Below, piece after piece: positions 1 through 64,000 of a DNA stretch of 64,000 nucleotides. The stretch spans positions 1,279,543-1,343,542 of the forward strand of contig NZ_LMPP01000001.1 in NCBI RefSeq assembly GCF_001423885.1, read 5' to 3'. The translations under genes and the position numbers were made by a program. Within the stretch, counting starts at the first letter, position 1, and each line of letters opens with the position of its first letter. This stretch comes from Rathayibacter sp. Leaf185. Its GTDB lineage: Bacteria; Actinomycetota; Actinomycetes; Actinomycetales; Microbacteriaceae. Below the pieces are notes generated by a model, which saw nothing but the letters and a program-made list of their open reading frames with translations, searched no databases and was not told the DNA's origin.

Positions 1-9
1 GCCCCCGCT

Positions 10-15
10 TAGACT
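10..15 (+). promoter_or_regulatory. Leaderless -10 hexamer for the sortase gene
   Basis: TAGACT fits the TANNNT -10 consensus and ends exactly 6 nt before the ATG at 22. That spacing is typical of leaderless transcripts in actinobacteria. No Shine-Dalgarno sequence precedes the ATG, which agrees. The window begins too close to inspect a -35 box. Confidence 0.6.
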
Positions 16-21
16 CGGGGC

Positions 22-819
22 ATGTCCGACCAGCCGCCCGGGGCAGCTCCCCTCCGCCCGCGCTCGACGCGCAGGCGCGTGCGTCCGCGAACCCGACTCT
101 CGTTCTTCGGTGTTCTCGGCGAGCTGCTCACGACGGCGGGCGTTCTGGTCCTGCTCTTCCTCGGCTGGCAGCTGTGGTGGAACGACGCGGTGATCGCGGG
201 GCAGCAGACCTCGGAGGCGGCAGAGCTGCGCGACAGCTGGGGCCCCTCCGATCCGGTCCCCGCGCCGACCGAGGCCGCCGAGGCGGCGCCGGCCGACTTC
301 GGCACCCCGGTGGTCGCCTCGGCCGCCGCTCTCGACACCTCCTTCGGCAACCTCTACATCCCCCGCTACGGCGAGGGCTGGGTGCGGACGATCGCCGAGG
401 GGATCGACGCCGCGAACGTCCTCGACGAGGGCAGCATCGGCCACTACCCCGGCACGCAGATGCCCGGCGAGGCCGGCAACTTCGCGCTCGCCGCCCATCG
501 GAGCGCGTACGGGGGCGGGATGCACCTCATCGACGAGCTGCAGCTGGGCGACGCGATCTACATCGAGACGGCCGACGGCTGGTACACCTACCGGTTCCGC
601 AACCTCGAATACGTGCAGCCGTCCGACGTGCAGGTGATCGACCCGGTGCCGTGGACGACGGACGTGGTGCCCACGGATCGGCTCATCACCCTGACGAGCT
701 GCAATCCGCTCTACTCGACGGCCGAGCGCATCATCGCGTACGGCGTCTTCGACTCGTGGCAGCCCCGATCGGCCGGTCCTCCCGCTGAGATCGCGGCCTC
801 GCTGGCACAGGAGGGCTGA
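22..819 (+). CDS. Class E sortase
   Basis: A membrane-anchored transpeptidase that would cut LAXTG-like sorting signals and link proteins to the cell wall. After a basic N-terminus (residues 1-30) there is one TM segment (about 33-50), a low-complexity linker and the sortase barrel. The catalytic triad is visible: His159 in AAHRSAYGG, Cys227 in LTSCNPLYST and Arg236 in AERIIAYG. The length (265 aa) fits class E. The ATG at 22 is supported by the -10 hexamer 6 nt upstream. The next gene starts 3 nt after the stop, so the two are probably co-transcribed. No LAXTG substrate is seen nearby. Confidence 0.9.
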   Translation: MSDQPPGAAPLRPRSTRRRVRPRTRLSFFGVLGELLTTAGVLVLLFLGWQLWWNDAVIAGQQTSEAAELRDSWGPSDPVPAPTEAAEAAPADFGTPVVASAAALDTSFGNLYIPRYGEGWVRTIAEGIDAANVLDEGSIGHYPGTQMPGEAGNFALAAHRSAYGGGMHLIDELQLGDAIYIETADGWYTYRFRNLEYVQPSDVQVIDPVPWTTDVVPTDRLITLTSCNPLYSTAERIIAYGVFDSWQPRSAGPPAEIAASLAQEG

Positions 820-821
820 TC

Positions 822-980
822 GTGTACGCGGCGCTGTGGCGTGTCCTCCCCGGACCCTGGTGGGTCCGGCTGATCCTCCTGCTGGTGCTCCTCGTTCTCG
901 TGCTCGCCGCACTGGCCGAGTGGGTGTTCCCGTGGGTGCAGTCGATCGTGCTCGATCAGAACGTCACCGTTCAGGAGTGA
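822..980 (+). CDS. Small membrane protein between sortase and trpG
   Basis: A 52-residue protein from a GTG start 3 nt after the sortase stop, with the upstream AGGAGGG-like sequence at the end of the sortase gene as ribosome site. It has a tryptophan-rich N-terminus (MYAALWRVLPGPWW) and one strong TM segment (about residues 15-38, leucine/valine rich), then a short polar tail. I recognise no family. Position and spacing suggest co-expression with the sortase. It could be a sortase-associated membrane peptide, but that is inference from context only. Confidence 0.6.
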   Translation: MYAALWRVLPGPWWVRLILLLVLLVLVLAALAEWVFPWVQSIVLDQNVTVQE

Positions 981-1002
981 GCGTGATCGGGGGTCGATCG
1001 GG

Positions 1003-1596
1003 ATGACCCGGATCCTCGTGATCGATCACTACGACAGCTTCGTCTTCACTCTGGTCGCGTATCTGCGTGAGCTCGGCGCCGAGGTGGAGCTCGTCGAGGC
1101 GGCAGACCTCGTCGTGGGCGATGTCGAGGTGCTCGACGGGGTCGACGGCGTGCTCCTCTCGCCGGGTCCGGGGCGGCCGGGCGATGTCGCAGCGTCGATC
1201 GCGCTCGTCCACCACGCTGTCGCCACCGGTCGCCCGCTGCTCGGAGTGTGCCTCGGTCATCAGGTGATCGCGCAGGCGCTCGGCGGCAGAGTGTCGGAGG
1301 CGCCGGAACTGGTCCACGGACGCACGTCGGCCGTCCTGCACCAGGGAGATCCGCTCTTCACCGGCCTCCCCTCGGGCTTCTCGGCCATGCGCTACCACTC
1401 GCTCGCCGTCGAGCGGGCGTCGTTGCCCGAAGCGCTCGTGGTCACCGCGGCCACGGCGGACGGCGTGGTGATGGGGCTCCGGCACCGCACCGCACCGGTC
1501 CTCGGCGTGCAGTTCCACCCCGAGTCGGTGCTCACCGACAACGGGCGCCGGCTCATCACGAACTGGCTCGTCGAGGTGGGCGAGAACATCACATGA
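1003..1596 (+). CDS. trpG: Anthranilate/aminodeoxychorismate synthase glutamine amidotransferase component
   Basis: A class I glutamine amidotransferase (197 aa) that supplies ammonia from glutamine to a chorismate-using partner (TrpE or PabB). The nucleophile Cys83 lies in GVCLGHQ, and His172 and Glu174 lie in FHPES. The N-terminus (ILVIDHYDSFVFTLV) is typical of TrpG/PabA. The symbol follows synteny: in mycobacteria trpG sits beside pknB, as here. Sequence alone does not separate TrpG from PabA, and no synthase subunit is in the window. The neighbouring regulator and kinase operon give no metabolic hint. Confidence 0.88.
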   Translation: MTRILVIDHYDSFVFTLVAYLRELGAEVELVEAADLVVGDVEVLDGVDGVLLSPGPGRPGDVAASIALVHHAVATGRPLLGVCLGHQVIAQALGGRVSEAPELVHGRTSAVLHQGDPLFTGLPSGFSAMRYHSLAVERASLPEALVVTAATADGVVMGLRHRTAPVLGVQFHPESVLTDNGRRLITNWLVEVGENIT

Positions 1597-1969
1597 TCTC
1601 TTCCCCTCAATGTCCGAGGAGGAGGGATTCTGCTTATCATCCGATGACTCGTCGGCTAATCCTTTCGATTCTCATCCGGCCTTTTCCGACGAGAGCAACG
1701 AGTCGTCCGCCCGCACGTTGTACCGCGAACGGGGGTAGGATATCCGCGTCAGGGTAGATGCGGATTGCGCCAGAAAAGCGCTATGCAGGTGGTGCAACCG
1801 AGATGGATCGGCGCCGTGACGGGGCTACACACATTTGCTCCCGAGTGAAGCCCCCCAAGGTGGTGTCGCGATATGACGGACAGTTGGCGGAGAGTAGAGC
1901 GCTCTCTCCATGCATAATCAAAGGGCGTCGACAGGGGGTCGAGCGCACACAGACTCTTCGGGAGATCGC
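1597..1969. other. Intergenic region with a GAGCGCTC-type palindrome
   Basis: A 373-bp gap without a convincing gene. Possible reading frames have atypical codon use, and the stretch is richer in A+T than its surroundings. A perfect 10-bp palindrome AGAGCGCTCT lies at 1896-1905, about 65 bp before the AraC-type gene. The core AGCGCT resembles LacI-family operators. A related 12-bp palindrome occurs at 31250-31261. No clear -35/-10 pair was found. Confidence 0.45.
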
Positions 1970-2959
1970 ATGGTGGACTCGATTTCCTGGTCCTATTCGG
2001 GAATAAGAGAGCTCGAGACTCTCGGGCCGCGCGTCGTCGTGAAGCCAGGCACTGTCCCCCGTCTGTCGGGCGCCGGATTCTCGTCGAGCGACCTCACCGC
2101 CACCCTGATCTCCACCTCCCCGCTGCGCGTGCTCCGCGGGACCTGGGGTGCTGACGACTGCTCCGTCCTGAACTTCTGCTTCCTCATCGACGGCTTCGTG
2201 CGGATGGTCGGACCGGAGCGGACGGTCCTGCTGCGGCCGGGGTCTATCTCGTATCAGGCGGGCATGACGACCTTCACGACGGAGTCGACGACTCCGGCGA
2301 CCCTGCTGCAGCTCTCGCTCCGGCGGGAGGAGATGCGCCGCTACGGATTCGACACCGAGGCCGGTCTGTACGCGCTCGATCCGGACGCGCGCTCGACCCG
2401 CGCCGCCTTCGCCTTCACCACCGCCTTCGCGCTGGCGGCCGATGCGGGAGCGGGGCTTCCCAGCGACAGCGAGGTCGGCGGCTTCGCGCACGTCGTCAAG
2501 CAGCTGCTCGTCGGTGCCTTCCTCTCGGCAGTGGGTACGCAGCCCGGCACGACGAGCGTGCGCGCAGCGACACTCGGCCGAGCCCGGACAGTGATCGATC
2601 GGACGCACCGCACTCCTCGGTGCACCCCGGAGGCGGTGGCCGACGCGGTCAACGTGTCGACGCGCTCGCTGCAGCGATTGTTCGAGGATGCGGGGACGAC
2701 CGTGGCGAGCGAGATCGAGCGCGCCCGGGTGGCGAGCGCGGTCGAGCTGCTGCGTCGGCGGCCGCGGGAGATCTCGCTGGAGACGATCGCGGCGGCGTCC
2801 GGCTTCTCCTCGGCCGACCACCTGCGCCGGGCCCTGAAGCGCCGCGAGGGCCTCACCCCGAGCGACATCCGCGGCCGGACGGCCCTGCCGGGCGAGCACA
2901 GCGCGCAGGACAACGTGCTGCGGCTCTCACCGGCGCTGTCCGACGCGAAGCGCGCCTGA
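1970..2959 (+). CDS. AraC-family transcriptional regulator
   Basis: A 329-residue protein with a C-terminal AraC/XylS double helix-turn-helix. The first helix pair is around VADAVNVSTRSLQRLFEDAG and the second around IAAASGFSSADHLRRALKR, followed by the family's G-x-TPSDIR ending. The N-terminal about 200 residues resemble the AraC-binding-like domain of activators such as those of the FeaR/NahR type. The chosen ATG has GGGAG 5 nt upstream; an in-frame ATG at 1910 lacks a ribosome site. The stretch before it holds a GAGCGCTC-type palindrome. No obvious target operon lies beside it, and the ligand is unknown. Confidence 0.85.
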   Translation: MVDSISWSYSGIRELETLGPRVVVKPGTVPRLSGAGFSSSDLTATLISTSPLRVLRGTWGADDCSVLNFCFLIDGFVRMVGPERTVLLRPGSISYQAGMTTFTTESTTPATLLQLSLRREEMRRYGFDTEAGLYALDPDARSTRAAFAFTTAFALAADAGAGLPSDSEVGGFAHVVKQLLVGAFLSAVGTQPGTTSVRAATLGRARTVIDRTHRTPRCTPEAVADAVNVSTRSLQRLFEDAGTTVASEIERARVASAVELLRRRPREISLETIAAASGFSSADHLRRALKRREGLTPSDIRGRTALPGEHSAQDNVLRLSPALSDAKRA

Positions 2960-3016
2960 GAGCGGTCGGTCACCGCCGGCGGAGGCTGGTTCCGGGGACG
3001 AGTCCACGTCCGTGGG

Positions 3017-3060
3017 GAGGTGGGTCTCGATCTGCCTTTGCGGGGCTGCTCGACCAGCGG
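3017..3060. repeat. Dispersed intergenic repeat, family 2, copy 1
   Basis: A 44-bp segment reading GAGGTGGGTCTCGAT, a GC-rich middle, then GGCTGCTCGACCAGCGG. It matches the copy at 61587-61631 almost throughout, and a degenerate copy is at 40787-40842. The outer TCTCGA/CTCGACC parts are partly inverted and the centre forms a short hairpin, as in REP-like elements. It lies between the convergent AraC-type gene and pknB. Confidence 0.75.
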
Positions 3061-3110
3061 GCCCGGGAGCCGCCGTCAGGCCGGCGGACGGGTGACTTGC
3101 CGCTCGGCGG

Positions 3111-4814
3111 TCAGCCCGCGCAGTAGCCGAGGACGATCGTCGAGCCCTGGGGAACGTCTCCGGGTGCGACGGACTGCGTGGTGATCGGCGGGTTGGCGCG
3201 GACCGAGTCGCAGGTCTCGTCGGGTGCCTCCTCGCCCACGAGCTGGAGCTGCTCGCCCGCGAGGGTCGCGAGCGCGGTGCTCAGCGACTGACCGACCAGA
3301 TCGGGGAGCGTGACGTTGCCCGAGGAGACAACGAGGTCGACCGGAGTCCCGGGAGCGGCCTCCTGGGCGGCGGCGGGGGTGCTCGAGATCACGACGTCGG
3401 CGGGCACGGTCGGGGAGTTCTGGCGGGTCTGCGAGCCCTCGACGAGCCCGGCGCCCGTGAGGGCGGCGACCGCATCGGCCAGAGCGGTCCCGGCGGTCGC
3501 GGGGACGGCGACGGGCTGGGGGCCCTGCGAGACGTAGACCCGGATCACCGTGTCGGGGGCGACGATCGTGCCCGAGCCGGGATCGGTGCGCGTCACCTGG
3601 CCCGCGGGCACGGAGTCGCTGTACTCGGTGAGCTGGCTGGGCACGAGATCGAGGGCGGTGAGCGTCGACTGGGCGCTGTCGTAGCTCGTGTCGACCAGCG
3701 CGGGCACCTCGCGCGACTGCGAGGGGAGCGTCGTGGTCGGCTGCAGCGTCAGCACCCAGATGACCAGAGCGGCGACGATCACGGCGAGCACCACGATCGA
3801 CGACCAGATCCAGAGCACCGGGGGCCTGCGCTGAGTGCGCACGATCGAGTTGTCCTCGGCGAGCTGGCGCAGGGCGAGCTCTGAGTCGTTCATCCCACCC
3901 TGGCTGCGCGCGGCGAAGAGCGAGGTCGTCAGCTCGTCGATCGGGCGGTGATCCGGGAGGCGGCCGGCCGCGGCGTCGCGGAGATCGTCGCGGAACTCCG
4001 CAGCACCCTGGAACCGCTCGTAGCGGTCCTTCGACAGGGCGCGGGCGACGACGGCGTCGAGCGCGGGCGTGACGGCGGGGTTGATCGAGCTGGGGGCCGG
4101 CGGGGTCTCGCTGACGTGCTGGTACGCGACCGCGACGGGCGTGGCTCCGCGGAAGGGAGCACGGCCGGTGAGGAGCTCGAAGAGGACGATGCCCGCCGAG
4201 TAGAGGTCGCTGCGGGCGTCGACCTGCTCGCCCTTCGCCTGCTCGGGGGAGAAGTAGGCCGCGGTGCCGAGGATGGCCGTCGTCTGGGCGACGGTGGCGG
4301 CAGAATCGGAGACGGCGCGGGCGATGCCGAAGTCCATCACCTTCACCTGCCCCGCCGGGGTGATCATGATGTTGCCGGGCTTGATGTCGCGGTGCACGAC
4401 TCCTGCGCGGTGCGAGTACTCGAGGGCGGTGAGGATGCCCTCGGTGATGCGGACGGCCTCGTCGAGGTCGACGGGGCCCTCCGAGATGACGTCCTTGAGC
4501 AGGCGCCCCTCGATGTGCTCCATCACGATGAACGGACGGCGGCTCTCGGCGCCGCTCTCGTCGAGTGTGACCTCTTCGCCGGCGTCGAACACGCGGACGA
4601 TCGTCGGGTGCGACATGCGCGAGGCGGCCTGCGCCTCCTGGCGGAACCGGAGGCGGAACGCGGAATCGGAGGAGAGGGAGAGCTTCAGCTCCTTGATGGC
4701 GACCGTGCGACCCAGGCGGTTGTCGGTGCCGAGGTACACCTCGGACATCCCGCCGCGACCCAGCCGGGGTCCGACCTGATACCGACCAGCGATCAGGCGA
4801 CCCTCATCCGTCAC
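3111..4814 (-). CDS. pknB: PASTA-domain Ser/Thr protein kinase PknB
   Basis: A Hanks-type kinase of 567 aa: cytoplasmic kinase domain (about 9-280), one TM helix (about 334-356) and three extracellular PASTA repeats (about 366-567) that bind muropeptides. Catalytic Lys41, HRD Asp143 and DFG Asp161 are present, and the activation loop has a TT pair (178-179) as in PknB. PASTA repeat 3 has two cysteines. The GTG at 4814 is preferred because GGGGAG lies 7 nt upstream; in-frame starts at 4820 and 4868 have poor spacing. It is the last gene of the fhaA-pknB operon. Three PASTA repeats instead of the four of mycobacterial PknB is a family variation. Confidence 0.93.
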   Translation of the reverse strand: MTDEGRLIAGRYQVGPRLGRGGMSEVYLGTDNRLGRTVAIKELKLSLSSDSAFRLRFRQEAQAASRMSHPTIVRVFDAGEEVTLDESGAESRRPFIVMEHIEGRLLKDVISEGPVDLDEAVRITEGILTALEYSHRAGVVHRDIKPGNIMITPAGQVKVMDFGIARAVSDSAATVAQTTAILGTAAYFSPEQAKGEQVDARSDLYSAGIVLFELLTGRAPFRGATPVAVAYQHVSETPPAPSSINPAVTPALDAVVARALSKDRYERFQGAAEFRDDLRDAAAGRLPDHRPIDELTTSLFAARSQGGMNDSELALRQLAEDNSIVRTQRRPPVLWIWSSIVVLAVIVAALVIWVLTLQPTTTLPSQSREVPALVDTSYDSAQSTLTALDLVPSQLTEYSDSVPAGQVTRTDPGSGTIVAPDTVIRVYVSQGPQPVAVPATAGTALADAVAALTGAGLVEGSQTRQNSPTVPADVVISSTPAAAQEAAPGTPVDLVVSSGNVTLPDLVGQSLSTALATLAGEQLQLVGEEAPDETCDSVRANPPITTQSVAPGDVPQGSTIVLGYCAG

Positions 4815-4916
4815 GCGCACGCTCCCCTGTCCATCCGTTCGGCTCGACCCCCCGGGGAGCCACGGCAAGTGTACATTCGGGCCCCGCGAGTTCCTGCGGG
4901 GGCGCGGCGCCCGGCG

Positions 4917-6716
4917 TCAGTCGGTGGCGGTGGGCCTCGGGGTGGAGCCGGCACCGGGAGTCGCGGAGGGAGTCTCGGTGGGCTCCGGTGCCGGCGCCGC
5001 GACGGTGACGGTGAGGGTGGGCGAGGCCGCCGACTCCGTCTCGCCGCAGAGGACGGTGTAGGTGACGTCGATCGTGCCGGCCGCGGCTCCGGCCTGGATG
5101 GTGGCGGTCGTCGAGGTCGACGGGTTCGTGCTCGTCACCGACGCGCCGTCACCCGCGGCGGAGACGCGGTAGCCGGTCACCGAGGTACCGCTCGGGCACT
5201 GGTTGTAGTTGCTCCACGTGACGTTGAACGTGGCGCCGGTCTCGACGGACGACGCGGCGGGCGTGACGGTCGGCACGGCGCTGGGCGCATCCGGGACCGC
5301 GACCTCGGTGTAGACGGTGACGACGATCGTGGTGCCCTTGACGACGTTGGCCGTCGGGTTCACGTCCTGCACGTAGCCGACCTGGTCGGCGGAGGGGGCG
5401 CTCGGGCCGTCCTCCTTCGAGACGCCCATCCCGAGCTCGGTGAGCTCGGCCTGCACCTCGTCGAACGGACGGTTGATGTAGGCCGCCCGCTCGATGACCT
5501 CGGTGTTCGAGGTCTGCGTCGGCGTGGGGGTCTGCGACGGTGTCGGGGTCGTCGGCGGAGCAGTGCTCTGCGAGACGCTCGGCGTCGGCTGGGCCTCCGT
5601 ATCGTCACCGGTGGTCAGCGCGAAGATCGTGCCGGCGATCACCACAGCGAGGATGACGATCAGGGCGATCAGCGGCCAGGTCCAGGGGCTGCGCTTGCGC
5701 GGCTCGTCGACGACGTCCTGCGCCTCATCGACTCCGATGAGGGCGCCTGCGCCCGCGGCACCCAGAGCCGCCGTTGCGTTCGAGGGGAGCACCGTCGTCG
5801 CCTGCGTCGTGCCGCCCGACGACGGGAGGACCGTCGTGGCCTGGGTGGCGGGCAGGTCGCCGAGTACCGCGGGCACGGCGACGGCCGCACCGCGGACGTC
5901 GCCCGAGCGGAGGGCCTGCGCGGCGCGCGCGAGGTGAGCGGCGGTTGCGGGGCGGTCGGCCGGCTTCTTGGCGATGCAGGAGTAGACGAGGTTGCGCACC
6001 GGCTCGGCGACCGTCACCGGCAGCTCGGGCGGGGTGTCGTTGATCTGCGCCATGGCGATGGCGACCTGCGACTCGCCCGTGAAGGGGCGGCGCCCGGCCA
6101 GGCACTCGTACGCGACGATGCCCAGCGAGTAGATGTCGGTGGCGGGGGAGGCGGGCTGGCCGCTCGCCTGCTCGGGCGAGAGGTACTGGACCGTGCCCAT
6201 GACCTGGCCGGTCGCCGTCAGCGGGACCTGGTCGGCGATGCGGGCGATGCCGAAGTCGGTGATCTTGACGCGACCGTCGGGAGTGATCAGCAGGTTGCCC
6301 GGCTTCACGTCGCGGTGCACCAGACCGGCGGCGTGCGCGGCGTGCAGCGCCAGCGCGGTCTGCGCGACGATGTCGAGCACCTTGTCGGTCGAGAGCACGC
6401 GCTCGCGCTCGAGGACGGTCGACAGCGCCTCGCCGGGCACCAGCTCCATCACGAGGTAGGCCGAGCCGTCCTCCTCGCCGTAGTCGTAGACGTTGGCGAT
6501 GCCCTCGTGGTTGACCAGCGCGGCATGACGGGCCTCGGCGCGGAAGCGCTCGAGGAAGCCGGGGTCGCCGAGGTACTCGTCCTTCAGGATCTTGATCGCG
6601 ATGGTGCGGCCGATCACCAGATCGGTCGCCTGCCACACCTCTCCCATGCCGCCGATGGCGATCCGGGACTGCAGCTCGTAGCGTCCCCCGAAGGTGAGCC
6701 CTGTAGTGGGTCTCAT
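4917..6716 (-). CDS. pknA: Ser/Thr protein kinase PknA-like with extracellular PASTA and Ig-like region
   Basis: A 599-aa kinase: catalytic domain about 13-270 (Lys42, HRD Asp136, DFG Asp154), a juxtamembrane linker (275-345), TM helix about 346-367, a Pro/Thr-rich stalk, one PASTA-like repeat (about 408-472), an Ig/FN3-like beta-rich region with two cysteines (about 478-572) and a Pro/Thr tail. Mycobacterial PknA lacks PASTA repeats, so the outer part is an elaboration. The linker holds two copies of TQATTVLPS (291-299 and 304-312), candidate phospho-threonine docking sites for the FHA proteins of this operon. The start overlaps the pbpA stop as ATGA. Confidence 0.9.
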   Translation of the reverse strand: MRPTTGLTFGGRYELQSRIAIGGMGEVWQATDLVIGRTIAIKILKDEYLGDPGFLERFRAEARHAALVNHEGIANVYDYGEEDGSAYLVMELVPGEALSTVLERERVLSTDKVLDIVAQTALALHAAHAAGLVHRDVKPGNLLITPDGRVKITDFGIARIADQVPLTATGQVMGTVQYLSPEQASGQPASPATDIYSLGIVAYECLAGRRPFTGESQVAIAMAQINDTPPELPVTVAEPVRNLVYSCIAKKPADRPATAAHLARAAQALRSGDVRGAAVAVPAVLGDLPATQATTVLPSSGGTTQATTVLPSNATAALGAAGAGALIGVDEAQDVVDEPRKRSPWTWPLIALIVILAVVIAGTIFALTTGDDTEAQPTPSVSQSTAPPTTPTPSQTPTPTQTSNTEVIERAAYINRPFDEVQAELTELGMGVSKEDGPSAPSADQVGYVQDVNPTANVVKGTTIVVTVYTEVAVPDAPSAVPTVTPAASSVETGATFNVTWSNYNQCPSGTSVTGYRVSAAGDGASVTSTNPSTSTTATIQAGAAAGTIDVTYTVLCGETESAASPTLTVTVAAPAPEPTETPSATPGAGSTPRPTATD

Positions 6717-8167
6717 TTGTTCAGCACCGCCTCTAGTACCTGTTGTGCGATGGGTGCGGCGATCAGGTTGCCGTACCCGGTCTGGCCGAGCCCCCCACCG
6801 TCCTCCACGAGGACGGTGATGGCGTACTGCGGGTCGTCCGCAGGCGCGAATCCGGTGAACCAGAGGGTGTAAGGGTCGTCCCCGCCGTTCTCGGCGGTAC
6901 CGGTCTTACCGGCCACGGTGACGCCACCTATTGTTGCATTCGTCGCAGCGCCGCCTTGGACGCTGGCGACCATCATGGCCTTCACGGCGTCCGCCGTCTG
7001 CTGGCTCACGGCCCGCCCGAGCGAGCGCTCCTCGAACTTCTGCAGCACGCTGAGATCCTGCGAGCGGATGACGTCGACCAGGTTCGGCTGCATCACTTCT
7101 CCTCCGTTGGCGATGGCCGCGGAGACCATGGCGATCTGCAGCGGAGTCGCCCGCACCTCGTACTGTCCGAAGGCCGTGAGCGCTGTCTGGGCGTCGTCGG
7201 TGGTCTGGGGGTAGGTGCTCGCCTCGACCGACATCGGGATCTCGATCTCGGTGTCGAAGCCGAACTTCTCGGCCTGCCCGCGGATCGCATCGGCGCCGAG
7301 CTGCACGCCCATCTCGGCCATCGGGACGTTGCACGAGAGCGAGACGGCCGTGGCGAGCGTGACCGTGTCTCCCGAACCGCAGAGACCGCCTCCGGAATTC
7401 GTGACCTGCGTGCTCGTGCCGGGCAGCGTGTAGGCCTGCTGGTTCGGGAAGCTCGAGTCGGGGGTGAACCGGCCGGACTCGAGGGCCGCCGAGGCGACGA
7501 CGAGCTTGAAGACGGAGCCGGGCGGATTGAGCGAGCCGCCGATGGCGCGATTCACGAGGGGCTCCGTCGCGTCGTCGTTCAGCGCGGCGTAGGCGGCGAG
7601 GACGTCGTCGGTGTCGTGCGAGGCCAGCGCGGTCGGATCGAAGGTGGGCTTGGAGACCATCGCGAGGATGCGGCCGGTCGCGGGCTCGGTGACGACGACG
7701 GCTCCGGTGTAGTCGCCGAGGGCGTCGAACGCGGCCTGCTGCGCGACCGGGTCGATCGAGAGCTCGACGGAGGCGCCCTTCGGGTCCTGCCCCGAGACGA
7801 GATTGTCGATCTCGTCGAAGAACTGCGAGTTCGAGGTGCCCGAGAGGTAGTCGTTGAGCGAGCGCTCGATGCCCGTCGTGCCCTGGTTGAGCGTGAAGTA
7901 GCCGGTGACGGCCGAGTACAGCGGCCCGTTCGCGTACTGCCGCTGGAACTTGTACACGTCGTCGGACGGCGTCGACGAGGCGATCGGCTGGCCGCCCGCG
8001 AGGATCGCGCCCCGCTCGGTCGAGAAGCTCTCGTAGAGGGTGCGCGTGTTGCGCGAATCCTCGGACAGGGTGTCGGCCTGCAGCATCTGGATCGTCGTCG
8101 TCGACAGGAAGAGGGCCACGAACATCGTCAGGACGACGAGGCTCACGCGCTTGAGTTCTCTGTTCAT
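6713..8167 (-). CDS. pbpA: Class B penicillin-binding protein (PbpA type)
   Basis: A DD-transpeptidase that cross-links peptidoglycan outside the membrane, 484 aa. The N-terminal membrane anchor covers about residues 7-28. The transpeptidase domain carries SxxK Ser218/Lys221 (PPGSVFK), SCN 278-280 and KTGT 421-424. Gene order rodA-pbpA-pknA matches mycobacteria, where PbpA acts with RodA/FtsW in growth and division and is modulated by PknA/PknB. The ATG at 8167 begins 23 nt after the rodA stop. No catalytic residue is missing. Confidence 0.93.
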   Translation of the reverse strand: MNRELKRVSLVVLTMFVALFLSTTTIQMLQADTLSEDSRNTRTLYESFSTERGAILAGGQPIASSTPSDDVYKFQRQYANGPLYSAVTGYFTLNQGTTGIERSLNDYLSGTSNSQFFDEIDNLVSGQDPKGASVELSIDPVAQQAAFDALGDYTGAVVVTEPATGRILAMVSKPTFDPTALASHDTDDVLAAYAALNDDATEPLVNRAIGGSLNPPGSVFKLVVASAALESGRFTPDSSFPNQQAYTLPGTSTQVTNSGGGLCGSGDTVTLATAVSLSCNVPMAEMGVQLGADAIRGQAEKFGFDTEIEIPMSVEASTYPQTTDDAQTALTAFGQYEVRATPLQIAMVSAAIANGGEVMQPNLVDVIRSQDLSVLQKFEERSLGRAVSQQTADAVKAMMVASVQGGAATNATIGGVTVAGKTGTAENGGDDPYTLWFTGFAPADDPQYAITVLVEDGGGLGQTGYGNLIAAPIAQQVLEAVLNK

Positions 8168-8190
8168 GCGGGCTCCCGATTCATGGTGGG

Positions 8191-9570
8191 TCAGACCACC
8201 AGACGGGGCTGATTGCGCACTGTGTCGGACAGGCGCAGCAGCACGGCCACGATCATCCAGTTGGCGACGAGGGACGAGCCGCCCGCGGCGAGGAACGGGG
8301 TGGTCAGGCCGGTGAGCGGGATGACGCGGGTGACGCCTCCGATGACGATGAAGCACTGCAGGGCGATGACGAACGAGAGCCCGACGCCCAGGAGGCGGCC
8401 GAAGTCGTCCTGCCCCGCGAACCCGATGCGGAAGCCGCGCGACACGAGCAGGAGGTAGAGGCCGAAGATCGCGAAGAGGCCGGCGAGGCCGAGCTCCTCG
8501 CCGAGGCTCGCGATGATGTAGTCCGACTGGGGGACCGGCGTGATGTCGGGCATGCCCTGACCGAGTCCGGTGCCCAGCAGACCGCCGTGCGCGAGGCCGA
8601 ACAGGCCCTGCACGAGCTGATAGCTGCCTCCGGGATCGGCGCCGTAGCGGTCGGGGGAGAAGGCGTCGAGCCAGTTGGCGAAGCGGTTGCCGACGTAGTC
8701 GAGCGTCTGGCTCGCGAGGATCGCGCCACCGAGGAACAGGCCGACGCCGATCAGGACCCAGCTGGTGCGCCCGGTGGCGACGTAGATCATCACCAGGAAC
8801 AGGCCGAAGTAGAGCAGCGCCGTGCCGAGGTCGCGCTGGAACACGATGACGGCCATCGAGACGGCCCAGATCACGAGGATCGGTCCGAGGTCGCGCAGTC
8901 GCGGGAAGCGCATCCTGAGGAACGTCTTGCCGACCATCGAGAGCGAGTCGCGGTTGCGCACGAGATAGCCCGCGAAGAACACCGCGAGCGCGATCTTCGC
9001 GATCTCGCCGGGCTGGAAGCTGAAGAAGTCGCCGATGCCGATCCAGACGCGGGCGCCGCTGACCTCCTTGCCGATGAAGGGCAGGAGCGGCAGCAGGAGC
9101 AGCACGATCGCCACGAAGCCCGCGACGTACGTGTAGCGGAACAGGATCCGGTGATTGCGGATGACGAGCAGCACGGTGACCGCGGCGACGATCGCCAGGG
9201 CGCTCCAGATGATCTGGCGCACCGCGGTCGACTCCCAGCCGGTCGCTCCGTCGGCGATGTCGATGCGGTAGATCTCGGCGACGCCGAGGCCGTTGAGCAC
9301 CGTGGCGATCGGGAGGAGGAAGGGATCCGCCTCCGGAGCAGCGAACCGCAGCACCACGTGCACGATCAGCACCAGCGCCGACAGGCCGGCGCCGAGCGAG
9401 ACGAGCGTGGTGTCGATCGCGCCGAGGGCGCCGAGCTGCACCAAGAGGATCGCGGACGCGTCGATCAGGCAGGCGCCGATCAGGAGCAGCAGCTCGAGGT
9501 TGCGCAGGCGCTGCCGGAGGAAGCGGGGGCGCTCGCGCTTCGGGGCGGCGGTCGTCACGGCGGCGGTCAC
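8191..9570 (-). CDS. rodA: SEDS-family glycosyltransferase RodA/FtsW
   Basis: A polytopic membrane protein (459 aa, about 12 TM segments) that polymerises lipid II into glycan strands with its partner PbpA. SEDS signatures visible include the FQPGEIAKIA-type motif in the middle and the C-terminal GGSSLVANW motif. The GTG start at 9570 overlaps the pstP stop as GTGA, indicating translational coupling. The position between pstP and pbpA identifies it as the RodA-type rather than the dcw-cluster FtsW. Confidence 0.92.
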   Translation of the reverse strand: MTAAVTTAAPKRERPRFLRQRLRNLELLLLIGACLIDASAILLVQLGALGAIDTTLVSLGAGLSALVLIVHVVLRFAAPEADPFLLPIATVLNGLGVAEIYRIDIADGATGWESTAVRQIIWSALAIVAAVTVLLVIRNHRILFRYTYVAGFVAIVLLLLPLLPFIGKEVSGARVWIGIGDFFSFQPGEIAKIALAVFFAGYLVRNRDSLSMVGKTFLRMRFPRLRDLGPILVIWAVSMAVIVFQRDLGTALLYFGLFLVMIYVATGRTSWVLIGVGLFLGGAILASQTLDYVGNRFANWLDAFSPDRYGADPGGSYQLVQGLFGLAHGGLLGTGLGQGMPDITPVPQSDYIIASLGEELGLAGLFAIFGLYLLLVSRGFRIGFAGQDDFGRLLGVGLSFVIALQCFIVIGGVTRVIPLTGLTTPFLAAGGSSLVANWMIVAVLLRLSDTVRNQPRLVV

Positions 9571-10859
9571 GGTGCTCCGTTCGCGTCCGTGAGGCGCTCG
9601 ACGACGTCGACGGCGCCGGCGTAGGAGTCGGCGCTGATGGTCTGCTCGAGCTGCTCGACGTCGTACTCGCGGAGGGAGTCGACCGGGATGCCGGTGTCCT
9701 CCTTGACCGAGGAGAGCGAGAGCGGGCCGACCGTCTGCTGGATGCCCTGGTAGATGATCACGGTGTCGCCGTCGGTGCCGACGTAGAAGCGCGACTGGGT
9801 CCAGTCGTAGGCGAGCAGGACGCCGAGGAAGCCGGCGATCAGCACGAGCGAGAGCCCGACCAGCCAGGTGATGCGGCGGCGGAGGTGCCGGCGGCGGTCC
9901 TCCTCGATGAGCTCGTCGAGGTAGTCCTCGGAGGCGGGCTCGAAGTGGGTGGGGCCCTGCGCGGCGGGGGCGCGGGTGTGCAGGCGGAGTCCGGGGATGC
10001 GGATCCGGTTCTGCGAGTCGTCGGTGCTGAGGGGGGTCGGGGCCGCCGCCGAGCCGACGATGACGGGCTCGGAGCTCGGCTCGAGCACCTGCGCGGTGTC
10101 GTTCGCGCCCGGGACATCGAGGATCACGACGGTCACGTTGTCGGGAGCGCCGTGCGACAGGCTGTCGCGGATCAGCCGGTCGGCGACCTGCTGAGCGGAC
10201 TCGTCCCGCGCGAGCTCCTTCTGGATCTCGTCGTGGGGGACGACGCCCGAGAGGCCGTCGGAGCAGATCAGCCAGCGGTCGCCCGGCTCGGTCTCGAGGG
10301 TCAGCGTGTCGATCTCGGGGTTCGTGTGCACGTCGCCGAGCACCCGCATGAGGACCGAGCGGCGCGGGTGCGTCATCGCCTCCTCCTCGGTGATGCGGCC
10401 CGAGTCGACCAGGCGCTGCACGAAGGTGTGGTCGGTGGTGACCTGCTCGAGCTTGCCGTCGCGGAGGACGTAGATGCGGGAGTCGCCGATGTGGGCGATG
10501 GCGACGGACTCGCCGACGCGGACGATCGCGCTGACGGTGGTGCCCATGCCGGTGAGCTCGGGATGGTCGATGACGGCCTCGGCCAGGAGGGTGTTGGCGG
10601 CGAGGAGGGTGCGCTTGAGCTCGTCCTCGGCCTCGTAGGTCGAGGCGTAGCGCCGGTCGGCCTCGGCGATGCGCTTGATCGCGATGGAGGAGGCGACGTC
10701 GCCGCCCGCGTGACCGCCCATTCCGTCGGCGACGACGAAGAGCTCGCGGCCCGCGTAGCCCGAGTCCTGGTTGTTGGAGCGGATGCGGCCGACGTGCGAG
10801 ACGGCGGCGCTCTCGCGCGCCGCACCGCCGGCCGCGGTGCCCTCACGGGGGGAAGACAC
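9567..10859 (-). CDS. pstP: PP2C-family Ser/Thr phosphatase PstP
   Basis: A metal-dependent phosphatase that reverses PknA/PknB phosphorylation, 430 aa. The PP2C domain (about 15-250) shows the metal-binding motifs ADGMGGHAGGD, HIGDSRIYVLRDG, CSDGLSG and DNVTVV. A linker, one TM helix (about 329-352) and an external C-terminal domain follow, as in mycobacterial PstP. The GTG start lies 3 nt after the fhaB stop. Operon position and overlap with rodA indicate co-regulation. Confidence 0.93.
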   Translation of the reverse strand: MSSPREGTAAGGAARESAAVSHVGRIRSNNQDSGYAGRELFVVADGMGGHAGGDVASSIAIKRIAEADRRYASTYEAEDELKRTLLAANTLLAEAVIDHPELTGMGTTVSAIVRVGESVAIAHIGDSRIYVLRDGKLEQVTTDHTFVQRLVDSGRITEEEAMTHPRRSVLMRVLGDVHTNPEIDTLTLETEPGDRWLICSDGLSGVVPHDEIQKELARDESAQQVADRLIRDSLSHGAPDNVTVVILDVPGANDTAQVLEPSSEPVIVGSAAAPTPLSTDDSQNRIRIPGLRLHTRAPAAQGPTHFEPASEDYLDELIEEDRRRHLRRRITWLVGLSLVLIAGFLGVLLAYDWTQSRFYVGTDGDTVIIYQGIQQTVGPLSLSSVKEDTGIPVDSLREYDVEQLEQTISADSYAGAVDVVERLTDANGAP

Positions 10860-10862
10860 GCG

Positions 10863-11459
10863 CTACGACCGCCGCAGCTCGAAGGTCGTCGTGCCGACCT
10901 TGACCGGGGTGTTCAGCGGCACCTTGGTGGGCGCGCCCACGCGACGGCCGTCGAGGAAGGTGCCGTTGGTCGAGTCGAGATCCTGGATCATCCACTCGTC
11001 GTTCCAGATCAGGAGGCGCGCGTGGTGGGTCGACGTGTAGTCGTCGCGGATCACGAGGGTCGACTCGGAGGAGCGCCCGATCGTGAGCGGCTCGCCGTTG
11101 AGCTCGAGCTCGGTGCCGCGCTTGGGACCCGAGGTGATCACGAGGCGCTGGGCCGTGTGGACCGTGGCGACGCCTCCGGAATCGGTGCGCTCGGCCTGGG
11201 CCTCGCGGGTGCGCCGGGCGGAGGGTGCGGAGGGTGCGGGCGCCTGCTGCGCCGGTGCTGCTGCCGACTGCGCGACGACGGGCTGGGCCGCCGTGACGAA
11301 CGGGGCGTCGTTCTGCGCCGGCTGAGCCGCGCCGGCGGGCAGCTTGCGGACCCGCTGCCCGAACAGGTCGGAGCGCAGGGCGTAGACGATGCCGAACACG
11401 AAGAACCACAGCAGCGCGAGGAACGCGATGCGCAGCACGAACAGGGTGAGCTCGCTCAT
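10863..11459 (-). CDS. fhaB: FHA-domain membrane protein FhaB (FipA type)
   Basis: 198 aa: an N-terminal TM helix (about 7-28), a Pro/Ala/Gln-rich linker and a C-terminal FHA domain (about 100-195). The FHA core shows LTIGRSSESTLVI, TSTHHARL and DLDSTNGTFLDG. It would bind phospho-threonine on the operon's kinases or their substrates and link signalling to the division machinery. Its start overlaps the fhaA stop by ATGA. Confidence 0.92.
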   Translation of the reverse strand: MSELTLFVLRIAFLALLWFFVFGIVYALRSDLFGQRVRKLPAGAAQPAQNDAPFVTAAQPVVAQSAAAPAQQAPAPSAPSARRTREAQAERTDSGGVATVHTAQRLVITSGPKRGTELELNGEPLTIGRSSESTLVIRDDYTSTHHARLLIWNDEWMIQDLDSTNGTFLDGRRVGAPTKVPLNTPVKVGTTTFELRRS

Positions 11460-12193
11460 AGCCGGTCGTCCCAGAATCCATCGGAGGAGCGCCCGGCTCT
11501 GCCGGACGCGCGGGGGGCTCGCGCGGGCGCGCTGCCCTGGACGAGGCGGTAGACGATGCGCGTGCGCCCGATCGAGATGGTCTGCTCGGGGGAGAGGGGG
11601 GCCTGGGTGACGGGCTTGCCGTCGAGCTTGGAGCCGTTGGTCGAGCCGAGGTCGTGCACCTGGGCGCGCGAGCCGTCCCACAGGATCTCGACGTGCTTGC
11701 GCGAGGTGCCGGAGTCGTCGACGGTGATGTCGGCGTCGCTGCCGCGGCCGATCACCGTGCGCGCCTTGATGATCGGGTGGCGCTTGCCATCGATGTCGAG
11801 GACGGGGGAGTAGGCGACGGTGCCCTTGACGCTCCGGGAGTCGACCTCGACCATCCCGTCGCTGAGCGACTCGTCGGCGGCCAGCGAGATGGCGATGGGG
11901 CCGGAGAAGCGGAAGCCCTGCTTCTTCGCGTGCTCGGTCGCGACCGTGGTCAGCTCGTCGATGAGGGTCGAGCCCATCCGCTCCATGCGATCGAGGTCGG
12001 AGGCGGACATGCGCAGGGTGATGCTGTTGGGGACCAGGATGCGATCGCGGCTGACGATCGCGGCGGTGGTGTCGAGCTCCCTCCGGAGGGCCGACGCGAG
12101 CTCGACCGGCTGCAGCCCCGACTTGAAGGTCCTCGCGAAAGCGCCGTTGACGACGCGCTCGAGTCCCTTCTCGAAGTTGTCCAGTATTCCCAC
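11456..12193 (-). CDS. fhaA: FHA-domain protein FhaA with DUF3662 N-terminus
   Basis: A scaffold of the kinase operon, 245 aa. The N-terminal DUF3662 domain (about 1-120) begins with GILDNFEKGLERVVNGAF, the usual FhaA beginning. The C-terminal FHA domain carries VIGRGSDADI, TSRKHVEI and DLGSTNGSKLDG. The GTG at 12193 is chosen because GGAAGA lies 6 nt upstream and homologues start at this residue; an in-frame ATG at 12211 is possible. In mycobacteria the equivalent protein binds the pseudokinase domain of MviN/MurJ. It is first in the seven-gene operon, so the promoter should be in the repeat-rich region upstream. Confidence 0.92.
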   Translation of the reverse strand: MGILDNFEKGLERVVNGAFARTFKSGLQPVELASALRRELDTTAAIVSRDRILVPNSITLRMSASDLDRMERMGSTLIDELTTVATEHAKKQGFRFSGPIAISLAADESLSDGMVEVDSRSVKGTVAYSPVLDIDGKRHPIIKARTVIGRGSDADITVDDSGTSRKHVEILWDGSRAQVHDLGSTNGSKLDGKPVTQAPLSPEQTISIGRTRIVYRLVQGSAPARAPRASGRAGRSSDGFWDDRL

Positions 12194-12362
12194 GGTCTTC
12201 TTCCGGTTCATCGCCTCGCGGCGGTCACGATCGGATCGGGGAGTCGGTGCGCCCCTCTGGTCTGCGCCGCGCACGGCTACGGGCATGTTACTGGGATGCT
12301 CTGGATGCGGGCTCCTCGGGGTGGATTCGGGGGTGCTGCGGGGGTGCTCGACGGGACGGCGG

Positions 12363-12450
12363 GTGCACGCCGGATGCAGGGGTGCACGCTGCTTCTGCGT
12401 TTCCGGCGTGCAGGGCGGCATCGGGCGTGCAGGGCTGCATCGGGCGTGCA
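12363..12450. repeat. GTGCA-spaced tandem array, family 3, copy 1
   Basis: (G/A)TGCA cores begin at 12363, 12382, 12408, 12427 and 12446, giving spacings of 19, 26, 19 and 19 bp. Units read like GTGCAGGGCGGCATCGGGC. A second array at 53200-53268 has spacings 19, 26, 19. It lies upstream of fhaA and of the tRNA. No reading frame is conserved, so it is probably structural or protein-binding DNA. Confidence 0.7.
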
Positions 12451-12460
12451 ACGGGTGTCG

Positions 12461-12557
12461 GATTCCGGCGTCGGGCTCGCGGAATCCGGTCCGGCCCGCG
12501 GGAATCCGCGGTGTCGACGAGCCGGATGCGGTTCTGCGAGCCGGCGATTCGAGGCGA
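12461..12557. repeat. CGAGCCG/GGCTCG inverted repeat, family 1, copy 1
   Basis: This carries GGCTCGCGGAATCC-type units followed by inverted units such as GGTTCTGCGAGCCGG. The same arrangement occurs at 37443-37525 and 63408-63505. The stretch would fold into an imperfect cruciform or RNA hairpins. It lies between fhaA and tRNA-Leu. No protein-coding function is apparent. Confidence 0.7.
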
Positions 12558-12607
12558 AGCGCGTCGGGGTGCTAGTCTTTCTCGTCGGTGCTTCGGTGCC
12601 GTGGTGA

Positions 12608-12694
12608 GCGCGAGTGGCGGAATAGGCAGACGCGCACGGTTCAGGTCCGTGTGCCCGAAAGGGCGTGGGGGTTCAACTCCCCCCTCGCGCACCA
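12608..12694 (+). tRNA. tRNA-Leu, anticodon CAG
   Basis: The acceptor stem GCGCGAG pairs with CTCGCGC at 12684-12690, followed by discriminator A and an encoded CCA. The anticodon stem CACGG/CCGTG encloses loop TTCAGGT, giving anticodon CAG (reads CUG). A long variable arm (GCCCGAAAGGGC) and T-loop GTTCAACTC confirm a class II tRNA. The total is 87 nt. Confidence 0.96.
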
Positions 12695-12719
12695 GGGTTC
12701 ATCAGAACCAGCAGTACGA

Positions 12720-12753
12720 GAAGCCCCCGACCGGATGTCCGGTCGGGGGCTTC
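12720..12753 (+). terminator. Rho-independent terminator of tRNA-Leu
   Basis: A perfect 16-bp inverted repeat, GAAGCCCCCGACCGGA and its complement, is separated by TG. Its end carries TTC, but there is no long T-run, as is common in high-GC actinobacteria. It begins 26 nt after the tRNA. Confidence 0.88.
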
Positions 12754-12849
12754 GTCGTCCGGCGGCGCCCTCGGCGCGATGCGAGGCCGGCCATCGGAGC
12801 TCTGACCGCGACGTCGCTCACCCGTCGCCTTCCTCCGCCCCCGCCGAGG

Positions 12850-14064
12850 TCAGCCGCCGAGGAGCAGGACGGCGGTGGCCCACGCCGAGAAGACGGCGGG
12901 GGGCTGATCGCCCAGGTCGCCCGACGTGAGAGATCCGACCTCGGTGATCAGCTGCAGGAGCAGGCACGTCGTGACCAGCTGCCGGCAGCGATCACGCCCC
13001 AGCCGACCCGATGTCAGCAGGAGGGCCTCCTCGTCGCGGCTCGCGCGCGGCAGCCAGAGGACCACGGCGTCGGTCAGCCACGGATCGCCGAGAGGGGCGC
13101 CCGCTCCTTCGAGGCCGTCGGAGGTCAGCGCGTCCCAGTCCACGCCGTCGAGTGCGACCAGGCGCGCCTCGATCCGCGGGCCGCGCAGCGTCGCGTCCCG
13201 GGCCTCACGGCGGGCCGCCTCGCGTCCGCGGCGCCGCTCCGAGGCCCGGGTCAGCATGCGCTCGAGGCGCTCGTCCGTCGCGTCGACGCTCGTCCGCCGA
13301 TGGCGGCGGATCTCGAGCAGCATCTGCGGCAGCGTGATGACTCGTTCCGGCGGAACGCGGGTGACCTCGCCTCCCGCCCCGAACCGCTCCACCAGGTCGG
13401 CGGCGAACGACGGCAGAACCACCCACACCTCCCGTGGCCGCCCGGCCAGTTCGGCGTCGATCAACCGCAGCCCCCTGCGGTCGCCGCACGCGACGGCGAA
13501 GGACGGCACCGACGGGGAACGGCTGCGGAAACCGGCGACCATCGCCAGCTCGCCCTGATCAGCACCGCCCGGCACGTTCTGATGGAACACCTTCGTGGTG
13601 CCCGACCACAGCAGCAGCACTCTCTCCGGCTTCGGGGGGACGATCGACAGGGACAACTCCTCCCTCGACGCGCGCGCGAAGGTCGTCCGCCCGTCCGCCT
13701 CCTGCGAAGCGAGCCCCGCGTAGAGCGCCCTGACCGCCTGGTCCTCGGGCTTGCCGTAGCTGCGCACCGCTCCGACGGGCAGCTCGGTCGTCAGGGCCGT
13801 CCACTCGATGAGATCGGCGAGGAGGCGAGCCAGCCGGGCGCTCGCACCGCGCACGTGATCGGCCTCGCCGAGACCGTAGAACTGGGACTGCACCGACCTG
13901 ATGTCGGCCCTGATCCTGGCGAGCCGCTTCGAGCGCTTCTCCCACTCCTCCACCGCCTCCGGTCCGGCGCCGGCCTCCAGCTCCGGCTCATCGGCCGGAG
14001 GAGTCGCGCGGAAGCCGCGGAAGATGTTCTCGGTATCGAGGAGCAGCTCGGAGAGGCCCGTCAT
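12850..14064 (-). CDS. Uncharacterised soluble protein, last gene of the CHAT-island operon
   Basis: 404 aa with no family I recognise and no signal peptide or clear TM helix. Residues about 35-70 are charged and helical (EWEKRSKRLARIRADIRSVQ), the middle (about 150-250) looks alpha/beta with hydrophobic strands such as REVWVVLPSF, and residues 275-310 are very Arg/Glu rich. The C-terminal about 60 residues are leucine-rich and could contact a membrane. It starts by ATGA overlap with the preceding gene, so it is translated together with the three genes before it. Codon use is like that of the neighbours. Confidence 0.75.
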   Translation of the reverse strand: MTGLSELLLDTENIFRGFRATPPADEPELEAGAGPEAVEEWEKRSKRLARIRADIRSVQSQFYGLGEADHVRGASARLARLLADLIEWTALTTELPVGAVRSYGKPEDQAVRALYAGLASQEADGRTTFARASREELSLSIVPPKPERVLLLWSGTTKVFHQNVPGGADQGELAMVAGFRSRSPSVPSFAVACGDRRGLRLIDAELAGRPREVWVVLPSFAADLVERFGAGGEVTRVPPERVITLPQMLLEIRRHRRTSVDATDERLERMLTRASERRRGREAARREARDATLRGPRIEARLVALDGVDWDALTSDGLEGAGAPLGDPWLTDAVVLWLPRASRDEEALLLTSGRLGRDRCRQLVTTCLLLQLITEVGSLTSGDLGDQPPAVFSAWATAVLLLGG

Positions 14065-15344
14065 CGCTCCCCGCCGAGGTCGAGGCCCGCACCCCGGAGC
14101 TCGGCGAGGAAGGGGTCGGCCCAGGCCCCCGCGGGCACAGTGCCCCGCGAGACGGTCCGACGCGCCTCATCGACGCGAGCGTCGACGACGGCGGCGATCG
14201 CGGCCCTGTCGGCACTGCGCTCCGCCTCGCTGCGGGGCTGGAATCCGTCGGCACCCACCGCATCGCTGTAGACCGTGACCAGCACCTCGGACACCGGGAC
14301 CGTCGCGTCGAGATCGGTCTCGCCGTCGTACCCGCCCTCGACTGCAGCCAGCGCGACACCGGCCACCAGGCCGTCACCGTAGTCCACGCGCGCGAAAAGA
14401 CCACCGAGCGGGAGGCGCCGCTCCACTGCGCCCTCGTCGGCGTCGACCATGACCCGGAACTGGCGCCGGCCGTCGAACTCGAAGATCTGCCAGCGCACAG
14501 CGTCGTCCTCCGCCGAGACGACCCGAGGCGGGACCGCGAGCGGATCCACCGACGCTGAGCCGCTGAGGTCCGCACCACTCGCAGACCCGAACCGGTCGGC
14601 GGGCGAGCCGGACGAGGTGCGCATCGTGCGCTCGTCCACCTGGATCGTGAGCAGCTCGAGGTCGAGATCCTCGAGTTCGCGCGCCACCAGCGCGTCCTCG
14701 CGACCGGCGCGCACCTCGGCCTCGGCCAGCTCGGAGTAGCCGTCGGAGTCGGGATCGCTGCTCTCGAGGAGCGAGTGCGCCGCCCGCTGCAGGATCGAAT
14801 CCGCATACCCCAGCAGCGGCCGGCCACCCAGGAGCGACTGGTGCCGACGACGCAGTGCAGCCAGCGGCACGACGTGCGGCTCGAGCAGGAGACGGGCGAG
14901 CGCGTCGTCATCACCCAGCGCCACCTCGCAGTCGAAGGCCGTGTCTCCCGCCTCGATGTCGAGCAGCCAGGCGGGCAGCTTCGGGATGGTGTCGGTCCGG
15001 GTCGGCCACCAGCGGCGGAGCCACAGGGCGAGGCCGAGGCGGAGCAGGGTCGCACGCAGAGGGTGAGCCGCCTCCTCCGCGGATCGAGTGATCGGCTCGG
15101 AGTCGACGCTCGCACGACGCGCGGCGTCGGCGACCTCGGCGCCGAGCACGAGCGGGAGCCACCACATCGCCGCGTCGAGGTCGTGGATCACGGCACGCAG
15201 GGCGGGATCGCGCTCGTCGACCGCGAAGGCGACATGACCGCCGCTCAGGGCGACGAGCGTGTGACGGCGCTCGAGCGAGGCGGGAAAGCCGATCGGCGCG
15301 ACGACCACGATGTCGCCGTCACGGCTGATGAGGAGTTCTGTCAT
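14061..15344 (-). CDS. Uncharacterised 427-residue protein of the CHAT island
   Basis: Soluble protein of 427 aa without recognised motifs. The N-terminal about 230 residues are mixed alpha/beta and helical, with a notable WWLPLVLGAEV stretch. A Ser/Gly-rich linker near 245-270 separates a C-terminal part rich in strands (RWQIFEFDGRRQFRVMVDAD) that resembles a small beta-sandwich. The start overlaps the upstream stop as ATGA and its own stop overlaps the next start the same way, so a fixed stoichiometry is likely. Function is unknown; it could be an adaptor or sensor of the CHAT protein (inference). Confidence 0.75.
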   Translation of the reverse strand: MTELLISRDGDIVVVAPIGFPASLERRHTLVALSGGHVAFAVDERDPALRAVIHDLDAAMWWLPLVLGAEVADAARRASVDSEPITRSAEEAAHPLRATLLRLGLALWLRRWWPTRTDTIPKLPAWLLDIEAGDTAFDCEVALGDDDALARLLLEPHVVPLAALRRRHQSLLGGRPLLGYADSILQRAAHSLLESSDPDSDGYSELAEAEVRAGREDALVARELEDLDLELLTIQVDERTMRTSSGSPADRFGSASGADLSGSASVDPLAVPPRVVSAEDDAVRWQIFEFDGRRQFRVMVDADEGAVERRLPLGGLFARVDYGDGLVAGVALAAVEGGYDGETDLDATVPVSEVLVTVYSDAVGADGFQPRSEAERSADRAAIAAVVDARVDEARRTVSRGTVPAGAWADPFLAELRGAGLDLGGER

Positions 15345-17257
15345 GATCCGTTCCCGATTCCTGGGGGTGTGCCGCGGCCGATCGCCGTGCGTATCTGCAG
15401 TGCTGCCAGTGCGAAGGGCACGGTCGGGCACCCCGACCGCTCGGCCTCGCGAGACCAGATCGCCCACTGCTCCGATGCGCCGGATCGCGCCGCCGAGTCG
15501 ACTGACGGCGACCCCACCACCTGGATGAAGCGGTCGACCTCGTCGTCGCCGACCGTCGCCCGCGCGACCCCGAGCGTCTCGGCCGTCGCCGAGATGATCG
15601 GCAGGTCGGGACGGGGATCCTCGAGGAGGTGGGCCGGGTCGTTGGACGCCTCCGACGCGCCCGGCGGGTGGCCGGGTCTGATCCTGCTGCCCGGGTCCGA
15701 GCCGTCCGATGGGCCGTCGACGATCCCCACCAGGTTGACTGCCTGTGCGAGGACGTCGTCGGTCCGCTTCTTCGTCGAGACGAAGGCGGTGTGGATGCGG
15801 GACCACGCGACATCGCCGCTCGGCGGGGTCGAGGACGTCAGACCGAGCCGCAGGACGTGGGTCCACAGCCGGCCCGCGTAGTACGGCCCGGCATCGCGGA
15901 GGTAGGCGCGCGCGATCGGGTTGCGCGCCTGATCGCCGTAGGTCCCGAACGCCCGGGACACCACTGCTCGCCACGACACCACCATCTGCCGGTAGCCGCC
16001 GGCCAGCCGATCGGCGGGGTCGACCGCCTCCGAGGGCTTCGCGAGCGTCCCGCCACCGTCGTCCCAGGTGGCGCCCGACATCGCCGACACGCCCGCGGCG
16101 AGAATCACACGAGCCCACGCCTCGGCGACGCCGTAGATCCCCGTCGACGCCTCGATCACCCTGCGGAACGCTCCGTCGGCCGTGAGGTCGGACGGGAAGG
16201 CGGCGCCGTTGTCCTTGACGACGCGGAAGAGACGGGCGTGGATGCTCTCGTCGAGCGGGTGCGCGGGCGTTCCGCGCAGGTCGTCGCCCGCCTTGCCGGT
16301 CCCGCCGGCGACTCCGGGAAGCGCTCCGGTGAGCGGCGGCCGGACCGGTGCGGATCCGCGGGTCAGCGACAGAGCCGCCGCCGGTGACCACTGCCGGAGA
16401 TCGGCCGCCGCGACGAGAGCCTGCCAGTGCTGCTCGCCCGCGTCGGACACCACGGTGACCACCCGGTCGCCCCCGTCCTCGAGGGCGAGGGTGCACTGGT
16501 TCACGAACCGCTCCATGGAGGATCGCCATTCCCTGTCCGAGCGAGCGCGCCCTTCCCTCTCTGCGGATGTCGCGTCGCGGACCCGGCCGTCCTCCGCCAC
16601 GCGGCCGGCGGGCAGGCCGTCGGTGGACCCGCCGGCCCATGCCTCCTCGAGGAGCGTCGCCAGCTCCCTGCCGTGATGCTTCAGCGCCTGGGCGAGATCG
16701 GTGCTGCGGATGCCGTGCCGCGCCAGCGCGCGGCCCCTGATCGCCAGAGCCTCCGACGCCCGTCGTTCCAGAGCCGCGGGCTCCAGCGTCCAGGGCTCGG
16801 GGAGCTCGCCGGCCAGAGCGACGGCGGTCGGGGCGGTGACGGCGGCCGCATCGGAGCGGATCACCCGCTCCGCCGTGTTGCTCTCGATCAGGGCCGCCCA
16901 CCAGATCGCCGAGGCCCGGAGGGAGTCGCGCGCCTCGATCAGGCGCCCGCGCACCTGATCGGCAGTGGCGTCGGACAGCACGGTGGTCGGCGAGCCGAGG
17001 GCGTTCTTGCTCAGCAGTCCGGCGAGTACCGGCGGCAGCACGTACTCCCTCGCGCTCTTCGTCGGTCCCAGAGCGCGGGTGAACGCGCGCAGCTGCAGCA
17101 CCTCGGGCGCCGAGTCGGGCCAGACCTCGGCAAGGAGAGATGTGAGCAGCACAGCGGTGATCCCGACGATGGAGTGGTCGACTGGTGTCAATCTAGCGGC
17201 ACACCCCGTCGCCCGCGTCGCCCCCGTCGAGACCTGCTGCGCCCCGGTCACGGACAC
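15341..17257 (-). CDS. Uncharacterised 638-residue protein of the CHAT island
   Basis: 638 aa from a GTG that overlaps the lipoprotein gene's 3' end by 10 nt; a TTG about 23 codons further in (LTPVDHSIVG) is an alternative start. No domain is recognised. The predicted character is helical throughout with a hydrophobic N-terminal stretch (ITAVLLTSLLAEV) too short to be a secure TM helix, and a low-complexity stretch about 540-575 (DGPSDGSDPGSRIRPGHPPG). It is the longest gene in the minus-strand operon. Co-translation with the OmpA-like lipoprotein and the next two genes suggests one complex. Confidence 0.75.
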   Translation of the reverse strand: MSVTGAQQVSTGATRATGCAARLTPVDHSIVGITAVLLTSLLAEVWPDSAPEVLQLRAFTRALGPTKSAREYVLPPVLAGLLSKNALGSPTTVLSDATADQVRGRLIEARDSLRASAIWWAALIESNTAERVIRSDAAAVTAPTAVALAGELPEPWTLEPAALERRASEALAIRGRALARHGIRSTDLAQALKHHGRELATLLEEAWAGGSTDGLPAGRVAEDGRVRDATSAEREGRARSDREWRSSMERFVNQCTLALEDGGDRVVTVVSDAGEQHWQALVAAADLRQWSPAAALSLTRGSAPVRPPLTGALPGVAGGTGKAGDDLRGTPAHPLDESIHARLFRVVKDNGAAFPSDLTADGAFRRVIEASTGIYGVAEAWARVILAAGVSAMSGATWDDGGGTLAKPSEAVDPADRLAGGYRQMVVSWRAVVSRAFGTYGDQARNPIARAYLRDAGPYYAGRLWTHVLRLGLTSSTPPSGDVAWSRIHTAFVSTKKRTDDVLAQAVNLVGIVDGPSDGSDPGSRIRPGHPPGASEASNDPAHLLEDPRPDLPIISATAETLGVARATVGDDEVDRFIQVVGSPSVDSAARSGASEQWAIWSREAERSGCPTVPFALAALQIRTAIGRGTPPGIGNGS

Positions 17258-18438
17258 GTGCCGGAGGCGTCACCCCGCGAGACGACGACCGTCCTGTTCT
17301 GCGCCGCGGCCCGCTCGATCAGCCGTCCCTCGGCGTCACGATCGGAGACGCGGCACGGCCACGACGATCCGTAGCCCACGATGCGCACGGCCGACACGTC
17401 GATGCCGAGGGCCGTCGCGAGGGGCTCCGCGGCTGCGCGGCCGCGCTCCTCGGAGAGGGGCACGTTGACCGACTCGTCGCCGACGGAGCTCGTCGACGCC
17501 TCGATCAGCACCTCGCCCTCGCAGCCGGCGAGCGCCTCCGCGATCTCGGCGATGGTCGCCAGAGCCGCTGCCTCGTCGACGAACTCGGCCGTGTCGCTCC
17601 GGTAGCCGATGGCGGCGTCGGGCAGGACACCCCGGCAGCCGCCGGCCTCCACCGTCGGGCGCGCGACGTCGATCGGTGTGACGGCGGGCAGATCGGCGGT
17701 CGGCTGCGCTTGAGCGACCAGCGAGGAGCTGCTCCAGTCGACCTCGGCACCGGATGCCTCGAAGAACGCCTGCCACTGCGACTGGAGCGCGGCGCGGGCC
17801 GAGCTGGTCAACTCGCTCTGCGGGCTCACCACCACTCCGAGCCGCGGAGCCGACACGGCGACTCCCCGGAGATCGGGCACGCCGCCGCTCTCCTCGAGGG
17901 CCGCGATCCTGTCGGCCGGGTCGCGGTAGAGAGCGCCGTCCAGCATCGCGAGGCCGCCCGCCGTCTGCAGCATGCTGTCGAGGATCACCATCGTCCGCGA
18001 TCGAGCGTCGGGGGAGAAGGGAGCGGATCCGAGCGCGATCGCCTCCGTGAGGTCGGCTTCCGCCGACTCCGGGCGGGCCGCGACCACCGCTGCCGCTGCG
18101 GTGTTCTTGATCTGGTCGAGCCGATCGGAGCGGGACCGGCCGTTCCCGGGCAGATCGTCGAGGGTGAGGTCGAAGAGCACGCGGGGCGACCCCTCGACGC
18201 CGACGACGACCAGCCGGTCGCCGACCGCGTCGATCCGGTCGAGCGCCTCGAGGACCGTGGCGGTCGAGACGGCCGGCGAGTTCGCACGGGTGCCCGCGAC
18301 GATCACGACCTCGTCACCGCCCGTGTCCTCGACCGGGCCGCAGCCCGCGAGCACGGACGCTCCCAGGGCTGCGGCGACGAGCAGTGCCAGGCGGGTGCGG
18401 GCGGCGCGGCCGGCGCGGAGGGGGGTGGTGACGATCAT
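17248..18438 (-). CDS. Lipoprotein with OmpA-like C-terminal domain
   Basis: 396 aa. Signal peptide with lipobox VLAGC (lipidated Cys33) places it on the outer face of the membrane. The middle about 200 residues look like an alpha/beta domain (for example RTMVILDSMLQTAGGLAML, reminiscent of vWA folds, not proven). Residues about 290-390 resemble an OmpA/MotB-type peptidoglycan-binding domain: a VLIEAST strand, the SEERGRAAAEPLATALGI helix, the IVGYGSSWP strand, then AQNRTVVV. The ATG at 18438 is 60 nt downstream of a 20-bp element shared with other units of this island. It would tether the system to the cell wall (inference). Confidence 0.8.
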   Translation of the reverse strand: MIVTTPLRAGRAARTRLALLVAAALGASVLAGCGPVEDTGGDEVVIVAGTRANSPAVSTATVLEALDRIDAVGDRLVVVGVEGSPRVLFDLTLDDLPGNGRSRSDRLDQIKNTAAAAVVAARPESAEADLTEAIALGSAPFSPDARSRTMVILDSMLQTAGGLAMLDGALYRDPADRIAALEESGGVPDLRGVAVSAPRLGVVVSPQSELTSSARAALQSQWQAFFEASGAEVDWSSSSLVAQAQPTADLPAVTPIDVARPTVEAGGCRGVLPDAAIGYRSDTAEFVDEAAALATIAEIAEALAGCEGEVLIEASTSSVGDESVNVPLSEERGRAAAEPLATALGIDVSAVRIVGYGSSWPCRVSDRDAEGRLIERAAAQNRTVVVSRGDASGTCP

Positions 18439-18498
18439 GTCCGTGTCCTTCTCTCTTCGGGTGGGGCTGCGGGGCGGTCGGGTGGCCGCCCCCTCAGT

Positions 18499-18518
18499 GC
18501 GAGTACCGGTCCCGATCA
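18499..18518 (-). promoter_or_regulatory. Island upstream element, copy A
   Basis: On the minus strand it reads TGATCGGGACCGGTACTCGC. It ends 60 nt before the lipoprotein ATG. It matches copy B in 18 of 20 positions and copy D in 17 of 20. GGACCGGTAC is nearly palindromic, so it may be a dimeric operator; GGGACC could alternatively be an ECF-type -35 box, but no common -10 was found. Confidence 0.6.
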
Positions 18519-18525
18519 GGGGGCG

Positions 18526-18708
18526 TCACATCCAGCGCTTCGCGTGCTGCGCGCAGACGAGGCCGGTGCCGCAGTCGCAGCGGCGGCCGCGCCAGCCGCC
18601 GAGGCAGGCCGGGCACAGCTGCAGGGGCGACGAGCACCAGGCGCAGGCGCCGTGATCGCGCTCGTCGACGCGGGAGCGCACGAACATCCAGCGCAGCAGG
18701 CGGTTCAT
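18526..18708 (-). CDS. 60-residue cysteine-rich putative zinc-binding protein
   Basis: A basic, Trp-rich N-terminus (NRLLRWMFVRSR) is followed by Cys22-x2-Cys25, Cys32-x2-Cys35, Cys44-x-Cys46 and Cys52-x2-His55. These eight potential ligands could hold two zinc ions in a RING- or double-zinc-ribbon-like knot. The start overlaps the membrane-protein stop as ATGA, so the two are translationally coupled. No known family is recognised. By context it may dock to the membrane protein or to the CHAT protein (inference). Confidence 0.75.
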   Translation of the reverse strand: MNRLLRWMFVRSRVDERDHGACAWCSSPLQLCPACLGGWRGRRCDCGTGLVCAQHAKRWM

Positions 18709-20267
18709 CGGGTGACCACCGCGTCGTCGTCGCCCTGGTCGCGCGCCGTCCCGGTGGCCGCGACGCCGGGGACGACGAGGTACAGCGGCTCGGCGGCGGT
18801 CCCGGAGGCGGGCTTCCGCCGCCAGGACGTCGCCCAGTCCGGCAGCTCGAGCGGGCCGAGGTCGTCCGTCTCCCGCCCGGGGATCCACACGGCCGTGGGT
18901 GCCGGGCGGGTCTCCTCGACCCGCACCTCGACCGCCCCGGTCATCTCCGGAGTCCCGTGCGCGAGTGCGAGCTCCTGCGAGTACTCCGCCTTGATCACGT
19001 CGGCCTGCGCGGCGAGCTTCGTCGGCTCGATCGCCCAGATGCCGTCGGTGATCTCGGCGTCCGAGATCTGGTAGTCGATCTGCCGCTCGACGTCCCCTGC
19101 TCGCTCCTTCACGTCGGCGAGGTCGGCCTCGAGCTGCTCCACCGTCACCCGGGCGTGCAGCTCCCGCTCTCGCGCCGGGTTGTGGCGGAGGCTCATCACC
19201 AGGACGGTCATGCCCATCCCCAGGAGGAAGAACACCCACATCGCCGTCGTCAGCCCCTGGTACTCGACGATGAACGGCAGGCTGCCCTCGGCGAGGCTGC
19301 CGCTGCCGGTGACCGCCTGCAGCTCCTGCTGCGCCCGTTCGTACTCGCTCAGTGCGTGCGCCGCCTCGGCGGCCCCGCGGAGGGTGCCGAGCAGGACGCC
19401 GGCGCTGAGCCAGGTCGCTCCTCCGAGCACCACCGTGAGGACGGAGCGGGCCGCGAGCGCCCGCCCGCGGCGCAGCGGTGCAGCAGCGGGGGGCGTGCCG
19501 TCGGCCGTGGCGGCCGTCGCTGCGCGGGTCGCACGCCGCAGCGCAGCGAGGTCGGCGACCGCGCGGCCCACCTGATGGGGAAGGACGGTCAACGCGACGA
19601 CGACGGCTCCGGCGAACAGCACAGGGATCCACGGATTCTCGGGGCGCAGGATCTGGTCGAGCGAATCGCTCGCCGCGGCGAACTCGATCGCGGCCACCCC
19701 CAGCACCACGGCGGCGTCGATGATCGCCAGCCGCAGCAGCACCCGGCGGTAGTTGCGGGCCGTCGCGTCGATCGGAGATCCCGTCCGGATCGCGCCGTCG
19801 TCGTCCTCGCGGATTCCCTCGAGCACCTCGTCCCACTTGTCGGCGTCGTCCCGAGCGGTGCCGAGCCGCTCCGAGAGGACGCTCTCGCGCTCGCGCAGGC
19901 GGTCGAGCCCGCCCGTCGCGTCACCGACGGGCGCGGTGAGGCGCCCGCCGATCGCGTCGAGGATGTGCACGAGGCCCTGTCTCCGCTCGTCGGTGCGGCG
20001 CTTCACCGACTCGACGGAGCGCAGCCGCGTCTCGGCCTCGACAGTGGAGTCGTTCAGCAGCGGGCCCTGGCCGGCGAGGACCTGCTCGGGCGCCTGCGAC
20101 GATCCGTGCACCTCGTTGACCGCGCTCTGCTGGGCGCGGCGGACGAGAGTGCCGGTGTCGACCGTCGGCTCGAAGTCGGGCACGCGCGCCGTGTGGATCG
20201 GACGCGTCTCGGGCACGAACCGCTCGGGTTCGTCTCCGGGGGCGGGGCGGCGGGGGAAGAGCTTCAT
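18705..20267 (-). CDS. Four-TM coiled-coil membrane protein of the CHAT island
   Basis: 520 aa. The cytoplasmic N-terminal part contains a charged coiled-coil (about 75-160). Four TM helices are apparent at about 177-198, 212-230, 276-295 and 340-360. A second coiled-coil follows (about 365-405), then a Pro-rich C-terminal tail. No catalytic motif or family is recognised. The start at 20267 lies 62 nt downstream of copy B of the island element, with GAGAGGA near the ATG. In other CHAT systems the protease is often encoded beside a membrane-active substrate, so this protein is the first candidate target (inference). Confidence 0.78.
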   Translation of the reverse strand: MKLFPRRPAPGDEPERFVPETRPIHTARVPDFEPTVDTGTLVRRAQQSAVNEVHGSSQAPEQVLAGQGPLLNDSTVEAETRLRSVESVKRRTDERRQGLVHILDAIGGRLTAPVGDATGGLDRLRERESVLSERLGTARDDADKWDEVLEGIREDDDGAIRTGSPIDATARNYRRVLLRLAIIDAAVVLGVAAIEFAAASDSLDQILRPENPWIPVLFAGAVVVALTVLPHQVGRAVADLAALRRATRAATAATADGTPPAAAPLRRGRALAARSVLTVVLGGATWLSAGVLLGTLRGAAEAAHALSEYERAQQELQAVTGSGSLAEGSLPFIVEYQGLTTAMWVFFLLGMGMTVLVMSLRHNPARERELHARVTVEQLEADLADVKERAGDVERQIDYQISDAEITDGIWAIEPTKLAAQADVIKAEYSQELALAHGTPEMTGAVEVRVEETRPAPTAVWIPGRETDDLGPLELPDWATSWRRKPASGTAAEPLYLVVPGVAATGTARDQGDDDAVVTR

Positions 20268-20329
20268 GATCCTGTCGTTCCTCTCGTGTGGTGGGCGGGG
20301 CCGGCTCCTGGGTACGCCGACCCCGTGTG

Positions 20330-20349
20330 GCGCGTACTGGTCCCGATCA
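20330..20349 (-). promoter_or_regulatory. Island upstream element, copy B
   Basis: On the minus strand it reads TGATCGGGACCAGTACGCGC, 18 of 20 identical to copy A. It overlaps the stop codon of the preceding gene and ends 62 nt before the membrane-protein ATG. Confidence 0.6.
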
Positions 20350-21066
20350 CCCGGCGTCGCGGTCGGACAGCGCCGTGCCGGGGCTGCCGGTCCCGCGCTC
20401 GGCCACCTGGCCGACGTCCTGCGCTCCGGAGCGGGTGGTGGGGAGCTCCGGCGCCGGCCGGTAGCGCGGGATGCTCGGGGCGGCCGACGGGCGCCGGCCG
20501 AGCAGACCCGAGCGCGACTTGGTGTACAGGGCGGCGTACGCCTCGTACGCGTCGGCGCAGAGGCGCCGGGCCGTCGCGACCTCGGCGAGCAATCCGGTCC
20601 GGAGCGCCGACAGGCGATCACGCTCGGCCGACGCCGCGTGCGAGCGGCCGAGTGCCGATGCCCGCTCCGCGTTCGCCCGGCGGGAGGCTCTGACCTGCGC
20701 CGCCCACTCCTGACGCCGGCGGCCCTCGAGCTGAGCCAGCTCGTGCTCGGACGGCTCGTCCTGCGACGCGCCGGGGTGGGCGTGCGCCTCCGAGGCCAGA
20801 GCGGCGAGCCGCATGTCGAGGGCGGTGAGGGCGGCCTCCGACTTCAGCGACAGGTCGTCGTCGAAGCGGCGCACGGCGGCGTGCAGCATGAGCAGGTAGT
20901 GGGTGGGCTCGGTGTCGTCGACCTGCCGCTGACGGATGCGGTCGATCCGACCCGTCCAGCGCACACGGCTGCGTCGCCACAGCGTCAGCTCTGTCGACGG
21001 CATCGAGGCGGTGAAGCGGTACTCGTCGGCGCCGACGGTGATCGGGACGGTGCGGATGCTGAACAC
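20347..21066 (-). CDS. Helical uncharacterised protein, first minus-strand gene of the CHAT island
   Basis: 239 aa from a GTG with GGAGG 6 nt upstream. The N-terminal 40 residues look like beta strands (FSIRTVPITVGADEYRF). About 50-190 is Arg/Glu/Ala rich and strongly helical or coiled-coil. The C-terminal 50 residues are Pro/Ser rich and probably disordered. There is no signal peptide. It is divergent from the CHAT gene across 151 bp, so the two promoters are back to back and may share one regulator. Confidence 0.75.
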   Translation of the reverse strand: MFSIRTVPITVGADEYRFTASMPSTELTLWRRSRVRWTGRIDRIRQRQVDDTEPTHYLLMLHAAVRRFDDDLSLKSEAALTALDMRLAALASEAHAHPGASQDEPSEHELAQLEGRRRQEWAAQVRASRRANAERASALGRSHAASAERDRLSALRTGLLAEVATARRLCADAYEAYAALYTKSRSGLLGRRPSAAPSIPRYRPAPELPTTRSGAQDVGQVAERGTGSPGTALSDRDAG

Positions 21067-21105
21067 GGGGATCCTCCAGAGGGTGGGGTGACGGGTTGTC
21101 CTGCC

Positions 21106-21125
21106 CCGCCTACCGATCCCGACCC
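21106..21125 (-). promoter_or_regulatory. Island upstream element, copy C (degenerate)
   Basis: The minus strand carries GGTCGGGATCGGTAGGCGG. Within the 15-bp core, 12 positions match copy A. It ends 39 nt before the GTG of the helical protein. On the plus strand a partial version, GGATCGGGGTACC, begins at 21132 and faces the CHAT gene. Confidence 0.45.
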
Positions 21126-21217
21126 GGCGGGTGGATCGGGGTACCACCGCTCTTGCGGCGACCGGATGCGACAGCCACGATCAGAGGACCCGATGTCCAA
21201 GAAGAAGAGGGGCACCT

Positions 21218-24202
21218 TTGCCAGAGCACATCGAACCGGACGCCTGGGTCGCCTACCTCGAGGACACCGTGTCGCTGTCGGTCGACGACGCCCGCCGGGC
21301 CCCGCGCCTCGCCACCGTGTGCATCGCGGCGTCGGTCATCGTGCGGGCGGCGTCGACGGACGACGTCGGCCTGCCGCCGGCGCGACCCGCCTCGACCGTC
21401 GTCCGGGCGGCGGCCGCCGAACTGCTGCGAACGGCCCGCGGACCGCTCGACACGGTTCTCGGTCTCGTGGGCCGGCACTGGAAGATCGAGCGGGAGGACC
21501 CGGACGACGCAGAGCGCTGCGCCGACTTCGAGCGTGCCGCCGAGATCGCCCGGGAGACGGGCGATCGTCTCACTGCGACGTGGGTGCTTCTCGTCGCGAC
21601 GACCGAGTACGTCCGGACACAGCGCACCGCGACGGCCGACCGGTACGCGATCCGCGCGGTCGCGATGTTCGAGGACTCCGTCCCGGGCCTCGGCCCGACA
21701 GCTGCGTCGGATCATGTCTGGCCGGGCCTGACGACACCCGACTCGATCCGGACCGTGATCGAGCTGTTCACTCGCGATGGGGAGGTGCGGGCGAACCGGC
21801 GCACGACGGGTCGGGTGGGGGACTGGGATTCCGCGATCGATTCCATGAAGGCGGTCGCGGTGCGCCTCGTGAAGGAGCGTCCGACGCTGCTCGCCCTGGC
21901 GCTCGGTCAGCGCGCTCTCTTCGAGCGGACCACTGGGGACCAGGCCGACCTCTCAGAGCTGCGCGAGCTCGGCGAGCGGAACCCGCTCCTCCTGGGGAAG
22001 TACTTCCAGCACGAGGCCGCCAACGCCGACGCTCGCGGCGACTACGACGCAGCGCTGGGGTGGCACCGCCGCCGGATCGACTCCCGCCTCGCACCTCTCC
22101 GCCCGGATCTGGTGGGTGCTTCTGCACCGGTGCTGACCGCAGCGTTCCGCGATCTCAGCGAGTCGGATCGTCGACGCTTGAACGCGGTCGCGAACCCTGC
22201 GTTCGAGATGTCGTCGAGCCTCATCCAGTCGGGCCGTACGGTCCTCGTCGGTGCGGACGCGAAGGCGGCCGTCGAATGGCTCGACCTGGCCGACGTCCTC
22301 TGGGACGGGTGGGGGAAGAACGGGCTGATGGCCGTGCGCTTCAACCGGCACCGCCTGTCGCCCGGTCTCTCGAGCGCCGCGGTCGCCGATCTGCTCGACA
22401 TCTCGCGAACCGCCGGTCGTCCCGGTCTGCGGGTGAGCGCTGTCGAATACGCCGCCCTGCACGGGGAGTCGCGGCTCGTGCAGGTAGTCGCGCGACTCAC
22501 GGAGATGCTCGACGAGCAGTTCACCTCGCTCGAGCGCGCCCGATTGCTCACCGCGCGGTCCTGGCTCACCCGACCGGACGAGCGGATCGCGAGTCCGCAG
22601 TCGACCCTCGACGCCGCGGAGGCGCTCGGCCTGATGCCGGCCCGTCCTGCGTCCAGGCTGCGCACCATCGCGAGGGCCGCCTGGGTGCTGGCGCTCTGCG
22701 CGCGCGACGACGACGATCCCGAGGCCGAGCGCGTCGCGCTCGAGGAGGCCGTGATCGCGGCCGGCCGGCTGGTGCTCAACGCCACGACGTTCTCGCAGCG
22801 CAGCATCCTCGCCGGGGACTGGTCGGTGGTCATCCGCCGCGCGCTCGACTTCGCGCGCGAGAACGACGACGCCGCCCTCGCCGATCTCGCCGCCGAGGTC
22901 GCCCGCCGCGACAGCGTCGGAGTGCTGCTGGCCAATGCCTCCTCCGAGGCCGGCGCTCCTGCGGAGGTGGTCGATGCGGCGCTCGCCGTGCAGACGGCCG
23001 GCCGGGCGGGAGACGTCGACGACCAGCAGGACGCATCGGCCGAGGCCGAGCCCGTCGACCCCGAGGCCGACGAGCTCCTGCGCAGCGGGATCGACGCGCG
23101 GGTCGTGGTCAAGGCCAGGGCCGCCTACGCGTCGGCCGAGCGGCTGCTCGGACCCATCGGCAGCCTCATGGACCCCCGCACCCTCTACGAGGCGGGCGCC
23201 ACCGATCTCCTCGGCGAGCTGCCGAAGACGCAGCCCACCTTCATCCTGCAGCTGCTGCCCTCCACCCTCGCGATGGTCGGGCACGACCAGACCGCGCGCC
23301 TCTACCGGCGGCTCACGTGGATCGAGGACGGCGAGCCCGCCGAGTACCTCGATCACGTGCGGCTCTGGCCGGGGCTCCTCACCGACCCCGCGCTCACGGG
23401 CGAGGACGACTGGCTCGACGGGACGCCGCTGCTCCCCGACCCTCTGGTCGAGGCGCTCGAGACGGCCACCGCCGCCGCGCCGATCCGGCTGCTGGTCGTC
23501 GCGAGCGGCCTGTTCCACATCTGCTTCGATGCGCTCGAGATCGGCGGTGGTCTGCGGCTCATCGACCGGGCGCTGACCACCGTGCACACCTCGCTCGCCG
23601 GGGTCCGCTACATGCTCGCCAACCCGCGCTCCGCCGGGGAGGGCAGTGTCGCCATCCTCGACGATCGCGCCTTCAAGGACACCGCGCACGAGAAGGAGTC
23701 GCTCGAGCGCTGGTTCCCGGTCACCAGAGGGGTCGGATCCCGCTCCGAGCTCGACAACCCCTATCTCGACATCGAGAAATCCTCGGTCTTCGTCATGGGA
23801 GTGCACGGTGGTGACGACGCGAACGGCTGGCACCAGGTGAAGACCCTGCCCAGCGGAGAGTCGATGACAGCCGCCGAGGCGCTGAACTACCGGTACCCGG
23901 CGCTGTGCGTGCTCGCGTCGTGCAACTCGCAGATGCGGCTCGGCGGCGGCGTCGACCTCTCCGGGTTCCCGACCGCGCTGTTCGCGCGCGGCGCCCGGAC
24001 GGTGATCGGCAGCGTGGGCGGCATCTACTCCCTGCCCACCGCTCTCATCATGAGCCGCTTCTACGCGCACCTGCACGAGAGCGGCAACCCCGTCGTCGCC
24101 CTGCGCACGGCGCGGCTCCGATGGCTCGGCGAGAATCCGACGCGGCGTGACGAGGTGGCCGCGTGGGGCCGTCTCGTGATCTACGGAGGCGCGCAGTACT
24201 GA
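21218..24202 (+). CDS. CHAT-domain (caspase-like) protein with helical repeat N-terminus
   Basis: 994 aa. Residues about 1-690 are alpha-helical and repeat-like (TPR-type character, for example about 100-135 and 455-500). Residues about 700-994 form a CHAT domain of the separase/caspase clan: VVASGLFHICFDAL marks its early core, His863 lies in MGVHGGDD and Cys902 in LASCNSQ, giving an intact His-Cys dyad. The end (FYAHLHESGNPVVALRTARL) is typical. The TTG at 21218 is chosen because GAAGAAGAGG precedes it; a GTG at 21131 would extend into the divergent promoter. It would be a cytosolic protease activated by a partner. Possible substrates are the divergent operon's proteins (inference). CHAT proteins with TPRs act in gasdermin and type III-E CRISPR systems, which are absent here. 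Confidence 0.88.
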   Translation: MPEHIEPDAWVAYLEDTVSLSVDDARRAPRLATVCIAASVIVRAASTDDVGLPPARPASTVVRAAAAELLRTARGPLDTVLGLVGRHWKIEREDPDDAERCADFERAAEIARETGDRLTATWVLLVATTEYVRTQRTATADRYAIRAVAMFEDSVPGLGPTAASDHVWPGLTTPDSIRTVIELFTRDGEVRANRRTTGRVGDWDSAIDSMKAVAVRLVKERPTLLALALGQRALFERTTGDQADLSELRELGERNPLLLGKYFQHEAANADARGDYDAALGWHRRRIDSRLAPLRPDLVGASAPVLTAAFRDLSESDRRRLNAVANPAFEMSSSLIQSGRTVLVGADAKAAVEWLDLADVLWDGWGKNGLMAVRFNRHRLSPGLSSAAVADLLDISRTAGRPGLRVSAVEYAALHGESRLVQVVARLTEMLDEQFTSLERARLLTARSWLTRPDERIASPQSTLDAAEALGLMPARPASRLRTIARAAWVLALCARDDDDPEAERVALEEAVIAAGRLVLNATTFSQRSILAGDWSVVIRRALDFARENDDAALADLAAEVARRDSVGVLLANASSEAGAPAEVVDAALAVQTAGRAGDVDDQQDASAEAEPVDPEADELLRSGIDARVVVKARAAYASAERLLGPIGSLMDPRTLYEAGATDLLGELPKTQPTFILQLLPSTLAMVGHDQTARLYRRLTWIEDGEPAEYLDHVRLWPGLLTDPALTGEDDWLDGTPLLPDPLVEALETATAAAPIRLLVVASGLFHICFDALEIGGGLRLIDRALTTVHTSLAGVRYMLANPRSAGEGSVAILDDRAFKDTAHEKESLERWFPVTRGVGSRSELDNPYLDIEKSSVFVMGVHGGDDANGWHQVKTLPSGESMTAAEALNYRYPALCVLASCNSQMRLGGGVDLSGFPTALFARGARTVIGSVGGIYSLPTALIMSRFYAHLHESGNPVVALRTARLRWLGENPTRRDEVAAWGRLVIYGGAQY

Positions 24203-24296
24203 GTCGCTCGGCGCCGGTGAGGGGAGGGGATCCACCGGGAGCCGAGGCTCGGGTCGCCGCCCTCGGGAGGTCCGGCTGATCGAATCCGCGGTCGGC

Positions 24297-24316
24297 GGAG
24301 CGGGACCGGTACTCGC
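24297..24316 (+). promoter_or_regulatory. Island upstream element, copy D
   Basis: The plus strand reads GGAGCGGGACCGGTACTCGC; its last 16 bp are identical to copy A. It ends 82 nt before the ATG at 24399. Like copies A-C, it points toward the gene it precedes, although on the opposite strand. Confidence 0.6.
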
Positions 24317-24398
24317 GGTGTGGACATCGACGCCGCCCTCGCAGCCCGCGGAGGCGGTCGCCGGTGCTGACCACGCCAGGCGCGACGGAGGAGCTTCG

Positions 24399-24857
24399 AT
24401 GAGAGTCAGTGCAGTCGACCGGATGATCGCAGAGACGGTCGAGCGGTGGCAGGTGTGGCTGGCGTTCCCCGAGGTCGGTCTCGCCGAGGGAGGAACGGGA
24501 CTGTGCCCGCACTGCCCCCGCTACGCGGAGTTCCTGGAGCTCGACGAGTACGTGCACCAGGCGCTGCACCCGCTGATCGTCGATTCCGTGGGAGTCGTGC
24601 GGAGCCTGACGATCGAGGCGGCGAGGAGCGACGCGGGAGTCGGCAGGGACTCGATCGCCTTCGTGGGGTTCGAGTCGGGCGTGGTCGTCGATGCCGAGGT
24701 CGATCAGCAGGCGAGGGGTCTCATCGAGTCCTTCTTCTTCGACGGGCACACCCGGATGCTCGTGAACCTGTGGAGCAGGCGGCTCACGATCGAGACCGCT
24801 CTGGCGCTGGAGGTGGAGCCCAAGGTCCTCGCCCTCCTCCCCGACGGCTGGCGCTGA
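24399..24857 (+). CDS. Uncharacterised 152-residue protein downstream of the CHAT gene
   Basis: A soluble protein from an ATG with GGAGGAG 6 nt upstream. It contains a CPHC motif (residues 36-39) that could bind a metal with one more ligand pair, followed by a helical FLELDEYVHQALHPL stretch. The C-terminal half is strand-rich (VVRSLTIEAARS, DSIAFVGFESGVVVDAEV). No family is recognised. Copy D of the island element lies upstream, tying it to the same regulation. Confidence 0.75.
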   Translation: MRVSAVDRMIAETVERWQVWLAFPEVGLAEGGTGLCPHCPRYAEFLELDEYVHQALHPLIVDSVGVVRSLTIEAARSDAGVGRDSIAFVGFESGVVVDAEVDQQARGLIESFFFDGHTRMLVNLWSRRLTIETALALEVEPKVLALLPDGWR

Positions 24858-24936
24858 GCGGGGACGACGCCCGGCGGTCACGGGACGAGGGGCACGCGTT
24901 CACCGGATGGACGCCGGTGGCGAGCATCATCGGCGC

Positions 24937-25242
24937 ATGATCGCTCTGCGTGCCGATGTGTCTGCGCTCGACGCGCGTGTCTCCTCCGAGCTGCTGCGGC
25001 GCCTCCGCGGGCACAGGAATGCGCAGGTCGGCGCACGCCAGTGGATCGCGGTCGTGCCCGAGGTGGGCTCGGTGCTGGTCACCGATGGCGCAGCGATCGT
25101 GCTCGACGTGCTGGTGGAGCATCGGGCGCTCGTCCCGATCGTCATCGATGCGCTCGAGACGGAGTTGCGGCGCGACGGGTTCCGCGAGCGGATCGCGCTG
25201 CGCTGGTCGACCCCGGACGCGGTGCCGGTCCCGTTCCGCTGA
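24937..25242 (+). CDS. Small uncharacterised protein at the end of the CHAT island
   Basis: 101 aa from the ATG at 24937; an in-frame ATG at 24907 would add 10 residues, and neither has a good ribosome site. The sequence alternates helices and strands (QWIAVVPEVGSVLVTDG, IVLDVLVEHRALVPIVIDALE), like a small alpha/beta fold. No motif is recognised. It is convergent with the next gene with only a 1-nt gap. Confidence 0.6.
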   Translation: MIALRADVSALDARVSSELLRRLRGHRNAQVGARQWIAVVPEVGSVLVTDGAAIVLDVLVEHRALVPIVIDALETELRRDGFRERIALRWSTPDAVPVPFR

Positions 25243-25243
25243 G

Positions 25244-25654
25244 TCAGCGGCGGGTGAGCTCGACCACGGGGATCACGCGGGTGGTCTTGCGCTCGTACTC
25301 CTTGAAGCCGTCGGAGGCGGAGGTGAAGCGGGCCCAGCCCTCGTCGCGCTCGGAGCCCTCGAGGACGCGGGCGGTGACCGGCACGGTGCCGTCGTCGGGG
25401 GTCTCGATCTCGGTGTCGGGGTGCGCGATCAGGTTGTGGAACCAGGCCGGGTGCTTCGGGGCTCCGGCGGCGGAGGCGGCGATCAGCCAGACGTCGTCGG
25501 CGGTGCGGATCGCCATCAGCGGGGCGACGCGCTCCTCGCCCGATCGGGCACCGGTGTGGTGCACCAGGACGAGGCTGCGGCCGAAGCCGGCGGTCGTGAC
25601 GGTTCCGCCGTTCGCGCGGAACTCGTCGATGATGATCTCGTTGAAGTCGGCCAT
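25244..25654 (-). CDS. Deazaflavin (F420)-dependent nitroreductase-family protein
   Basis: 136 aa of the Ddn-like split-barrel family, which uses reduced F420 or binds related cofactors. Characteristic segments are IIIDEFRANGG, LVLVHHTGARSG, MAIRTADDVWLIAASAAG and HPAWFHNLIAHPDTEIE. Length and motif order match the family. The start at 25654 is 22 nt after the ROK gene stop, so it may be read through from the sugar operon, although a functional link is not obvious. The physiological substrate is unknown. Confidence 0.88.
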   Translation of the reverse strand: MADFNEIIIDEFRANGGTVTTAGFGRSLVLVHHTGARSGEERVAPLMAIRTADDVWLIAASAAGAPKHPAWFHNLIAHPDTEIETPDDGTVPVTARVLEGSERDEGWARFTSASDGFKEYERKTTRVIPVVELTRR

Positions 25655-25676
25655 GCGCTTCTTCCGTTCGCGAGGG

Positions 25677-26912
25677 TCAGGCGGAGGCGCCGAGAGCGTC
25701 GACGGACGCGATCGCGTCGGGGGGCGGGTCGGAGTCTCCGGCGGCCGCGGCGGGATCCGCGAGCGCACGCCGCCAGGGTAGCTCCGCAGCACCCACCAGC
25801 TCCAGCCTCGACCGCAGTGCGGCCCGCTCGATCCGCACCCCGCGGGCGAGGTCGCTCAGGGCGCGCGCCGAGACGCGGGCGGCGAGGCGCTCGCGGTCGA
25901 CGGTGAGCAGGGAGCCGAGGAAGCCGCCGAGGACGACGGCCGTGGGGTTGAAGAGGTTGATGTACGTCGAGAGTCCCTCGGACAGCAGGTCGACCTGGCG
26001 GGCGACCTCGGCGAGGACCGCCGGGTCGCGGGAGGTGCCGAGCGCGATGTCGAGCTCGTCCTGGTCGAGGACCCGAGCGCCGAGGACGTCGAGGAGGGAG
26101 CGCATCCGCACCTCGGCCTCGAGGCAGCCGTGGCGACCGCAGCTGCAGCGCCGGCCGCCCGCGGCGACTAGGGTGTGGCCGAGCTCGGCGGCGAACCCCG
26201 AGGAGCCCTGCAGCGGGATCCCGCCGATGATGACGCCTCCGCCGATGCCCCCCGCGCCGCCGGTGACGTAGACGACGTCGGCGACGCCGCGCGCGGCTCC
26301 GAAGAGCGACTCGCCGATCGCGCCGAGGCTCGCGTCGTTGCCGACCGAGACCGGGAGGCCGAGTGCCCGGGACAGGAGTGAGGACAGGTCGACGTTGCGC
26401 CAGCCGAGGTGGGGCGCGAGGTGGACGAAGCCGGAGTCGATCTGGACCAGGCCCGGGACCGCGACGCCGGCGCCGAGGAGGATGCGGCGCGACTCGCGCT
26501 CGGCCCGGAAGCCCTCGACGATGCCCGTGACCACGCGCACGACCGTGTCGGGCGACGCCGGCTTCGGGGTGTCGAAGCGGACGCGGCGCAGCAGGTCGCC
26601 GTTGAGGCCCACGAGACCGACGATGATCGCGTCGGTGTCGAGGTGCACGCCGACCACGGCGAAGGTGCGGCCGGGAACGACGGTGGCGCTCGGGCGGCCG
26701 ATGCGTCCGTCGGGAGCCGTCGTCTCCTCCTCGACCCAGCCGAGCTCGGTCAGCTCGCCGACGAGGTTCGCGACGGCGGAGCGGTTGAGGCCGGTGAGGC
26801 GGCCGAGGTCGGCGCGGCTGGTGGGGCCGCTGCGGTGCACCAGGGTCGCGATCGCGGCGAGGTTGTGGCGGCGGAGCAGGGCGTTGCTCGACGGACCGAC
26901 TGCTCCTGCCAT
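25677..26912 (-). CDS. ROK-family transcriptional repressor
   Basis: 411 aa: an N-terminal winged helix-turn-helix (about 15-70, with TSRADLGRLTGLNRSAVANL) and a C-terminal ROK sugar-kinase-like domain carrying the zinc motif CSCGRHGCLE. It lies directly downstream of the permease gene of a sugar ABC importer, so it probably represses that operon and responds to the imported sugar or its phosphate. The inverted repeat TTGTC-N6-GACAA over the chvE -10 is a plausible operator (inference). The start at 26912 has a weak ribosome site. Confidence 0.88.
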   Translation of the reverse strand: MAGAVGPSSNALLRRHNLAAIATLVHRSGPTSRADLGRLTGLNRSAVANLVGELTELGWVEEETTAPDGRIGRPSATVVPGRTFAVVGVHLDTDAIIVGLVGLNGDLLRRVRFDTPKPASPDTVVRVVTGIVEGFRAERESRRILLGAGVAVPGLVQIDSGFVHLAPHLGWRNVDLSSLLSRALGLPVSVGNDASLGAIGESLFGAARGVADVVYVTGGAGGIGGGVIIGGIPLQGSSGFAAELGHTLVAAGGRRCSCGRHGCLEAEVRMRSLLDVLGARVLDQDELDIALGTSRDPAVLAEVARQVDLLSEGLSTYINLFNPTAVVLGGFLGSLLTVDRERLAARVSARALSDLARGVRIERAALRSRLELVGAAELPWRRALADPAAAAGDSDPPPDAIASVDALGASA

Positions 26913-26960
26913 GCTCGTCCGTCTCTCGTCGGGTCGGCCCGAGGAGGGCCGCGGATGCAC

Positions 26961-26997
26961 TCGGGCGCGGCCCCCTGGAGGAGAGCGCCGCGCCCGA
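26961..26997 (-). terminator. Stem-loop between permease and ROK genes
   Basis: TCGGGCGCGG (26961-26970) and CCGCGCCCGA (26988-26997) can pair with a 17-nt loop. It has no T-run. It lies between the mmsB stop and the ROK start on the minus strand and may attenuate transcription into the repressor gene. Confidence 0.45.
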
Positions 26998-27047
26998 GAA
27001 CTGTATAAGGAGGAGCCGGAGGTCGCCCCGGCGTACTCGCTGAGCGT

Positions 27048-28277
27048 CTAGCGCCCGCCCGCCCTCCGCTTGTTGAAGATGTCGAACGCCACGGCGAGCA
27101 GCAGCACGAAGCCCTTGATCGCCATCTGCCAGGCGGCGTCGACCGACAGGATCGACAGGCCCATGTTGAGCACGCCCATCACGAGACCGCCGATCACGGC
27201 TCCGACGACCGTGCCGACGCCTCCCTGCACGGCCGCGCCTCCGATGAAGACCGCCGCGATCGCGTCGAGCTCGTAGTTCTGACCGGCCGAGGCGACCGCA
27301 CCACCGGCGCGCGCGGTGCTGACGATGCCCGCGACTCCGGCCAGGGCGCCCATGTTGACGAAGATGAAGAAGTTGACCCACTTCGTCTTGACGCCCGACA
27401 TCATCGCGGCGAACAGGTTGCCGCCCATCGCGTAGATGTGGCGGCCGAACACCGTGCGGCCGAGCACGAAGCTGTAGGCGAGGATCAGCACGGCGAGCAC
27501 GATCAGGATGATCGGCGTGCCGCTGTAGCCCGCGAGCAGCCAGGCGAGGGCCATGATCGCGACGACAGCGACGACCGCCTTCACGGAGAAGGACGCGATC
27601 GGCTCGCGCGGGAGCTCGAGTCGGCGCAGCGTCGCGCGGGTGCGCACCTGCTGCACCACGAGGGCGACGCAGACCAGGAGCCCGAGCAGCAGCGTGAGGG
27701 CGTCGCGGCCGGCGATGCCGCCGAGGACGCCCGGCAGCCAGCCCGCGCCGATGGCGGTGAACTCGGTCGGGAGGCCGTTGATCGTGCCGCCGGTGAGCAG
27801 CACGAGGGTGAATCCGCGGAAGATCAGCATGCCCGCGAGGGTCACGATGAACGCGGGTATGCCCACGAAGGCGACCCAGAAGCCCTGCCACGCGCCGACG
27901 AGCGCGCCGGTCACGAGGGCGACGACGACCGCGGCCCACCAGGGCAGGCCCCAGTTGTTCATCGCGATCGCCGAGATCGCTCCGACCATGGCGACGACCG
28001 AGCCGACCGAGAGGTCGATGTGGCCGGCGATGATCACCATCACCATGCCGATGGCGAGGATCAGGACGTAGGCGTTCTGCTGGATCAGGTTGTTGACGTT
28101 GCCCGGCAGCAGGAGGCGGCCGTTCGTCAGCACCTGGAACAGCAGGATGATGATCGCCAGCGCGGCGAGGATGCCGTACTGCCGGAGGTTGATGTTCAGT
28201 CGACGGGCGCGCTTGGGCGGTGTCGACGGCGTGCTCGCCGGCGTGCCGGCCGGCGCTGTGGTGGTCGTGGCGCTCAT
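27048..28277 (-). CDS. mmsB: Sugar ABC transporter permease (MmsB/XylH type)
   Basis: The membrane channel subunit of a monosaccharide importer, 409 aa with about 10 or more TM helices after a Thr/Pro-rich N-terminus. The BPD-transp-2 family motif is seen in [15 protein letters not shown], and [21 protein letters not shown] lies near the C-terminus. Its start overlaps the ATPase stop by ATGA. It works with the ATPase and binding protein encoded just before it. Substrate by family: xylose, glucose, galactose or arabinose type sugars. Confidence 0.9.
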
Positions 28278-29815
28278 CGGGCCTGGTCCCTTCCGGCGGT
28301 CATGTAGTGCATGAGGTGCTCCTGGGTGGCGTCGGCACGGTCGATCTCGCCCGTGATGCGCCCCTCGGAGATGGTGTAGATGCGGTCGGCGAGCCCGATC
28401 AGCTCGGGCAGTTCGGACGAGATGACGACGACCGCCTTGCCCTGGGCCGCGAGCTCGTTGATGATCCCGTAGATCTCGTACTTGGCTCCCACGTCGATGC
28501 CGCGGGTGGGCTCGTCGAGGATCAGCACATCGGGGCCCGAGAAGATCCACTTCGAGAGGACGACCTTCTGCTGGTTGCCGCCCGAGAGCTTGCCGGTGAC
28601 GGCCGAGACGCTCGGGGCCTTGATGTTCATCTTCGATCGGTACGAGTCGGCGACCTTGTACTCGCGGTGCTTGTCGACGACTCCGAGGCGGGCGAGCCGC
28701 GACAGGGCCGCGGCCGACACGTTGACGGTGATGTCGCCGATCAGGTTGAGGCCGTAGCGCTTGCGGTCCTCGGTCGCGTAGGCGAGCCCGTTGCGGATCG
28801 CCTCGTCGACGGTGCGGGTCTGGATCTCCTTGCCGTCCTTGAAGACGCGGCCCGAGATGCCGGTCCCGTAGCTCCTCCCGAAGATGCTCATCGCGAGCTC
28901 GGTGCGCCCGGCGCCCATCAGCCCCGCGAAGCCGACGATCTCGCCGGCGCGCACGGTGAAGGAGGCGTCCTCGACCACGACGCGGTTGATGTCGACGGGG
29001 TGGTGGACGGTCCAGTGCTCGACGCGCAGCTTCTCCTCGCCGATCTGCGGATCGCGCGGCGGGAACATGCTGTTGAGATCGCGGCCGACCATCGCGCGGA
29101 TGATCCGGCTCTCGGAGGCGTCCTCCCCGGCCATCGCGAAGCTCTCGATCGTGCGGCCGTCGCGGATGATCGTCACCGTGTCGGCGATGGCCCGGATCTC
29201 CTTCAGCTTGTGGCTGATGATGATGCAGGTGATGCCCTGCTGGCGCAGCTGGTCGATGAGGCCGAGCAGGTGATCGCTGTCCTCGTCGTTCAGGGCGGCC
29301 GTCGGCTCGTCGAGGATGAGGAGCTTGACCTCCTTGGCGAGGGCCTTGGCGATCTCGACGAGCTGCTGCTTGCCGACTCCGAGCTCGAGGATCTTGGTCG
29401 CGGGGCCCTCGGCCAGGCCCACGCGGGCGAGCAGCTTCGCCGCCTCCGCGTTGGTGGCGTTCCAGTCGATGACCCCGCGCTTGGACTTCTCGTTGCCGAG
29501 GAAGATGTTCTCGGCGATCGAGAGGTAGGGGCTGAGCGCGAGCTCCTGATGGATGATGACGATGCCGTCGGCCTCGCTGTCGTTGATCGAGCGGAACTGC
29601 GCCTCCTTCCCCTCGAACTCGATGGAGCCCTCGAAGCTGCCGACGGGGTAGACGCCCGAGAGGACCTTCATGAGCGTCGACTTGCCGGCGCCGTTCTCGC
29701 CGCAGATGGCGTGGACCTCGCCCGGCTGGACCGAGATCGAGACCCCGTCGAGGGCGCGGACGCCGCCGCCGAACTCCTTGACGATGTCGCGCATGATGAG
29801 GATGGGACTGGCCAA
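28274..29815 (-). CDS. mmsA: Sugar ABC transporter ATP-binding protein (MmsA/XylG type)
   Basis: 513 aa with two fused ABC cassettes, as in all carbohydrate uptake transporter-2 ATPases. The first cassette shows Walker [10 protein letters not shown] (39-47), signature [15 protein letters not shown] and Walker [12 protein letters not shown]. The second has a degenerate Walker A and the strong signature LSGGNQQKV with [12 protein letters not shown]. It is separated from the binding-protein gene by a 100-bp gap with a strong hairpin. Confidence 0.93.
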
Positions 29816-29869
29816 CAGGGCCTCGCTTCGTTGTGCAGGGATGGGCTTCGAGGGGAGGAAGGGGGAGAA

Positions 29870-29909
29870 GGGCGGGGGAGGGGAGAATCACTCCTCCCCT
29901 CCCCCGCCC
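29870..29909 (-). terminator. Strong intra-operon stem-loop between chvE and mmsA
   Basis: A perfect 16-bp stem: GGGCGGGGGAGGGGAG (29870-29885) and its complement at 29894-29909, with an 8-nt loop. It begins 7 nt after the chvE stop codon on the minus strand. Such hairpins usually stabilise the binding-protein mRNA and reduce read-through into the ATPase and permease genes. Confidence 0.75.
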
Positions 29910-29915
29910 GACCGA

Positions 29916-31040
29916 TCAGAGGCCGACGTCGCCGGCCTTGAGGAAGCCGGAGTCGACGAGGACCGACTGCACGTCGTCCTTGGTGACGACCTGCGGCTCG
30001 AGGAGGAAGGACGGGACGACCTTCTCGCCGTTGTCGTACGTCTCGGTGTCGTTCACCTCGGGCTCCTCGCCCGCCACGATCGACTGCACCATCTGGAACA
30101 CGCGGTCACCGAGGGTGCGGGTGTCCTTCCAGACGGTCATCGACTGCTCGTCGGCGAGGATCGCCTTGACGTTCGCCTTGTCGGCGTCCTGACCGGTGAT
30201 CACCGGGTAGTCGGCGCCGGGGGCGTAGCCGGCCGACTTGAGCGAGGCCTCGATGCCGATGGCCAGGCTGTCGTTGGGCGAGAGCACGACGTCGACCTTC
30301 TGGTCTCCGGTGTAGAAGGAGGAGAGGCGGTTGTCCATCTCGGACTGCGCCTTGTCGGAGGCCCAGCCCTGGATGCCGATCGACGCCCAGTCGTCGTTGG
30401 ACGCGGGCGACTTGCCCGAGGGGACGACGAGCTTGCCGCTCTCGACGTAGGGCTGGAGGACGTCCCAGGCTCCCGAGAAGAAGAACTTGGCGTTGTTGTC
30501 GTCGGGGCTGCCGGCGAAGGGCTCGAGGGTGAAGGGTCCCGCGGCGTTGGCGAGGTCGAGGGTGTCCTCGATGTACTGGCCCTGGAGCTGGCCGACCTTG
30601 TAGTTGTCGAACGTCGCGTAGTAGTCGACGTCGGGGGTGCCGTTGATCAGGCGGTCGTAGGCGATGACGGTGGCGTTCTGCTTCTTCGCCTCGGCGAGGA
30701 CCGGGGCGAGCGCCTCGCCGTCGATGGCCGCGATGACGAGGATCTTCGATCCTCCGGCGATCTGGTTCTGGATCTGCGAGATCTGCTGGTCGGTCTTGTT
30801 GTCGGCGTACTGGAGGTCGACGGTGCAGTCCTCGCCCTCCAGCTGCTTCTGCAGGCCTTCGCCGTCGTTGATCCAGCGCTCGAGGCTGCGCGTGGGCATC
30901 GAGATGCCGACGTTGCAGTCGCCTTCTGCGCTCTCGCCTCCGGCACCACCGGAGTTGGCGGGGCTCGCCGAACAGGCGGCGAGACCGAGGGAGATGATGC
31001 CGGCGGCGGCCAGCGTGGTGATGCTGCGGGAGAACTTCAT
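29916..31040 (-). CDS. chvE: ChvE-type multiple-monosaccharide-binding lipoprotein
   Basis: 374 aa, a periplasmic-binding-protein-like lipoprotein that captures sugar outside the membrane. Lipobox LAAC places the lipidated Cys at residue 23. The mature part begins with the ChvE signature (VGISMPTRSLERWINDGEGL) and contains LQYADNKTDQQISQIQNQIA and VIAAIDGEALAPVL. The ATG at 31040 is favoured because GAGAGGA lies 9 nt upstream; an ATG 9 nt earlier touches that site. A good promoter and operator lie upstream. It heads the operon chvE-mmsA-mmsB-ROK. Confidence 0.92.
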   Translation of the reverse strand: MKFSRSITTLAAAGIISLGLAACSASPANSGGAGGESAEGDCNVGISMPTRSLERWINDGEGLQKQLEGEDCTVDLQYADNKTDQQISQIQNQIAGGSKILVIAAIDGEALAPVLAEAKKQNATVIAYDRLINGTPDVDYYATFDNYKVGQLQGQYIEDTLDLANAAGPFTLEPFAGSPDDNNAKFFFSGAWDVLQPYVESGKLVVPSGKSPASNDDWASIGIQGWASDKAQSEMDNRLSSFYTGDQKVDVVLSPNDSLAIGIEASLKSAGYAPGADYPVITGQDADKANVKAILADEQSMTVWKDTRTLGDRVFQMVQSIVAGEEPEVNDTETYDNGEKVVPSFLLEPQVVTKDDVQSVLVDSGFLKAGDVGL

Positions 31041-31154
31041 GGAGTGCATTCCTCTCTGAAAGCAGTGTCCTGGTGGGAGGACGGCGCGAGAGCGTGCACT
31101 GTGGAGCACGCCGTCGTGTCGTCGCCCGGGAGGGCGGGGGAGCCCCGAGGGGCT

Positions 31155-31170
31155 TTGTCCACGGAGACAA
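31155..31170 (-). promoter_or_regulatory. Candidate operator over the chvE promoter
   Basis: The inverted repeat TTGTC-N6-GACAA overlaps the distal end of the chvE -10 hexamer and the expected transcription start. That is the position expected for a repressor. The ROK protein encoded in the same operon is the likely binder (inference). Confidence 0.5.
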
Positions 31171-31197
31171 CATATTGCCTGGGTGTGCGGGTGGCAA
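31169..31197 (-). promoter_or_regulatory. chvE promoter
   Basis: On the minus strand a -35 TTGCCA (31197-31192) is followed by a 17-bp spacer and -10 TATGTT (31174-31169). Both fit housekeeping-sigma consensus well. The transcript would have a leader of about 120 nt before the ATG at 31040. Confidence 0.65.
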
Positions 31198-31249
31198 GGA
31201 CGGATCGGGATCGGTTCCGGGTGTTGCCGAACCGTGATGTGGCGCGGGG

Positions 31250-31261
31250 GAGAGCGCTCTC
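31250..31261. promoter_or_regulatory. LacI-type palindrome GAGAGCGCTCTC
   Basis: A perfect 12-bp palindrome with central AGCGCT, like operators of LacI-family sugar repressors in actinobacteria. It lies about 55 bp upstream of the chvE -35. No LacI gene is in the window. A shorter version occurs at 1896-1905. Confidence 0.45.
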
Positions 31262-31288
31262 AGTATCGGGTGGCGGCTCTCGGCGCGC

Positions 31289-32317
31289 TCATCGGAGGAG
31301 GAGCCGCGTGACCCGGCCCGTCGCCCACTCGATCGGGCCGGTGCCGCAGAAGCGCCACCAGAGCACGCCGGCGGCCCAGACTCCGAGCAGCAGCAGGGCG
31401 AAGGCCCAGGGCGTGTCGTTCGTGTAGCCGTAGCCGGCGGCCGCGAGTGCCGCGACGACTCCGACCTGGAGGACGTAGACCGAGAGGGCGAGCGAGCCGA
31501 CGGCGCGGAAGGGGAGGAAGACCGTCTGTGCCGTCTTCGCGGTGGCGATCAGGACGACGACCACGTAGACGGCGAGGACGAGCCCGAGGTCGTGCAGGGT
31601 GTCGGGGTAGCTGCCCGACACGAACTCGAGGCCTGTTGCGCGCTTCAGCAGCGGGCGTGCCGGGTAGGCGAGCACGGCGACGACCGCGAGCACGGCGAGG
31701 AGGCGGTCGCGGCGGAAGCCGTGGCGGAGCAGCAGCGCGCCGAGCAGGAAGAAGGGCAGGAGGCTGGTCGCGCGGTACGTCGGCCCGACGAAGACCCAGT
31801 TGAGCGCGTAGCCCGCGGGTGTCTGGGAGTAGCGGACGAGCGGATCGGCGGCGGCGGCGACGGCGGCGTTCAGTGGCGCGCCGACGACGACGACCACCAC
31901 GGCGATCGCTGCGACGAGGCGGGAGCGCAGGAGCAGGATCGGTGTCCCGACCGCGAGCACGACTCCGAGGAACGCCAGCACGATCGCGATCCAGGTGCCC
32001 CAGGTGCTGAGCCACAGCCCGAGGGCGATGAGGATCACCGCGCGGATCGCGTTCTGCAGCACCACTCGGCCTCCGGAGGCGCCGGGGCGCGCGAGCACCA
32101 GCGCGGCCGACATCCCCATCACCAGAGCGAACAGGGGGGAGGCGAGGTCGCTCAGGTTGCTCGTGACGAAGCCGATCGCGCCCGTCCGCTGGCTCGGGAG
32201 CAGGGGCATCGCGTGCGCGACGAGCATCGCGACGATCGCGATGCCGCGCAGCGCGTCGGGGACGAGGAGTCGATCGGGGTGGAGGCGAGGAGCGGGACGC
32301 GCGGAGGTCTCGATCAT
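31289..32317 (-). CDS. DUF418/HGSNAT-like polytopic membrane protein
   Basis: 342 aa with about 9-10 TM helices. The N-terminal motif RLLVPDALRGIAIVAMLVAH is typical of the heparan-alpha-glucosaminide N-acetyltransferase/DUF1624 group, and the end (GPIEWATGRVTRLL) matches DUF418 proteins. These are membrane acyltransferase-like proteins of mostly unknown acceptor. It stands alone on the minus strand, 248 bp upstream of the sugar importer start. No ribosome-site conflict is seen at the ATG at 32317. Confidence 0.82.
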   Translation of the reverse strand: MIETSARPAPRLHPDRLLVPDALRGIAIVAMLVAHAMPLLPSQRTGAIGFVTSNLSDLASPLFALVMGMSAALVLARPGASGGRVVLQNAIRAVILIALGLWLSTWGTWIAIVLAFLGVVLAVGTPILLLRSRLVAAIAVVVVVVGAPLNAAVAAAADPLVRYSQTPAGYALNWVFVGPTYRATSLLPFFLLGALLLRHGFRRDRLLAVLAVVAVLAYPARPLLKRATGLEFVSGSYPDTLHDLGLVLAVYVVVVLIATAKTAQTVFLPFRAVGSLALSVYVLQVGVVAALAAAGYGYTNDTPWAFALLLLGVWAAGVLWWRFCGTGPIEWATGRVTRLLLR

Positions 32318-32701
32318 GGGGGAAGGCTAGGTGGCGCGCAGCGCTGGAGGGTCGCGTTGCGCGATGCCCGGCCCGCCTGGCACGTTGCGCGGCGGGATCG
32401 CGGCTGGTCGGTGCCGCCGTCCTCGGTGAAGCGGACGAGGTCGGGCAGGCGGCGCCTCCACGGTCGCCGCGGGCCGCACCGGGGGCGGGTTCACCGCACG
32501 TCGATCGACGCGCGCGCGAAGGCCTCTTCCGTGAGCAGACCGTACGGTTCGCGCGTCCACGCGTATGGAAGGCGTGAGGACGCCCGAACCCGCACCCCAC
32601 CGGGTGTTGCATCAGGACTCGTGCCGGCCCCGCACTCATCGCGGGCCGGCGCGGGCGCCTCCGCATTCGGGGGCGGCCCTCCGCCTCCGGATGGAGTTCT
32701 C
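32318..32701. other. Upstream region of the kdp locus
   Basis: A 384-bp gap without a convincing gene. A strong GC hairpin is formed by GCCGGCCCCGC and GCGGGCCGGC around 32623-32651, about 55 bp before the first small gene. No consensus -35/-10 pair, KdpE site or riboswitch was identified with confidence. Control by the KdpD/KdpE pair encoded downstream is expected from the family. Confidence 0.4.
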
Positions 32702-32842
32702 GTGCTCGACATCATCTACGTGATCGGCGTCCTCGCCGTCTTCGCGCTCGTCGGCGTCATCGCCAAGGGGGTCGAGAAGCTCGCTCCCACGCCGCGCGGC
32801 ACCTCCGGCCGTCGCGCGGCGACAAGCGAGGTCGACGCATGA
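32702..32842 (+). CDS. Small membrane protein preceding kdpF
   Basis: 46 aa from a GTG with GGAG 5 nt upstream. One TM helix (about residues 3-22, [20 protein letters not shown]) is followed by a basic, Ser/Thr-rich cytoplasmic tail. Its stop overlaps the kdpF start as ATGA, so it is translated with the Kdp complex. It is too small for family assignment. It may be an extra small subunit of KdpFABC or a regulator of it (inference). Confidence 0.6.
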
Positions 32843-32928
32843 TCGTCTTCGACTCCCTCGCCGCGATCCTCGCGATCGCCTCGATCGGGTACCTCGTCTT
32901 CGCGCTCGTGAAGCCGGAGCGCTTCTGA
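32839..32928 (+). CDS. kdpF: K+-transporting ATPase small subunit KdpF
   Basis: 29 aa, a single TM helix ([17 protein letters not shown]) ending KPERF, the hallmark of KdpF, which stabilises the KdpABC complex. The stop overlaps the kdpA start (TGATG). Confidence 0.88.
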
Positions 32929-34601
32929 TGGACACCTTCCTCGCGATCCTGCAGGTCGCCTCCGTCGCCCTGATCCTCGTCCTCCTGTACCGCCCCCTCG
33001 GCGACTACATGGCGCACATCTACACCTCGAAGAGAGACCTCGCCGTCGAGCGCGGCTTCTACCGCCTCATCGGCGTCGACTCTCGCTCCGAGCAGAGCTG
33101 GAGCGCCTACCTCCGCGGGGTGCTCGCGTTCTCGCTGATCGGGGTGCTGCTCGTCTACGGGCTGCAGCGGGCGCAGGCCCTCCTGCCCTACTCCCTCGGG
33201 TTCCCGGCGATCCCGGAGGGGCTCTCGTTCAACACGGCGGTCTCGTTCGTCACCAACACCAACTGGCAGTCGTACTCGCCCGACGTGACCATGGGCTACT
33301 CGGTGCAGCTGCTCGGCCTCGCTGTGCAGAACTTCCTCTCGGCGGGAGTCGGCATCGCCGTCGCCATCGCGCTGGTGCGCGGCTTCGCGCGCCGCAACAG
33401 CGACTCGATCGGCAACTTCTGGGTCGACCTCACCCGCGGGACCCTCCGCCTCCTGCTCCCCGTCTCGGTGATCGCGGCGGTCCTGCTGCTCGCGGGCGGA
33501 GTGATCCAGAACCTCACCGGGTTCACCGACGTCACCACGATCACCGGCGGCACGCAGAGCATCCCGGGCGGGCCGGTCGCGTCGCAGGAGGCGATCAAGA
33601 TGGTCGGCACCAACGGCGGCGGCTTCTTCAACGCGAACTCGGCGCATCCGTTCGAGAACCCCACCGCCTGGACCAGCGCGCTGCAGGTGATCCTGATGCT
33701 CGCGATCCCGTTCTCGCTGCCGCGCACCTTCGGCCGCATGGTCGGCAACGCGAAGCAGGGCTACGCGATCGTCGCGGCGATGGCCACGATCTTCCTGTTC
33801 TCCCTCACGGCACTCACGCTGCTCGAGCTCGCGGGCAACGGCGCGGCTCCGCAGGCCGCCGGTGGTGCGATGGAGGGCAAGGAGACGCGATTCGGCATCG
33901 CCGGCTCCGCTCTGTTCGGGGCGACCAGCACGCTGACCTCGACCGGCGCGGTCAACTCGATGCACGACTCCTACACCGCGCTCGGCGGCATGCTGCCGAT
34001 GCTGAACATGATGCTCGGCGAGGTCGCCCCGGGCGGCGTCGGCTCCGGCCTCTACGGGATGCTCGTGCTCGCGATCCTCGCCGTCTTCATCGGCGGACTG
34101 CTCGTCGGCCGCACTCCGGAGTACCTGGGCAAGAAGCTCGGCCCCTACGAGATCAAGCTCGCGAGCATCTACATCCTGATCACGCCGACCCTCGTGCTGG
34201 CCGGCACGGCGCTGAGCTTCGCGATCCCCGCGGTGCGCGCCGATGTCGAGAGCACCTCGATCTGGAACCCGGGGCTGCACGGCCTCTCGGAGGTGCTCTA
34301 CGCCTTCACCTCGGCGGCCAACAACAACGGCTCGGCCTTCGCGGGGCTCACGGCGAACACTCCGTGGTTCACCACGGCCCTGGGCGTCGCGATGCTGCTC
34401 GGCCGGTTCCTGCCGATCGTGATGGTGCTGGCGCTCGCCGGCTCCCTCGCGAAGCAGGGCGCCACCCCGTCGACCGCGGGCACCCTGCCCACCCACCGGC
34501 CGCAGTTCGTCGGCCTGCTCGTCGGCGTCACCGTCATCGTCACCGCACTCACCTACTTCCCCGTGCTCGCACTCGGACCCCTCGCAGAAGGACTCCAGTA
34601 A
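32928..34601 (+). CDS. kdpA: K+-transporting ATPase subunit A (KdpA)
   Basis: The 557-aa, 10-TM channel-like subunit that selects and takes up K+ with high affinity. Selectivity-loop motifs are visible: [36 protein letters not shown] and the later [10 protein letters not shown]. It belongs to the superfamily of K+ transporters. It is the second of the kdpFABC genes and is followed 5 nt later by kdpB. Length is standard. Confidence 0.96.
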
Positions 34602-34606
34602 CCCCC

Positions 34607-36724
34607 ATGACCAGCACACTCGAAAGCCCGGCTCCCGTGCGGGCCCCGAGGCGCGGTGCCTCCGCGTTCAGCCTCGAGCAGGTCACCGCGGCGCTCCCCG
34701 GAGCGTTCCGCAAGCTCGACCCGCGCCTGATGGTGCGGAACCCGGTGATGTTCCTCGTCGAGGTCGGCGCTGCGCTCACCACGCTGCTCGCGATCGCGGA
34801 GCCGTTCCTCGGCGGCGCCCAGGAGTCGGGCGGCGCGCCCGTTCCCGGCTCGTTCACCTGGGGCATCGCGGTCTGGCTCTGGCTGACCGTGCTGTTCGCC
34901 AACCTCGCCGAATCCGTCGCGGAGGGGCGCGGCAAGGCGCAGGCCGACAGCCTGCGGCAGACCCGCACCAGCACCATGGCCCGCCGCCTGCTCGAGTACC
35001 GGGCCGGCGACGGAGCCGCGATGCACGCGCAGATCCGCGAGGTCTCCTCCGCCGATCTGCAGCTGGGCGACCACGTGGTCGTCGAGGCCGGCGACCTGGT
35101 GCCCGGTGACGGCGACATCGTCTGGGGCATCGCCTCCGTCGACGAGTCGGCGATCACCGGAGAATCGGCGCCGGTCGTGCGCGAATCGGGCGGCGACCGC
35201 AGTGCCGTCACCGGCGGCACCCGGGTGCTGTCGGACCGCATCATCGTGACGATCACGTCGAAGCCGGGCGAGACCTTCGTCGACCGGATGATCGGGCTGG
35301 TCGAGGGCGCCTCGCGGCAGAAGACGCCGAACGAGATCGCGCTGAACATCCTGCTCGCGAGCCTCTCGATCGTATTCGTGGTGGTCGTGCTGACGCTGAA
35401 CCCGATCGCCTCGTACGCGGCGGCTCCGGTCAGTGTGCCGGTGCTGGTCGCTCTGCTCGTCTGCCTCATCCCGACCACCATCGGCGCCCTGCTCTCGGCG
35501 ATCGGCATCGCCGGGATGGACCGCCTCGTGCAGCGCAACGTGCTCGCGATGTCGGGCCGCGCGGTCGAGGCGGCCGGCGACGTGACCACGCTGCTGCTCG
35601 ACAAGACCGGCACGATCACCTACGGCAACCGGCGCGCCACCGAGTTCGTGACGGTGGGCGGAACCGACCGCGACGAGCTGCTGCGGGCGGCCGCCGCCTC
35701 CTCGCTCAGCGACCCGACCCCCGAGGGGAAGTCGATCGTGGACCTCGCGGGGCTGCGGCCCGAGATCCAGGACGCGGCCGTCGTGCCGTTCACCGCGCAG
35801 ACCCGGATGAGCGGGCTCGACCTCGCGGACGGCTCGATGATCCGCAAGGGGGCCGGCTCGGCCGTGACCGCCTGGCTCCAGGCCGACGCGCTCGCGACGG
35901 TCGAGCTCGACGAGCAGGTGCACCGCATCTCCGAGAGCGGAGGCACGCCGCTGGTCGTCGCCGTGAAGGACGCTCGCGGGGTCGGACGGATCCTGGGCGT
36001 CGTGCACCTGAAGGACGTGGTGAAGGAGGGGCTCAAGGAGCGCTTCGCCGACCTGCGCGCGATGGGCATCCGGACGGTGATGATCACGGGCGACAACCCG
36101 CTCACAGCCCGCGCGATCGCGGCGGAGGCGGGGGTCGACGACTACCTCGCCGAGGCCACGCCCGAGCAGAAGCTCGCCTACATCCGGAAGGAGCAGGAGG
36201 GCGGCAACCTCGTCGCGATGACCGGTGACGGCACGAACGACGCCCCCGCGCTCGCGCAGGCCGACGTGGGCGTCGCGATGAACACGGGCACGTCGGCGGC
36301 GAAGGAGGCCGGCAACATGGTCGACCTCGACTCCGACCCGACCAAGCTCATCGACATCGTGCGGATCGGCAAGCAGCTGCTGATCACCCGCGGTGCGCTC
36401 ACCACGTTCTCGATCGCGAACGACGTGGCGAAGTACTTCGCGATCATCCCGGCGATGTTCGCCGGCGTGTTCCCGGGGCTCGCGGTGCTGAACGTGATGC
36501 AGCTGAACTCGCCGTCCTCGGCGATCCTCTCGGCGATCGTGTTCAACGCGCTGGTGATCGTCGTGCTCATCCCGCTGGCGCTGCGCGGCGTGGCCTACCG
36601 GGCGCTCAGCGCGTCGAAGATCCTCAGCCGCAACCTTCTCGTCTACGGGCTGGGAGGCGTGATCGCCCCCTTCATCGGGATCAAGCTGATCGACCTCGTC
36701 GTCTCGCTCCTGCCCGGCTTCTGA
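34607..36724 (+). CDS. kdpB: K+-transporting ATPase subunit B (KdpB)
   Basis: The 705-aa P-type ATPase that powers the complex. The phosphorylated Asp332 is in [10 protein letters not shown]. The actuator motif is ITGES, and the hinge motif [14 protein letters not shown] and [11 protein letters not shown] are intact, as is the long [13 protein letters not shown] membrane segment. kdpC follows after 101 nt, wider than usual because of a palindromic element. Confidence 0.96.
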
Positions 36725-36730
36725 CCCCCT

Positions 36731-36795
36731 TGTGCGAGATGCCACTCGGGTACGCGTTCCTCGGCGTGTCGCGTACCGAAGAGGCATCTCGCGCA
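36731..36795. repeat. Long palindrome between kdpB and kdpC
   Basis: TGCGAGATGCCACTCGGGTA (start of arm 1, 36733-36755) pairs imperfectly with the arm at 36771-36795, which ends in GGCATCTCGCGCA. The loop is 15 nt. It lies inside an operon whose genes are normally almost contiguous, which points to an inserted REP-like element or an mRNA-stability hairpin. Confidence 0.75.
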
Positions 36796-36825
36796 GCACT
36801 CCACTACTTGAGAGAAGAAAGAATC

Positions 36826-37428
36826 ATGAACTCCACCCGCTCGGGCCTCCGCCAGTACGGAGTCGCGCTCCGCGCCCTGCTCCTTCTCACCGTCGCCCTC
36901 GGAATCGTCTATCCGCTCGCCATCACCGGGATCGGGCAGGCCGCGTTCGCCGCGCAGGCCAACGGCTCGATGCTCACCTCGAGCGGCTCGCAGGTCGGAT
37001 CCTCGCTGATCGGGCAGTCGTTCACCGATGCCGACGGGAACCCGCTGCCCGAATGGTTCCAGTCGCGGCCCTCCGCTGCCGGCGACGGCTACGACGCGAG
37101 CGCCTCGAGCGGCTCGAACCTCGGGCCGTCGAACCCCGATCTCGTCGCGTCGATCGAGGAGCGCCGGTCGGCGATCGCGGCATTCGACGGGGTCGACAGG
37201 GCCGCGGTGCCCGCCGACGCGCTGACCGCCTCCGCCTCGGGGCTCGACCCGCAGATCAGCCCGGCCTACGCCGAGCTGCAGGTCGCGCGGGTCGCCGAGG
37301 CGCGCGGGCTGCCGGAGGAGAGCGTGCGCGCGCTCGTCGACGGCTCGGTGCAGGGGCGCGACCTCGGGTTCCTCGGCGACGAGACCGTGAACGTGCTCGA
37401 GCTGAACCTCGCGCTCTCGCGGCTGTGA
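36826..37428 (+). CDS. kdpC: K+-transporting ATPase subunit C (KdpC)
   Basis: 200 aa: one N-terminal TM helix (about 14-37, ending VYPLAITGIGQ) and an exoplasmic domain with the family motifs GSSLIGQSF, FQSRPSAAG, SGSNLGPSNPDL and DPQISPAYAELQVARVA. The start has AGAGAAGAAAG upstream. It completes the KdpFABC pump. Confidence 0.95.
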   Translation: MNSTRSGLRQYGVALRALLLLTVALGIVYPLAITGIGQAAFAAQANGSMLTSSGSQVGSSLIGQSFTDADGNPLPEWFQSRPSAAGDGYDASASSGSNLGPSNPDLVASIEERRSAIAAFDGVDRAAVPADALTASASGLDPQISPAYAELQVARVAEARGLPEESVRALVDGSVQGRDLGFLGDETVNVLELNLALSRL

Positions 37429-37442
37429 GCGCAGGCCTCGGC

Positions 37443-37525
37443 GCACCTCCGGCTCGTAGAATCGCGTTCGGCTCGTCGGAACACCGCGATCCTGCGAGCC
37501 GGAGCCGATCCTGCGAGCCGAAGGT
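37443..37525. repeat. CGAGCCG/GGCTCG inverted repeat, family 1, copy 2
   Basis: Begins CACCTCCGGCTCGTAGAATC and ends GATCCTGCGAGCCGAAGG; its first and second halves are inverted versions of each other. It matches the element at 63408-63505 closely and that at 12461-12557 more loosely. It separates kdpC from kdpD. Confidence 0.78.
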
Positions 37526-37537
37526 GGGGGCCGGAGC

Positions 37538-40093
37538 ATGACGAAGGGCCGCCTGCGCGTGCTGCTGGGCGCCGCACCGGGTGTGGGCAAGACCTACACG
37601 ATGCTCGAGGAGGGCCGCCGGCTCGCCGCCGAGGGCCGGGACGTCGTCGTCGCCGTCGTCGAGACGCACGGGCGCGCGGCCACCGCCGCCATGGTCGAGG
37701 GCCTCGAGGTGATCCCGCGGCGCGCGGTCGAGCACCGCGGTGTGCTGCTCGACGAGATGGATCTGGAGGCGACGCTCGCCCGCCGCCCCGAGGTCGCTCT
37801 GGTCGACGAGCTCGCCCACACCAACGCCCCGGGCTCGCGCCACGCGAAGCGCTGGGAGGACGTGCGGGCTCTGCTCGACGCCGGCATCACGGTGTTCTCG
37901 ACCGTCAACATCCAGCACATCGAGTCGCTCAACGACGTCGTGCAGGCGATCACCGGGGCCCCGCAGCGCGAGACGATCCCGGATGCGGTGCTGCGCGCGG
38001 CCGACCAGATCGAGGTCGTCGACCTCGCCCCGCAGGCGCTCCGAGACCGGCTCGCCGACGGCCGGGTCTACCCGCCCGAGCGGATCGACGCGGCGCTCTC
38101 CAACTACTTCCGCCTCGGCAACCTCACGGCACTGCGCGAGCTCGCCCTGCTGTGGCTCGCCGACGAGGTCGACAGCGCGCTCCGGGACTACCGCGTCGAG
38201 CACGGGATCGACAGCACCTGGGAGGCACGCGAGCGCGTCGTCGTGACGCTCACGGGAGGGCCCGAGGGCGAGACCCTGCTGCGCCGCGGTGCACGGATCG
38301 CCGCGCGAGCCTCCGGTGGCGACCTGCTCGCCGTGCACGTGGTGACGCCCGACGGGCTGCGGACACCGCGCCCGCACGTTCTGGAGGCGCAGCGCGCGCT
38401 CGTCGAATCGCTGGGCGGCAGCTACCACCAGGTTGTCGGCGAGGACGTGCCGCGCACGCTCGTCGAGTTCGCGCGCTCGGTCAACGCGACGCAGCTCGTG
38501 CTGGGGGTGAGCCGGCGCAGCCGCCTCGCCGCGGCGCTCACGCCGGGCATCGGGGCGACGGTGATCCGCGAGTCGGGCAACATCGACGTGCACATCGTCA
38601 GCCACTCGGCGGCCGGGCGCAGCGCGGTGCTGCCGCGGCTCGACGGGGCGCTGACCCTGCGGCGCAAGCTCGCCGGCGCGGCGCTCGCGCTCGTGGGCGG
38701 CCCCCTGGTCACCTGGCTGCTGTCGAGCCTCCGCAGCGACGAGTCGATCACGAGCGACGTGCTCTCGTACCAGCTGCTGGTCGTGCTCGTGGCGCTGGTC
38801 GGAGGCGTGTGGCCGGCGCTGTTCGCGGCCGTGCTCTCGGGGCTGACGCTCGACTTCTTCTTCGTGGATCCGCTCTACACGATCACGGTCGACGAGCCGC
38901 TGCACGCGCTCGCCCTCGTGCTCTACGTTCTGAACGCGGCGCTGGTCAGCGCGGTGGTCGACCGCGCGGCGCGGCGATCGCGCGCGGCCAAGCGCTCGGC
39001 GGCGGAGTCGGAGATGCTCGCGACGATCGCGGGCGGCGTGATCCGTGGGCAGGGGGCGCTGCAGGCGATCCTCGAGATCTCGCGCGAGGCGTTCGGGCTG
39101 ACGGGGGTGCGGCTGCTGCGCGACGACGCGGTGGTCGCGGTCGACGGCGAGCCGGTTCCGGAGGCGGAGCCGGTGCGGATCGCGGTCGGCACGCACGCGA
39201 TGCTCGAGCTGCACGGGCGCGAGCTCGAGGGCAGCGAGCGGCGCCTGCTGCAGGTGGTCGCGGCGCAGCTCGACTCGGTGCTCGAGAACGCGGCGCTGAG
39301 CGAGACGGCGAGCTCGCTGGCTCCGCTCGCCGAGACCGACCGGGTGCGCAGCGCCCTGCTGTCGGCGGTGAGCCACGATCTGCGCCGGCCGCTCGCGGCG
39401 GCCACGGCGGCGGTCAGCGGGCTGCGTTCGCGCGACGTGGAGTGGAGCGAGCGCGACCGGGAGGAGCTGCTCGCGACGGCCGACGAGAGCCTCACGACCC
39501 TCGCGGCGCTCGTCACGGATCTGCTCGATGTGACGCGGCTGGAGGCGGGGGCGCTCGCTGTGGCGCTCGCTCCGCTGGACGCGGCCGACGTGGTGCTGCC
39601 CGCGCTCGACGAGCTGGGGCTCGGGCCGGCGGAGGTCGACCTGGACCTCGACCTCGACGGGCCCGCGGTGCTCGCCGACGCGGTGCTGCTGCAGCGGGTC
39701 GTGGTGAACCTGCTGGCGAACGCGGTGCGCTACTCGCCCGACGGCACGCGGGTGCGGGTGTCGACCAGTGCGTTCGGCGGCACGGCGCAGATCCGGATCG
39801 TGGACCACGGGCCGGGCGTCGCTGCGGCTCGGCGGGAGGAGATCTTCGTGCCGTTCCAGCGGCTCGGAGACGACGACAACACGACGGGGCTGGGGCTGGG
39901 GCTCGCGCTGTCGAAGGGGTTCACCGAGGGCATGGGCGGGACGCTCGAGACGGAGGACACTCCGGGGGGCGGGCTGACGATGGTGGTGGGGCTGCCGATC
40001 GCGGCGGGCACCGGTGCTGCCTCTGATTCCGCTGACGCTTCGGATTCCGCTGATGTGACCGACTCCGCTGATGCTTCGGGAGGAGCCGCATGA
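37538..40093 (+). CDS. kdpD: Sensor histidine kinase KdpD
   Basis: 851 aa. N-terminal KdpD domain (about 1-210) with Walker-A-like GAAPGVGKT, then a universal-stress-protein domain (about 225-355), four TM helices (about 375-480), a GAF-like region, and the kinase core with His in SAVSHDLRRPL, N-box NLLANAVRYSP and G-boxes HGPGV and GLGLGLALS. It senses K+ limitation and phosphorylates KdpE. The last about 26 residues are an unusual tail of near-repeats DSADASDSADV whose DNA is repetitive. Its stop overlaps kdpE as ATGA. Confidence 0.94.
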   Translation: MTKGRLRVLLGAAPGVGKTYTMLEEGRRLAAEGRDVVVAVVETHGRAATAAMVEGLEVIPRRAVEHRGVLLDEMDLEATLARRPEVALVDELAHTNAPGSRHAKRWEDVRALLDAGITVFSTVNIQHIESLNDVVQAITGAPQRETIPDAVLRAADQIEVVDLAPQALRDRLADGRVYPPERIDAALSNYFRLGNLTALRELALLWLADEVDSALRDYRVEHGIDSTWEARERVVVTLTGGPEGETLLRRGARIAARASGGDLLAVHVVTPDGLRTPRPHVLEAQRALVESLGGSYHQVVGEDVPRTLVEFARSVNATQLVLGVSRRSRLAAALTPGIGATVIRESGNIDVHIVSHSAAGRSAVLPRLDGALTLRRKLAGAALALVGGPLVTWLLSSLRSDESITSDVLSYQLLVVLVALVGGVWPALFAAVLSGLTLDFFFVDPLYTITVDEPLHALALVLYVLNAALVSAVVDRAARRSRAAKRSAAESEMLATIAGGVIRGQGALQAILEISREAFGLTGVRLLRDDAVVAVDGEPVPEAEPVRIAVGTHAMLELHGRELEGSERRLLQVVAAQLDSVLENAALSETASSLAPLAETDRVRSALLSAVSHDLRRPLAAATAAVSGLRSRDVEWSERDREELLATADESLTTLAALVTDLLDVTRLEAGALAVALAPLDAADVVLPALDELGLGPAEVDLDLDLDGPAVLADAVLLQRVVVNLLANAVRYSPDGTRVRVSTSAFGGTAQIRIVDHGPGVAAARREEIFVPFQRLGDDDNTTGLGLGLALSKGFTEGMGGTLETEDTPGGGLTMVVGLPIAAGTGAASDSADASDSADVTDSADASGGAA

Positions 40094-40767
40094 AGATCCT
40101 GATCGCGGACGACGACCCGCAGATCCTCCGCGCGCTGCGGATCACGCTGACGGCGCGCGGCTACGACGTGGTGACGGCCGGTGACGGCACGGAGGCGATC
40201 AACCGCGCGATCGACGAGCACCCCGATCTCTACATGATCGATCTGGGTATGCCGCGGCTCGACGGGGTCGAGGTGATCCACGCGCTGCGCGGCTGGACGA
40301 GTGCGCCGATCCTGGTGGTGTCGGGGCGGACGGGCGCGGCCGACAAGGTCGGCGCGCTCGACGCGGGGGCCGACGACTACGTGACCAAGCCGTTCTCGAT
40401 GGACGAGGTGCTCGCGCGGATCCGGGCGCTGTCGCGGCGGGTGCAGCCGGCCGACGGCGAGCCGCTCGTGGTGATCGGGGAGGTGACCGTCGACCTCGTG
40501 GCGAAGAGCGCGACCCGGGCCGGCGCCTCCGTGCGGCTCACGCCGACGGAGTGGCAGGTGCTCGAGATCCTGGTGCGCAACGCGGGCAAGCTCGTGACGC
40601 GGCGCTCGCTGCTCGACGAGATCTGGGGCCCGGCGCACGTCACCGACACGGGGTATCTGCGCCTGTATCTGGCGCAGCTGCGCAAGAAGCTCGAGCCCGA
40701 CCCGGCGCACCCGCGGTTCCTGCTGACGGAGGCGGGGATGGGGTACCGGTTCGTGCCGGGGGAGTGA
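40090..40767 (+). CDS. kdpE: Response regulator KdpE
   Basis: 225 aa, OmpR/PhoB family. The receiver domain has the acidic pocket Asp7-Asp9 and phospho-acceptor Asp51 (MIDLGMPRLDG) and the conserved Lys in YVTKPF. The C-terminal winged helix (about 130-225) contains LTPTEWQVLEIL and the terminal GMGYRFVPGE. It should activate kdpFABC when phosphorylated by KdpD. Confidence 0.95.
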   Translation: MKILIADDDPQILRALRITLTARGYDVVTAGDGTEAINRAIDEHPDLYMIDLGMPRLDGVEVIHALRGWTSAPILVVSGRTGAADKVGALDAGADDYVTKPFSMDEVLARIRALSRRVQPADGEPLVVIGEVTVDLVAKSATRAGASVRLTPTEWQVLEILVRNAGKLVTRRSLLDEIWGPAHVTDTGYLRLYLAQLRKKLEPDPAHPRFLLTEAGMGYRFVPGE

Positions 40768-40786
40768 ACGGCCGGTCGGGCTGCTG

Positions 40787-40842
40787 ACGGGGTCTCGGCG
40801 GCTACTCCACCGACGAGGGGGCGGCGGGGCTCGACCACCGGG
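40787..40842. repeat. Dispersed intergenic repeat, family 2, degenerate copy
   Basis: GACGGGGTCTCGGCGGCTAC, then a GC-rich stretch, then GGGGCTCGACCACCGGGCC. It keeps the TCTCG...GGCTCGACCA layout of the copies at 3017-3060 and 61587-61631 but has diverged. It lies between kdpE and the next gene. Confidence 0.5.
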
Positions 40843-40890
40843 CCGAAGTGGGGACGCCGTGGTGTCCCCGGCCCGTGCGAGAATCGCGCC

Positions 40891-42114
40891 GTGCAAGGGT
40901 GGACACGAGGTGCGAGGGTGCGCTGGGGAGCGGCCGCGGCCGTGACCGCGCTGCTGCTGACGGGGTGCGCGCCCGAGGCGGTCGACAGGCCGACCGGCTC
41001 GGCTGCAGCGGCACTGCCGACGCCGACAGCGACTCCGACCTTCACCCCGACGGCCAGGCCCACGCCGACCGTGACTCCGACGTCGGCGGCCGTGCCACCT
41101 GCCGCGACAGCCGTCTGGCCCGACAACTCGCAGGTGTCGCACCTCTTCTTCCACTCGCTGATCGTGGATCCGGAGCGCGCGTTCGCCTCGCCCGAGGACG
41201 GCGCCGGGTACCTCGACTACATGGTCACGAAGGACGAGTTCACGGCGGTCCTCGAGCAGGTCTACGCGAACGGCTACGTGCTCGTGAGCCCGCACGACCT
41301 GTACACCCGGGCCGACGACGGCACCGTGACTCCGACGCCCCTCGCGCTGCCGCTCGGCAAGAAGCCGCTCGTTCTCTCGCAGGACGACGTCGACTACTAC
41401 GAGTACATGGCGGGCGACGGATTCGCGGACGCCCTGGTGCTCGAGGACGGCGACGTGCGGACGAGCTACACCGACGCCTCCGGACGCACCCGCATCGGCG
41501 CCGATGACCTGGTGCCCATCGTCGACGACTTCGTGGCCGCGCACCCCGACTTCTCGCACGGGGGCGCGAAGGGCGTGATCGCGCTGACCGGGTACAACGG
41601 GGTGCTCGGGTACCGGACCTCGGAGATCACCTACGGAGCGACGAACGCGCGGATCGCGCAGGACACCGCCGACGCGACCGCCGTGGCCGCCGCGATGACG
41701 GCGGACGGCTGGGAGTTCGCGTCGCACAGCTGGGGCCACATCGACATGCGGGAGTCGTCGATGGAGCGGATCGCGGCCGATGCGGGGAAGTGGCGCGACG
41801 AGGTGCAGCCGATCGTGGGCGCGACCGATCTGTTCGTGTACCCGTTCGGTGCCGACATCGCGGGGGTGGGCGCGTACTCCGGGCCGACGTACGACCTGCT
41901 CTCGGAGGAGGGGTTCACCGCGTTCTTCAACGTCGACGCGTCGCGGCCGGCGTGGGGGCAGTGGGGCGCAGGATACGTGCGGGAGGCGCGGATCAACGTG
42001 GACGGCATCAGCCTGCGAGCGGCCATCGAGGGGCGCAACGACACGCTGCGGGCGTTCTTCGATCCGGAGTCGGTGCTCGACCCGGCACGCCCGGCGTCGA
42101 TCTCGGGGGAGTGA
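40891..42114 (+). CDS. Polysaccharide-deacetylase-like lipoprotein
   Basis: 407 aa. Signal peptide with lipobox LLTGC (Cys26), a Thr/Pro-rich stalk (about 40-75) and a NodB-like domain. Asp165-Asp166 in LSQDDVDYY and the metal motif His279-x3-His283 in ASHSWGH are in place, as is FVYPFGAD later. It would remove acetyl groups from a cell-envelope polysaccharide outside the membrane; the substrate is unknown. The GTG start has no strong ribosome site. No functional tie to kdp or luxS is evident. Confidence 0.82.
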   Translation: MQGWTRGARVRWGAAAAVTALLLTGCAPEAVDRPTGSAAAALPTPTATPTFTPTARPTPTVTPTSAAVPPAATAVWPDNSQVSHLFFHSLIVDPERAFASPEDGAGYLDYMVTKDEFTAVLEQVYANGYVLVSPHDLYTRADDGTVTPTPLALPLGKKPLVLSQDDVDYYEYMAGDGFADALVLEDGDVRTSYTDASGRTRIGADDLVPIVDDFVAAHPDFSHGGAKGVIALTGYNGVLGYRTSEITYGATNARIAQDTADATAVAAAMTADGWEFASHSWGHIDMRESSMERIAADAGKWRDEVQPIVGATDLFVYPFGADIAGVGAYSGPTYDLLSEEGFTAFFNVDASRPAWGQWGAGYVREARINVDGISLRAAIEGRNDTLRAFFDPESVLDPARPASISGE

Positions 42115-42233
42115 CGAGGGCGTTCTCGCCTTCTGGTGCTCGGGGGGGCGCTCTCAGCTGATGTCGTGCGGGGTCCGCTCCCGGGTGTGCGCACCGGAGG
42201 AGAATGGGAGCACCGCCGAACAAGGAGAGCACC

Positions 42234-42701
42234 GTGGATCAGCCGCGCATGAACGTCGAGTCGTTCAACCTCGATCACCGCACCGTCGCCGCACCGTACG
42301 TGCGCCTCGCCGACGCGAAGACGCTTCCGGCAGGTGACCACCTCGTCAAGTACGACGTGCGCTTCACCCAGCCCAACGCCTCCCACCTCGAGATGCCGAC
42401 CGTGCACTCGCTCGAGCACCTGTTCGCCGAGAAGTCCCGCAACCACTCCGACAAGGTCATCGACTTCTCGCCGATGGGCTGCCAGACCGGCTTCTACCTG
42501 ATCCTGCAGGGCGAGCCCGAGCTCGCCGAGGTGCTCTCGCTGGTCGAGGACACGCTCCGCGACATCACCGAGGCCGACGAGGTGCCCGCCGCCAACGACA
42601 CCCAGTGCGGCTGGGGCGCGAACCACTCGCTCGAGGGGGCGCAGGAGGCGGCGCGCACGTTCCTCTCGCGCCGCGACGAGTGGGAGACGGTGACCGCGTG
42701 A
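42234..42701 (+). CDS. luxS: S-ribosylhomocysteine lyase LuxS
   Basis: 155 aa, converts S-ribosylhomocysteine to homocysteine and the autoinducer-2 precursor DPD. Zinc ligands His58 and His62 (HSLEH) and Cys125 ([13 protein letters not shown]) and catalytic Cys83 (MGCQTGF) are all present. The GTG at 42234 has AAGGAG 7 nt upstream; an ATG 30 nt earlier lacks a site. It overlaps mtnN by GTGA, so the two steps of SAH recycling are coupled. Confidence 0.96.
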
Positions 42702-43384
42702 CCGACGCGATCGTCCTGGTGGCGATGGACGAGGAGGCGGAGCCGTTCGTCGCGAAGGCGAGTGCCGCCTCCGAGCCGCGGGCCGTCGGCAACGCGCTGC
42801 AGTGGGACCTCGAGCTGGCCGGACACGATGTGCTGCTCGTGCGCACGGGGGTCGGCCTCGTCAACGCGGCGGGCGGAGTGACGGCCGCGATCCTCCGCAC
42901 GCTCGGTGACGAGCCGCTGGTGATCAGCGCCGGATCGGCGGGCGGGCTGGGCGCCGAGGTGCGCGTCGGCGACGTCGTCATCGGCGACGAGTACGTGCAG
43001 ACGGATGCGGACGCGCGCGCGTTCGGCTACGCGATGGGGCAGGTGCCGGGGATGCCCGAGCGCTACTCCGGCGATGCCGCGGCGCTCGCCGCAGAGGTGT
43101 CGGTACCCGACGTCGTGGTGCGCCGCGGACTGATCGTGTCGAGCGACACCTTCGTCTCGGGAGACCACGTCGAGCGGGTGCGCGGCCACTTCTCGGGCGC
43201 GCTCGCGACCGACATGGAGTCGGTGTCGCTCGCGCAGACCGCGTTCGTGCACGGGCTGCCGTTCGTGTCGGTGCGGGGCATCTCGGATCTGTGCGCGCCG
43301 GGCGAGTTCGAGGCGCACGTCGACGACGCGGCGGACCGCTCGGCTCTGGTGGTGCTGGCGCTGCTGGACGCGCTGGCGGCGTAG
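42698..43384 (+). CDS. mtnN: 5'-methylthioadenosine/S-adenosylhomocysteine nucleosidase
   Basis: 228 aa, hydrolyses MTA and SAH, giving adenine and the LuxS substrate. Family motifs: [10 protein letters not shown] at the start, [30 protein letters not shown] and the purine-nucleoside motif [13 protein letters not shown] followed by RGISDL. The start overlaps luxS by 4 nt. Confidence 0.95.
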
Positions 43385-43397
43385 CCGATCACGCCGG

Positions 43398-43458
43398 GGG
43401 AACCAGTTCTGCGCGAGGCACCGCTCAGTAGGCGGTGTCTCGGCGAGAACTGGTTCCC
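43398..43458. repeat. Long palindrome between convergent mtnN and the Nit1C minus arm
   Basis: GGGAACCAGTTCTGCGCGAG begins arm 1 (43398-43424); arm 2 (43432-43458) is its near-complete inverse, ending GAGAACTGGTTCCC. Arm 2 is inside the 3' end of the converging gene and encodes its last residues. It probably acts as a bidirectional terminator. Confidence 0.75.
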
Positions 43459-44855
43459 TCGGGGGTTGGGGTCTGCGCGGCGCCGAGGCCGGTGACGGGG
43501 CCGGCGACGGCGACCGTCTCGGCGCCGTCGGGCCAGCGGAGGCGGACGCCCGGCGCGGCGACGACGCGGCCGACGGCGGCCGTCGTCGTGTGCGCCGTGT
43601 GCATCCGGCCGGTGCCGGGGCGGTCGGCGGTGATCATCGCGAAGCCGGGGAAGCAGGCGAGCCAGTCGCCCAGGCCGGCCGACTGCGGGGCCGGGATCGC
43701 CGCGATGTCGAGCACCGCGCCTCCGCCCGATGCCTCGGCGAGCATGCCGACGGTGCCGACGAAGCCGGCCATGCTGACGTCCTTCGCGGCGCGCGGCCGC
43801 GCGAGACCCACGGAGGCGGCCATCGCCCGCAGCTCGTCGCCGCGCCGCTCCGAGGTCGAGTCCCACTGGGCGCCCGCGAAGCCGGGCCGCCAGGCTCCGG
43901 AGAGATCGGCCGTCACCGAGAGCTCGTCGCCGATCGACGCGGCACCCGGTACCGGCGACGCGGTGCGCCCGAGTCCGGTGACGCTCAGGGCCGCCGGCAC
44001 CCCGAGCTGCGTGTGCCCGCCGAGCACGGGCAGACCCCACGCCTCGGCGGCGTCCCGCAGACCGCCGACGATCCGCGCGGCGAAGGCGGCGTCGCGGGCG
44101 CCGATCGCGTCGAGCAGCCCGACTCCGGTCGCGCCCATCGCGGTCAGGTCGTTCACGTTGACCAGCACCGAGCACCAGCCCGCCCACTCCGGATGCCGCT
44201 CGACCATCGAGGGGATGATCGCGTCGCACACCGCCACCAGGTCGGTCCCGGGAACCGGGGCGCCGTCGTCGCCGACGAAGCCCGGGCCGCCGAGTCCGCC
44301 CGAGGCGGCGAAGGGGGCGAGGAGGGAGCCGAGCGCCGACTTGGCCGCCCGGGCCGCGCGATCGAGGCGGTCGAGCGGCCAGCGCATCTGCACGTGCGGC
44401 GTGCCGGCGACGGTCAGCGCACCGATCCGCTCCCAGCCGAGGCGGCGGAAGAGCACCTCGTTGCGCTCCTGCACCGAGGCCTCGAAGCGCAGCACACCGC
44501 GCGCCTCCGCCTCGGCGCACGCCGCACGCACGAGAGCCGCACCGATTCCCGCGCCGCCGCGCGCCTCGCGGGACACGACGAGCCGGCTGCCGGTCCACCA
44601 GCCCAGATCGCGGCCGGGTGCGACCGGCGCGAGCCGCACGCCTCCGAGCACCGCGCCCTCGCCGGTCACCGCGACGAGAACGATGCAGCGCGGGTCGTCG
44701 TCGACGTCGTCGGCGTCGCTCCCCGCGAAGAGCCCCTGCTCGGCCACGAAGACCTCGCGGCGCAGGGCGTGGTAGGCCGCGAGCTCACGCTCCTCGGCCC
44801 GCAGCACCGTGAACGCCGGAGCCCGGCGCACTCCCTCGAGGATCGACAGCTGCAT
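43425..44855 (-). CDS. MSMEG_0567/sll0787-type protein: GNAT domain fused to AIR-synthase-like domain
   Basis: 476 aa, part of the Nit1C nitrilase cluster. Residues about 1-165 are a GNAT acetyltransferase-like domain (REVFVAEQGLF, VSREARGGAGIGAALV). Residues about 170-476 are AIR-synthase/PurM-like (VNVNDLTAMGATGVGLLDAI, GGHTQLGVPAALSVTGLG, KDVSMAGFVGTVGMLAEASG). In cyanobacteria the second part stands alone as sll0787; fusion is common in actinobacteria. The exact reaction is unknown. The start overlaps the radical SAM stop by 1 nt. The C-terminus lies in a palindrome. Confidence 0.88.
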   Translation of the reverse strand: MQLSILEGVRRAPAFTVLRAEERELAAYHALRREVFVAEQGLFAGSDADDVDDDPRCIVLVAVTGEGAVLGGVRLAPVAPGRDLGWWTGSRLVVSREARGGAGIGAALVRAACAEAEARGVLRFEASVQERNEVLFRRLGWERIGALTVAGTPHVQMRWPLDRLDRAARAAKSALGSLLAPFAASGGLGGPGFVGDDGAPVPGTDLVAVCDAIIPSMVERHPEWAGWCSVLVNVNDLTAMGATGVGLLDAIGARDAAFAARIVGGLRDAAEAWGLPVLGGHTQLGVPAALSVTGLGRTASPVPGAASIGDELSVTADLSGAWRPGFAGAQWDSTSERRGDELRAMAASVGLARPRAAKDVSMAGFVGTVGMLAEASGGGAVLDIAAIPAPQSAGLGDWLACFPGFAMITADRPGTGRMHTAHTTTAAVGRVVAAPGVRLRWPDGAETVAVAGPVTGLGAAQTPTPEGTSSRRDTAY

Positions 44856-45928
44856 CAGGCGCCGGCCGTCTTGAGCACTCCGCATGCCCCGCACGCCGCA
44901 CAGCCCGCCGACTGCCCGGTGCTCAGCATCCCCGCGGCGATCAGCAGCGAGGCGACCTGCGCGCTCACCTTCTCGAGCAGCGAGCCCGCCGGCGGCAGCA
45001 CGTGGTCGACCTCGGTCGCGAGCGTCCCGCGCAGCGGCCGGAACGGGACCACGAACGGGTACACGCCCATCTCGATCAGCTCCTGCGCACTGGCGACGAG
45101 CTCGTCGGGATCCTCGCCGAGGCCGACCAGGAGGTAGGTCGAGACCTGGTTGCGGCCGAAGATCCGCACCGCCTCGCGCCACGCCCAGCGGTACTCGTCG
45201 AGGGTGACGCGCGCCTTGCCGGGGGTCCAGCGCCGGCGCACCTCGTCGTCCATCGACTCGACGTGGATGCCGATCGACACCGCGCCCGCGTCCTTCAGCG
45301 CCTGCAGCGCCGACACGTCCGACGGAGGCTCGCACTGCACCTGGATCGGCAGGCCCGGCACCGCCTCGAGCACCGCGCGCACGCAGCGCGCGAGGTGGGT
45401 GGCGCCGCGGTCGCGCCCCTTGGAGGTGCCGGTGGTCATCACCATCTGGCTGATCCCGTCGAGTCGGGCCGCCGCCTCCGCGACCTCGGCCAGCTGCGCA
45501 GGAGTCTTCACCGCGATGGTCGAGCCCGCCTCGAGCGAGGCCTCGATGGCGCAGAACCGGCAGCGCTCGGCCTCGTCGTAGCGCATGCAGGTCTGCACGA
45601 CGGTCGTCGCCAGGATGTCGCGGCCGTGCAGCCGGGCGATCTTCTCGTACGAGACGCCGTCGGCGGTCTCGAGGTCGTAGAAGCGGGGGCGGCGCACCGG
45701 AGTGACGTCGAGGCCGATGTCGGCGCCCTCGAGCAGCAGGCGGTCGCCGCGCACGACGTAGGGGCTCTTCGGATTGATCGGGATGGCGGCGCCGAGGCCG
45801 CCGAGCACGACGTGCCCGTCGTCGCTCGGGCCGGCGCCGGCCTCGCGGTGGACAGGGGCCTCGACGCGGATGCCCTGCAGGGCGATGTCGACGCGGGTGC
45901 GGAGCGTGGGGATACCGAGATCGGTCAC
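44855..45928 (-). CDS. MSMEG_0568-type radical SAM protein
   Basis: 357 aa. The iron-sulfur motif appears as CMRYDEAERCRFC, i.e. C-x8-C-x2-C rather than the usual C-x3-C-x2-C, within VVQTCMRYDEAERCRFCAIE. Downstream radical SAM elements MVMTTGTSKGRDRGATHL, PIQVQCEPP and STYLLVGLGE are present. A C-terminal CAACGACG cluster could bind a second iron-sulfur cluster. The GTG at 45928 has AAGGAG 6 nt upstream. It belongs to the Nit1C cluster; its substrate is unknown. It is transcribed away from the nitrilase arm. Confidence 0.9.
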   Translation of the reverse strand: MTDLGIPTLRTRVDIALQGIRVEAPVHREAGAGPSDDGHVVLGGLGAAIPINPKSPYVVRGDRLLLEGADIGLDVTPVRRPRFYDLETADGVSYEKIARLHGRDILATTVVQTCMRYDEAERCRFCAIEASLEAGSTIAVKTPAQLAEVAEAAARLDGISQMVMTTGTSKGRDRGATHLARCVRAVLEAVPGLPIQVQCEPPSDVSALQALKDAGAVSIGIHVESMDDEVRRRWTPGKARVTLDEYRWAWREAVRIFGRNQVSTYLLVGLGEDPDELVASAQELIEMGVYPFVVPFRPLRGTLATEVDHVLPPAGSLLEKVSAQVASLLIAAGMLSTGQSAGCAACGACGVLKTAGA

Positions 45929-46100
45929 GGATGACTCCTTCGTGGCTCGCCGAGGGCGGGCCTGCCGGGCCGCGCAGCACGCGGCCGGGATGTCGATGCG
46001 TTCGTCTCGCTCCCCAGTCAACGTCGGCCGTGTTTCGAGTCGATGACGGGCGGAACGCGGTCTGGTTACGGAATCGCCGTCACACAGGCTTCTTCCGCTC

Positions 46101-46116
46101 GAAACCAATCCGAAAC
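46101..46116. promoter_or_regulatory. Candidate GlnR box in the Nit1C divergent promoter region
   Basis: GAAAC-N6-GAAAC matches the spacing of actinobacterial GlnR sites (GTnAC-N6-GAAAC). A GTTAC half-site lies at 46065-46069 and an inverted GTTTC at 46032-46036. The 338-bp divergent region otherwise has no gene. TTGACT at 46128-46133 could be a -35 for the plus arm. Nitrogen control fits the families encoded. Confidence 0.5.
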
Positions 46117-46266
46117 ACGTCATCGGCTTGACTGGAGTCGTTCCACTCGGCACCACCGCTCCATCCGGCGGACGTCATCCCGCGTCGTCTCACACGCTCC
46201 CGCCGGAAGCTCCAGCACACCGCTCGCCGAGCTCTTTCGGCGTACCCGCACCCCAGGAGGAACCAC

Positions 46267-46800
46267 ATGTCCGTCTCGCAGGAGATCGAAGACCAGGTCA
46301 GCGCCAACATCGAGAAGTCGCGCGGCGAGATCGCGCACCCGTCGCTCCCCAAGGGCAGCAACCTCTACGGCTCGACGAAGGTGTTCCCCGACTACCAGGC
46401 CGAGGAGGGGGAGTCGTACCTCACCCTCGTGCACGGCATCGCCCACGAGTCCTCGGTCAGCTTCGTCGCCGTGCTGCAGGCCACCCGCGCGGCCCGCAAG
46501 GGCTACGAGTCGGCGCTGTACTTCTACGGCCCCGGCACCATCAACGCGATGGCGACCCGCGGGTTCCCGACGGTGGGCGACTCCGGATTCCCGGGCGAGC
46601 AGAACCTCAACAACGCCATCGAGACGTTCATCAACGAGGGCAACCGCGTCTTCGTCTGCCGCTTCGGCATGGCGCTGCACGGCCTGCGCGAGGAGGACCT
46701 GATCGAGGGCTGCATCCCCTGCCACCCGCTCGACGTGCAGGACGCGCTCATCCACTACGCCCGCAAGGGCGCGATCATCAACTCGACCTACAACCTGTAG
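46267..46800 (+). CDS. MSMEG_0572/sll0783-type nitrogen-starvation protein
   Basis: 177 aa, first gene of the Nit1C plus arm, with AGGAGGA 6 nt before the ATG. Family segments include GEIAHPSLPKGSNLYGSTKV, YFYGPGTINAMATRGFP and IPCHPLDVQDALIHYARKG. In cyanobacteria sll0783 is induced under nitrogen starvation. The fold is DsrE-like by general appearance, and biochemical function is not established. It ends 4 nt before the nitrilase. Confidence 0.9.
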   Translation: MSVSQEIEDQVSANIEKSRGEIAHPSLPKGSNLYGSTKVFPDYQAEEGESYLTLVHGIAHESSVSFVAVLQATRAARKGYESALYFYGPGTINAMATRGFPTVGDSGFPGEQNLNNAIETFINEGNRVFVCRFGMALHGLREEDLIEGCIPCHPLDVQDALIHYARKGAIINSTYNL

Positions 46801-46804
46801 CCCG

Positions 46805-47686
46805 ATGACTCGCGTCGGCTCGGTCGCGGCGAACTTCACCCGCGACCTCGATCAGAACTACGCGCTCATCGCGTCGCTCGCCGAGGAGGCGCGCGAGCGG
46901 GGAGTCGAGTTCCTCGTCCTCCCCGAGGCCGCGATCGGCGGCTATCTCTCCTCCCTCGGCAACCACGGCGACACGGTGAAGACCACGTCACGCTCGCTGC
47001 CGCCGGCGATCCACGTGAACGGCCCCGAACTGCGGCGCGTGCAGGAGATCGTGGGCGACCTGATGGTCGCGATCGGCTTCTGCGAGCTCGACGACGACGG
47101 CGAGACGCGCTACAACGCGGCCGCTCTGCTCGACGGCGGGCAGGTCTACGGCAGCTACCGCAAGGTGCACCAGCCGCTCGGCGAGCACATGTCGTACTCG
47201 GCGGGCCCCGGCTACAGCACCTTCGACACTCCGGTCGGCCGGGTCGGGCTGCAGATCTGCTACGACAAGGCGTTCCCGGAGGCGGCGCGCTCGATGGCAC
47301 TGGACGGCGCCGAGATCATCGCCTCGCTCTCGGCCTGGCCGGCGGCGCGCACGGCGACGGCCGAGAACCTGCAGGAGGACCGCTGGACCTACCGCTTCAA
47401 CCAGTTCGACATCGCGCGGGCCCTCGACAACCAGGTGTTCTGGCTGGCGTCGAACCAGTCGGGCACCTTCGGGTCGCTCCGCTACGTCGGCAACGCGAAG
47501 GTCGTCGACCCGGGTGGCAACATCCTGGCCACCACGCTGCTCGGGGCGGGCATGGCCGTCGCCGACATCGATGTGCGCGGCACGTTCGAGTCGATGCGGG
47601 GCGGGATGTTCCACCTCCGCGACCGCCGGCCCGATGCCTACGGTGACCTCGACCGCGTGTGGAGCGGAGGGCTGATCGATGCCTGA
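46805..47686 (+). CDS. Nit6803-type nitrilase (Nit1C cluster)
   Basis: 293 aa, carbon-nitrogen hydrolase that turns nitriles or cyanide-derived compounds into acids and ammonia. Catalytic triad complete: Glu41 (VLPEAAIGGY), Lys120 (SYRKVHQPLG), Cys152 (LQICYDKAFPEAAR). It is the defining gene of the Nit1C cluster, which in Pseudomonas is linked to cyanide assimilation. It overlaps the next gene by 8 nt. Compare the altered paralogue at 49241. Confidence 0.93.
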   Translation: MTRVGSVAANFTRDLDQNYALIASLAEEARERGVEFLVLPEAAIGGYLSSLGNHGDTVKTTSRSLPPAIHVNGPELRRVQEIVGDLMVAIGFCELDDDGETRYNAAALLDGGQVYGSYRKVHQPLGEHMSYSAGPGYSTFDTPVGRVGLQICYDKAFPEAARSMALDGAEIIASLSAWPAARTATAENLQEDRWTYRFNQFDIARALDNQVFWLASNQSGTFGSLRYVGNAKVVDPGGNILATTLLGAGMAVADIDVRGTFESMRGGMFHLRDRRPDAYGDLDRVWSGGLIDA

Positions 47687-47966
47687 GATGACCTTCCACG
47701 TCCGCTGGCCCGACGGCACCGAGGAGCGCTGCTACTCGCCGAGCCTGGTGATGCACGACTACCTCGCCGCGGGCGGCCAGTACCCGGTCGAGGACTTCGT
47801 GGCCCGCTCGAGCGAGGCCCTCGACATCGCCTCCGACAGGGTGCGCGAGAAGTTCGGCTTCGCGTGCACCTCGGCGATGCAGCAGCGGAGCGAGATCGTC
47901 GAGACCGCGCGCCGCTTCGACGGCGGCACCGTGCGGGTGCTGGCGATGGATCCGGGGCGACCGTGA
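47679..47966 (+). CDS. MSMEG_0570-type small protein of the Nit1C cluster
   Basis: 95 aa, starting MPEMTFHVRWPDGTEERCYS with a conserved SPSLVMHDYL segment and a C-terminal domain resembling a short helix-rich module. Its function is not known, but it is a constant member of the cluster. It overlaps the nitrilase by 8 nt and the flavoprotein by GTGA. Confidence 0.9.
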   Translation: MPEMTFHVRWPDGTEERCYSPSLVMHDYLAAGGQYPVEDFVARSSEALDIASDRVREKFGFACTSAMQQRSEIVETARRFDGGTVRVLAMDPGRP

Positions 47967-49231
47967 TCGCGCCCGGCACGCACGTCGAGGTCGCCGTCGT
48001 CGGAGGCGGCCAGGCCGGACTCTCGCTCAGCCGCCACCTCTCGGACGACGGGATCGACCACGTCGTCCTCGAGCGCGACACCATCGGCCACGACTGGATC
48101 GACCGCCGCTGGGACGCGTTCACCCTCGTCACTCCGAACTGGCAGTGCCGGCTGCCCGGCTACCCCTACGACGGGCCCGACCCCGACGGTTTCATGACGC
48201 GCGACGAGGTGCACGCCTGGGTGCGGCGCTACGCCGCGTCGTTCGACGCTCCGGTGCTCGAGCACACCGAGGTCTCGCGGCTGCGCGAGCGCGCGGGCGG
48301 GGGCTTCGAGCTGGTCACCAGCGCGGGTTCGATCACCGCCGACCAGGTCGTCATCGCGACCGGCGGCTACCACCGGCCCGTCCTGCCGGCGATCACCTCG
48401 CGCCTCCCGCTCGACGTCGTGCAGCTGCACTCGGCCGACTACCGCTCGGCCGGAGCGCTGCCTCCCGGAGGCGTCCTCGTCGTCGGCTCCGGCCAGTCGG
48501 GCGCGCAGATCGCGGAGGACCTCTTCCTCGCCGGGCGCGACGTGCATCTCGCTCTCGGCAGCGCACCGCGGGTCGCCCGCTTCTATCGGGGGCGGGACTG
48601 CGTCGCGTGGCTGCAGGACATGGGCGTGTACGACATCCCCGTGCACGCGCAGGTCGGCGGGCTGACCAAGCGCGAGTCGACCAACCACTACGTCACGGGG
48701 CGCGGAGGCGGTCGCGACATCGACCTGCGCGCGTTCGCCCGCGACGGCATGCACCTCTACGGGCGGCTCGCGTCGGTCGAGGGCTCGAGCCTCCGCTTCG
48801 CTCCCACCGCGGAGGCATCGCTCGACTACGCGGACTCGGTCGCGGAGTCGATCAAGGACGACATCGACCGCTTCATCGCGGCGCGCGGCATCGACGCTCC
48901 GGTGGAGGCGCGGTACGAGCCGGTCTGGCGCCCGTCGGTCGAGGTGGAGTCGGTGGACCTCGCCGCCGCGGGCATCACGAGCGTGATCTGGGCGGTCGGC
49001 TTCCGCTCCGACTACCGCTGGGTCGAAGTCGGAGTCTTCGACGGCTCCGGGCACCCGACCCATCAGCGCGGTGTCACGAGCACGCCGGGGCTGTCGTTCC
49101 TCGGGCTGCCCTGGCTGCACACCTGGGGCTCCGGGCGCTTCGAGGCGATCGCGCGGGATGCGGAGCACCTGGCGTCGGAGATCCGTCGCGTCCGCGGCAG
49201 CCGGCGGCTCGAGTCGGACCTCGCCGGGTAG
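47963..49231 (+). CDS. MSMEG_0569-type flavin-dependent oxidoreductase
   Basis: 422 aa FAD/NAD(P)H enzyme. FAD-binding GxGxxG appears as VVGGGQAGLSLS near the N-terminus, and the second nucleotide motif as VVGSGQSGAQIAEDL near 165. It resembles flavin monooxygenases (QVVIATGGYHRP). In the Nit1C cluster it probably oxidises a small amine or nitrile precursor (inference). The GTG at 47963 overlaps the previous stop. Confidence 0.9.
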   Translation: MIAPGTHVEVAVVGGGQAGLSLSRHLSDDGIDHVVLERDTIGHDWIDRRWDAFTLVTPNWQCRLPGYPYDGPDPDGFMTRDEVHAWVRRYAASFDAPVLEHTEVSRLRERAGGGFELVTSAGSITADQVVIATGGYHRPVLPAITSRLPLDVVQLHSADYRSAGALPPGGVLVVGSGQSGAQIAEDLFLAGRDVHLALGSAPRVARFYRGRDCVAWLQDMGVYDIPVHAQVGGLTKRESTNHYVTGRGGGRDIDLRAFARDGMHLYGRLASVEGSSLRFAPTAEASLDYADSVAESIKDDIDRFIAARGIDAPVEARYEPVWRPSVEVESVDLAAAGITSVIWAVGFRSDYRWVEVGVFDGSGHPTHQRGVTSTPGLSFLGLPWLHTWGSGRFEAIARDAEHLASEIRRVRGSRRLESDLAG

Positions 49232-49234
49232 CCT
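49229..49234 (+). promoter_or_regulatory. Leaderless -10 hexamer before the nitrilase paralogue
   Basis: TAGCCT begins at the stop codon TAG of the flavoprotein gene and ends 6 nt before the ATG at 49241. This spacing is repeated at other leaderless starts in the window. It would give the last two cluster genes their own promoter. Confidence 0.5.
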
Positions 49235-49240
49235 CGGCGC

Positions 49241-50080
49241 ATGACGGAGACGGTGATGGCGGCGGTCGCGGCGCACTTCGGTCGCAACCTCGACCGCACC
49301 CTCGCCAAGCTCCCCGGGATGATCGCGCAGGCCAGGGAGCGCTCCGTCGACCTGCTCGTGCTGCCCGACGCGACCCTGGGCGGGTACCTGCTCGACATGC
49401 ACCACCCGGGGCCGTCCGACCTCCCGCCCAGCGTGGAGCTCGACGGGCCGGAGGTCGCGCGGGTCGCCGAGCTCGCGGGCGACATGACGGTCTGCTTCGG
49501 CATCTCGGAGCGGGCCCTCGAGGGCGGGCGCGACCTCCGCTACAACACCGCGGTCTGCGTGCAGGGCGGCCGCGTGATCGGTACGCACCGCAAGGTGCAC
49601 CTGCCGCTGGGCGAATCGGAGGCGTACCTGCCGGGCTCGTCGTTCGCCGCCTTCGACTCGCCGATCGGGCGTCTGGGCATGCTGATCGACTTCGACAAGA
49701 CCTTCCCCGAGTCGGCGCGCTCGCTCGCCCTCGACGGGGCCGAGGTGCTGGCCTGCCTGAGCGCCTGGCCGGCGAGCGTCACCGACCGCTCCGACCGGAT
49801 CCGCAACGACCGGCAGGCGCACCTGTTCGACCTCTACGACTGCGCGCGGGCCGCCGAGAACCAGGTGTACCTCGTGTCGTCGAACCAGACCGGGGTGCTC
49901 GGCGGGCTGCGCTTCCTCGGGCAGGCGAAGGTCGTGGATCCGGCGGGCGAGATCATCGCGAAGACCTGGGCGAAGGGCGGGCTGGCTCTGGCCTCGGCCG
50001 ACGTCTCCGCCTCCGTCGCCCGCGCTCGACGCACGATGAACCACCTGCGCGATCGCGCGGAGCACGCGTACCGGATCTGA
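49241..50080 (+). CDS. Nitrilase-superfamily paralogue lacking catalytic Cys and Glu
   Basis: 279 aa, clearly related to the nitrilase at 46805, including YNTAVCVQGGRVIGTHRKVH and LALDGAEVLACLSAWPA. The expected Glu is Asp43 (VLPDATLGGY) and the nucleophile Cys is Asp150 (LIDFDKTFPE); Lys118 is kept. It is therefore unlikely to be a working nitrilase and may be a structural or regulatory partner. The reading frame is intact with no frameshift, so it is maintained. It ends with 1-nt overlap on the glycosyltransferase. Confidence 0.88.
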   Translation: MTETVMAAVAAHFGRNLDRTLAKLPGMIAQARERSVDLLVLPDATLGGYLLDMHHPGPSDLPPSVELDGPEVARVAELAGDMTVCFGISERALEGGRDLRYNTAVCVQGGRVIGTHRKVHLPLGESEAYLPGSSFAAFDSPIGRLGMLIDFDKTFPESARSLALDGAEVLACLSAWPASVTDRSDRIRNDRQAHLFDLYDCARAAENQVYLVSSNQTGVLGGLRFLGQAKVVDPAGEIIAKTWAKGGLALASADVSASVARARRTMNHLRDRAEHAYRI

Positions 50081-51210
50081 TGCGCATCGCCCTGCTCACC
50101 TACTCGACCCGCCCGCGCGGCGGGGTCGTGCACACGCTCGCGCTGGCCGAGGCGCTCGCGCGGGCTGGCCACGACGTGACGGTGTGGACGCTGGCGCGGG
50201 GCGGTGACGACTCCTTCTTCCGCCCTGTGGATCCGGCGGTGACGGTGCGCGTGATTCCGTTCTCCTCCGTCGACGCAGAGTCCGTGGGTTCCCGGATCGT
50301 GCGCTCGATCGACGCGATGGCTGCGGCTCTGCGCGGGGAGACGGGGCTCGTGCACGCGCAGGACTGCATCTCGGCGAACGCGGCGCTCGCCGCGGGGCTC
50401 GTGCCGGTGCGCACGGTGCACCACCTCGACGAGTTCACGACGCCGGAGCTGCGGGCCTGCCACGACCGCGCGGTACGGCTGCCGCGGGCGCTGCTGTGCG
50501 TCTCGGCAGCGGTGGCCGGCGAGGTGCGGGCGGGGTGGGGACGTCGCGCGACGGTGATCCCGAACGGAGTGGACGCGGCCCGGTTCGCGGCGGCCGCCTC
50601 CGACCCTGCGACCGCTGAATGGCGGGCCGAGCTCGGGCCGTACATGCTGGCGCTGGGCGGCATCGAGCCGCGCAAGGGCAGCATCGAGCTGCTGGAGGCG
50701 TGGGCGCTGCTGCGCTCGCGCGGAGTCGCCCTGGTGTTCGGCGGCGGAGAGACGCTGTTCGACTACCGGCCGTACCGCGCGGAGTTCGACCGGCGGGTCG
50801 CCGCGCTGGGGGTGGAGCCGGTGATCCTCGGGGCCGTCGCGGAGGAGCGGCTCGCGCCGCTCGTGGCCGGCGCCTCGGCCCTGGGCTTCGTGTCGGTCAA
50901 GGAGGGCTTCGGACTCGCGGCGATGGAGGCGCTCGCCGCGGGGGTGCCGGTGGTGGCGCGGGAGCTGCCGGTGATCCGGGAGGTGTTCGGCGACACGGTG
51001 CGCTACGGGAGCGATCCGGAGTCGTTCGCTCGCGCGCTCGAGGCGGCACTGGACGGTGGGGGCGGCTCCGCTGCGGGGCGGGAGCTGGCGTTCTCGCACT
51101 CGTGGGACGACGTCGCGGAGGCGCACGTGCGGTTCTACGAGGAGCTGCTCGGTGTCGACTGTGTTCAGAACGTAGGACGGATCTCCTCCGGCGTTCGCGG
51201 ATCCGCATGA
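50080..51210 (+). CDS. MSMEG_0565-type glycosyltransferase
   Basis: 376 aa, GT4-like retaining glycosyltransferase of the Nit1C cluster. N-terminal LLTYSTRPRGGVVHTLALAE, VIPNGVDAARF between domains, LALGGIEPRKGS, and the donor-binding EGFGLAAMEALAAGVPVVA motif. It is co-transcribed with the paralogue above. The acceptor, perhaps the nitrilase product or its precursor, is unknown. Confidence 0.9.
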   Translation: MRIALLTYSTRPRGGVVHTLALAEALARAGHDVTVWTLARGGDDSFFRPVDPAVTVRVIPFSSVDAESVGSRIVRSIDAMAAALRGETGLVHAQDCISANAALAAGLVPVRTVHHLDEFTTPELRACHDRAVRLPRALLCVSAAVAGEVRAGWGRRATVIPNGVDAARFAAAASDPATAEWRAELGPYMLALGGIEPRKGSIELLEAWALLRSRGVALVFGGGETLFDYRPYRAEFDRRVAALGVEPVILGAVAEERLAPLVAGASALGFVSVKEGFGLAAMEALAAGVPVVARELPVIREVFGDTVRYGSDPESFARALEAALDGGGGSAAGRELAFSHSWDDVAEAHVRFYEELLGVDCVQNVGRISSGVRGSA

Positions 51211-51242
51211 CGGCGTCGTCGATCGAGCGTTCGTCCTACGTT
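51169..51242. promoter_or_regulatory. Inverted repeat flanking the start of the acyl-CoA ligase gene
   Basis: AACGTAGGACG (51169-51179) and CGTCCTACGTT (51232-51242) are perfect 11-bp inverted copies 52 nt apart. The second arm ends in TACGTT, a possible -10 placed 14 nt before the ATG at 51257. It could be a looped operator or a terminator for the upstream glycosyltransferase. Confidence 0.5.
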
Positions 51243-51256
51243 GCGAACGTGCCGGT

Positions 51257-52744
51257 ATGACGCGCCGGTCGATCTCCCGCATCCTCTCGGGTCTCGCCAC
51301 GGCGGACCCCGATCGCGTCGTCGCGATCGCCGACGAGGGAGTGCTCACCGCAGGCGAGCTCGACCGCGTCAGCAACCGCCTCGCCCGCGCCTACCGCGAG
51401 CTCGGGGTCGACACCGACGACCTCGTCACGGTGTCGCTGCCCAACTCGCTCGACGCGATCGTCGTCTGCGCCGCGATCTGGAAGGCGGGCGCGACTCCGC
51501 AGCCCGTCTCGACCGAGCTGTCGCCGGAGGAGCGCGCCGCGGTGCAGCGGGTCGCCGCCCCGGCACTGGTCATCGGCGCCGCCTCCGCGACGGCGCCCTG
51601 GCGCCCGGGCGACTGGCGGCCGGCCGGCTCGGAGGAGCCGCTCGAGGACCGCTGGGCCTCGTCGTGGAAGGCGCCCACCTCCTCCGGCAGCACCGGGCGG
51701 CCGAAGGTCGTGCTCGCGAGCGGGCCGGCGCTGCTCGACCCGGAGGTGCCGGTCGCCGCGTTCCTGCCGCTCGCAGGCGTGCAGCTGGTCGCGGGGCCGA
51801 TGATGCACTCGGCGACCTTCACCTATGCGTTCCGCGGGCTGATGACGGGGCAGACGCTCGTGATCCTGCCGCGCTTCGACGAGCGGCGCGTGCTCGAGGC
51901 GGTCGCTCGGCACCGGGTGACGTGGATGCTGCTGGTGCCGACGACGATCCGGCGGCTGCTGCTCTGCGATCGATCGGAGGTCGACGTCTCGTCGCTCGAG
52001 GTCGTGCTGCACCTGGGCGCCCCGTGCCCGCCCGACGACAAGCGGGCGCTGATCGACTGGCTCGGGTCGTCTCGGGTGGTCGAGGTGTACGCGGGGAGCG
52101 AGTCGAACGGGCTCACGATGATCAGCGGCGACGAGTGGCTCGAGCATCCCGGCAGTGTGGGGCGGCCGATCGGCGGCACGACGCTGCGGATCCTGCGCGA
52201 GGACGGGACGCAGGCTCTGGCCGGCGAGACGGGGCGGATCTGGATGCACCGCGGCGACGAGCCCGCCTACCGGTACCTCGGGGGGACCTCGTCCCGCACC
52301 TCCGACGGCTGGGACACGCTCGGAGACGTCGGCCGCCTCGATGCGGACGGGTACCTCTGGGTGCTCGACCGCGCCGACGACCTGATCCTGCGGGGCGGGG
52401 TGAACGTGTACCCGATCGAGGTCGAGCGGGTGCTGGAGTCGCACCCGTCTGTGCGCGGAGCGGTCGCGTTCGGGGTGCCTGACGACGACCTGGGGAGCGC
52501 GATCGAGGCGGTGGTGGACATCGGGGACGCGGGGGTCGATGCGGGCGAGTTGCTCGCGTGGGCGAACGCGCGGCTGGGGCGCGAGCGCCGCCTCCGGGCG
52601 CTGCGACGGGTGCGGGAGCCGCTGCGCAGTGACGCGGGCAAGGTGCGGCGGTCGTCGTTCGGGGCGGCGGCGAGGGATGCCGTCGCCGGATCCGACAGCG
52701 CGACGGCGGGTCGCGGCGCGAGTGCGGTAGACACGAGCCCATGA
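51257..52744 (+). CDS. Acyl-CoA synthetase/AMP-dependent ligase
   Basis: 495 aa ANL-superfamily enzyme that activates a carboxylic acid with ATP. P-loop-like SSGSTGRPK, adenine motif EVYAGSESNG, GWDTLGDVGRLD, the hinge DDLILRGGVNVYPIEVE and the C-terminal Lys in SDAGKVRRSS are all present. An acid from nitrile hydrolysis could be its substrate (inference from position). It overlaps the DUF1801 gene by ATGA. Low-complexity Ser/Ala tail. Confidence 0.88.
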   Translation: MTRRSISRILSGLATADPDRVVAIADEGVLTAGELDRVSNRLARAYRELGVDTDDLVTVSLPNSLDAIVVCAAIWKAGATPQPVSTELSPEERAAVQRVAAPALVIGAASATAPWRPGDWRPAGSEEPLEDRWASSWKAPTSSGSTGRPKVVLASGPALLDPEVPVAAFLPLAGVQLVAGPMMHSATFTYAFRGLMTGQTLVILPRFDERRVLEAVARHRVTWMLLVPTTIRRLLLCDRSEVDVSSLEVVLHLGAPCPPDDKRALIDWLGSSRVVEVYAGSESNGLTMISGDEWLEHPGSVGRPIGGTTLRILREDGTQALAGETGRIWMHRGDEPAYRYLGGTSSRTSDGWDTLGDVGRLDADGYLWVLDRADDLILRGGVNVYPIEVERVLESHPSVRGAVAFGVPDDDLGSAIEAVVDIGDAGVDAGELLAWANARLGRERRLRALRRVREPLRSDAGKVRRSSFGAAARDAVAGSDSATAGRGASAVDTSP

Positions 52745-53178
52745 CCTCCGACGAGCCTCCCGCCGCGCTGACGCCTCCCGAGCAGATCGACGCGCTGATC
52801 GCGAAGCACCCCGACTGGCGCGGGGCGCTGCTCGCCGAGGCGCGGCGTGTGATCCTCGCGGCCGAGCCCGGCATCGTCGAGGAGTGGAAGTGGATGGGCG
52901 CGCCCGTCTGGGAGCTCGACGGGATCCTCGTGGTGGGCAACATCTTCACGACGAAGGTGAAGCTCGGGTTCATGTATGGAGCGTCCCTGGAGGACCCGTC
53001 GGGGATCTTCAACGGCGAGCTCGGCGGCAACCAGCGCCGCTCGGTCGAGTTCGCCGAGGGCGACGAGCTGCCGGAGGAGGCGCTCACCGCCCTCGTCCGC
53101 GCCGCCGTCGAGCGCAACCGCGCCGCGCGTGCCGCCCGCCCGGCCCGCGCCGCCCGCGCCGCCCGCGCCAAGAAGTAG
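52741..53178 (+). CDS. DUF1801-family protein
   Basis: 145 aa. The YdhG-like core contains VEEWKWMGAPVWELDG and KVKLGFMYGASLEDPSGIFN. The C-terminal about 20 residues are Ala/Arg/Pro repeats ending AKK, a basic tail that may bind nucleic acid. Its function is unknown; it is translationally coupled to the ligase by ATGA overlap. Confidence 0.85.
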   Translation: MTSDEPPAALTPPEQIDALIAKHPDWRGALLAEARRVILAAEPGIVEEWKWMGAPVWELDGILVVGNIFTTKVKLGFMYGASLEDPSGIFNGELGGNQRRSVEFAEGDELPEEALTALVRAAVERNRAARAARPARAARAARAKK

Positions 53179-53199
53179 CCGCGCCCTGTCGGTGCCGCC

Positions 53200-53268
53200 G
53201 TGCACGCGTGATGCCGGCATGCACGCGGGAATGGCGGAACGGGCGTGCACGGAGGCAGCGGGCGTGCA
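53200..53268. repeat. GTGCA-spaced tandem array, family 3, copy 2
   Basis: (G/A)TGCA cores begin at 53200, 53219, 53245 and 53264, spacings 19, 26 and 19 bp, exactly the first spacings of the array at 12363. Units read like GTGCACGGAGGCAGCGGGC. It lies between the DUF1801 and YCII genes. Confidence 0.68.
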
Positions 53269-53370
53269 CCCGCGAGCGAATATCCGCGGAGGTGTCGATA
53301 TCCGCTTCCGCCGTTCGACGCCAGAGTAGGAGGGCGCACCGAGCGCCCCACCGACCAGACGGAGAACCCC

Positions 53371-53802
53371 ATGAAGTACATGCTGATCATGCGCGCGACC
53401 GACGCTGCGAAAGAGGCGTACGCCGCCATCCCCTTCGACGAGATCATCACGAAGATGGGGCAGTACAACGAGTCGATGATGAACGCCGGCATCCTGCTCG
53501 CGGGCGACGGACTCGCCGACGACGTCGCGACCACCGGCTTCGTCGTCGACTTCGCCTCCGAGCCGCCCGCCGTCACCGACGGCCCCTACGGCGAGACCCA
53601 CGAGCTGTTCAACGGCTTCTGGATGATCCAGGTCTCCTCGAAGGAGGAGGCGAAGGAGTGGGCGCTGCGCTGCCCTCTCGTCCCCGGCAACAAGCTCGAG
53701 GTGCGCCGGGTGACCGACGAGAGCGACTTCGCCGACTTCGCCGACAACGAGTTCGTGCAGAAGGAGGCGGGCTGGCGCGAGGAGCAGGCCGCTCGCGACT
53801 GA
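53371..53802 (+). CDS. YCII-family (DGPF) protein
   Basis: 143 aa, ferredoxin-like YCII fold. The signature VTDGPYGETHELFNGFWMIQ is present. These proteins are constantly encoded beside ECF42 sigma factors, as here, with 1 nt between the genes. The start has GACGGAG 5 nt upstream. They may bind a small ligand and signal to the sigma factor (inference for this pair). Confidence 0.92.
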   Translation: MKYMLIMRATDAAKEAYAAIPFDEIITKMGQYNESMMNAGILLAGDGLADDVATTGFVVDFASEPPAVTDGPYGETHELFNGFWMIQVSSKEEAKEWALRCPLVPGNKLEVRRVTDESDFADFADNEFVQKEAGWREEQAARD

Positions 53803-53803
53803 G

Positions 53804-55030
53804 ATGGACGACATCCGGGCGAGCGTCGCCGCGGTGTGGCGCATCGAGAGCGCGCGCATCGTGGCGACGCTCGCCAGGGCGACGGGCGATGTGGGCCAGG
53901 CCGAGGATCTCGCCCAGGAGGCGCTGGTCGAGGCGCTTCAGCAGTGGCCGGAGTCGGGAATTCCGCGGAACCCCGGCGCGTGGCTGACCGTGGTCGCCCA
54001 GCGCCGTGCGATCGACGGCTGGCGCCGCCGGGCCGCGCTGGACGACCGCTACCGCCTCCTCGCCCGCGATCTCGAGGAGGGCGTGGACGACACCTGGGAG
54101 CCGATCGACGACGACGTGCTGCGGCTGGTCTTCACGGCCTGCCACCCGGTGCTGTCGCGGGAGGCGAGCATCGCCCTCACGCTCCGCCTCGTCGGCGGGC
54201 TCGGGACGGACGTGATCGCGCGGATGTTCCTCGTCCCGGTCGCGACGGTGCAGCAGCGGATCGTCCGCGCCAAGAAGTCGCTCGCGGCTGCGGGCGTGCC
54301 GTTCGAGGTGCCGGAGCCGTCGGAGTGGAGGGCGCGGCTCGATGCGGTCCTCGGCGTCGTCTACCTGATCTTCACGGAGGGGTACGCCGCCACCTCCGGT
54401 GACCGCTGGCTGCGCACCGAGGTCGCGCACGAGGCGCTGCGGCTGGGACGCGTGCTCGCTGGGCTCCTGCCGCGCGAGCCCGAGGTGCTCGGGCTCGTCG
54501 CGCTGATGGAGCTGCAGGCGTCGCGCTTCGCGGCGCGCACGGCGGCCGACGGGTCGCCCGTGCTGCTGGAGGATCAGGACCGCACCCGCTGGGACCGCGC
54601 GCAGATCTCGCGGGGACGCGAGGCGCTCCTCCGTGCCGACCGGGTGGGGAGGGGGCGCGGCGCCTACGGACTGCAGGCGGCGATCGCCGAGTGCCACGCG
54701 ATCGCGCCGAGCGTCGCCGACACCGACTGGGATCGGATCGTGCTGCTCTACGAGATCCTCGGGAGGGTGGCGCCGAGCCCGGTCGTCGAGCTCAACCGCG
54801 CCGTGGCCGTCTCGATGGCGACCGGCCCCGCCTCCGCGCTGCTGATCGTCGACCGATTGGGGTCGGAGGGTGCGCTGCGCGGTTCGCACCTGCTGCCGAG
54901 CGTGCGGGGCGAGCTGCTGCTCCGTCTCGGCAGGCGGTCGGAGGCGCGCGCCGAGTTCGCGACGGCCGCCTCGCTCGCGGGGAACGACCGCACGCGCGCC
55001 CTGCTGGAGTCGCGCGCCGCCGGGCTCTGA
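53804..55030 (+). CDS. ECF42-type sigma factor with TPR-like C-terminal extension
   Basis: 408 aa. Region 2 (about 10-75, with GQAEDLAQEALVEALQQWP and GAWLTVVAQRRAIDGWRR) and region 4 (about 105-160, VATVQQRIVRAKKSL) are followed by about 230 residues of helical repeats, the hallmark of ECF42 (SigJ-like, DUF6596). The extension, not an anti-sigma factor, is thought to control activity. Target promoters are normally those of the DGPF gene beside it. Leu-rich ends of the extension are intact. Confidence 0.92.
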   Translation: MDDIRASVAAVWRIESARIVATLARATGDVGQAEDLAQEALVEALQQWPESGIPRNPGAWLTVVAQRRAIDGWRRRAALDDRYRLLARDLEEGVDDTWEPIDDDVLRLVFTACHPVLSREASIALTLRLVGGLGTDVIARMFLVPVATVQQRIVRAKKSLAAAGVPFEVPEPSEWRARLDAVLGVVYLIFTEGYAATSGDRWLRTEVAHEALRLGRVLAGLLPREPEVLGLVALMELQASRFAARTAADGSPVLLEDQDRTRWDRAQISRGREALLRADRVGRGRGAYGLQAAIAECHAIAPSVADTDWDRIVLLYEILGRVAPSPVVELNRAVAVSMATGPASALLIVDRLGSEGALRGSHLLPSVRGELLLRLGRRSEARAEFATAASLAGNDRTRALLESRAAGL

Positions 55031-55031
55031 C

Positions 55032-55166
55032 GTGCGTGCGCGATCTGCAGGAGCTGGTGCGATCTGCAGGAGTTCAGCCCCTGGCGCGCCCCTGGCATGC
55101 GTGGAGAACGCATTTTCCGCAGTCAACTCCTGCAGATCGCACCATCGCCTGCAGACCGCACGCGCG
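55032..55166. repeat. Long palindrome between convergent sigma and ABC-F genes
   Basis: The 20-bp arms TGGTGCGATCTGCAGGAGTT (55055-55074) and its exact complement at 55125-55144 are flanked by further imperfect pairing out to 55032 and 55166, with a 50-nt centre. It fills the gap between converging genes and probably serves as a bidirectional terminator. Confidence 0.8.
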
Positions 55167-55167
55167 C

Positions 55168-56826
55168 CTACGCCTCCGTCACGAGGCCGTCGGCCACGCG
55201 CCACTGGCGGGTGAGCTGCACCGTCTCGAGCATGCGCCGGTCGTGGGTGACCAGCAGCAGTGTGCCCTCGTACGCCTCGAGCGCCTGCTCGAGCTGCTCG
55301 ATCGCGGCCAGGTCGAGGTGGTTCGTCGGCTCGTCCAGCACCAGGAGGTTCGTGCCGCGCGCCTGCAGCAGTGCCAGCGCCGCGCGGGTCCGCTCGCCGG
55401 GTGACAGCTCGCCGACGCGGCGCGACACGTGATCGGCCTTGAGCCCGAACTTCGCCAGCAGCGTCCGCACCTCGGCGGTCGGCCACTCGGGCACCAGCGC
55501 CTCGAACGCGTCGGCGAGCGGGACGTCGGAGGCGAGCATCGCGCGGGCCTGGTCGATCTCGCCGATCGCGACACTCGCGCCGAGCGACGCGCCACCCTCC
55601 TCCGGCACCGACCGCCCCAGCAGCAGGGAGAGCAGCGTCGACTTGCCCGCGCCGTTGGGCCCCGTGATGCCGATGCGGTCGCCCGCGTCGACCTGCAGCG
55701 ACACCGGGCCGAGGGTGAACGACCCGCGCCGCGCGACGGCTCCGTTCAGCGTCGACACCACCGAGCTCGAGCGCGGCGCCGTGCCGATCGTGAAGGCGAG
55801 CTGCCACTCCTTGCGCGGCTCCTCCACCTCCTCGAGGCGCGCGATGCGGCTCTCCATCTGGCGCACCTTCTGGCCCTGCTTCTCGCTCGACTCCATCGAC
55901 GCCTTGCGCCGGATCTTGTCGTTGTCGGGCGACTTCTTCATCGCGTTGCGCACGCCCTGGCTCGACCACTCGCGCTGGGTCCGAGCACGCGAGACGAGGT
56001 CGGCCTTGGTGTCGGCGAACTCCTCGTACTTCTCGCGACGCTGGCGCCGGGCGGTCTCGCGCTCCTCGAGGAACGCGTCGTAGCCGCCTCCGTAGACCGA
56101 GTTCGTGCCCTGCGCGAGATCGAGCTCGAGCACCCGGGTCACACTGCGCGCCAGGAACTCACGGTCGTGGCTGACGAGAACGACTCCGCCGCGCAGGCCC
56201 CTGACGAACGCCTCGAGCCGCTCGAGGCCGTCGAGGTCGAGGTCGTTGGTCGGCTCGTCGAGCAGCACGATGTCGAAGCGCGAGAGCAGCAGCGCCGCGA
56301 GTCCGACCCGTGCCGCCTGTCCGCCCGAGAGCGAGGTCATGGTCGAGGAGGCGGAGACGCCCGGTTCGCCGAGGGCGAGGCCCAGGTCGGCCAGCACGAC
56401 CGGGGTCCGCTCGTCGAGGTCGGCCGCGCCGCTCGCGAGCCAGCGATCGAGAGCGAGCGCGTAGCGGTCGGCGATGCTGCCGTCGGGGTCGGCTTCTGCG
56501 AGGGCGGAGGCGGCGGTGTCGAGCTCGGCCGACGCCTCCGCGCAGCCGGTGCGGCGGGCGATGTAGCCGGCGACGGTCTCGCCGTCGCGGCGCTCGTGCT
56601 CCTGCGGAAGCCAGCCGACGAAGGCGTCGCCGGGCGCGAGCACGACGGTGCCCTCGAGCGGAGGGATCTCGCCGGCGAGGATGCGCAGGAGCGTCGACTT
56701 GCCTGCTCCGTTGGCCCCGACCACGCCGATCACGTCTCCCGGGGCGACCGTGAGATCGAGTCCGTCGAACAGGGTGCGGTGCGCGTAGCCTCCGGAGAGG
56801 CCCTTGGCGACGAGAGTGGCAGACAC
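55168..56826 (-). CDS. ABC-F family ATPase
   Basis: 552 aa, two ABC cassettes without membrane segments, a ribosome-associated translation factor type. Walker A motifs GANGAGKST and GPNGAGKST, signatures LSGGQAARV and LSPGERTRA, and Walker B LLDEPTNDLDLD and VLDEPTNHLDL are intact, joined by a charged linker (about 225-320). Some family members protect against antibiotics. The GTG at 56826 has GGAG nearby. It is divergent from a MarR gene, which may regulate it. Confidence 0.92.
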   Translation of the reverse strand: MSATLVAKGLSGGYAHRTLFDGLDLTVAPGDVIGVVGANGAGKSTLLRILAGEIPPLEGTVVLAPGDAFVGWLPQEHERRDGETVAGYIARRTGCAEASAELDTAASALAEADPDGSIADRYALALDRWLASGAADLDERTPVVLADLGLALGEPGVSASSTMTSLSGGQAARVGLAALLLSRFDIVLLDEPTNDLDLDGLERLEAFVRGLRGGVVLVSHDREFLARSVTRVLELDLAQGTNSVYGGGYDAFLEERETARRQRREKYEEFADTKADLVSRARTQREWSSQGVRNAMKKSPDNDKIRRKASMESSEKQGQKVRQMESRIARLEEVEEPRKEWQLAFTIGTAPRSSSVVSTLNGAVARRGSFTLGPVSLQVDAGDRIGITGPNGAGKSTLLSLLLGRSVPEEGGASLGASVAIGEIDQARAMLASDVPLADAFEALVPEWPTAEVRTLLAKFGLKADHVSRRVGELSPGERTRAALALLQARGTNLLVLDEPTNHLDLAAIEQLEQALEAYEGTLLLVTHDRRMLETVQLTRQWRVADGLVTEA

Positions 56827-56878
56827 CGCTCCAGGGTAGGCGGCGCGCCTCGCTAGACCGCCTGATTGCACGCGCGTC

Positions 56879-56884
56879 TAGGAT
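56879..56884 (+). promoter_or_regulatory. Leaderless -10 hexamer for the MarR gene
   Basis: TAGGAT ends 6 nt before the ATG at 56891 with no Shine-Dalgarno site between, the same layout as at 10-15. The whole divergent region to the ABC-F start is only 64 bp. Confidence 0.6.
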
Positions 56885-56890
56885 GAGCGG

Positions 56891-57412
56891 ATGAGCGAGA
56901 CCACGGTCAGGAGCGGTGCGGGGTACTGGTACCCCGACGAGTCCTCGACGCGGCGCGCCGTCGAGGTGTTGAGCGCCATGCGCTCCTACCGGGTGTCCGA
57001 GGTCTCGATGCGCCGCCGCACGCGCGAGAAGATGGCGATGGGCGAGACCGACCTGATCGCGATCCAGTTCCTGCTCCGCCAGCAGCGAAGCGGAGTCATC
57101 GTCGGCGCGAAGGACCTCGCCGGCCACCTGTCGATCTCGTCCGCGTCGACGACCGTGCTGATCGATCGGCTCGTCCGCAGCGGGCACCTCGTCCGCAAGC
57201 CGCACCCGACCGACCGCCGCGGCATCGTCGTGGAGGCGACCGTCGACAGCGACGAGGAGGTGCGCGCGACGCTCAAGGAGATGCACCGCAGGATGCTCGA
57301 GATCGCCGAGGATCTGGACGCCCACGAGGCCGAGGTCGTCGTGAACTTCCTCCGGCGGATGAGCTCGGCCGTCGACGAGATCGACGCGGCAGAGCCGGAC
57401 GCCGAGAATTAG
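56891..57412 (+). CDS. MarR-family transcriptional regulator
   Basis: 173 aa. Winged helix from about 50-130: AKDLAGHLSISSASTTVLID is the recognition region and LVRKPHPTDRRGIVVEAT the wing with the family's DRR motif. A long C-terminal helix mediates dimerisation. It is expressed leaderlessly and opposite the ABC-F ATPase, so it may control it (inference). Its signal is unknown. Confidence 0.9.
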   Translation: MSETTVRSGAGYWYPDESSTRRAVEVLSAMRSYRVSEVSMRRRTREKMAMGETDLIAIQFLLRQQRSGVIVGAKDLAGHLSISSASTTVLIDRLVRSGHLVRKPHPTDRRGIVVEATVDSDEEVRATLKEMHRRMLEIAEDLDAHEAEVVVNFLRRMSSAVDEIDAAEPDAEN

Positions 57413-57444
57413 CTAGACAACCTAGTAAAGAGCCGGGCTAGAGA

Positions 57445-57450
57445 TAGGCT
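57445..57450 (+). promoter_or_regulatory. Leaderless -10 hexamer for the DUF7882-type gene
   Basis: TAGGCT ends 6 nt before the ATG at 57457. A TAGACA at 57414-57419 lies 25 bp upstream, too far for a standard -35, and CTAGACAACCTAG around it is a partial inverted repeat. Confidence 0.5.
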
Positions 57451-57456
57451 GGCGTC

Positions 57457-57759
57457 ATGGGTCAATTCCTCTACGGCACCCCGCCGGCTGTGATCGAGAT
57501 CGAGGACCGGACCCTCGCCCATCTCCAGATCGTCATCTACGCGAAGTTCCGGCGCGACGAGCGCTTCAGCCTCACCCTCGACTCGATGCCCGAGGGAGCG
57601 CGGGGTCGCCACTCGTTCTGGATGAATCCGAACATCGCTCTGCAGTTCCACTTCGCCGGGAGCCGCCAGCCGACCATCAACCCCTCGTGGGTGGAGGCGC
57701 TGATGGATGCGGCGAACGGCGGCGGCGGGCTGCGCCTGCTGCCGGAGCCGCACGCCTGA
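57457..57759 (+). CDS. DUF7882-type small protein
   Basis: 100 aa, resembles a short conserved protein common in Microbacteriaceae (often misnamed ATP-dependent DNA ligase). Segments IEIEDRTLAHLQIVIYAKFR, HSFWMNPNIALQFHF and GLRLLPEP are recognisable. It is predicted beta-rich and soluble with unknown function. It appears to be leaderless. Confidence 0.75.
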   Translation: MGQFLYGTPPAVIEIEDRTLAHLQIVIYAKFRRDERFSLTLDSMPEGARGRHSFWMNPNIALQFHFAGSRQPTINPSWVEALMDAANGGGGLRLLPEPHA

Positions 57760-57778
57760 TCACTCGGGGCCTGATTCA

Positions 57779-58180
57779 TCAGGCCTGAGAGATCCGCACC
57801 ATGTTGCCGGAGGGGTCGCGGAACGCGCAGTCGCGCGGGCCCCAGCTCTGCTCGATCGGCTCCTGCAGGACCTCGGCCCCGGAGGCGCGCAGCGACTCGA
57901 AGGTCGCGTCGAGATCGCTCGCGCGGAAGACGAGCATCGGCAGCACCCCCTTGGTCAGCAGCTCCTGAAGAGTGTCGCCGTCGGCCTGCGATCGGCCGGC
58001 GTGCGGCACCGAGAGGACGAGGCCCATGCCCGGCTGCGCGTCGCTGCCGAGAGTGACCCAGCGGAAGCCTCCGTTCGCCACGTCCATGACGACGTCCAGG
58101 CCGAGGGCGTCGCCGTAGAAGGCGATCGACTCGTCGACGTCGGTGACGGTGATGTTCACGTACTGCAGTTCGATGCTCAT
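57779..58180 (-). CDS. VOC-family (glyoxalase-like) protein
   Basis: 133 aa with the two beta-alpha-beta-beta-beta modules of the vicinal oxygen chelate superfamily: QYVNITVTDVDESIAFYGDA at the start and CAFRDPSGNMVRISQA at the end. Possible metal or ligand residues are His/Glu-poor, so a binding rather than enzymatic role is possible. It stands alone. Confidence 0.88.
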   Translation of the reverse strand: MSIELQYVNITVTDVDESIAFYGDALGLDVVMDVANGGFRWVTLGSDAQPGMGLVLSVPHAGRSQADGDTLQELLTKGVLPMLVFRASDLDATFESLRASGAEVLQEPIEQSWGPRDCAFRDPSGNMVRISQA

Positions 58181-58295
58181 GGCGGCGACTCTATGCCGGG
58201 GGTCCGGGGCACCGCTTCTCCGATCGTGCTCGATGCCGGCATCACGACGTCCGCCAGGAGTGCCGCTCATCGGCCATGGCGCACGAGCGGTGCTC

Positions 58296-58721
58296 TCAGC
58301 TGATGTTGTGCGCGACGGCGGCGGGCGCGGGGTGCAGCGGGCGGGTCTGGAAGCGCGCGATGCAGGCGGGCATCGCCTCGACCGCGTCGTGCGGGCCGTC
58401 GCGATACGCGGAGGGGGTGCGGCCGATGATCTCGGTGAAGCGCGCACTGAACGAGCCGAGCGAGGTGCAGCCGACGGCCAGGCACGCCTCCGTGACGCTC
58501 GCCCCGCCGCGCAGCAGTGCCATCGCCCGCTCGATCCGCCGGGTCATCAGGTAGCTGTACGGAGTCTCGCCGTACGCCGCGCGGAAGCGGCGCGAGAAGT
58601 GCGACGGCGACATCAGGGCCCGTGCCGCCATCGTCGGGACATCGAGCGGACTCGCGTAGTCGCGGTCGATCAGGTCCCGGGCACGGCGGAGGTGCGCGAG
58701 GTTCTCGAGCTCCTGCGGCAT
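58296..58721 (-). CDS. AraC-type HTH regulator (short)
   Basis: 141 aa, essentially the AraC DNA-binding domain with a short C-terminal extension. The first HTH is around MAARALMSPSHFSRRFRAAY and the second around VTEACLAVGCTSLGSFSARF, followed by RTPSAYR. No effector domain is present. A TATCGT 7 nt before an in-frame GTG at 58724 makes a leaderless start possible one codon earlier. Confidence 0.87.
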   Translation of the reverse strand: MPQELENLAHLRRARDLIDRDYASPLDVPTMAARALMSPSHFSRRFRAAYGETPYSYLMTRRIERAMALLRGGASVTEACLAVGCTSLGSFSARFTEIIGRTPSAYRDGPHDAVEAMPACIARFQTRPLHPAPAAVAHNIS

Positions 58722-58800
58722 CACGCGTCCGACGATAGACCCGCGCCGATCTCCTAGGGTGGACGCGTGCGCCGGGGGTCGGCGCCGCGAGAGGCACGCC

Positions 58801-59274
58801 ATGCGCACCAGAGCACTCGGAGGCGCCGCGATCGCCCTCGCCGTCACCGCGGGCCTCGCCGGCTGCGCAGCGCCCATGCCGACTCCGACGGTGACGGTGA
58901 CGGTCTTCGCCACCGCGACTCCCACGCCCGACCCCACCGTGACCGCCGCGCTGCCGCAGACGACCGCCACCGTGTTCGTGCCCCTCCCGGAGGTGACGGT
59001 CACCCTCACGCCCAATCCCGTGCCCGACATCCCCGAGACGGCCTTCGCGGTCGACAACGGCGCGGTTCCGGGGGCGAACGGCGAGCCGACGCGCGACGCG
59101 GCCGGTGACATCGTCAGCTACACCGTGGTGCAGGGCGACACGTTCTTCGACATCGCCCAGCGCTTCGGCATCCCGGTGCAGCAGCTGCTGCGGATGAACC
59201 CGACGATCGCGGGGGCGGGCACGGCCGTGTACATCGGCTCGGTCATCAACCTCGACGCGAGCACGCTCGGCTGA
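58801..59274 (+). CDS. LysM-domain lipoprotein
   Basis: 157 aa. Lipobox LAGC (Cys22), a Thr/Val/Pro-rich stalk (about 25-90) and a C-terminal LysM module (about 104-152: SYTVVQGDTFFDIAQRFGI ... VIN) for peptidoglycan binding. GAGAGG lies 6 nt before the ATG. It is a surface lipoprotein of unknown role. Confidence 0.88.
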   Translation: MRTRALGGAAIALAVTAGLAGCAAPMPTPTVTVTVFATATPTPDPTVTAALPQTTATVFVPLPEVTVTLTPNPVPDIPETAFAVDNGAVPGANGEPTRDAAGDIVSYTVVQGDTFFDIAQRFGIPVQQLLRMNPTIAGAGTAVYIGSVINLDASTLG

Positions 59275-59283
59275 GCCGAGGAG

Positions 59284-59454
59284 CTACTGCGACTTCGGCA
59301 GGACGTGGAAGGCGAGCCCGAGCGAGGCCGAGATCATCACGATGCCGCCGAAGAAGAGGAAGCCGGCGATGTCGGGCAGCAGGAACGAGTTGCCCAGCAC
59401 GAGGATCCCGCCGACGAACAGCACGAACGAGAGGACGACGCCCAGACCAGTCAT
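59284..59454 (-). CDS. Small two-TM membrane protein
   Basis: 56 aa (MTGLGVVLSFVLFVGG ... LPKSQ). Two hydrophobic helices at about 5-22 and 31-50 are separated by a short loop LLPDI. The strand and length fit a conserved hypothetical, but no family is recognised. It is convergent with the LysM gene (9 nt apart) and lies 19 nt downstream of the HAD gene start side, on the same strand. Confidence 0.6.
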   Translation of the reverse strand: MTGLGVVLSFVLFVGGILVLGNSFLLPDIAGFLFFGGIVMISASLGLAFHVLPKSQ

Positions 59455-59472
59455 GCCCTCATCGTACGGGGC

Positions 59473-60171
59473 TCAGGGCAGCAGGAGCGCCTCGAGCTCG
59501 TGCGGCTCGGACACGAGCGCGATGGTGCCGACGGCCTCGACCGGGGAGCCGTAGCCCCACTCGACCATGATCGTCGGGATGCCGTGCGCGGCGGCTCCGT
59601 GCACGTCGTGCTCGCGGTCGCCGACCATCACGGGCGACGAGAGGTCGACGCCGAGCGCACGGAGGCGGCGCAGCGCCTCCTCGACGACATCGGCCTTCGC
59701 GCTGCGGACCTCGTCCTCGGAGGCTCCGCAGATCACCGTGAAGTACTGCGCGAGCCCGTAGTGCTCGAGGACGCGGGTCGCGGCCGACTCCGGCTTCGAC
59801 GTCGCCAGCGAGAGCGGAATGCCCGCCTCGGCGATGCGCGCGAGGATCTCGGGGACGCCGGCGTAGACGCTCGAGTCGAAGAGGCCTCCCGCGTTGTACC
59901 GGCGGCGGTAGACGGCGAGCGCACCCTGCGCCTCGTCGACGCTCATGCCGCCGAGCTCGCGGAAGGCGTCGAGCAGCGGGGGGCCGACGTAGGCGAGGAG
60001 CTCGACGGGCAGGGGCACCGGACGGCCGAGCTCGACGAAGGTGTCGACGAGCGTGCCGGTGATGCCGGGCGCCGAATCCGTGATGGTGCCGTCGAGGTCG
60101 AAGAGGATGCACGACCAGGTCCTCGAACCGAGTGCGCCGTGACCGGCGTGCGCGAGAGTGGTGTCGGACAT
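59473..60171 (-). CDS. HAD-superfamily hydrolase (phosphoglycolate phosphatase-like)
   Basis: 232 aa. Motif I FDLDGTITDS supplies the nucleophile Asp; motif II is LATSKPES; motif III and IV are the Lys region ASEDEVRSAKADV and VGDREHDVHGA. The cap inserted after motif I is the helical type of Gph-like phosphatases. Substrate not determined. Confidence 0.9.
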   Translation of the reverse strand: MSDTTLAHAGHGALGSRTWSCILFDLDGTITDSAPGITGTLVDTFVELGRPVPLPVELLAYVGPPLLDAFRELGGMSVDEAQGALAVYRRRYNAGGLFDSSVYAGVPEILARIAEAGIPLSLATSKPESAATRVLEHYGLAQYFTVICGASEDEVRSAKADVVEEALRRLRALGVDLSSPVMVGDREHDVHGAAAHGIPTIMVEWGYGSPVEAVGTIALVSEPHELEALLLP

Positions 60172-60266
60172 GGCGGGCTCCTGAACTCGAGTGGCTCGAT
60201 GACACCGGCGCTGCCCCGCCGGGCCTGACACTCTACGGCCGAACGATGTCGGCGGCGTGTCCGCGG

Positions 60267-60695
60267 TCAGGTGCCGAGCGCGTCCTCGATGAAGGACCGC
60301 GCGATCACCTGGGCGATCGAGCCGGGATCGAGCTGGACGGCGACGAAGTCGGCGGTGCCGATGAGGGCGAAGGCCTCGCGGCCGGGCAGCACCAGCATCT
60401 GCACGCGCGGGTGCTGCTGGCGGGGAACGGCCGCGCGCACCTCGTCGGTCGACGTGAACAGCGGCAGGACCTGCTCGCCCGTGGTGGTGGCGACGGTGCG
60501 GACGTGCGGGACGCCTCCCGGCTGCGAACCCGTGACGTCGACGACCAGCGAACCGGCGAGGCAGGCGTCGAGGAGGCGCGTCACTCCTTCCCGAGTCGGC
60601 TCGGCGACCAGCGCCTCGAGTGCTTCTCGGGCGGGTGCGTTGCGGGCCGGGCCCGGCTTCAGTGGTCGCGCGGGGGGTCCGCCTCTCGGGGTCAT
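60267..60695 (-). CDS. SseB N-terminal-domain protein
   Basis: 142 aa. The core contains QVLPLFTSTDEVRAAVP, PRVQMLVLPGREAFALIGTADF and VQLDPGS, typical of SseB-like proteins common in actinobacteria. There is no signal or TM segment. Function is unknown. Confidence 0.8.
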   Translation of the reverse strand: MTPRGGPPARPLKPGPARNAPAREALEALVAEPTREGVTRLLDACLAGSLVVDVTGSQPGGVPHVRTVATTTGEQVLPLFTSTDEVRAAVPRQQHPRVQMLVLPGREAFALIGTADFVAVQLDPGSIAQVIARSFIEDALGT

Positions 60696-61161
60696 GACCT
60701 CACGCTATCGGGTGACCTCTCTTGTCGCCCGAATGAGTGGAGTAATCGACGATTGATGGTGACTTCAGAGAATCGGACGGTGTCAGCACGGCATTCCAGC
60801 CGCTAATCGCCCCTCTGATCGCGCCGAATGACGTCAAAGAATGCCGATAAGTGTGCCAGATGCTAGGAGAAGGGGTAATGTCTTCTTCGGTTCGACAACA
60901 CGACACAGTCGGATCCGTAGCGGTCGAGCCTCGGGGTCCGACCCCGTCGGATCCGATCGAGGCGGGCCCGATTCGCATCCGGGCCGTTATCCGACGAGTC
61001 CCGGGAGTATCCGACGAGTCCCGGAAGTACAGCGAGCCGACTACGCGGGTCCGAGAACATTCGGGCTCGAGAACGCCAGGCCCGAGAACACACCTGGTCT
61101 GAAGAAGCATCCGAGATCCGATCGGTTCCGACCATCGGTCCGGACAACACTGGAGGAAAAA
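60696..61161. other. Long leader/promoter region of lsr2
   Basis: 466 bp, richer in A+T at 60720-60890. It contains two tandem copies of TATCCGACGAGTCCCGG, at 60989-61005 and 61009-61025 (20-bp period), and three CGAGAAC units between 61050 and 61095. These may be sites for Lsr2 itself or another regulator. A 74-codon open frame from 60878 has a good ribosome site but atypical codon use, so it is not called. Confidence 0.5.
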
Positions 61162-61503
61162 GTGGCACAGAAGATCACGCTCGTCGACGATATCGATGGC
61201 ACCCCTATCGACTCCGGAGACGGCGGAACCGTCCGATTCAGCATCGACGGCGCCAACTACGAGATCGATCTCGGCCCCGACAACATCGCCGGCCTCCACT
61301 CGGCCCTCGAGAAGTTCGTCTCGAGCGCCCGCCGCGTCGGATCGCGGCCCGCGGCCGCCACCTCCGTCGCGACCGCGTCGAAGAGCGACCCCAAGCAGCT
61401 CAAGGCGATCCGCGAGTGGGCGAACGCCAACGGCCACCAGGTCTCCGACCGCGGACGCATCCCCGCCGAGGTCCAGGCCGCGTACCAGGCGGCGCACAAG
61501 TAA
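61162..61503 (+). CDS. lsr2: Nucleoid-associated protein Lsr2
   Basis: 113 aa. N-terminal dimerisation domain (AQKITLVDDIDGTPI) and C-terminal DNA-binding domain with the minor-groove motif RGRIPAEV. It bridges and silences A+T-rich DNA, especially acquired genes. The GTG start has TGGAGGAAAA upstream. It is followed by a strong terminator. Confidence 0.96.
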   Translation: MAQKITLVDDIDGTPIDSGDGGTVRFSIDGANYEIDLGPDNIAGLHSALEKFVSSARRVGSRPAAATSVATASKSDPKQLKAIREWANANGHQVSDRGRIPAEVQAAYQAAHK

Positions 61504-61519
61504 GCCGCTCCGGCACCGC

Positions 61520-61560
61520 ACCGAAGGCCCCCGTCGAGTCCGCTCGCGGGGGCCTTCGGT
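61520..61560 (+). terminator. Terminator of lsr2
   Basis: A 14-bp perfect stem: ACCGAAGGCCCCCG (61520-61533) and its complement at 61547-61560, loop 13 nt, beginning 16 nt after the stop codon. Confidence 0.88.
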
Positions 61561-61586
61561 CTGTGCGGAGTCGGGAACCTCTGAGT

Positions 61587-61631
61587 GAGGTGGGTCTCGA
61601 TACGCCCCTGCGGCGGCTGCTCGACCAGCGG
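61587..61631. repeat. Dispersed intergenic repeat, family 2, copy 2
   Basis: Reads GAGGTGGGTCTCGATACGCC, a GC-rich centre, then GGCTGCTCGACCAGCGG; nearly the same as 3017-3060. It lies between lsr2 and nucS. Confidence 0.75.
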
Positions 61632-61752
61632 GGTTGCGGCCAGGAGTCCTTGCGCCTCACTGCTCGAACGGAAACGGAGCAGGGTCGGGTACCGCTTATC
61701 GATGCTCGCGGGAATCGAGCCCAGTCATCGGGCCGGACGGCCGACGGACTGG

Positions 61753-62448
61753 TCAGAAGAGGCGGGTGTGCGAGTCGTCGACTCCGCGCATGGTCTCGTA
61801 GTCGAGCACGACGCAGCGGATACCGCGGTCCTGCGCGAGAGTCCTCGCCTGCGGCTTGATCTCCTGGGCCGCGAAGACTCCGGTCACCGGCGAGAGATGC
61901 GGATCCCTGTTCATCAACTCGAGATAGCGGGTGAGCTGCTCGACTCCGTCGATCTCTCCGCGGCGCTTGATCTCGACGGCGACAGCGGCGCCATGAGAAT
62001 CGCGGGCGAGGATGTCGACGGGTCCGATCGCGGTCATGTATTCGCGGCGGACGAGAGTGTGGCCTTCGCCGAGCAGATCGATCTGCTCGGCGAGCAGTCG
62101 CTGCAGATGAGCCTCCACTCCGTCTTTCACGAGACCCGGATCGATACCGAGTTCGTGCGCCGAATCGTGCAGGACTTCGTGGATCGAGACCACGAGTGCA
62201 TCGCCGGTCTTCTTGTGCGCGACCGTCCACTGCTCGAGGACTCCCGCCTCCCTCGCCTCGTCGTCGGGCAGGCCGGTCGTGAGGGTGCACGGCGGGCTCA
62301 TCCAGTTGAGCGGCTTGTACGAGCCGCCGTCGGAGTGCACGAGGACGCTGCCGTCGGCCTTGACCAGCAGCAGACGGGTGGCGAGGGGGAGGTGGGCGCT
62401 GAGGCGGCCGGTGTAGTCGACCGAGCAGCGCGCGATGACGAGACGCAC
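61753..62448 (-). CDS. nucS: Mismatch-specific endonuclease NucS/EndoMS
   Basis: 231 aa. This enzyme makes double-strand cuts at G-T, G-G and T-T mismatches and replaces MutS/MutL repair in actinobacteria. The PD-(D/E)xK core is complete: Asp145 (GPVDILARD), Glu159 and Lys161 (AVEIKRRG). The C-terminus matches the beta-clamp-interacting tail type (DDSHTRLF). Confidence 0.95.
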
Positions 62449-62469
62449 CCGTCGAGGATAGACGCCGCG

Positions 62470-63348
62470 TCAGTCCGAGTCGGGTGCTGAGCGGCGACGG
62501 CCGATCGGCGGCACGGCCGGCGCGGTCATCAGGGAGGCGCGGAGGGCGACCGCGAACTCCGCCGGCGACTCGACCCACGGGTAGTGCCCGCACGCCTCGA
62601 TGGCGGCGAGACTGCCGAGCGGGAACAGGGCGGCGAGCTCTGCGAGCGGCTCGAAGCCGGCCAGCGCGTCGTCCTCGCCGCCGACGACCACGACGGGGCA
62701 GGCGACCCGGCTCAGTGCGCCGCGCAGCGCCTCCGCATCGATCGGGGCCGAGAAGGCCGCGAACGCCTCCGGAGACCACTGCGCCGCGCTCTCGTGGGCG
62801 CGAGCGCGTTCATCCCAGGTCGACCAGCCGAGGGGAGCGGCGCGCCGGACCTGCGCGAGGCGGCGGAGCGGATCCTGCTCGTGCGGGTAGGCCGCGGCCG
62901 CCGCGATCACGACGTCGAACCACTCCTCGCCGCGACGGCGGTGCGCGAGGGCGGCGCGGTCGTCGCCGTGGAGGCCGAGCCAGGCGGTGCCCGGAGCGAT
63001 CAGGAGCAGGTGCTCGAGACGTCCGGGCGCACGCGCGGCGTAGACCAGAGCGGTGCGGCATCCGGCCGAGTGGGCGACCAGGTCGAGGGCGTCGACGCCG
63101 AGGTGGAGTCGGAGGTCCTCGAGATCGTCGGCGAGGTCGACGAACGAGCGAGCGGGGACCGAGGCCGACCCGCCGACCCCGCGGGGATGCAGCACGAGGA
63201 TCCGGCGGGTGCCCGCGATCGAGTCGAAGCAGTCGAGGTAGTCGGGGTGCCGCCCGGGCCCGCCGGGAACGGCGACGAGAGCCGGCCCGCCGGCCGCACC
63301 GAGCTCGTCGACGTGGATCACCGCTCCATCACGCGCTGCGAATCGCAC
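62470..63348 (-). CDS. Alpha/beta-fold hydrolase
   Basis: 292 aa. Oxyanion region AVPGGPGRHPDYLDCF resembles proline iminopeptidases; nucleophile Ser94 in VAHSAGC; Asp in VVGGEDDALAGF; His in EACGHYPWVE. The substrate is unknown. It lies 21 nt upstream of nucS on the same strand and may share a transcript with it. Confidence 0.9.
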   Translation of the reverse strand: MRFAARDGAVIHVDELGAAGGPALVAVPGGPGRHPDYLDCFDSIAGTRRILVLHPRGVGGSASVPARSFVDLADDLEDLRLHLGVDALDLVAHSAGCRTALVYAARAPGRLEHLLLIAPGTAWLGLHGDDRAALAHRRRGEEWFDVVIAAAAAYPHEQDPLRRLAQVRRAAPLGWSTWDERARAHESAAQWSPEAFAAFSAPIDAEALRGALSRVACPVVVVGGEDDALAGFEPLAELAALFPLGSLAAIEACGHYPWVESPAEFAVALRASLMTAPAVPPIGRRRSAPDSD

Positions 63349-63407
63349 TGCAGCCCCCTCCGCCGTGCTCAGGAGCCTATTCGCGTCGGCTCGGCGGTGG
63401 GTGGGTG

Positions 63408-63505
63408 CACCTCCGGCTCGTGGAATCGTGGTCGGCTCGCGGGAATCGCCGCATTCTGCGAGCCGAACGTGATTCTGCGAGCCGAACGGTCGTCTGCGAG
63501 CGTGG
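63408..63505. repeat. CGAGCCG/GGCTCG inverted repeat, family 1, copy 3
   Basis: Begins CACCTCCGGCTCGTGGAATC and contains CGCATTCTGCGAGCCGAACG and GATTCTGCGAGCCGAACGG. It shares layout and most bases with 37443-37525. It lies between the hydrolase and SDR genes. Confidence 0.78.
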
Positions 63506-63515
63506 GGGGCGGGCG

Positions 63516-64000
63516 TCAGGCCATGCGGATGACGTTGCCGGTCACGCGCCGGCCGGCGGGCGAGACGAGGAAGGAGGCGAGGTCGGCGACCTCGTCGGGG
63601 CGGGCGACGTCGAAGAAGCGGTCGTCGGCGTCGACGGCGGTGCGGACGTCGTCGGTCACCCAGCCGGTGTCGGTGACGGGCGGGTGCAGGGCGTTCGCGG
63701 TGACGCCGAGCGGGCCGAGCTCGAGCGAGGCCGAGATCGTGTAGTCGACGAGGGCGGCCTTCGCGGCGCCGTACGAGACCTCGCCGGGGAAGCCCCGCTC
63801 GCCTCCGGAGGTCAGTGACACGATGCGCCCGCCGTGGGCGCCGCGGCGCTCGAAGCGCTCGGCGAACTCGGCGATCAGCAGGGCGCCCGCGCGGGCGTCG
63901 ACCGAGAACTGGCGGTCGAAGGTGTCGGCGGTGAGCCGGCGCTGCGGCCGGCCCATCCAGTCGGCGTCGCGGGCGCGGAAGGTGTCGATCAGGGAGGCGG
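63516..64000 (-). CDS. SDR-family oxidoreductase, truncated by the window edge
   Basis: The C-terminal about 161 residues of a short-chain dehydrogenase/reductase; the start lies beyond 64000. Catalytic Tyr-x3-Lys is seen in VSYGAAKAAL with Ser in VSLTSGG upstream, and GPLGVTANALHPPVTDTGW and GNVIRM follow. The cofactor-binding glycine motif is outside the window. Substrate unknown. Confidence 0.85.
   Translation of the reverse strand, partial: ASLIDTFRARDADWMGRPQRRLTADTFDRQFSVDARAGALLIAEFAERFERRGAHGGRIVSLTSGGERGFPGEVSYGAAKAALVDYTISASLELGPLGVTANALHPPVTDTGWVTDDVRTAVDADDRFFDVARPDEVADLASFLVSPAGRRVTGNVIRMA

Follow-up and report, generated by a model that had tools for sequence, protein, structure and literature searches.

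A nine-gene CHAT-protease island at a tRNA-Leu site in Rathayibacter sp. Leaf185

The window analysed, a stretch of 64,000 nucleotides from the genome of Rathayibacter sp. Leaf185, contains a horizontally acquired island of nine genes, g1-g9 (12850-24857), which adjoins a tRNA-Leu gene and encodes a CHAT-domain protein together with mostly nameless partners. Parts of this gene set recur in other actinobacteria. The island is tentatively read, with confidence falling just short of even, as an envelope-linked CHAT-protease signalling system endowed with its own regulon and probably conflict-related. Its features are listed below; G370 denotes a genome of the same family, and percentages are identities unless hhalign is named.

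12608..12694, plus strand: tRNA-Leu (CAG), detected by ARAGORN; left anchor of the integration site, outside the island
12762..24867, no strand: island proper, beginning immediately past the inverted repeat that follows tRNA-Leu and ending just past g9, by empty-site comparison with siblings
12850..14064, minus strand: g1, 404 aa, orphan, 33% identical to G370 g1
14061..15344, minus strand: g2, 427 aa, unnamed actinobacterial family, 37% to G370, hhalign 99.5% to the distant family
15341..17182, minus strand: g3, 613 aa, second unnamed family, pairing with g2, 33% to G370, hhalign 96.6% to the distant family
17248..18438, minus strand: g4, 396 aa lipoprotein with a C-terminal OmpA-like domain (Pfam), 44% to G370, relatives on three plasmids
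18526..18708, minus strand: g5, 60 aa, Cys-rich, 40% over 50 aa to G370 (tblastn E 6e-6)
18705..20267, minus strand: g6, 520 aa, four hydrophobic helices (hydropathy), then NPAR..EL and a coiled-coil-like tail, 24% to G370 g6 (BLASTP E 2e-12)
20347..21066, minus strand: g7, 239 aa, orphan, 31% to G370 g7 (BLASTP E 2e-16)
21218..24202, plus strand: g8, 994 aa, CHAT protease (Pfam CHAT at 881-990) with an N-terminal repeat-like region
24399..24857, plus strand: g9, 152 aa, orphan with CPHC, no family matched, within the breakpoints
24907..25242, plus strand: g10, 111 aa, resident gene outside the island, found in island-less G204 (87% nt) and G205 (80% nt)

Breakpoints were placed at about 12762 and 24867 by comparison with the empty site of sibling genomes, whose alignments end at 12758-12761 on the left side. 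The island is absent from 10 of 14 siblings, since the flanks lie there merely 0.5-4 kb apart, and other genes occupy the same tRNA site in siblings, making it a variable one. The block had originally been described as comprising ten genes; this number was lowered to nine, because g10 is retained by G204 and G205 (two of the five island-less siblings opened) and is therefore resident. The remaining structural description was borne out: seven minus-strand genes (g1-g7) are accompanied by three plus-strand ones (g8-g10), ATGA overlaps join g1 to g2, g2 to g3 and g5 to g6, and the g1 stop lies 156 bp past tRNA-Leu, for a predicted distance of about 150 bp. The reported lack of an integrase and of an att repeat also stood, as no integrase domain was detected by Pfam in the ten proteins, and the 15-mers of 12641-12850 have a single recurrence in the window, an inverted match of 18 bp near 9416. 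Nearly all of g1-g10 show clear coding-type codon bias. Sigma-factor, DNA-binding, relaxase and ATPase families were likewise missing from g1-g10 in the Pfam comparison, and an Rfam search gave no match.

The CHAT domain of g8, whose start is probably the TTG at 21218, was recognized by Pfam with an E value of 1.5e-11 (44.7 bits against a cut-off of 24), over positions 175-288 of the 289 of the profile. The CHAT part of the expected TPR-like/CHAT architecture was confirmed; the TPR part is weak by Pfam (TPR_7, E 0.019, below cut-off). By sequence, a His within GVHGG and a Cys within LASCNS are candidate catalytic residues. The strings VHG and ASCN are common to g8 and its Rhodococcus relative, and His and Cys are conserved without exception in the 16 G370-type CHAT proteins aligned. 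A Rhodococcus plasmid CHAT protein is 31% identical to g8 over 73% of its length, and the Rhodococcus relative itself scores 79.2 bits for CHAT. The only other genus match for g8 is in genome G116 (30% over residues 856-987), with no other island gene nearby.

Among the remaining proteins, the OmpA-like lipoprotein, the tiny zinc-ligand protein and the four-TM coiled-coil protein originally described correspond to g4, g5 and g6. The OmpA domain of g4 scores 26.6 bits, slightly below the 27.2 cut-off, which its G370 relative exceeds (34.7 bits); a lipobox, LAGC, was located by eye. The Cys-rich g5 probably binds zinc, and g7 is probably helical. To the eye g1 appears NYN/PIN-like at its start, which reads LLLDTENIFRGF in the window and FFDAENVFYGL in the G370 counterpart. 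It could not be taken as a proven NYN nuclease, since no Pfam family, NYN included, matched it up to E 10 and hhalign gave 0.2% against two plasmid proteins annotated as NYN. No Pfam family matched g2 or g3. PDB sequence searches with g1, g2, g3, g6, g8 and the G370 CHAT protein yielded no convincing match, and a PHROGs search gave weak matches on g4 and nothing else.

Relatives of g1-g7 are found together in G370, beside a different CHAT protease, to which g8 bears no BLASTP similarity (E 0.5). The G370 block also holds HerA-type and FtsK-type ATPases, one of them combining FHA and FtsK, and a kinase-TPR protein. In PADLOC, mad8 was the model hit by the ATPases (E 2.6e-16 and 6.6e-19) and PD-T4-6 the one hit by the kinase (E 1.3e-35), domains of a kind also common outside defence. 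Within the family the block is rare: the g2 profile, built on an alignment (A8) including the Rhodococcus plasmid protein L052, matches 6 of 398 genomes of the family, and among these six the extended set was seen in G370 and in the genome under study (G000) only.

Outside the family, the same L052-containing profile, used also in the PDB search with g2, detected relatives in 65 of the 98 genomes of one Mycobacterium-like genus. L052 was likewise among the g2 seeds of the survey of distant loci and in the g2 tree; no claim is drawn from its rows. In 13 of the 15 judgeable distant loci opened, g2 lies together with g3 and a CHAT protease, and 8 of these 13 loci include a LpqH-type lipoprotein as well. 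This unnamed actinobacterial g3-g2-CHAT cassette, chromosomal in the genomes checked, resembles the island in that the g2 and g3 homologues are adjacent and an envelope lipoprotein is often a neighbour; it differs in that the window has an OmpA lipoprotein, g1, g5, g6, g7 and a CHAT protein from a different lineage. No paper on the cassette was found in the open-licence literature searched. In the CHAT tree g8 clusters with Rhodococcus L062 and is separated from the CHAT proteins of the cassette (support 1.000); it is not of cassette lineage. As g8 is not the usual partner of g2 and g3, their working partnership in the window is an assumption.

The island genes thus do travel together, as g1-g7 in G370 and as g2, g3 and CHAT in distant actinobacteria, and do not resolve into well-described, unrelated families. 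Because g1-g7 recur with a CHAT protease, and g2, g3 and CHAT recur often with a lipoprotein, the notion of an envelope-linked, protease-centred unit is supported, with the reservation that one of the ten genes originally included is extraneous.

Plasmids offer more scattered likenesses. Relatives of g4 were found on 3 of 72,556 plasmid records (Rhodococcus or Nocardia), with CHAT genes near two of the three, and a R. ruber lipoprotein is weakly similar to g4 (BLASTP E 1.8e-4 to the g4 of pNSL1, E 0.08 to that of the window). The sole plasmid relatives of g8 lie on two Rhodococcus plasmids, where a single gene separates them from an upstream Sigma70_r2 gene. Genome-contig scans with g8 and with g4 found no relative, and plasmid searches with g2 of the window and with g3 and g1 of G370 gave no match. 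On three Rhodococcus plasmids a conserved protein pair beside CHAT occupies the positions of g2 and g3. Homology of this pair to g2 and g3 could not be demonstrated, for pNSL1 either: hhalign gave 6.7% (E 0.005) for the first protein against g2 and 0.1% for the second against g3. Between g6 and the Rhodococcus four-helix proteins there was no significant similarity.

Three known systems were compared with the island. PMC10028731 provides a precedent for the signalling reading: the TPR-CHAT protease Csx29 cleaves a sigma-factor inhibitor, and three promoters within the Csx29 locus bear the corresponding sigma motif. With this Craspase/CASP system (type III-E CRISPR: Csx29, Csx30, CASP-sigma) the island shares a CHAT protease encoded among several other genes, a private motif present three times within the locus and, on the Rhodococcus plasmids rather than in the window, a sigma-factor gene near the relatives of g8. 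It differs in having envelope proteins and, among g1-g10, neither a Cas7-11-type nor a sigma-factor family. Membership was rejected, since Pfam, NCBIfam and PADLOC detected no Cas7-11 in g1-g10, the Cmr1 match on g10 (E 0.031) being at chance level; an ECF sigma factor was not found either, no sigma domain being present by Pfam. PMC8195603 mentions CATRA, a group of caspase ternary conflict systems. Like the island, these combine a caspase-type protease with partners of unknown function. CATRA-N (PF20269) is unmatched in g1-g10 at E <=1, g2 and g3 belong to no Pfam family, and the island was not assigned to CATRA; CATRA-N was found in 0 of 5 genomes, though 14 controls there also gave none. 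Zorya (ZorA/ZorB) is an anti-phage system anchored to the wall. As in Zorya, a membrane protein and an OmpA-type protein are encoded in one island; however, the ZorB1 match on g6 is weak (14.9 bits against a threshold of 400, PADLOC E 4.7e-5) and falls in the membrane part, and ZorA, ZorC, ZorD and ZorE gave no match, so that Zorya was discarded. Apart from ZorB1 and Cmr1, PADLOC found nothing on g1-g10.

A 19-bp element occurs in three copies in the window, against 0.06 expected:

18499..18517, minus strand: reference copy, 60 bp upstream of g4
20330..20348, minus strand: 2 mismatches, 62 bp upstream of g6
24298..24316, plus strand: 1 mismatch, 82 bp upstream of g9

These three sites, each upstream of an island gene, are the only ones in the 4.1-Mb genome when 2 mismatches or fewer are allowed. 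With the limit raised to 4 mismatches, none was found in the G370 region or in five of six plasmid regions; the exception is R. ruber L064, with a single site at 3 mismatches. The element is a candidate output element, confined to the island.

In the tentative signalling reading, a signal would be sensed or held at the envelope by g4, the OmpA lipoprotein, and g6, the four-helix membrane protein. The cytosolic g2 and g3, whose relatives adjoin CHAT proteases, are cast as regulators or substrates of the protease. Activated g8 would cleave a regulator, and as output the island's own units would probably be transcribed by way of the 19-bp element, to which a toxic effector, g1 or g9, may be added. 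Most likely the system would serve in conflicts with phage or mobile DNA, or else as a severe envelope alarm; proteolytic triggering and a stress or defence function are inferred here as they were in the original prediction.

Carriage of the g2 family by 65 of the 98 genomes in a single genus fits a housekeeping role more readily than sporadic defence. A module for envelope homeostasis, in which CHAT, TPR, g2, g3 and a lipoprotein watch the wall and the island is an extended version, draws on this distribution and on the lipoproteins, LpqH-type in 8 of 13 cassettes and OmpA-type in the extended form. It is nonetheless judged rather unlikely, the extended version being rare, set at a variable site, related to plasmid genes and equipped with a protease from another lineage. 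That the island performs a mobile-element function (transfer, exclusion or addiction) of actinobacterial plasmids, landed on the chromosome, appears improbable: g4 and CHAT do have relatives on Rhodococcus and Nocardia plasmids, and the conjugative R. ruber plasmid pYYL1.1 carries DUF87 (HerA-type), DUF5663 and NYN-annotated genes near its CHAT gene, but the g2-g3-CHAT cassette is chromosomal in the genomes checked, and relaxase, integrase and ATPase families are missing from g1-g10 by Pfam. Very improbable is a part or remnant of a secretion machine. The idea comes from the G370 block, with its HerA-like ATPase and its FHA-FtsK ATPase of type VII secretion type, whose plasmid matches include EccC-annotated proteins; the island proteins in the window have no ATPase family, and both FtsK matches of the genome itself are located elsewhere. 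A chance gathering of unrelated genes at a tRNA hotspot, as the other genes carried by siblings at the site might suggest, is largely refuted by the recurrence of g1-g7 in G370, the gene overlaps and the private element common to the island units.

The signalling reading may be widened, although this is doubtful, to an undescribed class of actinobacterial CHAT-protease alarms built on g2 and g3, which would link proteolysis inside the cell to a lipoprotein of the envelope, with no CRISPR involved. Its core would be near-resident in Mycobacterium-like genomes, islands and plasmids would carry extended forms in which proteases and ATPases are swappable, and cleavage would here lead to a private transcriptional response. 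If the signalling reading is right, it would give a bacterial caspase-like pathway with its trigger at the envelope and draw attention to two families, g2 and g3, that recur beside actinobacterial CHAT proteases and are recognized by no library used. With a protease differing in lineage from that of G370 and a candidate output element confined to it, the island provides a compact test case.

The original prediction of ten open reading frames, seven (g1-g7) read from the minus strand and three (g8-g10) from the plus strand, was borne out by a codon bias of coding type. Pfam scores near or over the cut-off were obtained for two of the ten proteins only, the OmpA-like lipoprotein g4 (OmpA, 26.6 bits, cut-off 27.2) and the protease g8 (CHAT, 44.7 bits, cut-off 24). 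NCBIfam matches, all below the cut-off, were OmpA-type for g4 and ZorB1 for g6, a protein with four hydrophobic helices; PADLOC also related g6 to ZorB1 (E 4.7e-5) and g10 to Cmr1 (E 0.031), and g4 matched two unknown PHROGs families. Envelope and cytosolic parts are both present. The Pfam search detected no DNA-binding family among the ten proteins, and integrase families were missing from all ten, as first noted.

The island lies next to a tRNA gene:

12608-12694, tRNA-Leu

The tRNA region was matched in all 14 siblings of the genus. In 10 of them, a ROK gene 86-98% identical to that at 25677-26960 of the window is located downstream on the same contig, 0.5-3.9 kb from the tRNA region, which leaves too little room for the island; in the remaining four, only a ROK paralogue of 45-47% identity was detected. 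Five of the 10 siblings with close-set flanks were opened at this site. In these, similarity to the window ends at 12758-12761 and picks up again at 24868 (G204), 24876 (G205) or 25243 (the other three). Since similarity is resumed at 24868 and 24876, g10 (24907-25242) is resident, and the island proposed as ten genes is restricted to the acquired g1-g9. The tRNA-Leu site is variable among siblings: opposite window 12761-24868, a Schlafen AlbA_2/HATPase_c_4 protein with a small gene is found in two of the five (G200 and G201), a GH16-like gene in one (G204), and little or nothing in the rest. The Schlafen-type protein gives partial PADLOC matches to Argonaute/SIR2-type models. The noted lack of an att repeat also held: when 15-mers of 12641-12850 were looked for elsewhere in the window, the sole recurrence was an inverted match of 18 bp near 9416.

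A strong relative of g8 was found in one of 199 family genomes, namely its own, and the 15 genomes of the genus yielded two matches, itself and a weak one. A search with g3, a member of an unnamed protein family, led to a second genome of the same taxonomic family, G370 (2 of 396 order genomes, its own counted), where relatives of g1-g7 recur within 19 kb beside a CHAT gene, on a single strand save for the gene of a kinase-TPR protein. The gene order is DUF5663, g6, g5, g4, g7, HerA/VirD4-like ATPase, FHA + FtsK ATPase, kinase-TPR, CHAT, g3, g2, g1. Aligned identities are 44% for g4, 37% for g2, 33% for both g1 and g3, 31% for g7 (E 2e-16), 24% for g6 (E 2e-12) and 40% across 50 aa for the Cys-rich g5 (E 6e-6). 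In PADLOC, mad8 is the model matched by the two ATPases, PD-T4-6 and mad6 are those matched by the kinase; domains of such ATPases and kinases are common outside defence. The extended systems of G370 (around C1:1333500) and of the window each lie less than 10 kb from a ROK-family gene, the two being 42% identical, possibly by chance. An FtsK-type gene unlinked to the island lies in the window's own genome near 83907 of C5; it matches part of the G370 FHA-FtsK protein at 35%, and its neighbours look FHA- and PP2C-like by eye.

Searches with g2 profiles gave matches in 27 of 394 genomes of the class and in 6 of 398 of the family, both searches being limited to four scored candidates per genome. 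In one genus, judged Mycobacterium-like from LpqH and from neighbours recognised by eye, 65 of 98 genomes matched. Sixteen loci were opened, in 11 of 25 distant class-search genomes, in all four new family-search genomes and in one genus-search genome (G1208, picked for its short g2 match); one of the two G1049 loci was opened. One locus, L080, is a contig of 5 kb that carries g3 and g2 and is too short for CHAT to be judged. Genes g3, g2 and CHAT occur together in 13 of the 15 judgeable distant loci, as scored with profiles built partly from the same loci. In the other two, L079 (G1049) and L082 (G1208), the stretch covered contains a g2 relative but neither g3 nor CHAT; two g2 copies of equal score lie on separate contigs of G1049 (C3 and C4), and the G1208 copy is shortened. 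Independently of these profiles, the G370 CHAT as sole query detected a CHAT gene beside g2 in nine of nine distant loci (E 4e-29 or better). Comparison of window and distant family profiles links the distant proteins to those of the window (99.5% for g2, 96.6% for g3), and no Pfam family was matched by the four relatives of each that were tested. Of the 13 cassettes, 8 include or adjoin a lipoprotein of the LpqH family (PF05481, the Mycobacterium 19 kDa antigen), none being seen in the other five; all five tested exceed the PF05481 cut-off. Linkage of this antigen family, which may have a signalling link, to cassettes was recorded at L040, L042, L045, L047, L049, L066, L076, L077 and L078.

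In the CHAT tree, the G370 protease groups with Rhodococcus plasmid CHATs (support 0.98); g8 pairs with the NZ_CP034155 plasmid protein (support 1.00), at a long distance from all other CHATs. No similarity was detected between g8 and the G370 CHAT, so the proteases of the island and of its nearest relative differ in history. All 16 aligned CHAT proteins of the G370 type keep a single His and a single Cys unchanged; VHG and ASCN are common to g8 and its Rhodococcus relative. In the CHAT family a His and a Cys of this kind form the catalytic pair, which makes these residues the candidates here. In plasmid relatives, a Sigma70_r2 gene is followed by one gene and then by the g8 relative. In two small Rhodococcus plasmids (L062, 4301-8749, and L063), whose records carry no CRISPR annotation, genes for a sigma factor, a 214-aa orphan and CHAT follow one another and may form a minimal CHAT/sigma unit.

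Among 72,556 plasmid records, three carry relatives of g4: pPE-7 of Nocardia, and p4 and pNSL1 of Rhodococcus (E 2e-13 to 3e-11). CHAT, TPR and NYN-annotated genes are near the g4 relative in p4 and pNSL1; the 31 kb of pPE-7 covered contain no CHAT. Around the OmpA gene of pNSL1, six genes bear a tetratricopeptide repeat annotation. R. ruber pYYL1.1 has DUF87 (HerA-type), DUF5663, NYN, CHAT and TPR genes, and a lipoprotein weakly like g4. In three Rhodococcus plasmids (L051, L052, L064) a conserved unnamed pair of about 440-540 aa occupies the g2/g3 places next to CHAT; comparison with g2 and g3 did not establish homology, and the pair are perhaps functional counterparts.

A 19-bp element, GATCGGGACCGGTACTCGC, precedes three genes of the island, pointing toward them:

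18499, 60 bp before the start of g4
20330, 62 bp before the start of g6
24298, 82 bp before the start of g9

Three copies, a number reached in 0 of 100 shuffles, compare with 0.06 expected in the window. The element is private to the island: with up to 2 mismatches, the 4.1-Mb genome contains these copies only, and with up to 3 mismatches eight sites in all, compared with two when the pattern is reversed. A search allowing 4 mismatches detected no copy in the G370 region and none in five of six plasmid regions; the sixth, that of R. ruber, has one site with 3 mismatches. Three such copies suggest a single dedicated regulator. A TPR-CHAT protease of the CRISPR CASP locus cleaves a sigma-factor inhibitor, and the sigma motif is found at three promoters of that locus (PMC10028731). 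The element ahead of three genes, the CHAT protease and the sigma-factor gene near plasmid relatives of g8 make a suggestive likeness to that locus, and membership is not claimed.

CHAT proteases are already known from conflict systems. Against a defence role of the island, its core is widespread within one genus, and the defence library recognises neither g2 nor g3. Against a housekeeping role, few genomes have the extended form, which has relatives on plasmids and carries a foreign protease. The gene set is absent from the family libraries used, and no description was found in the open-licence literature searched. In the inferred mechanism, an envelope signal would pass through g4 and g6, g2 and g3 would gate the protease, g8 would cleave and transcription would proceed via the 19-bp element; the putative role of the island is in conflict.
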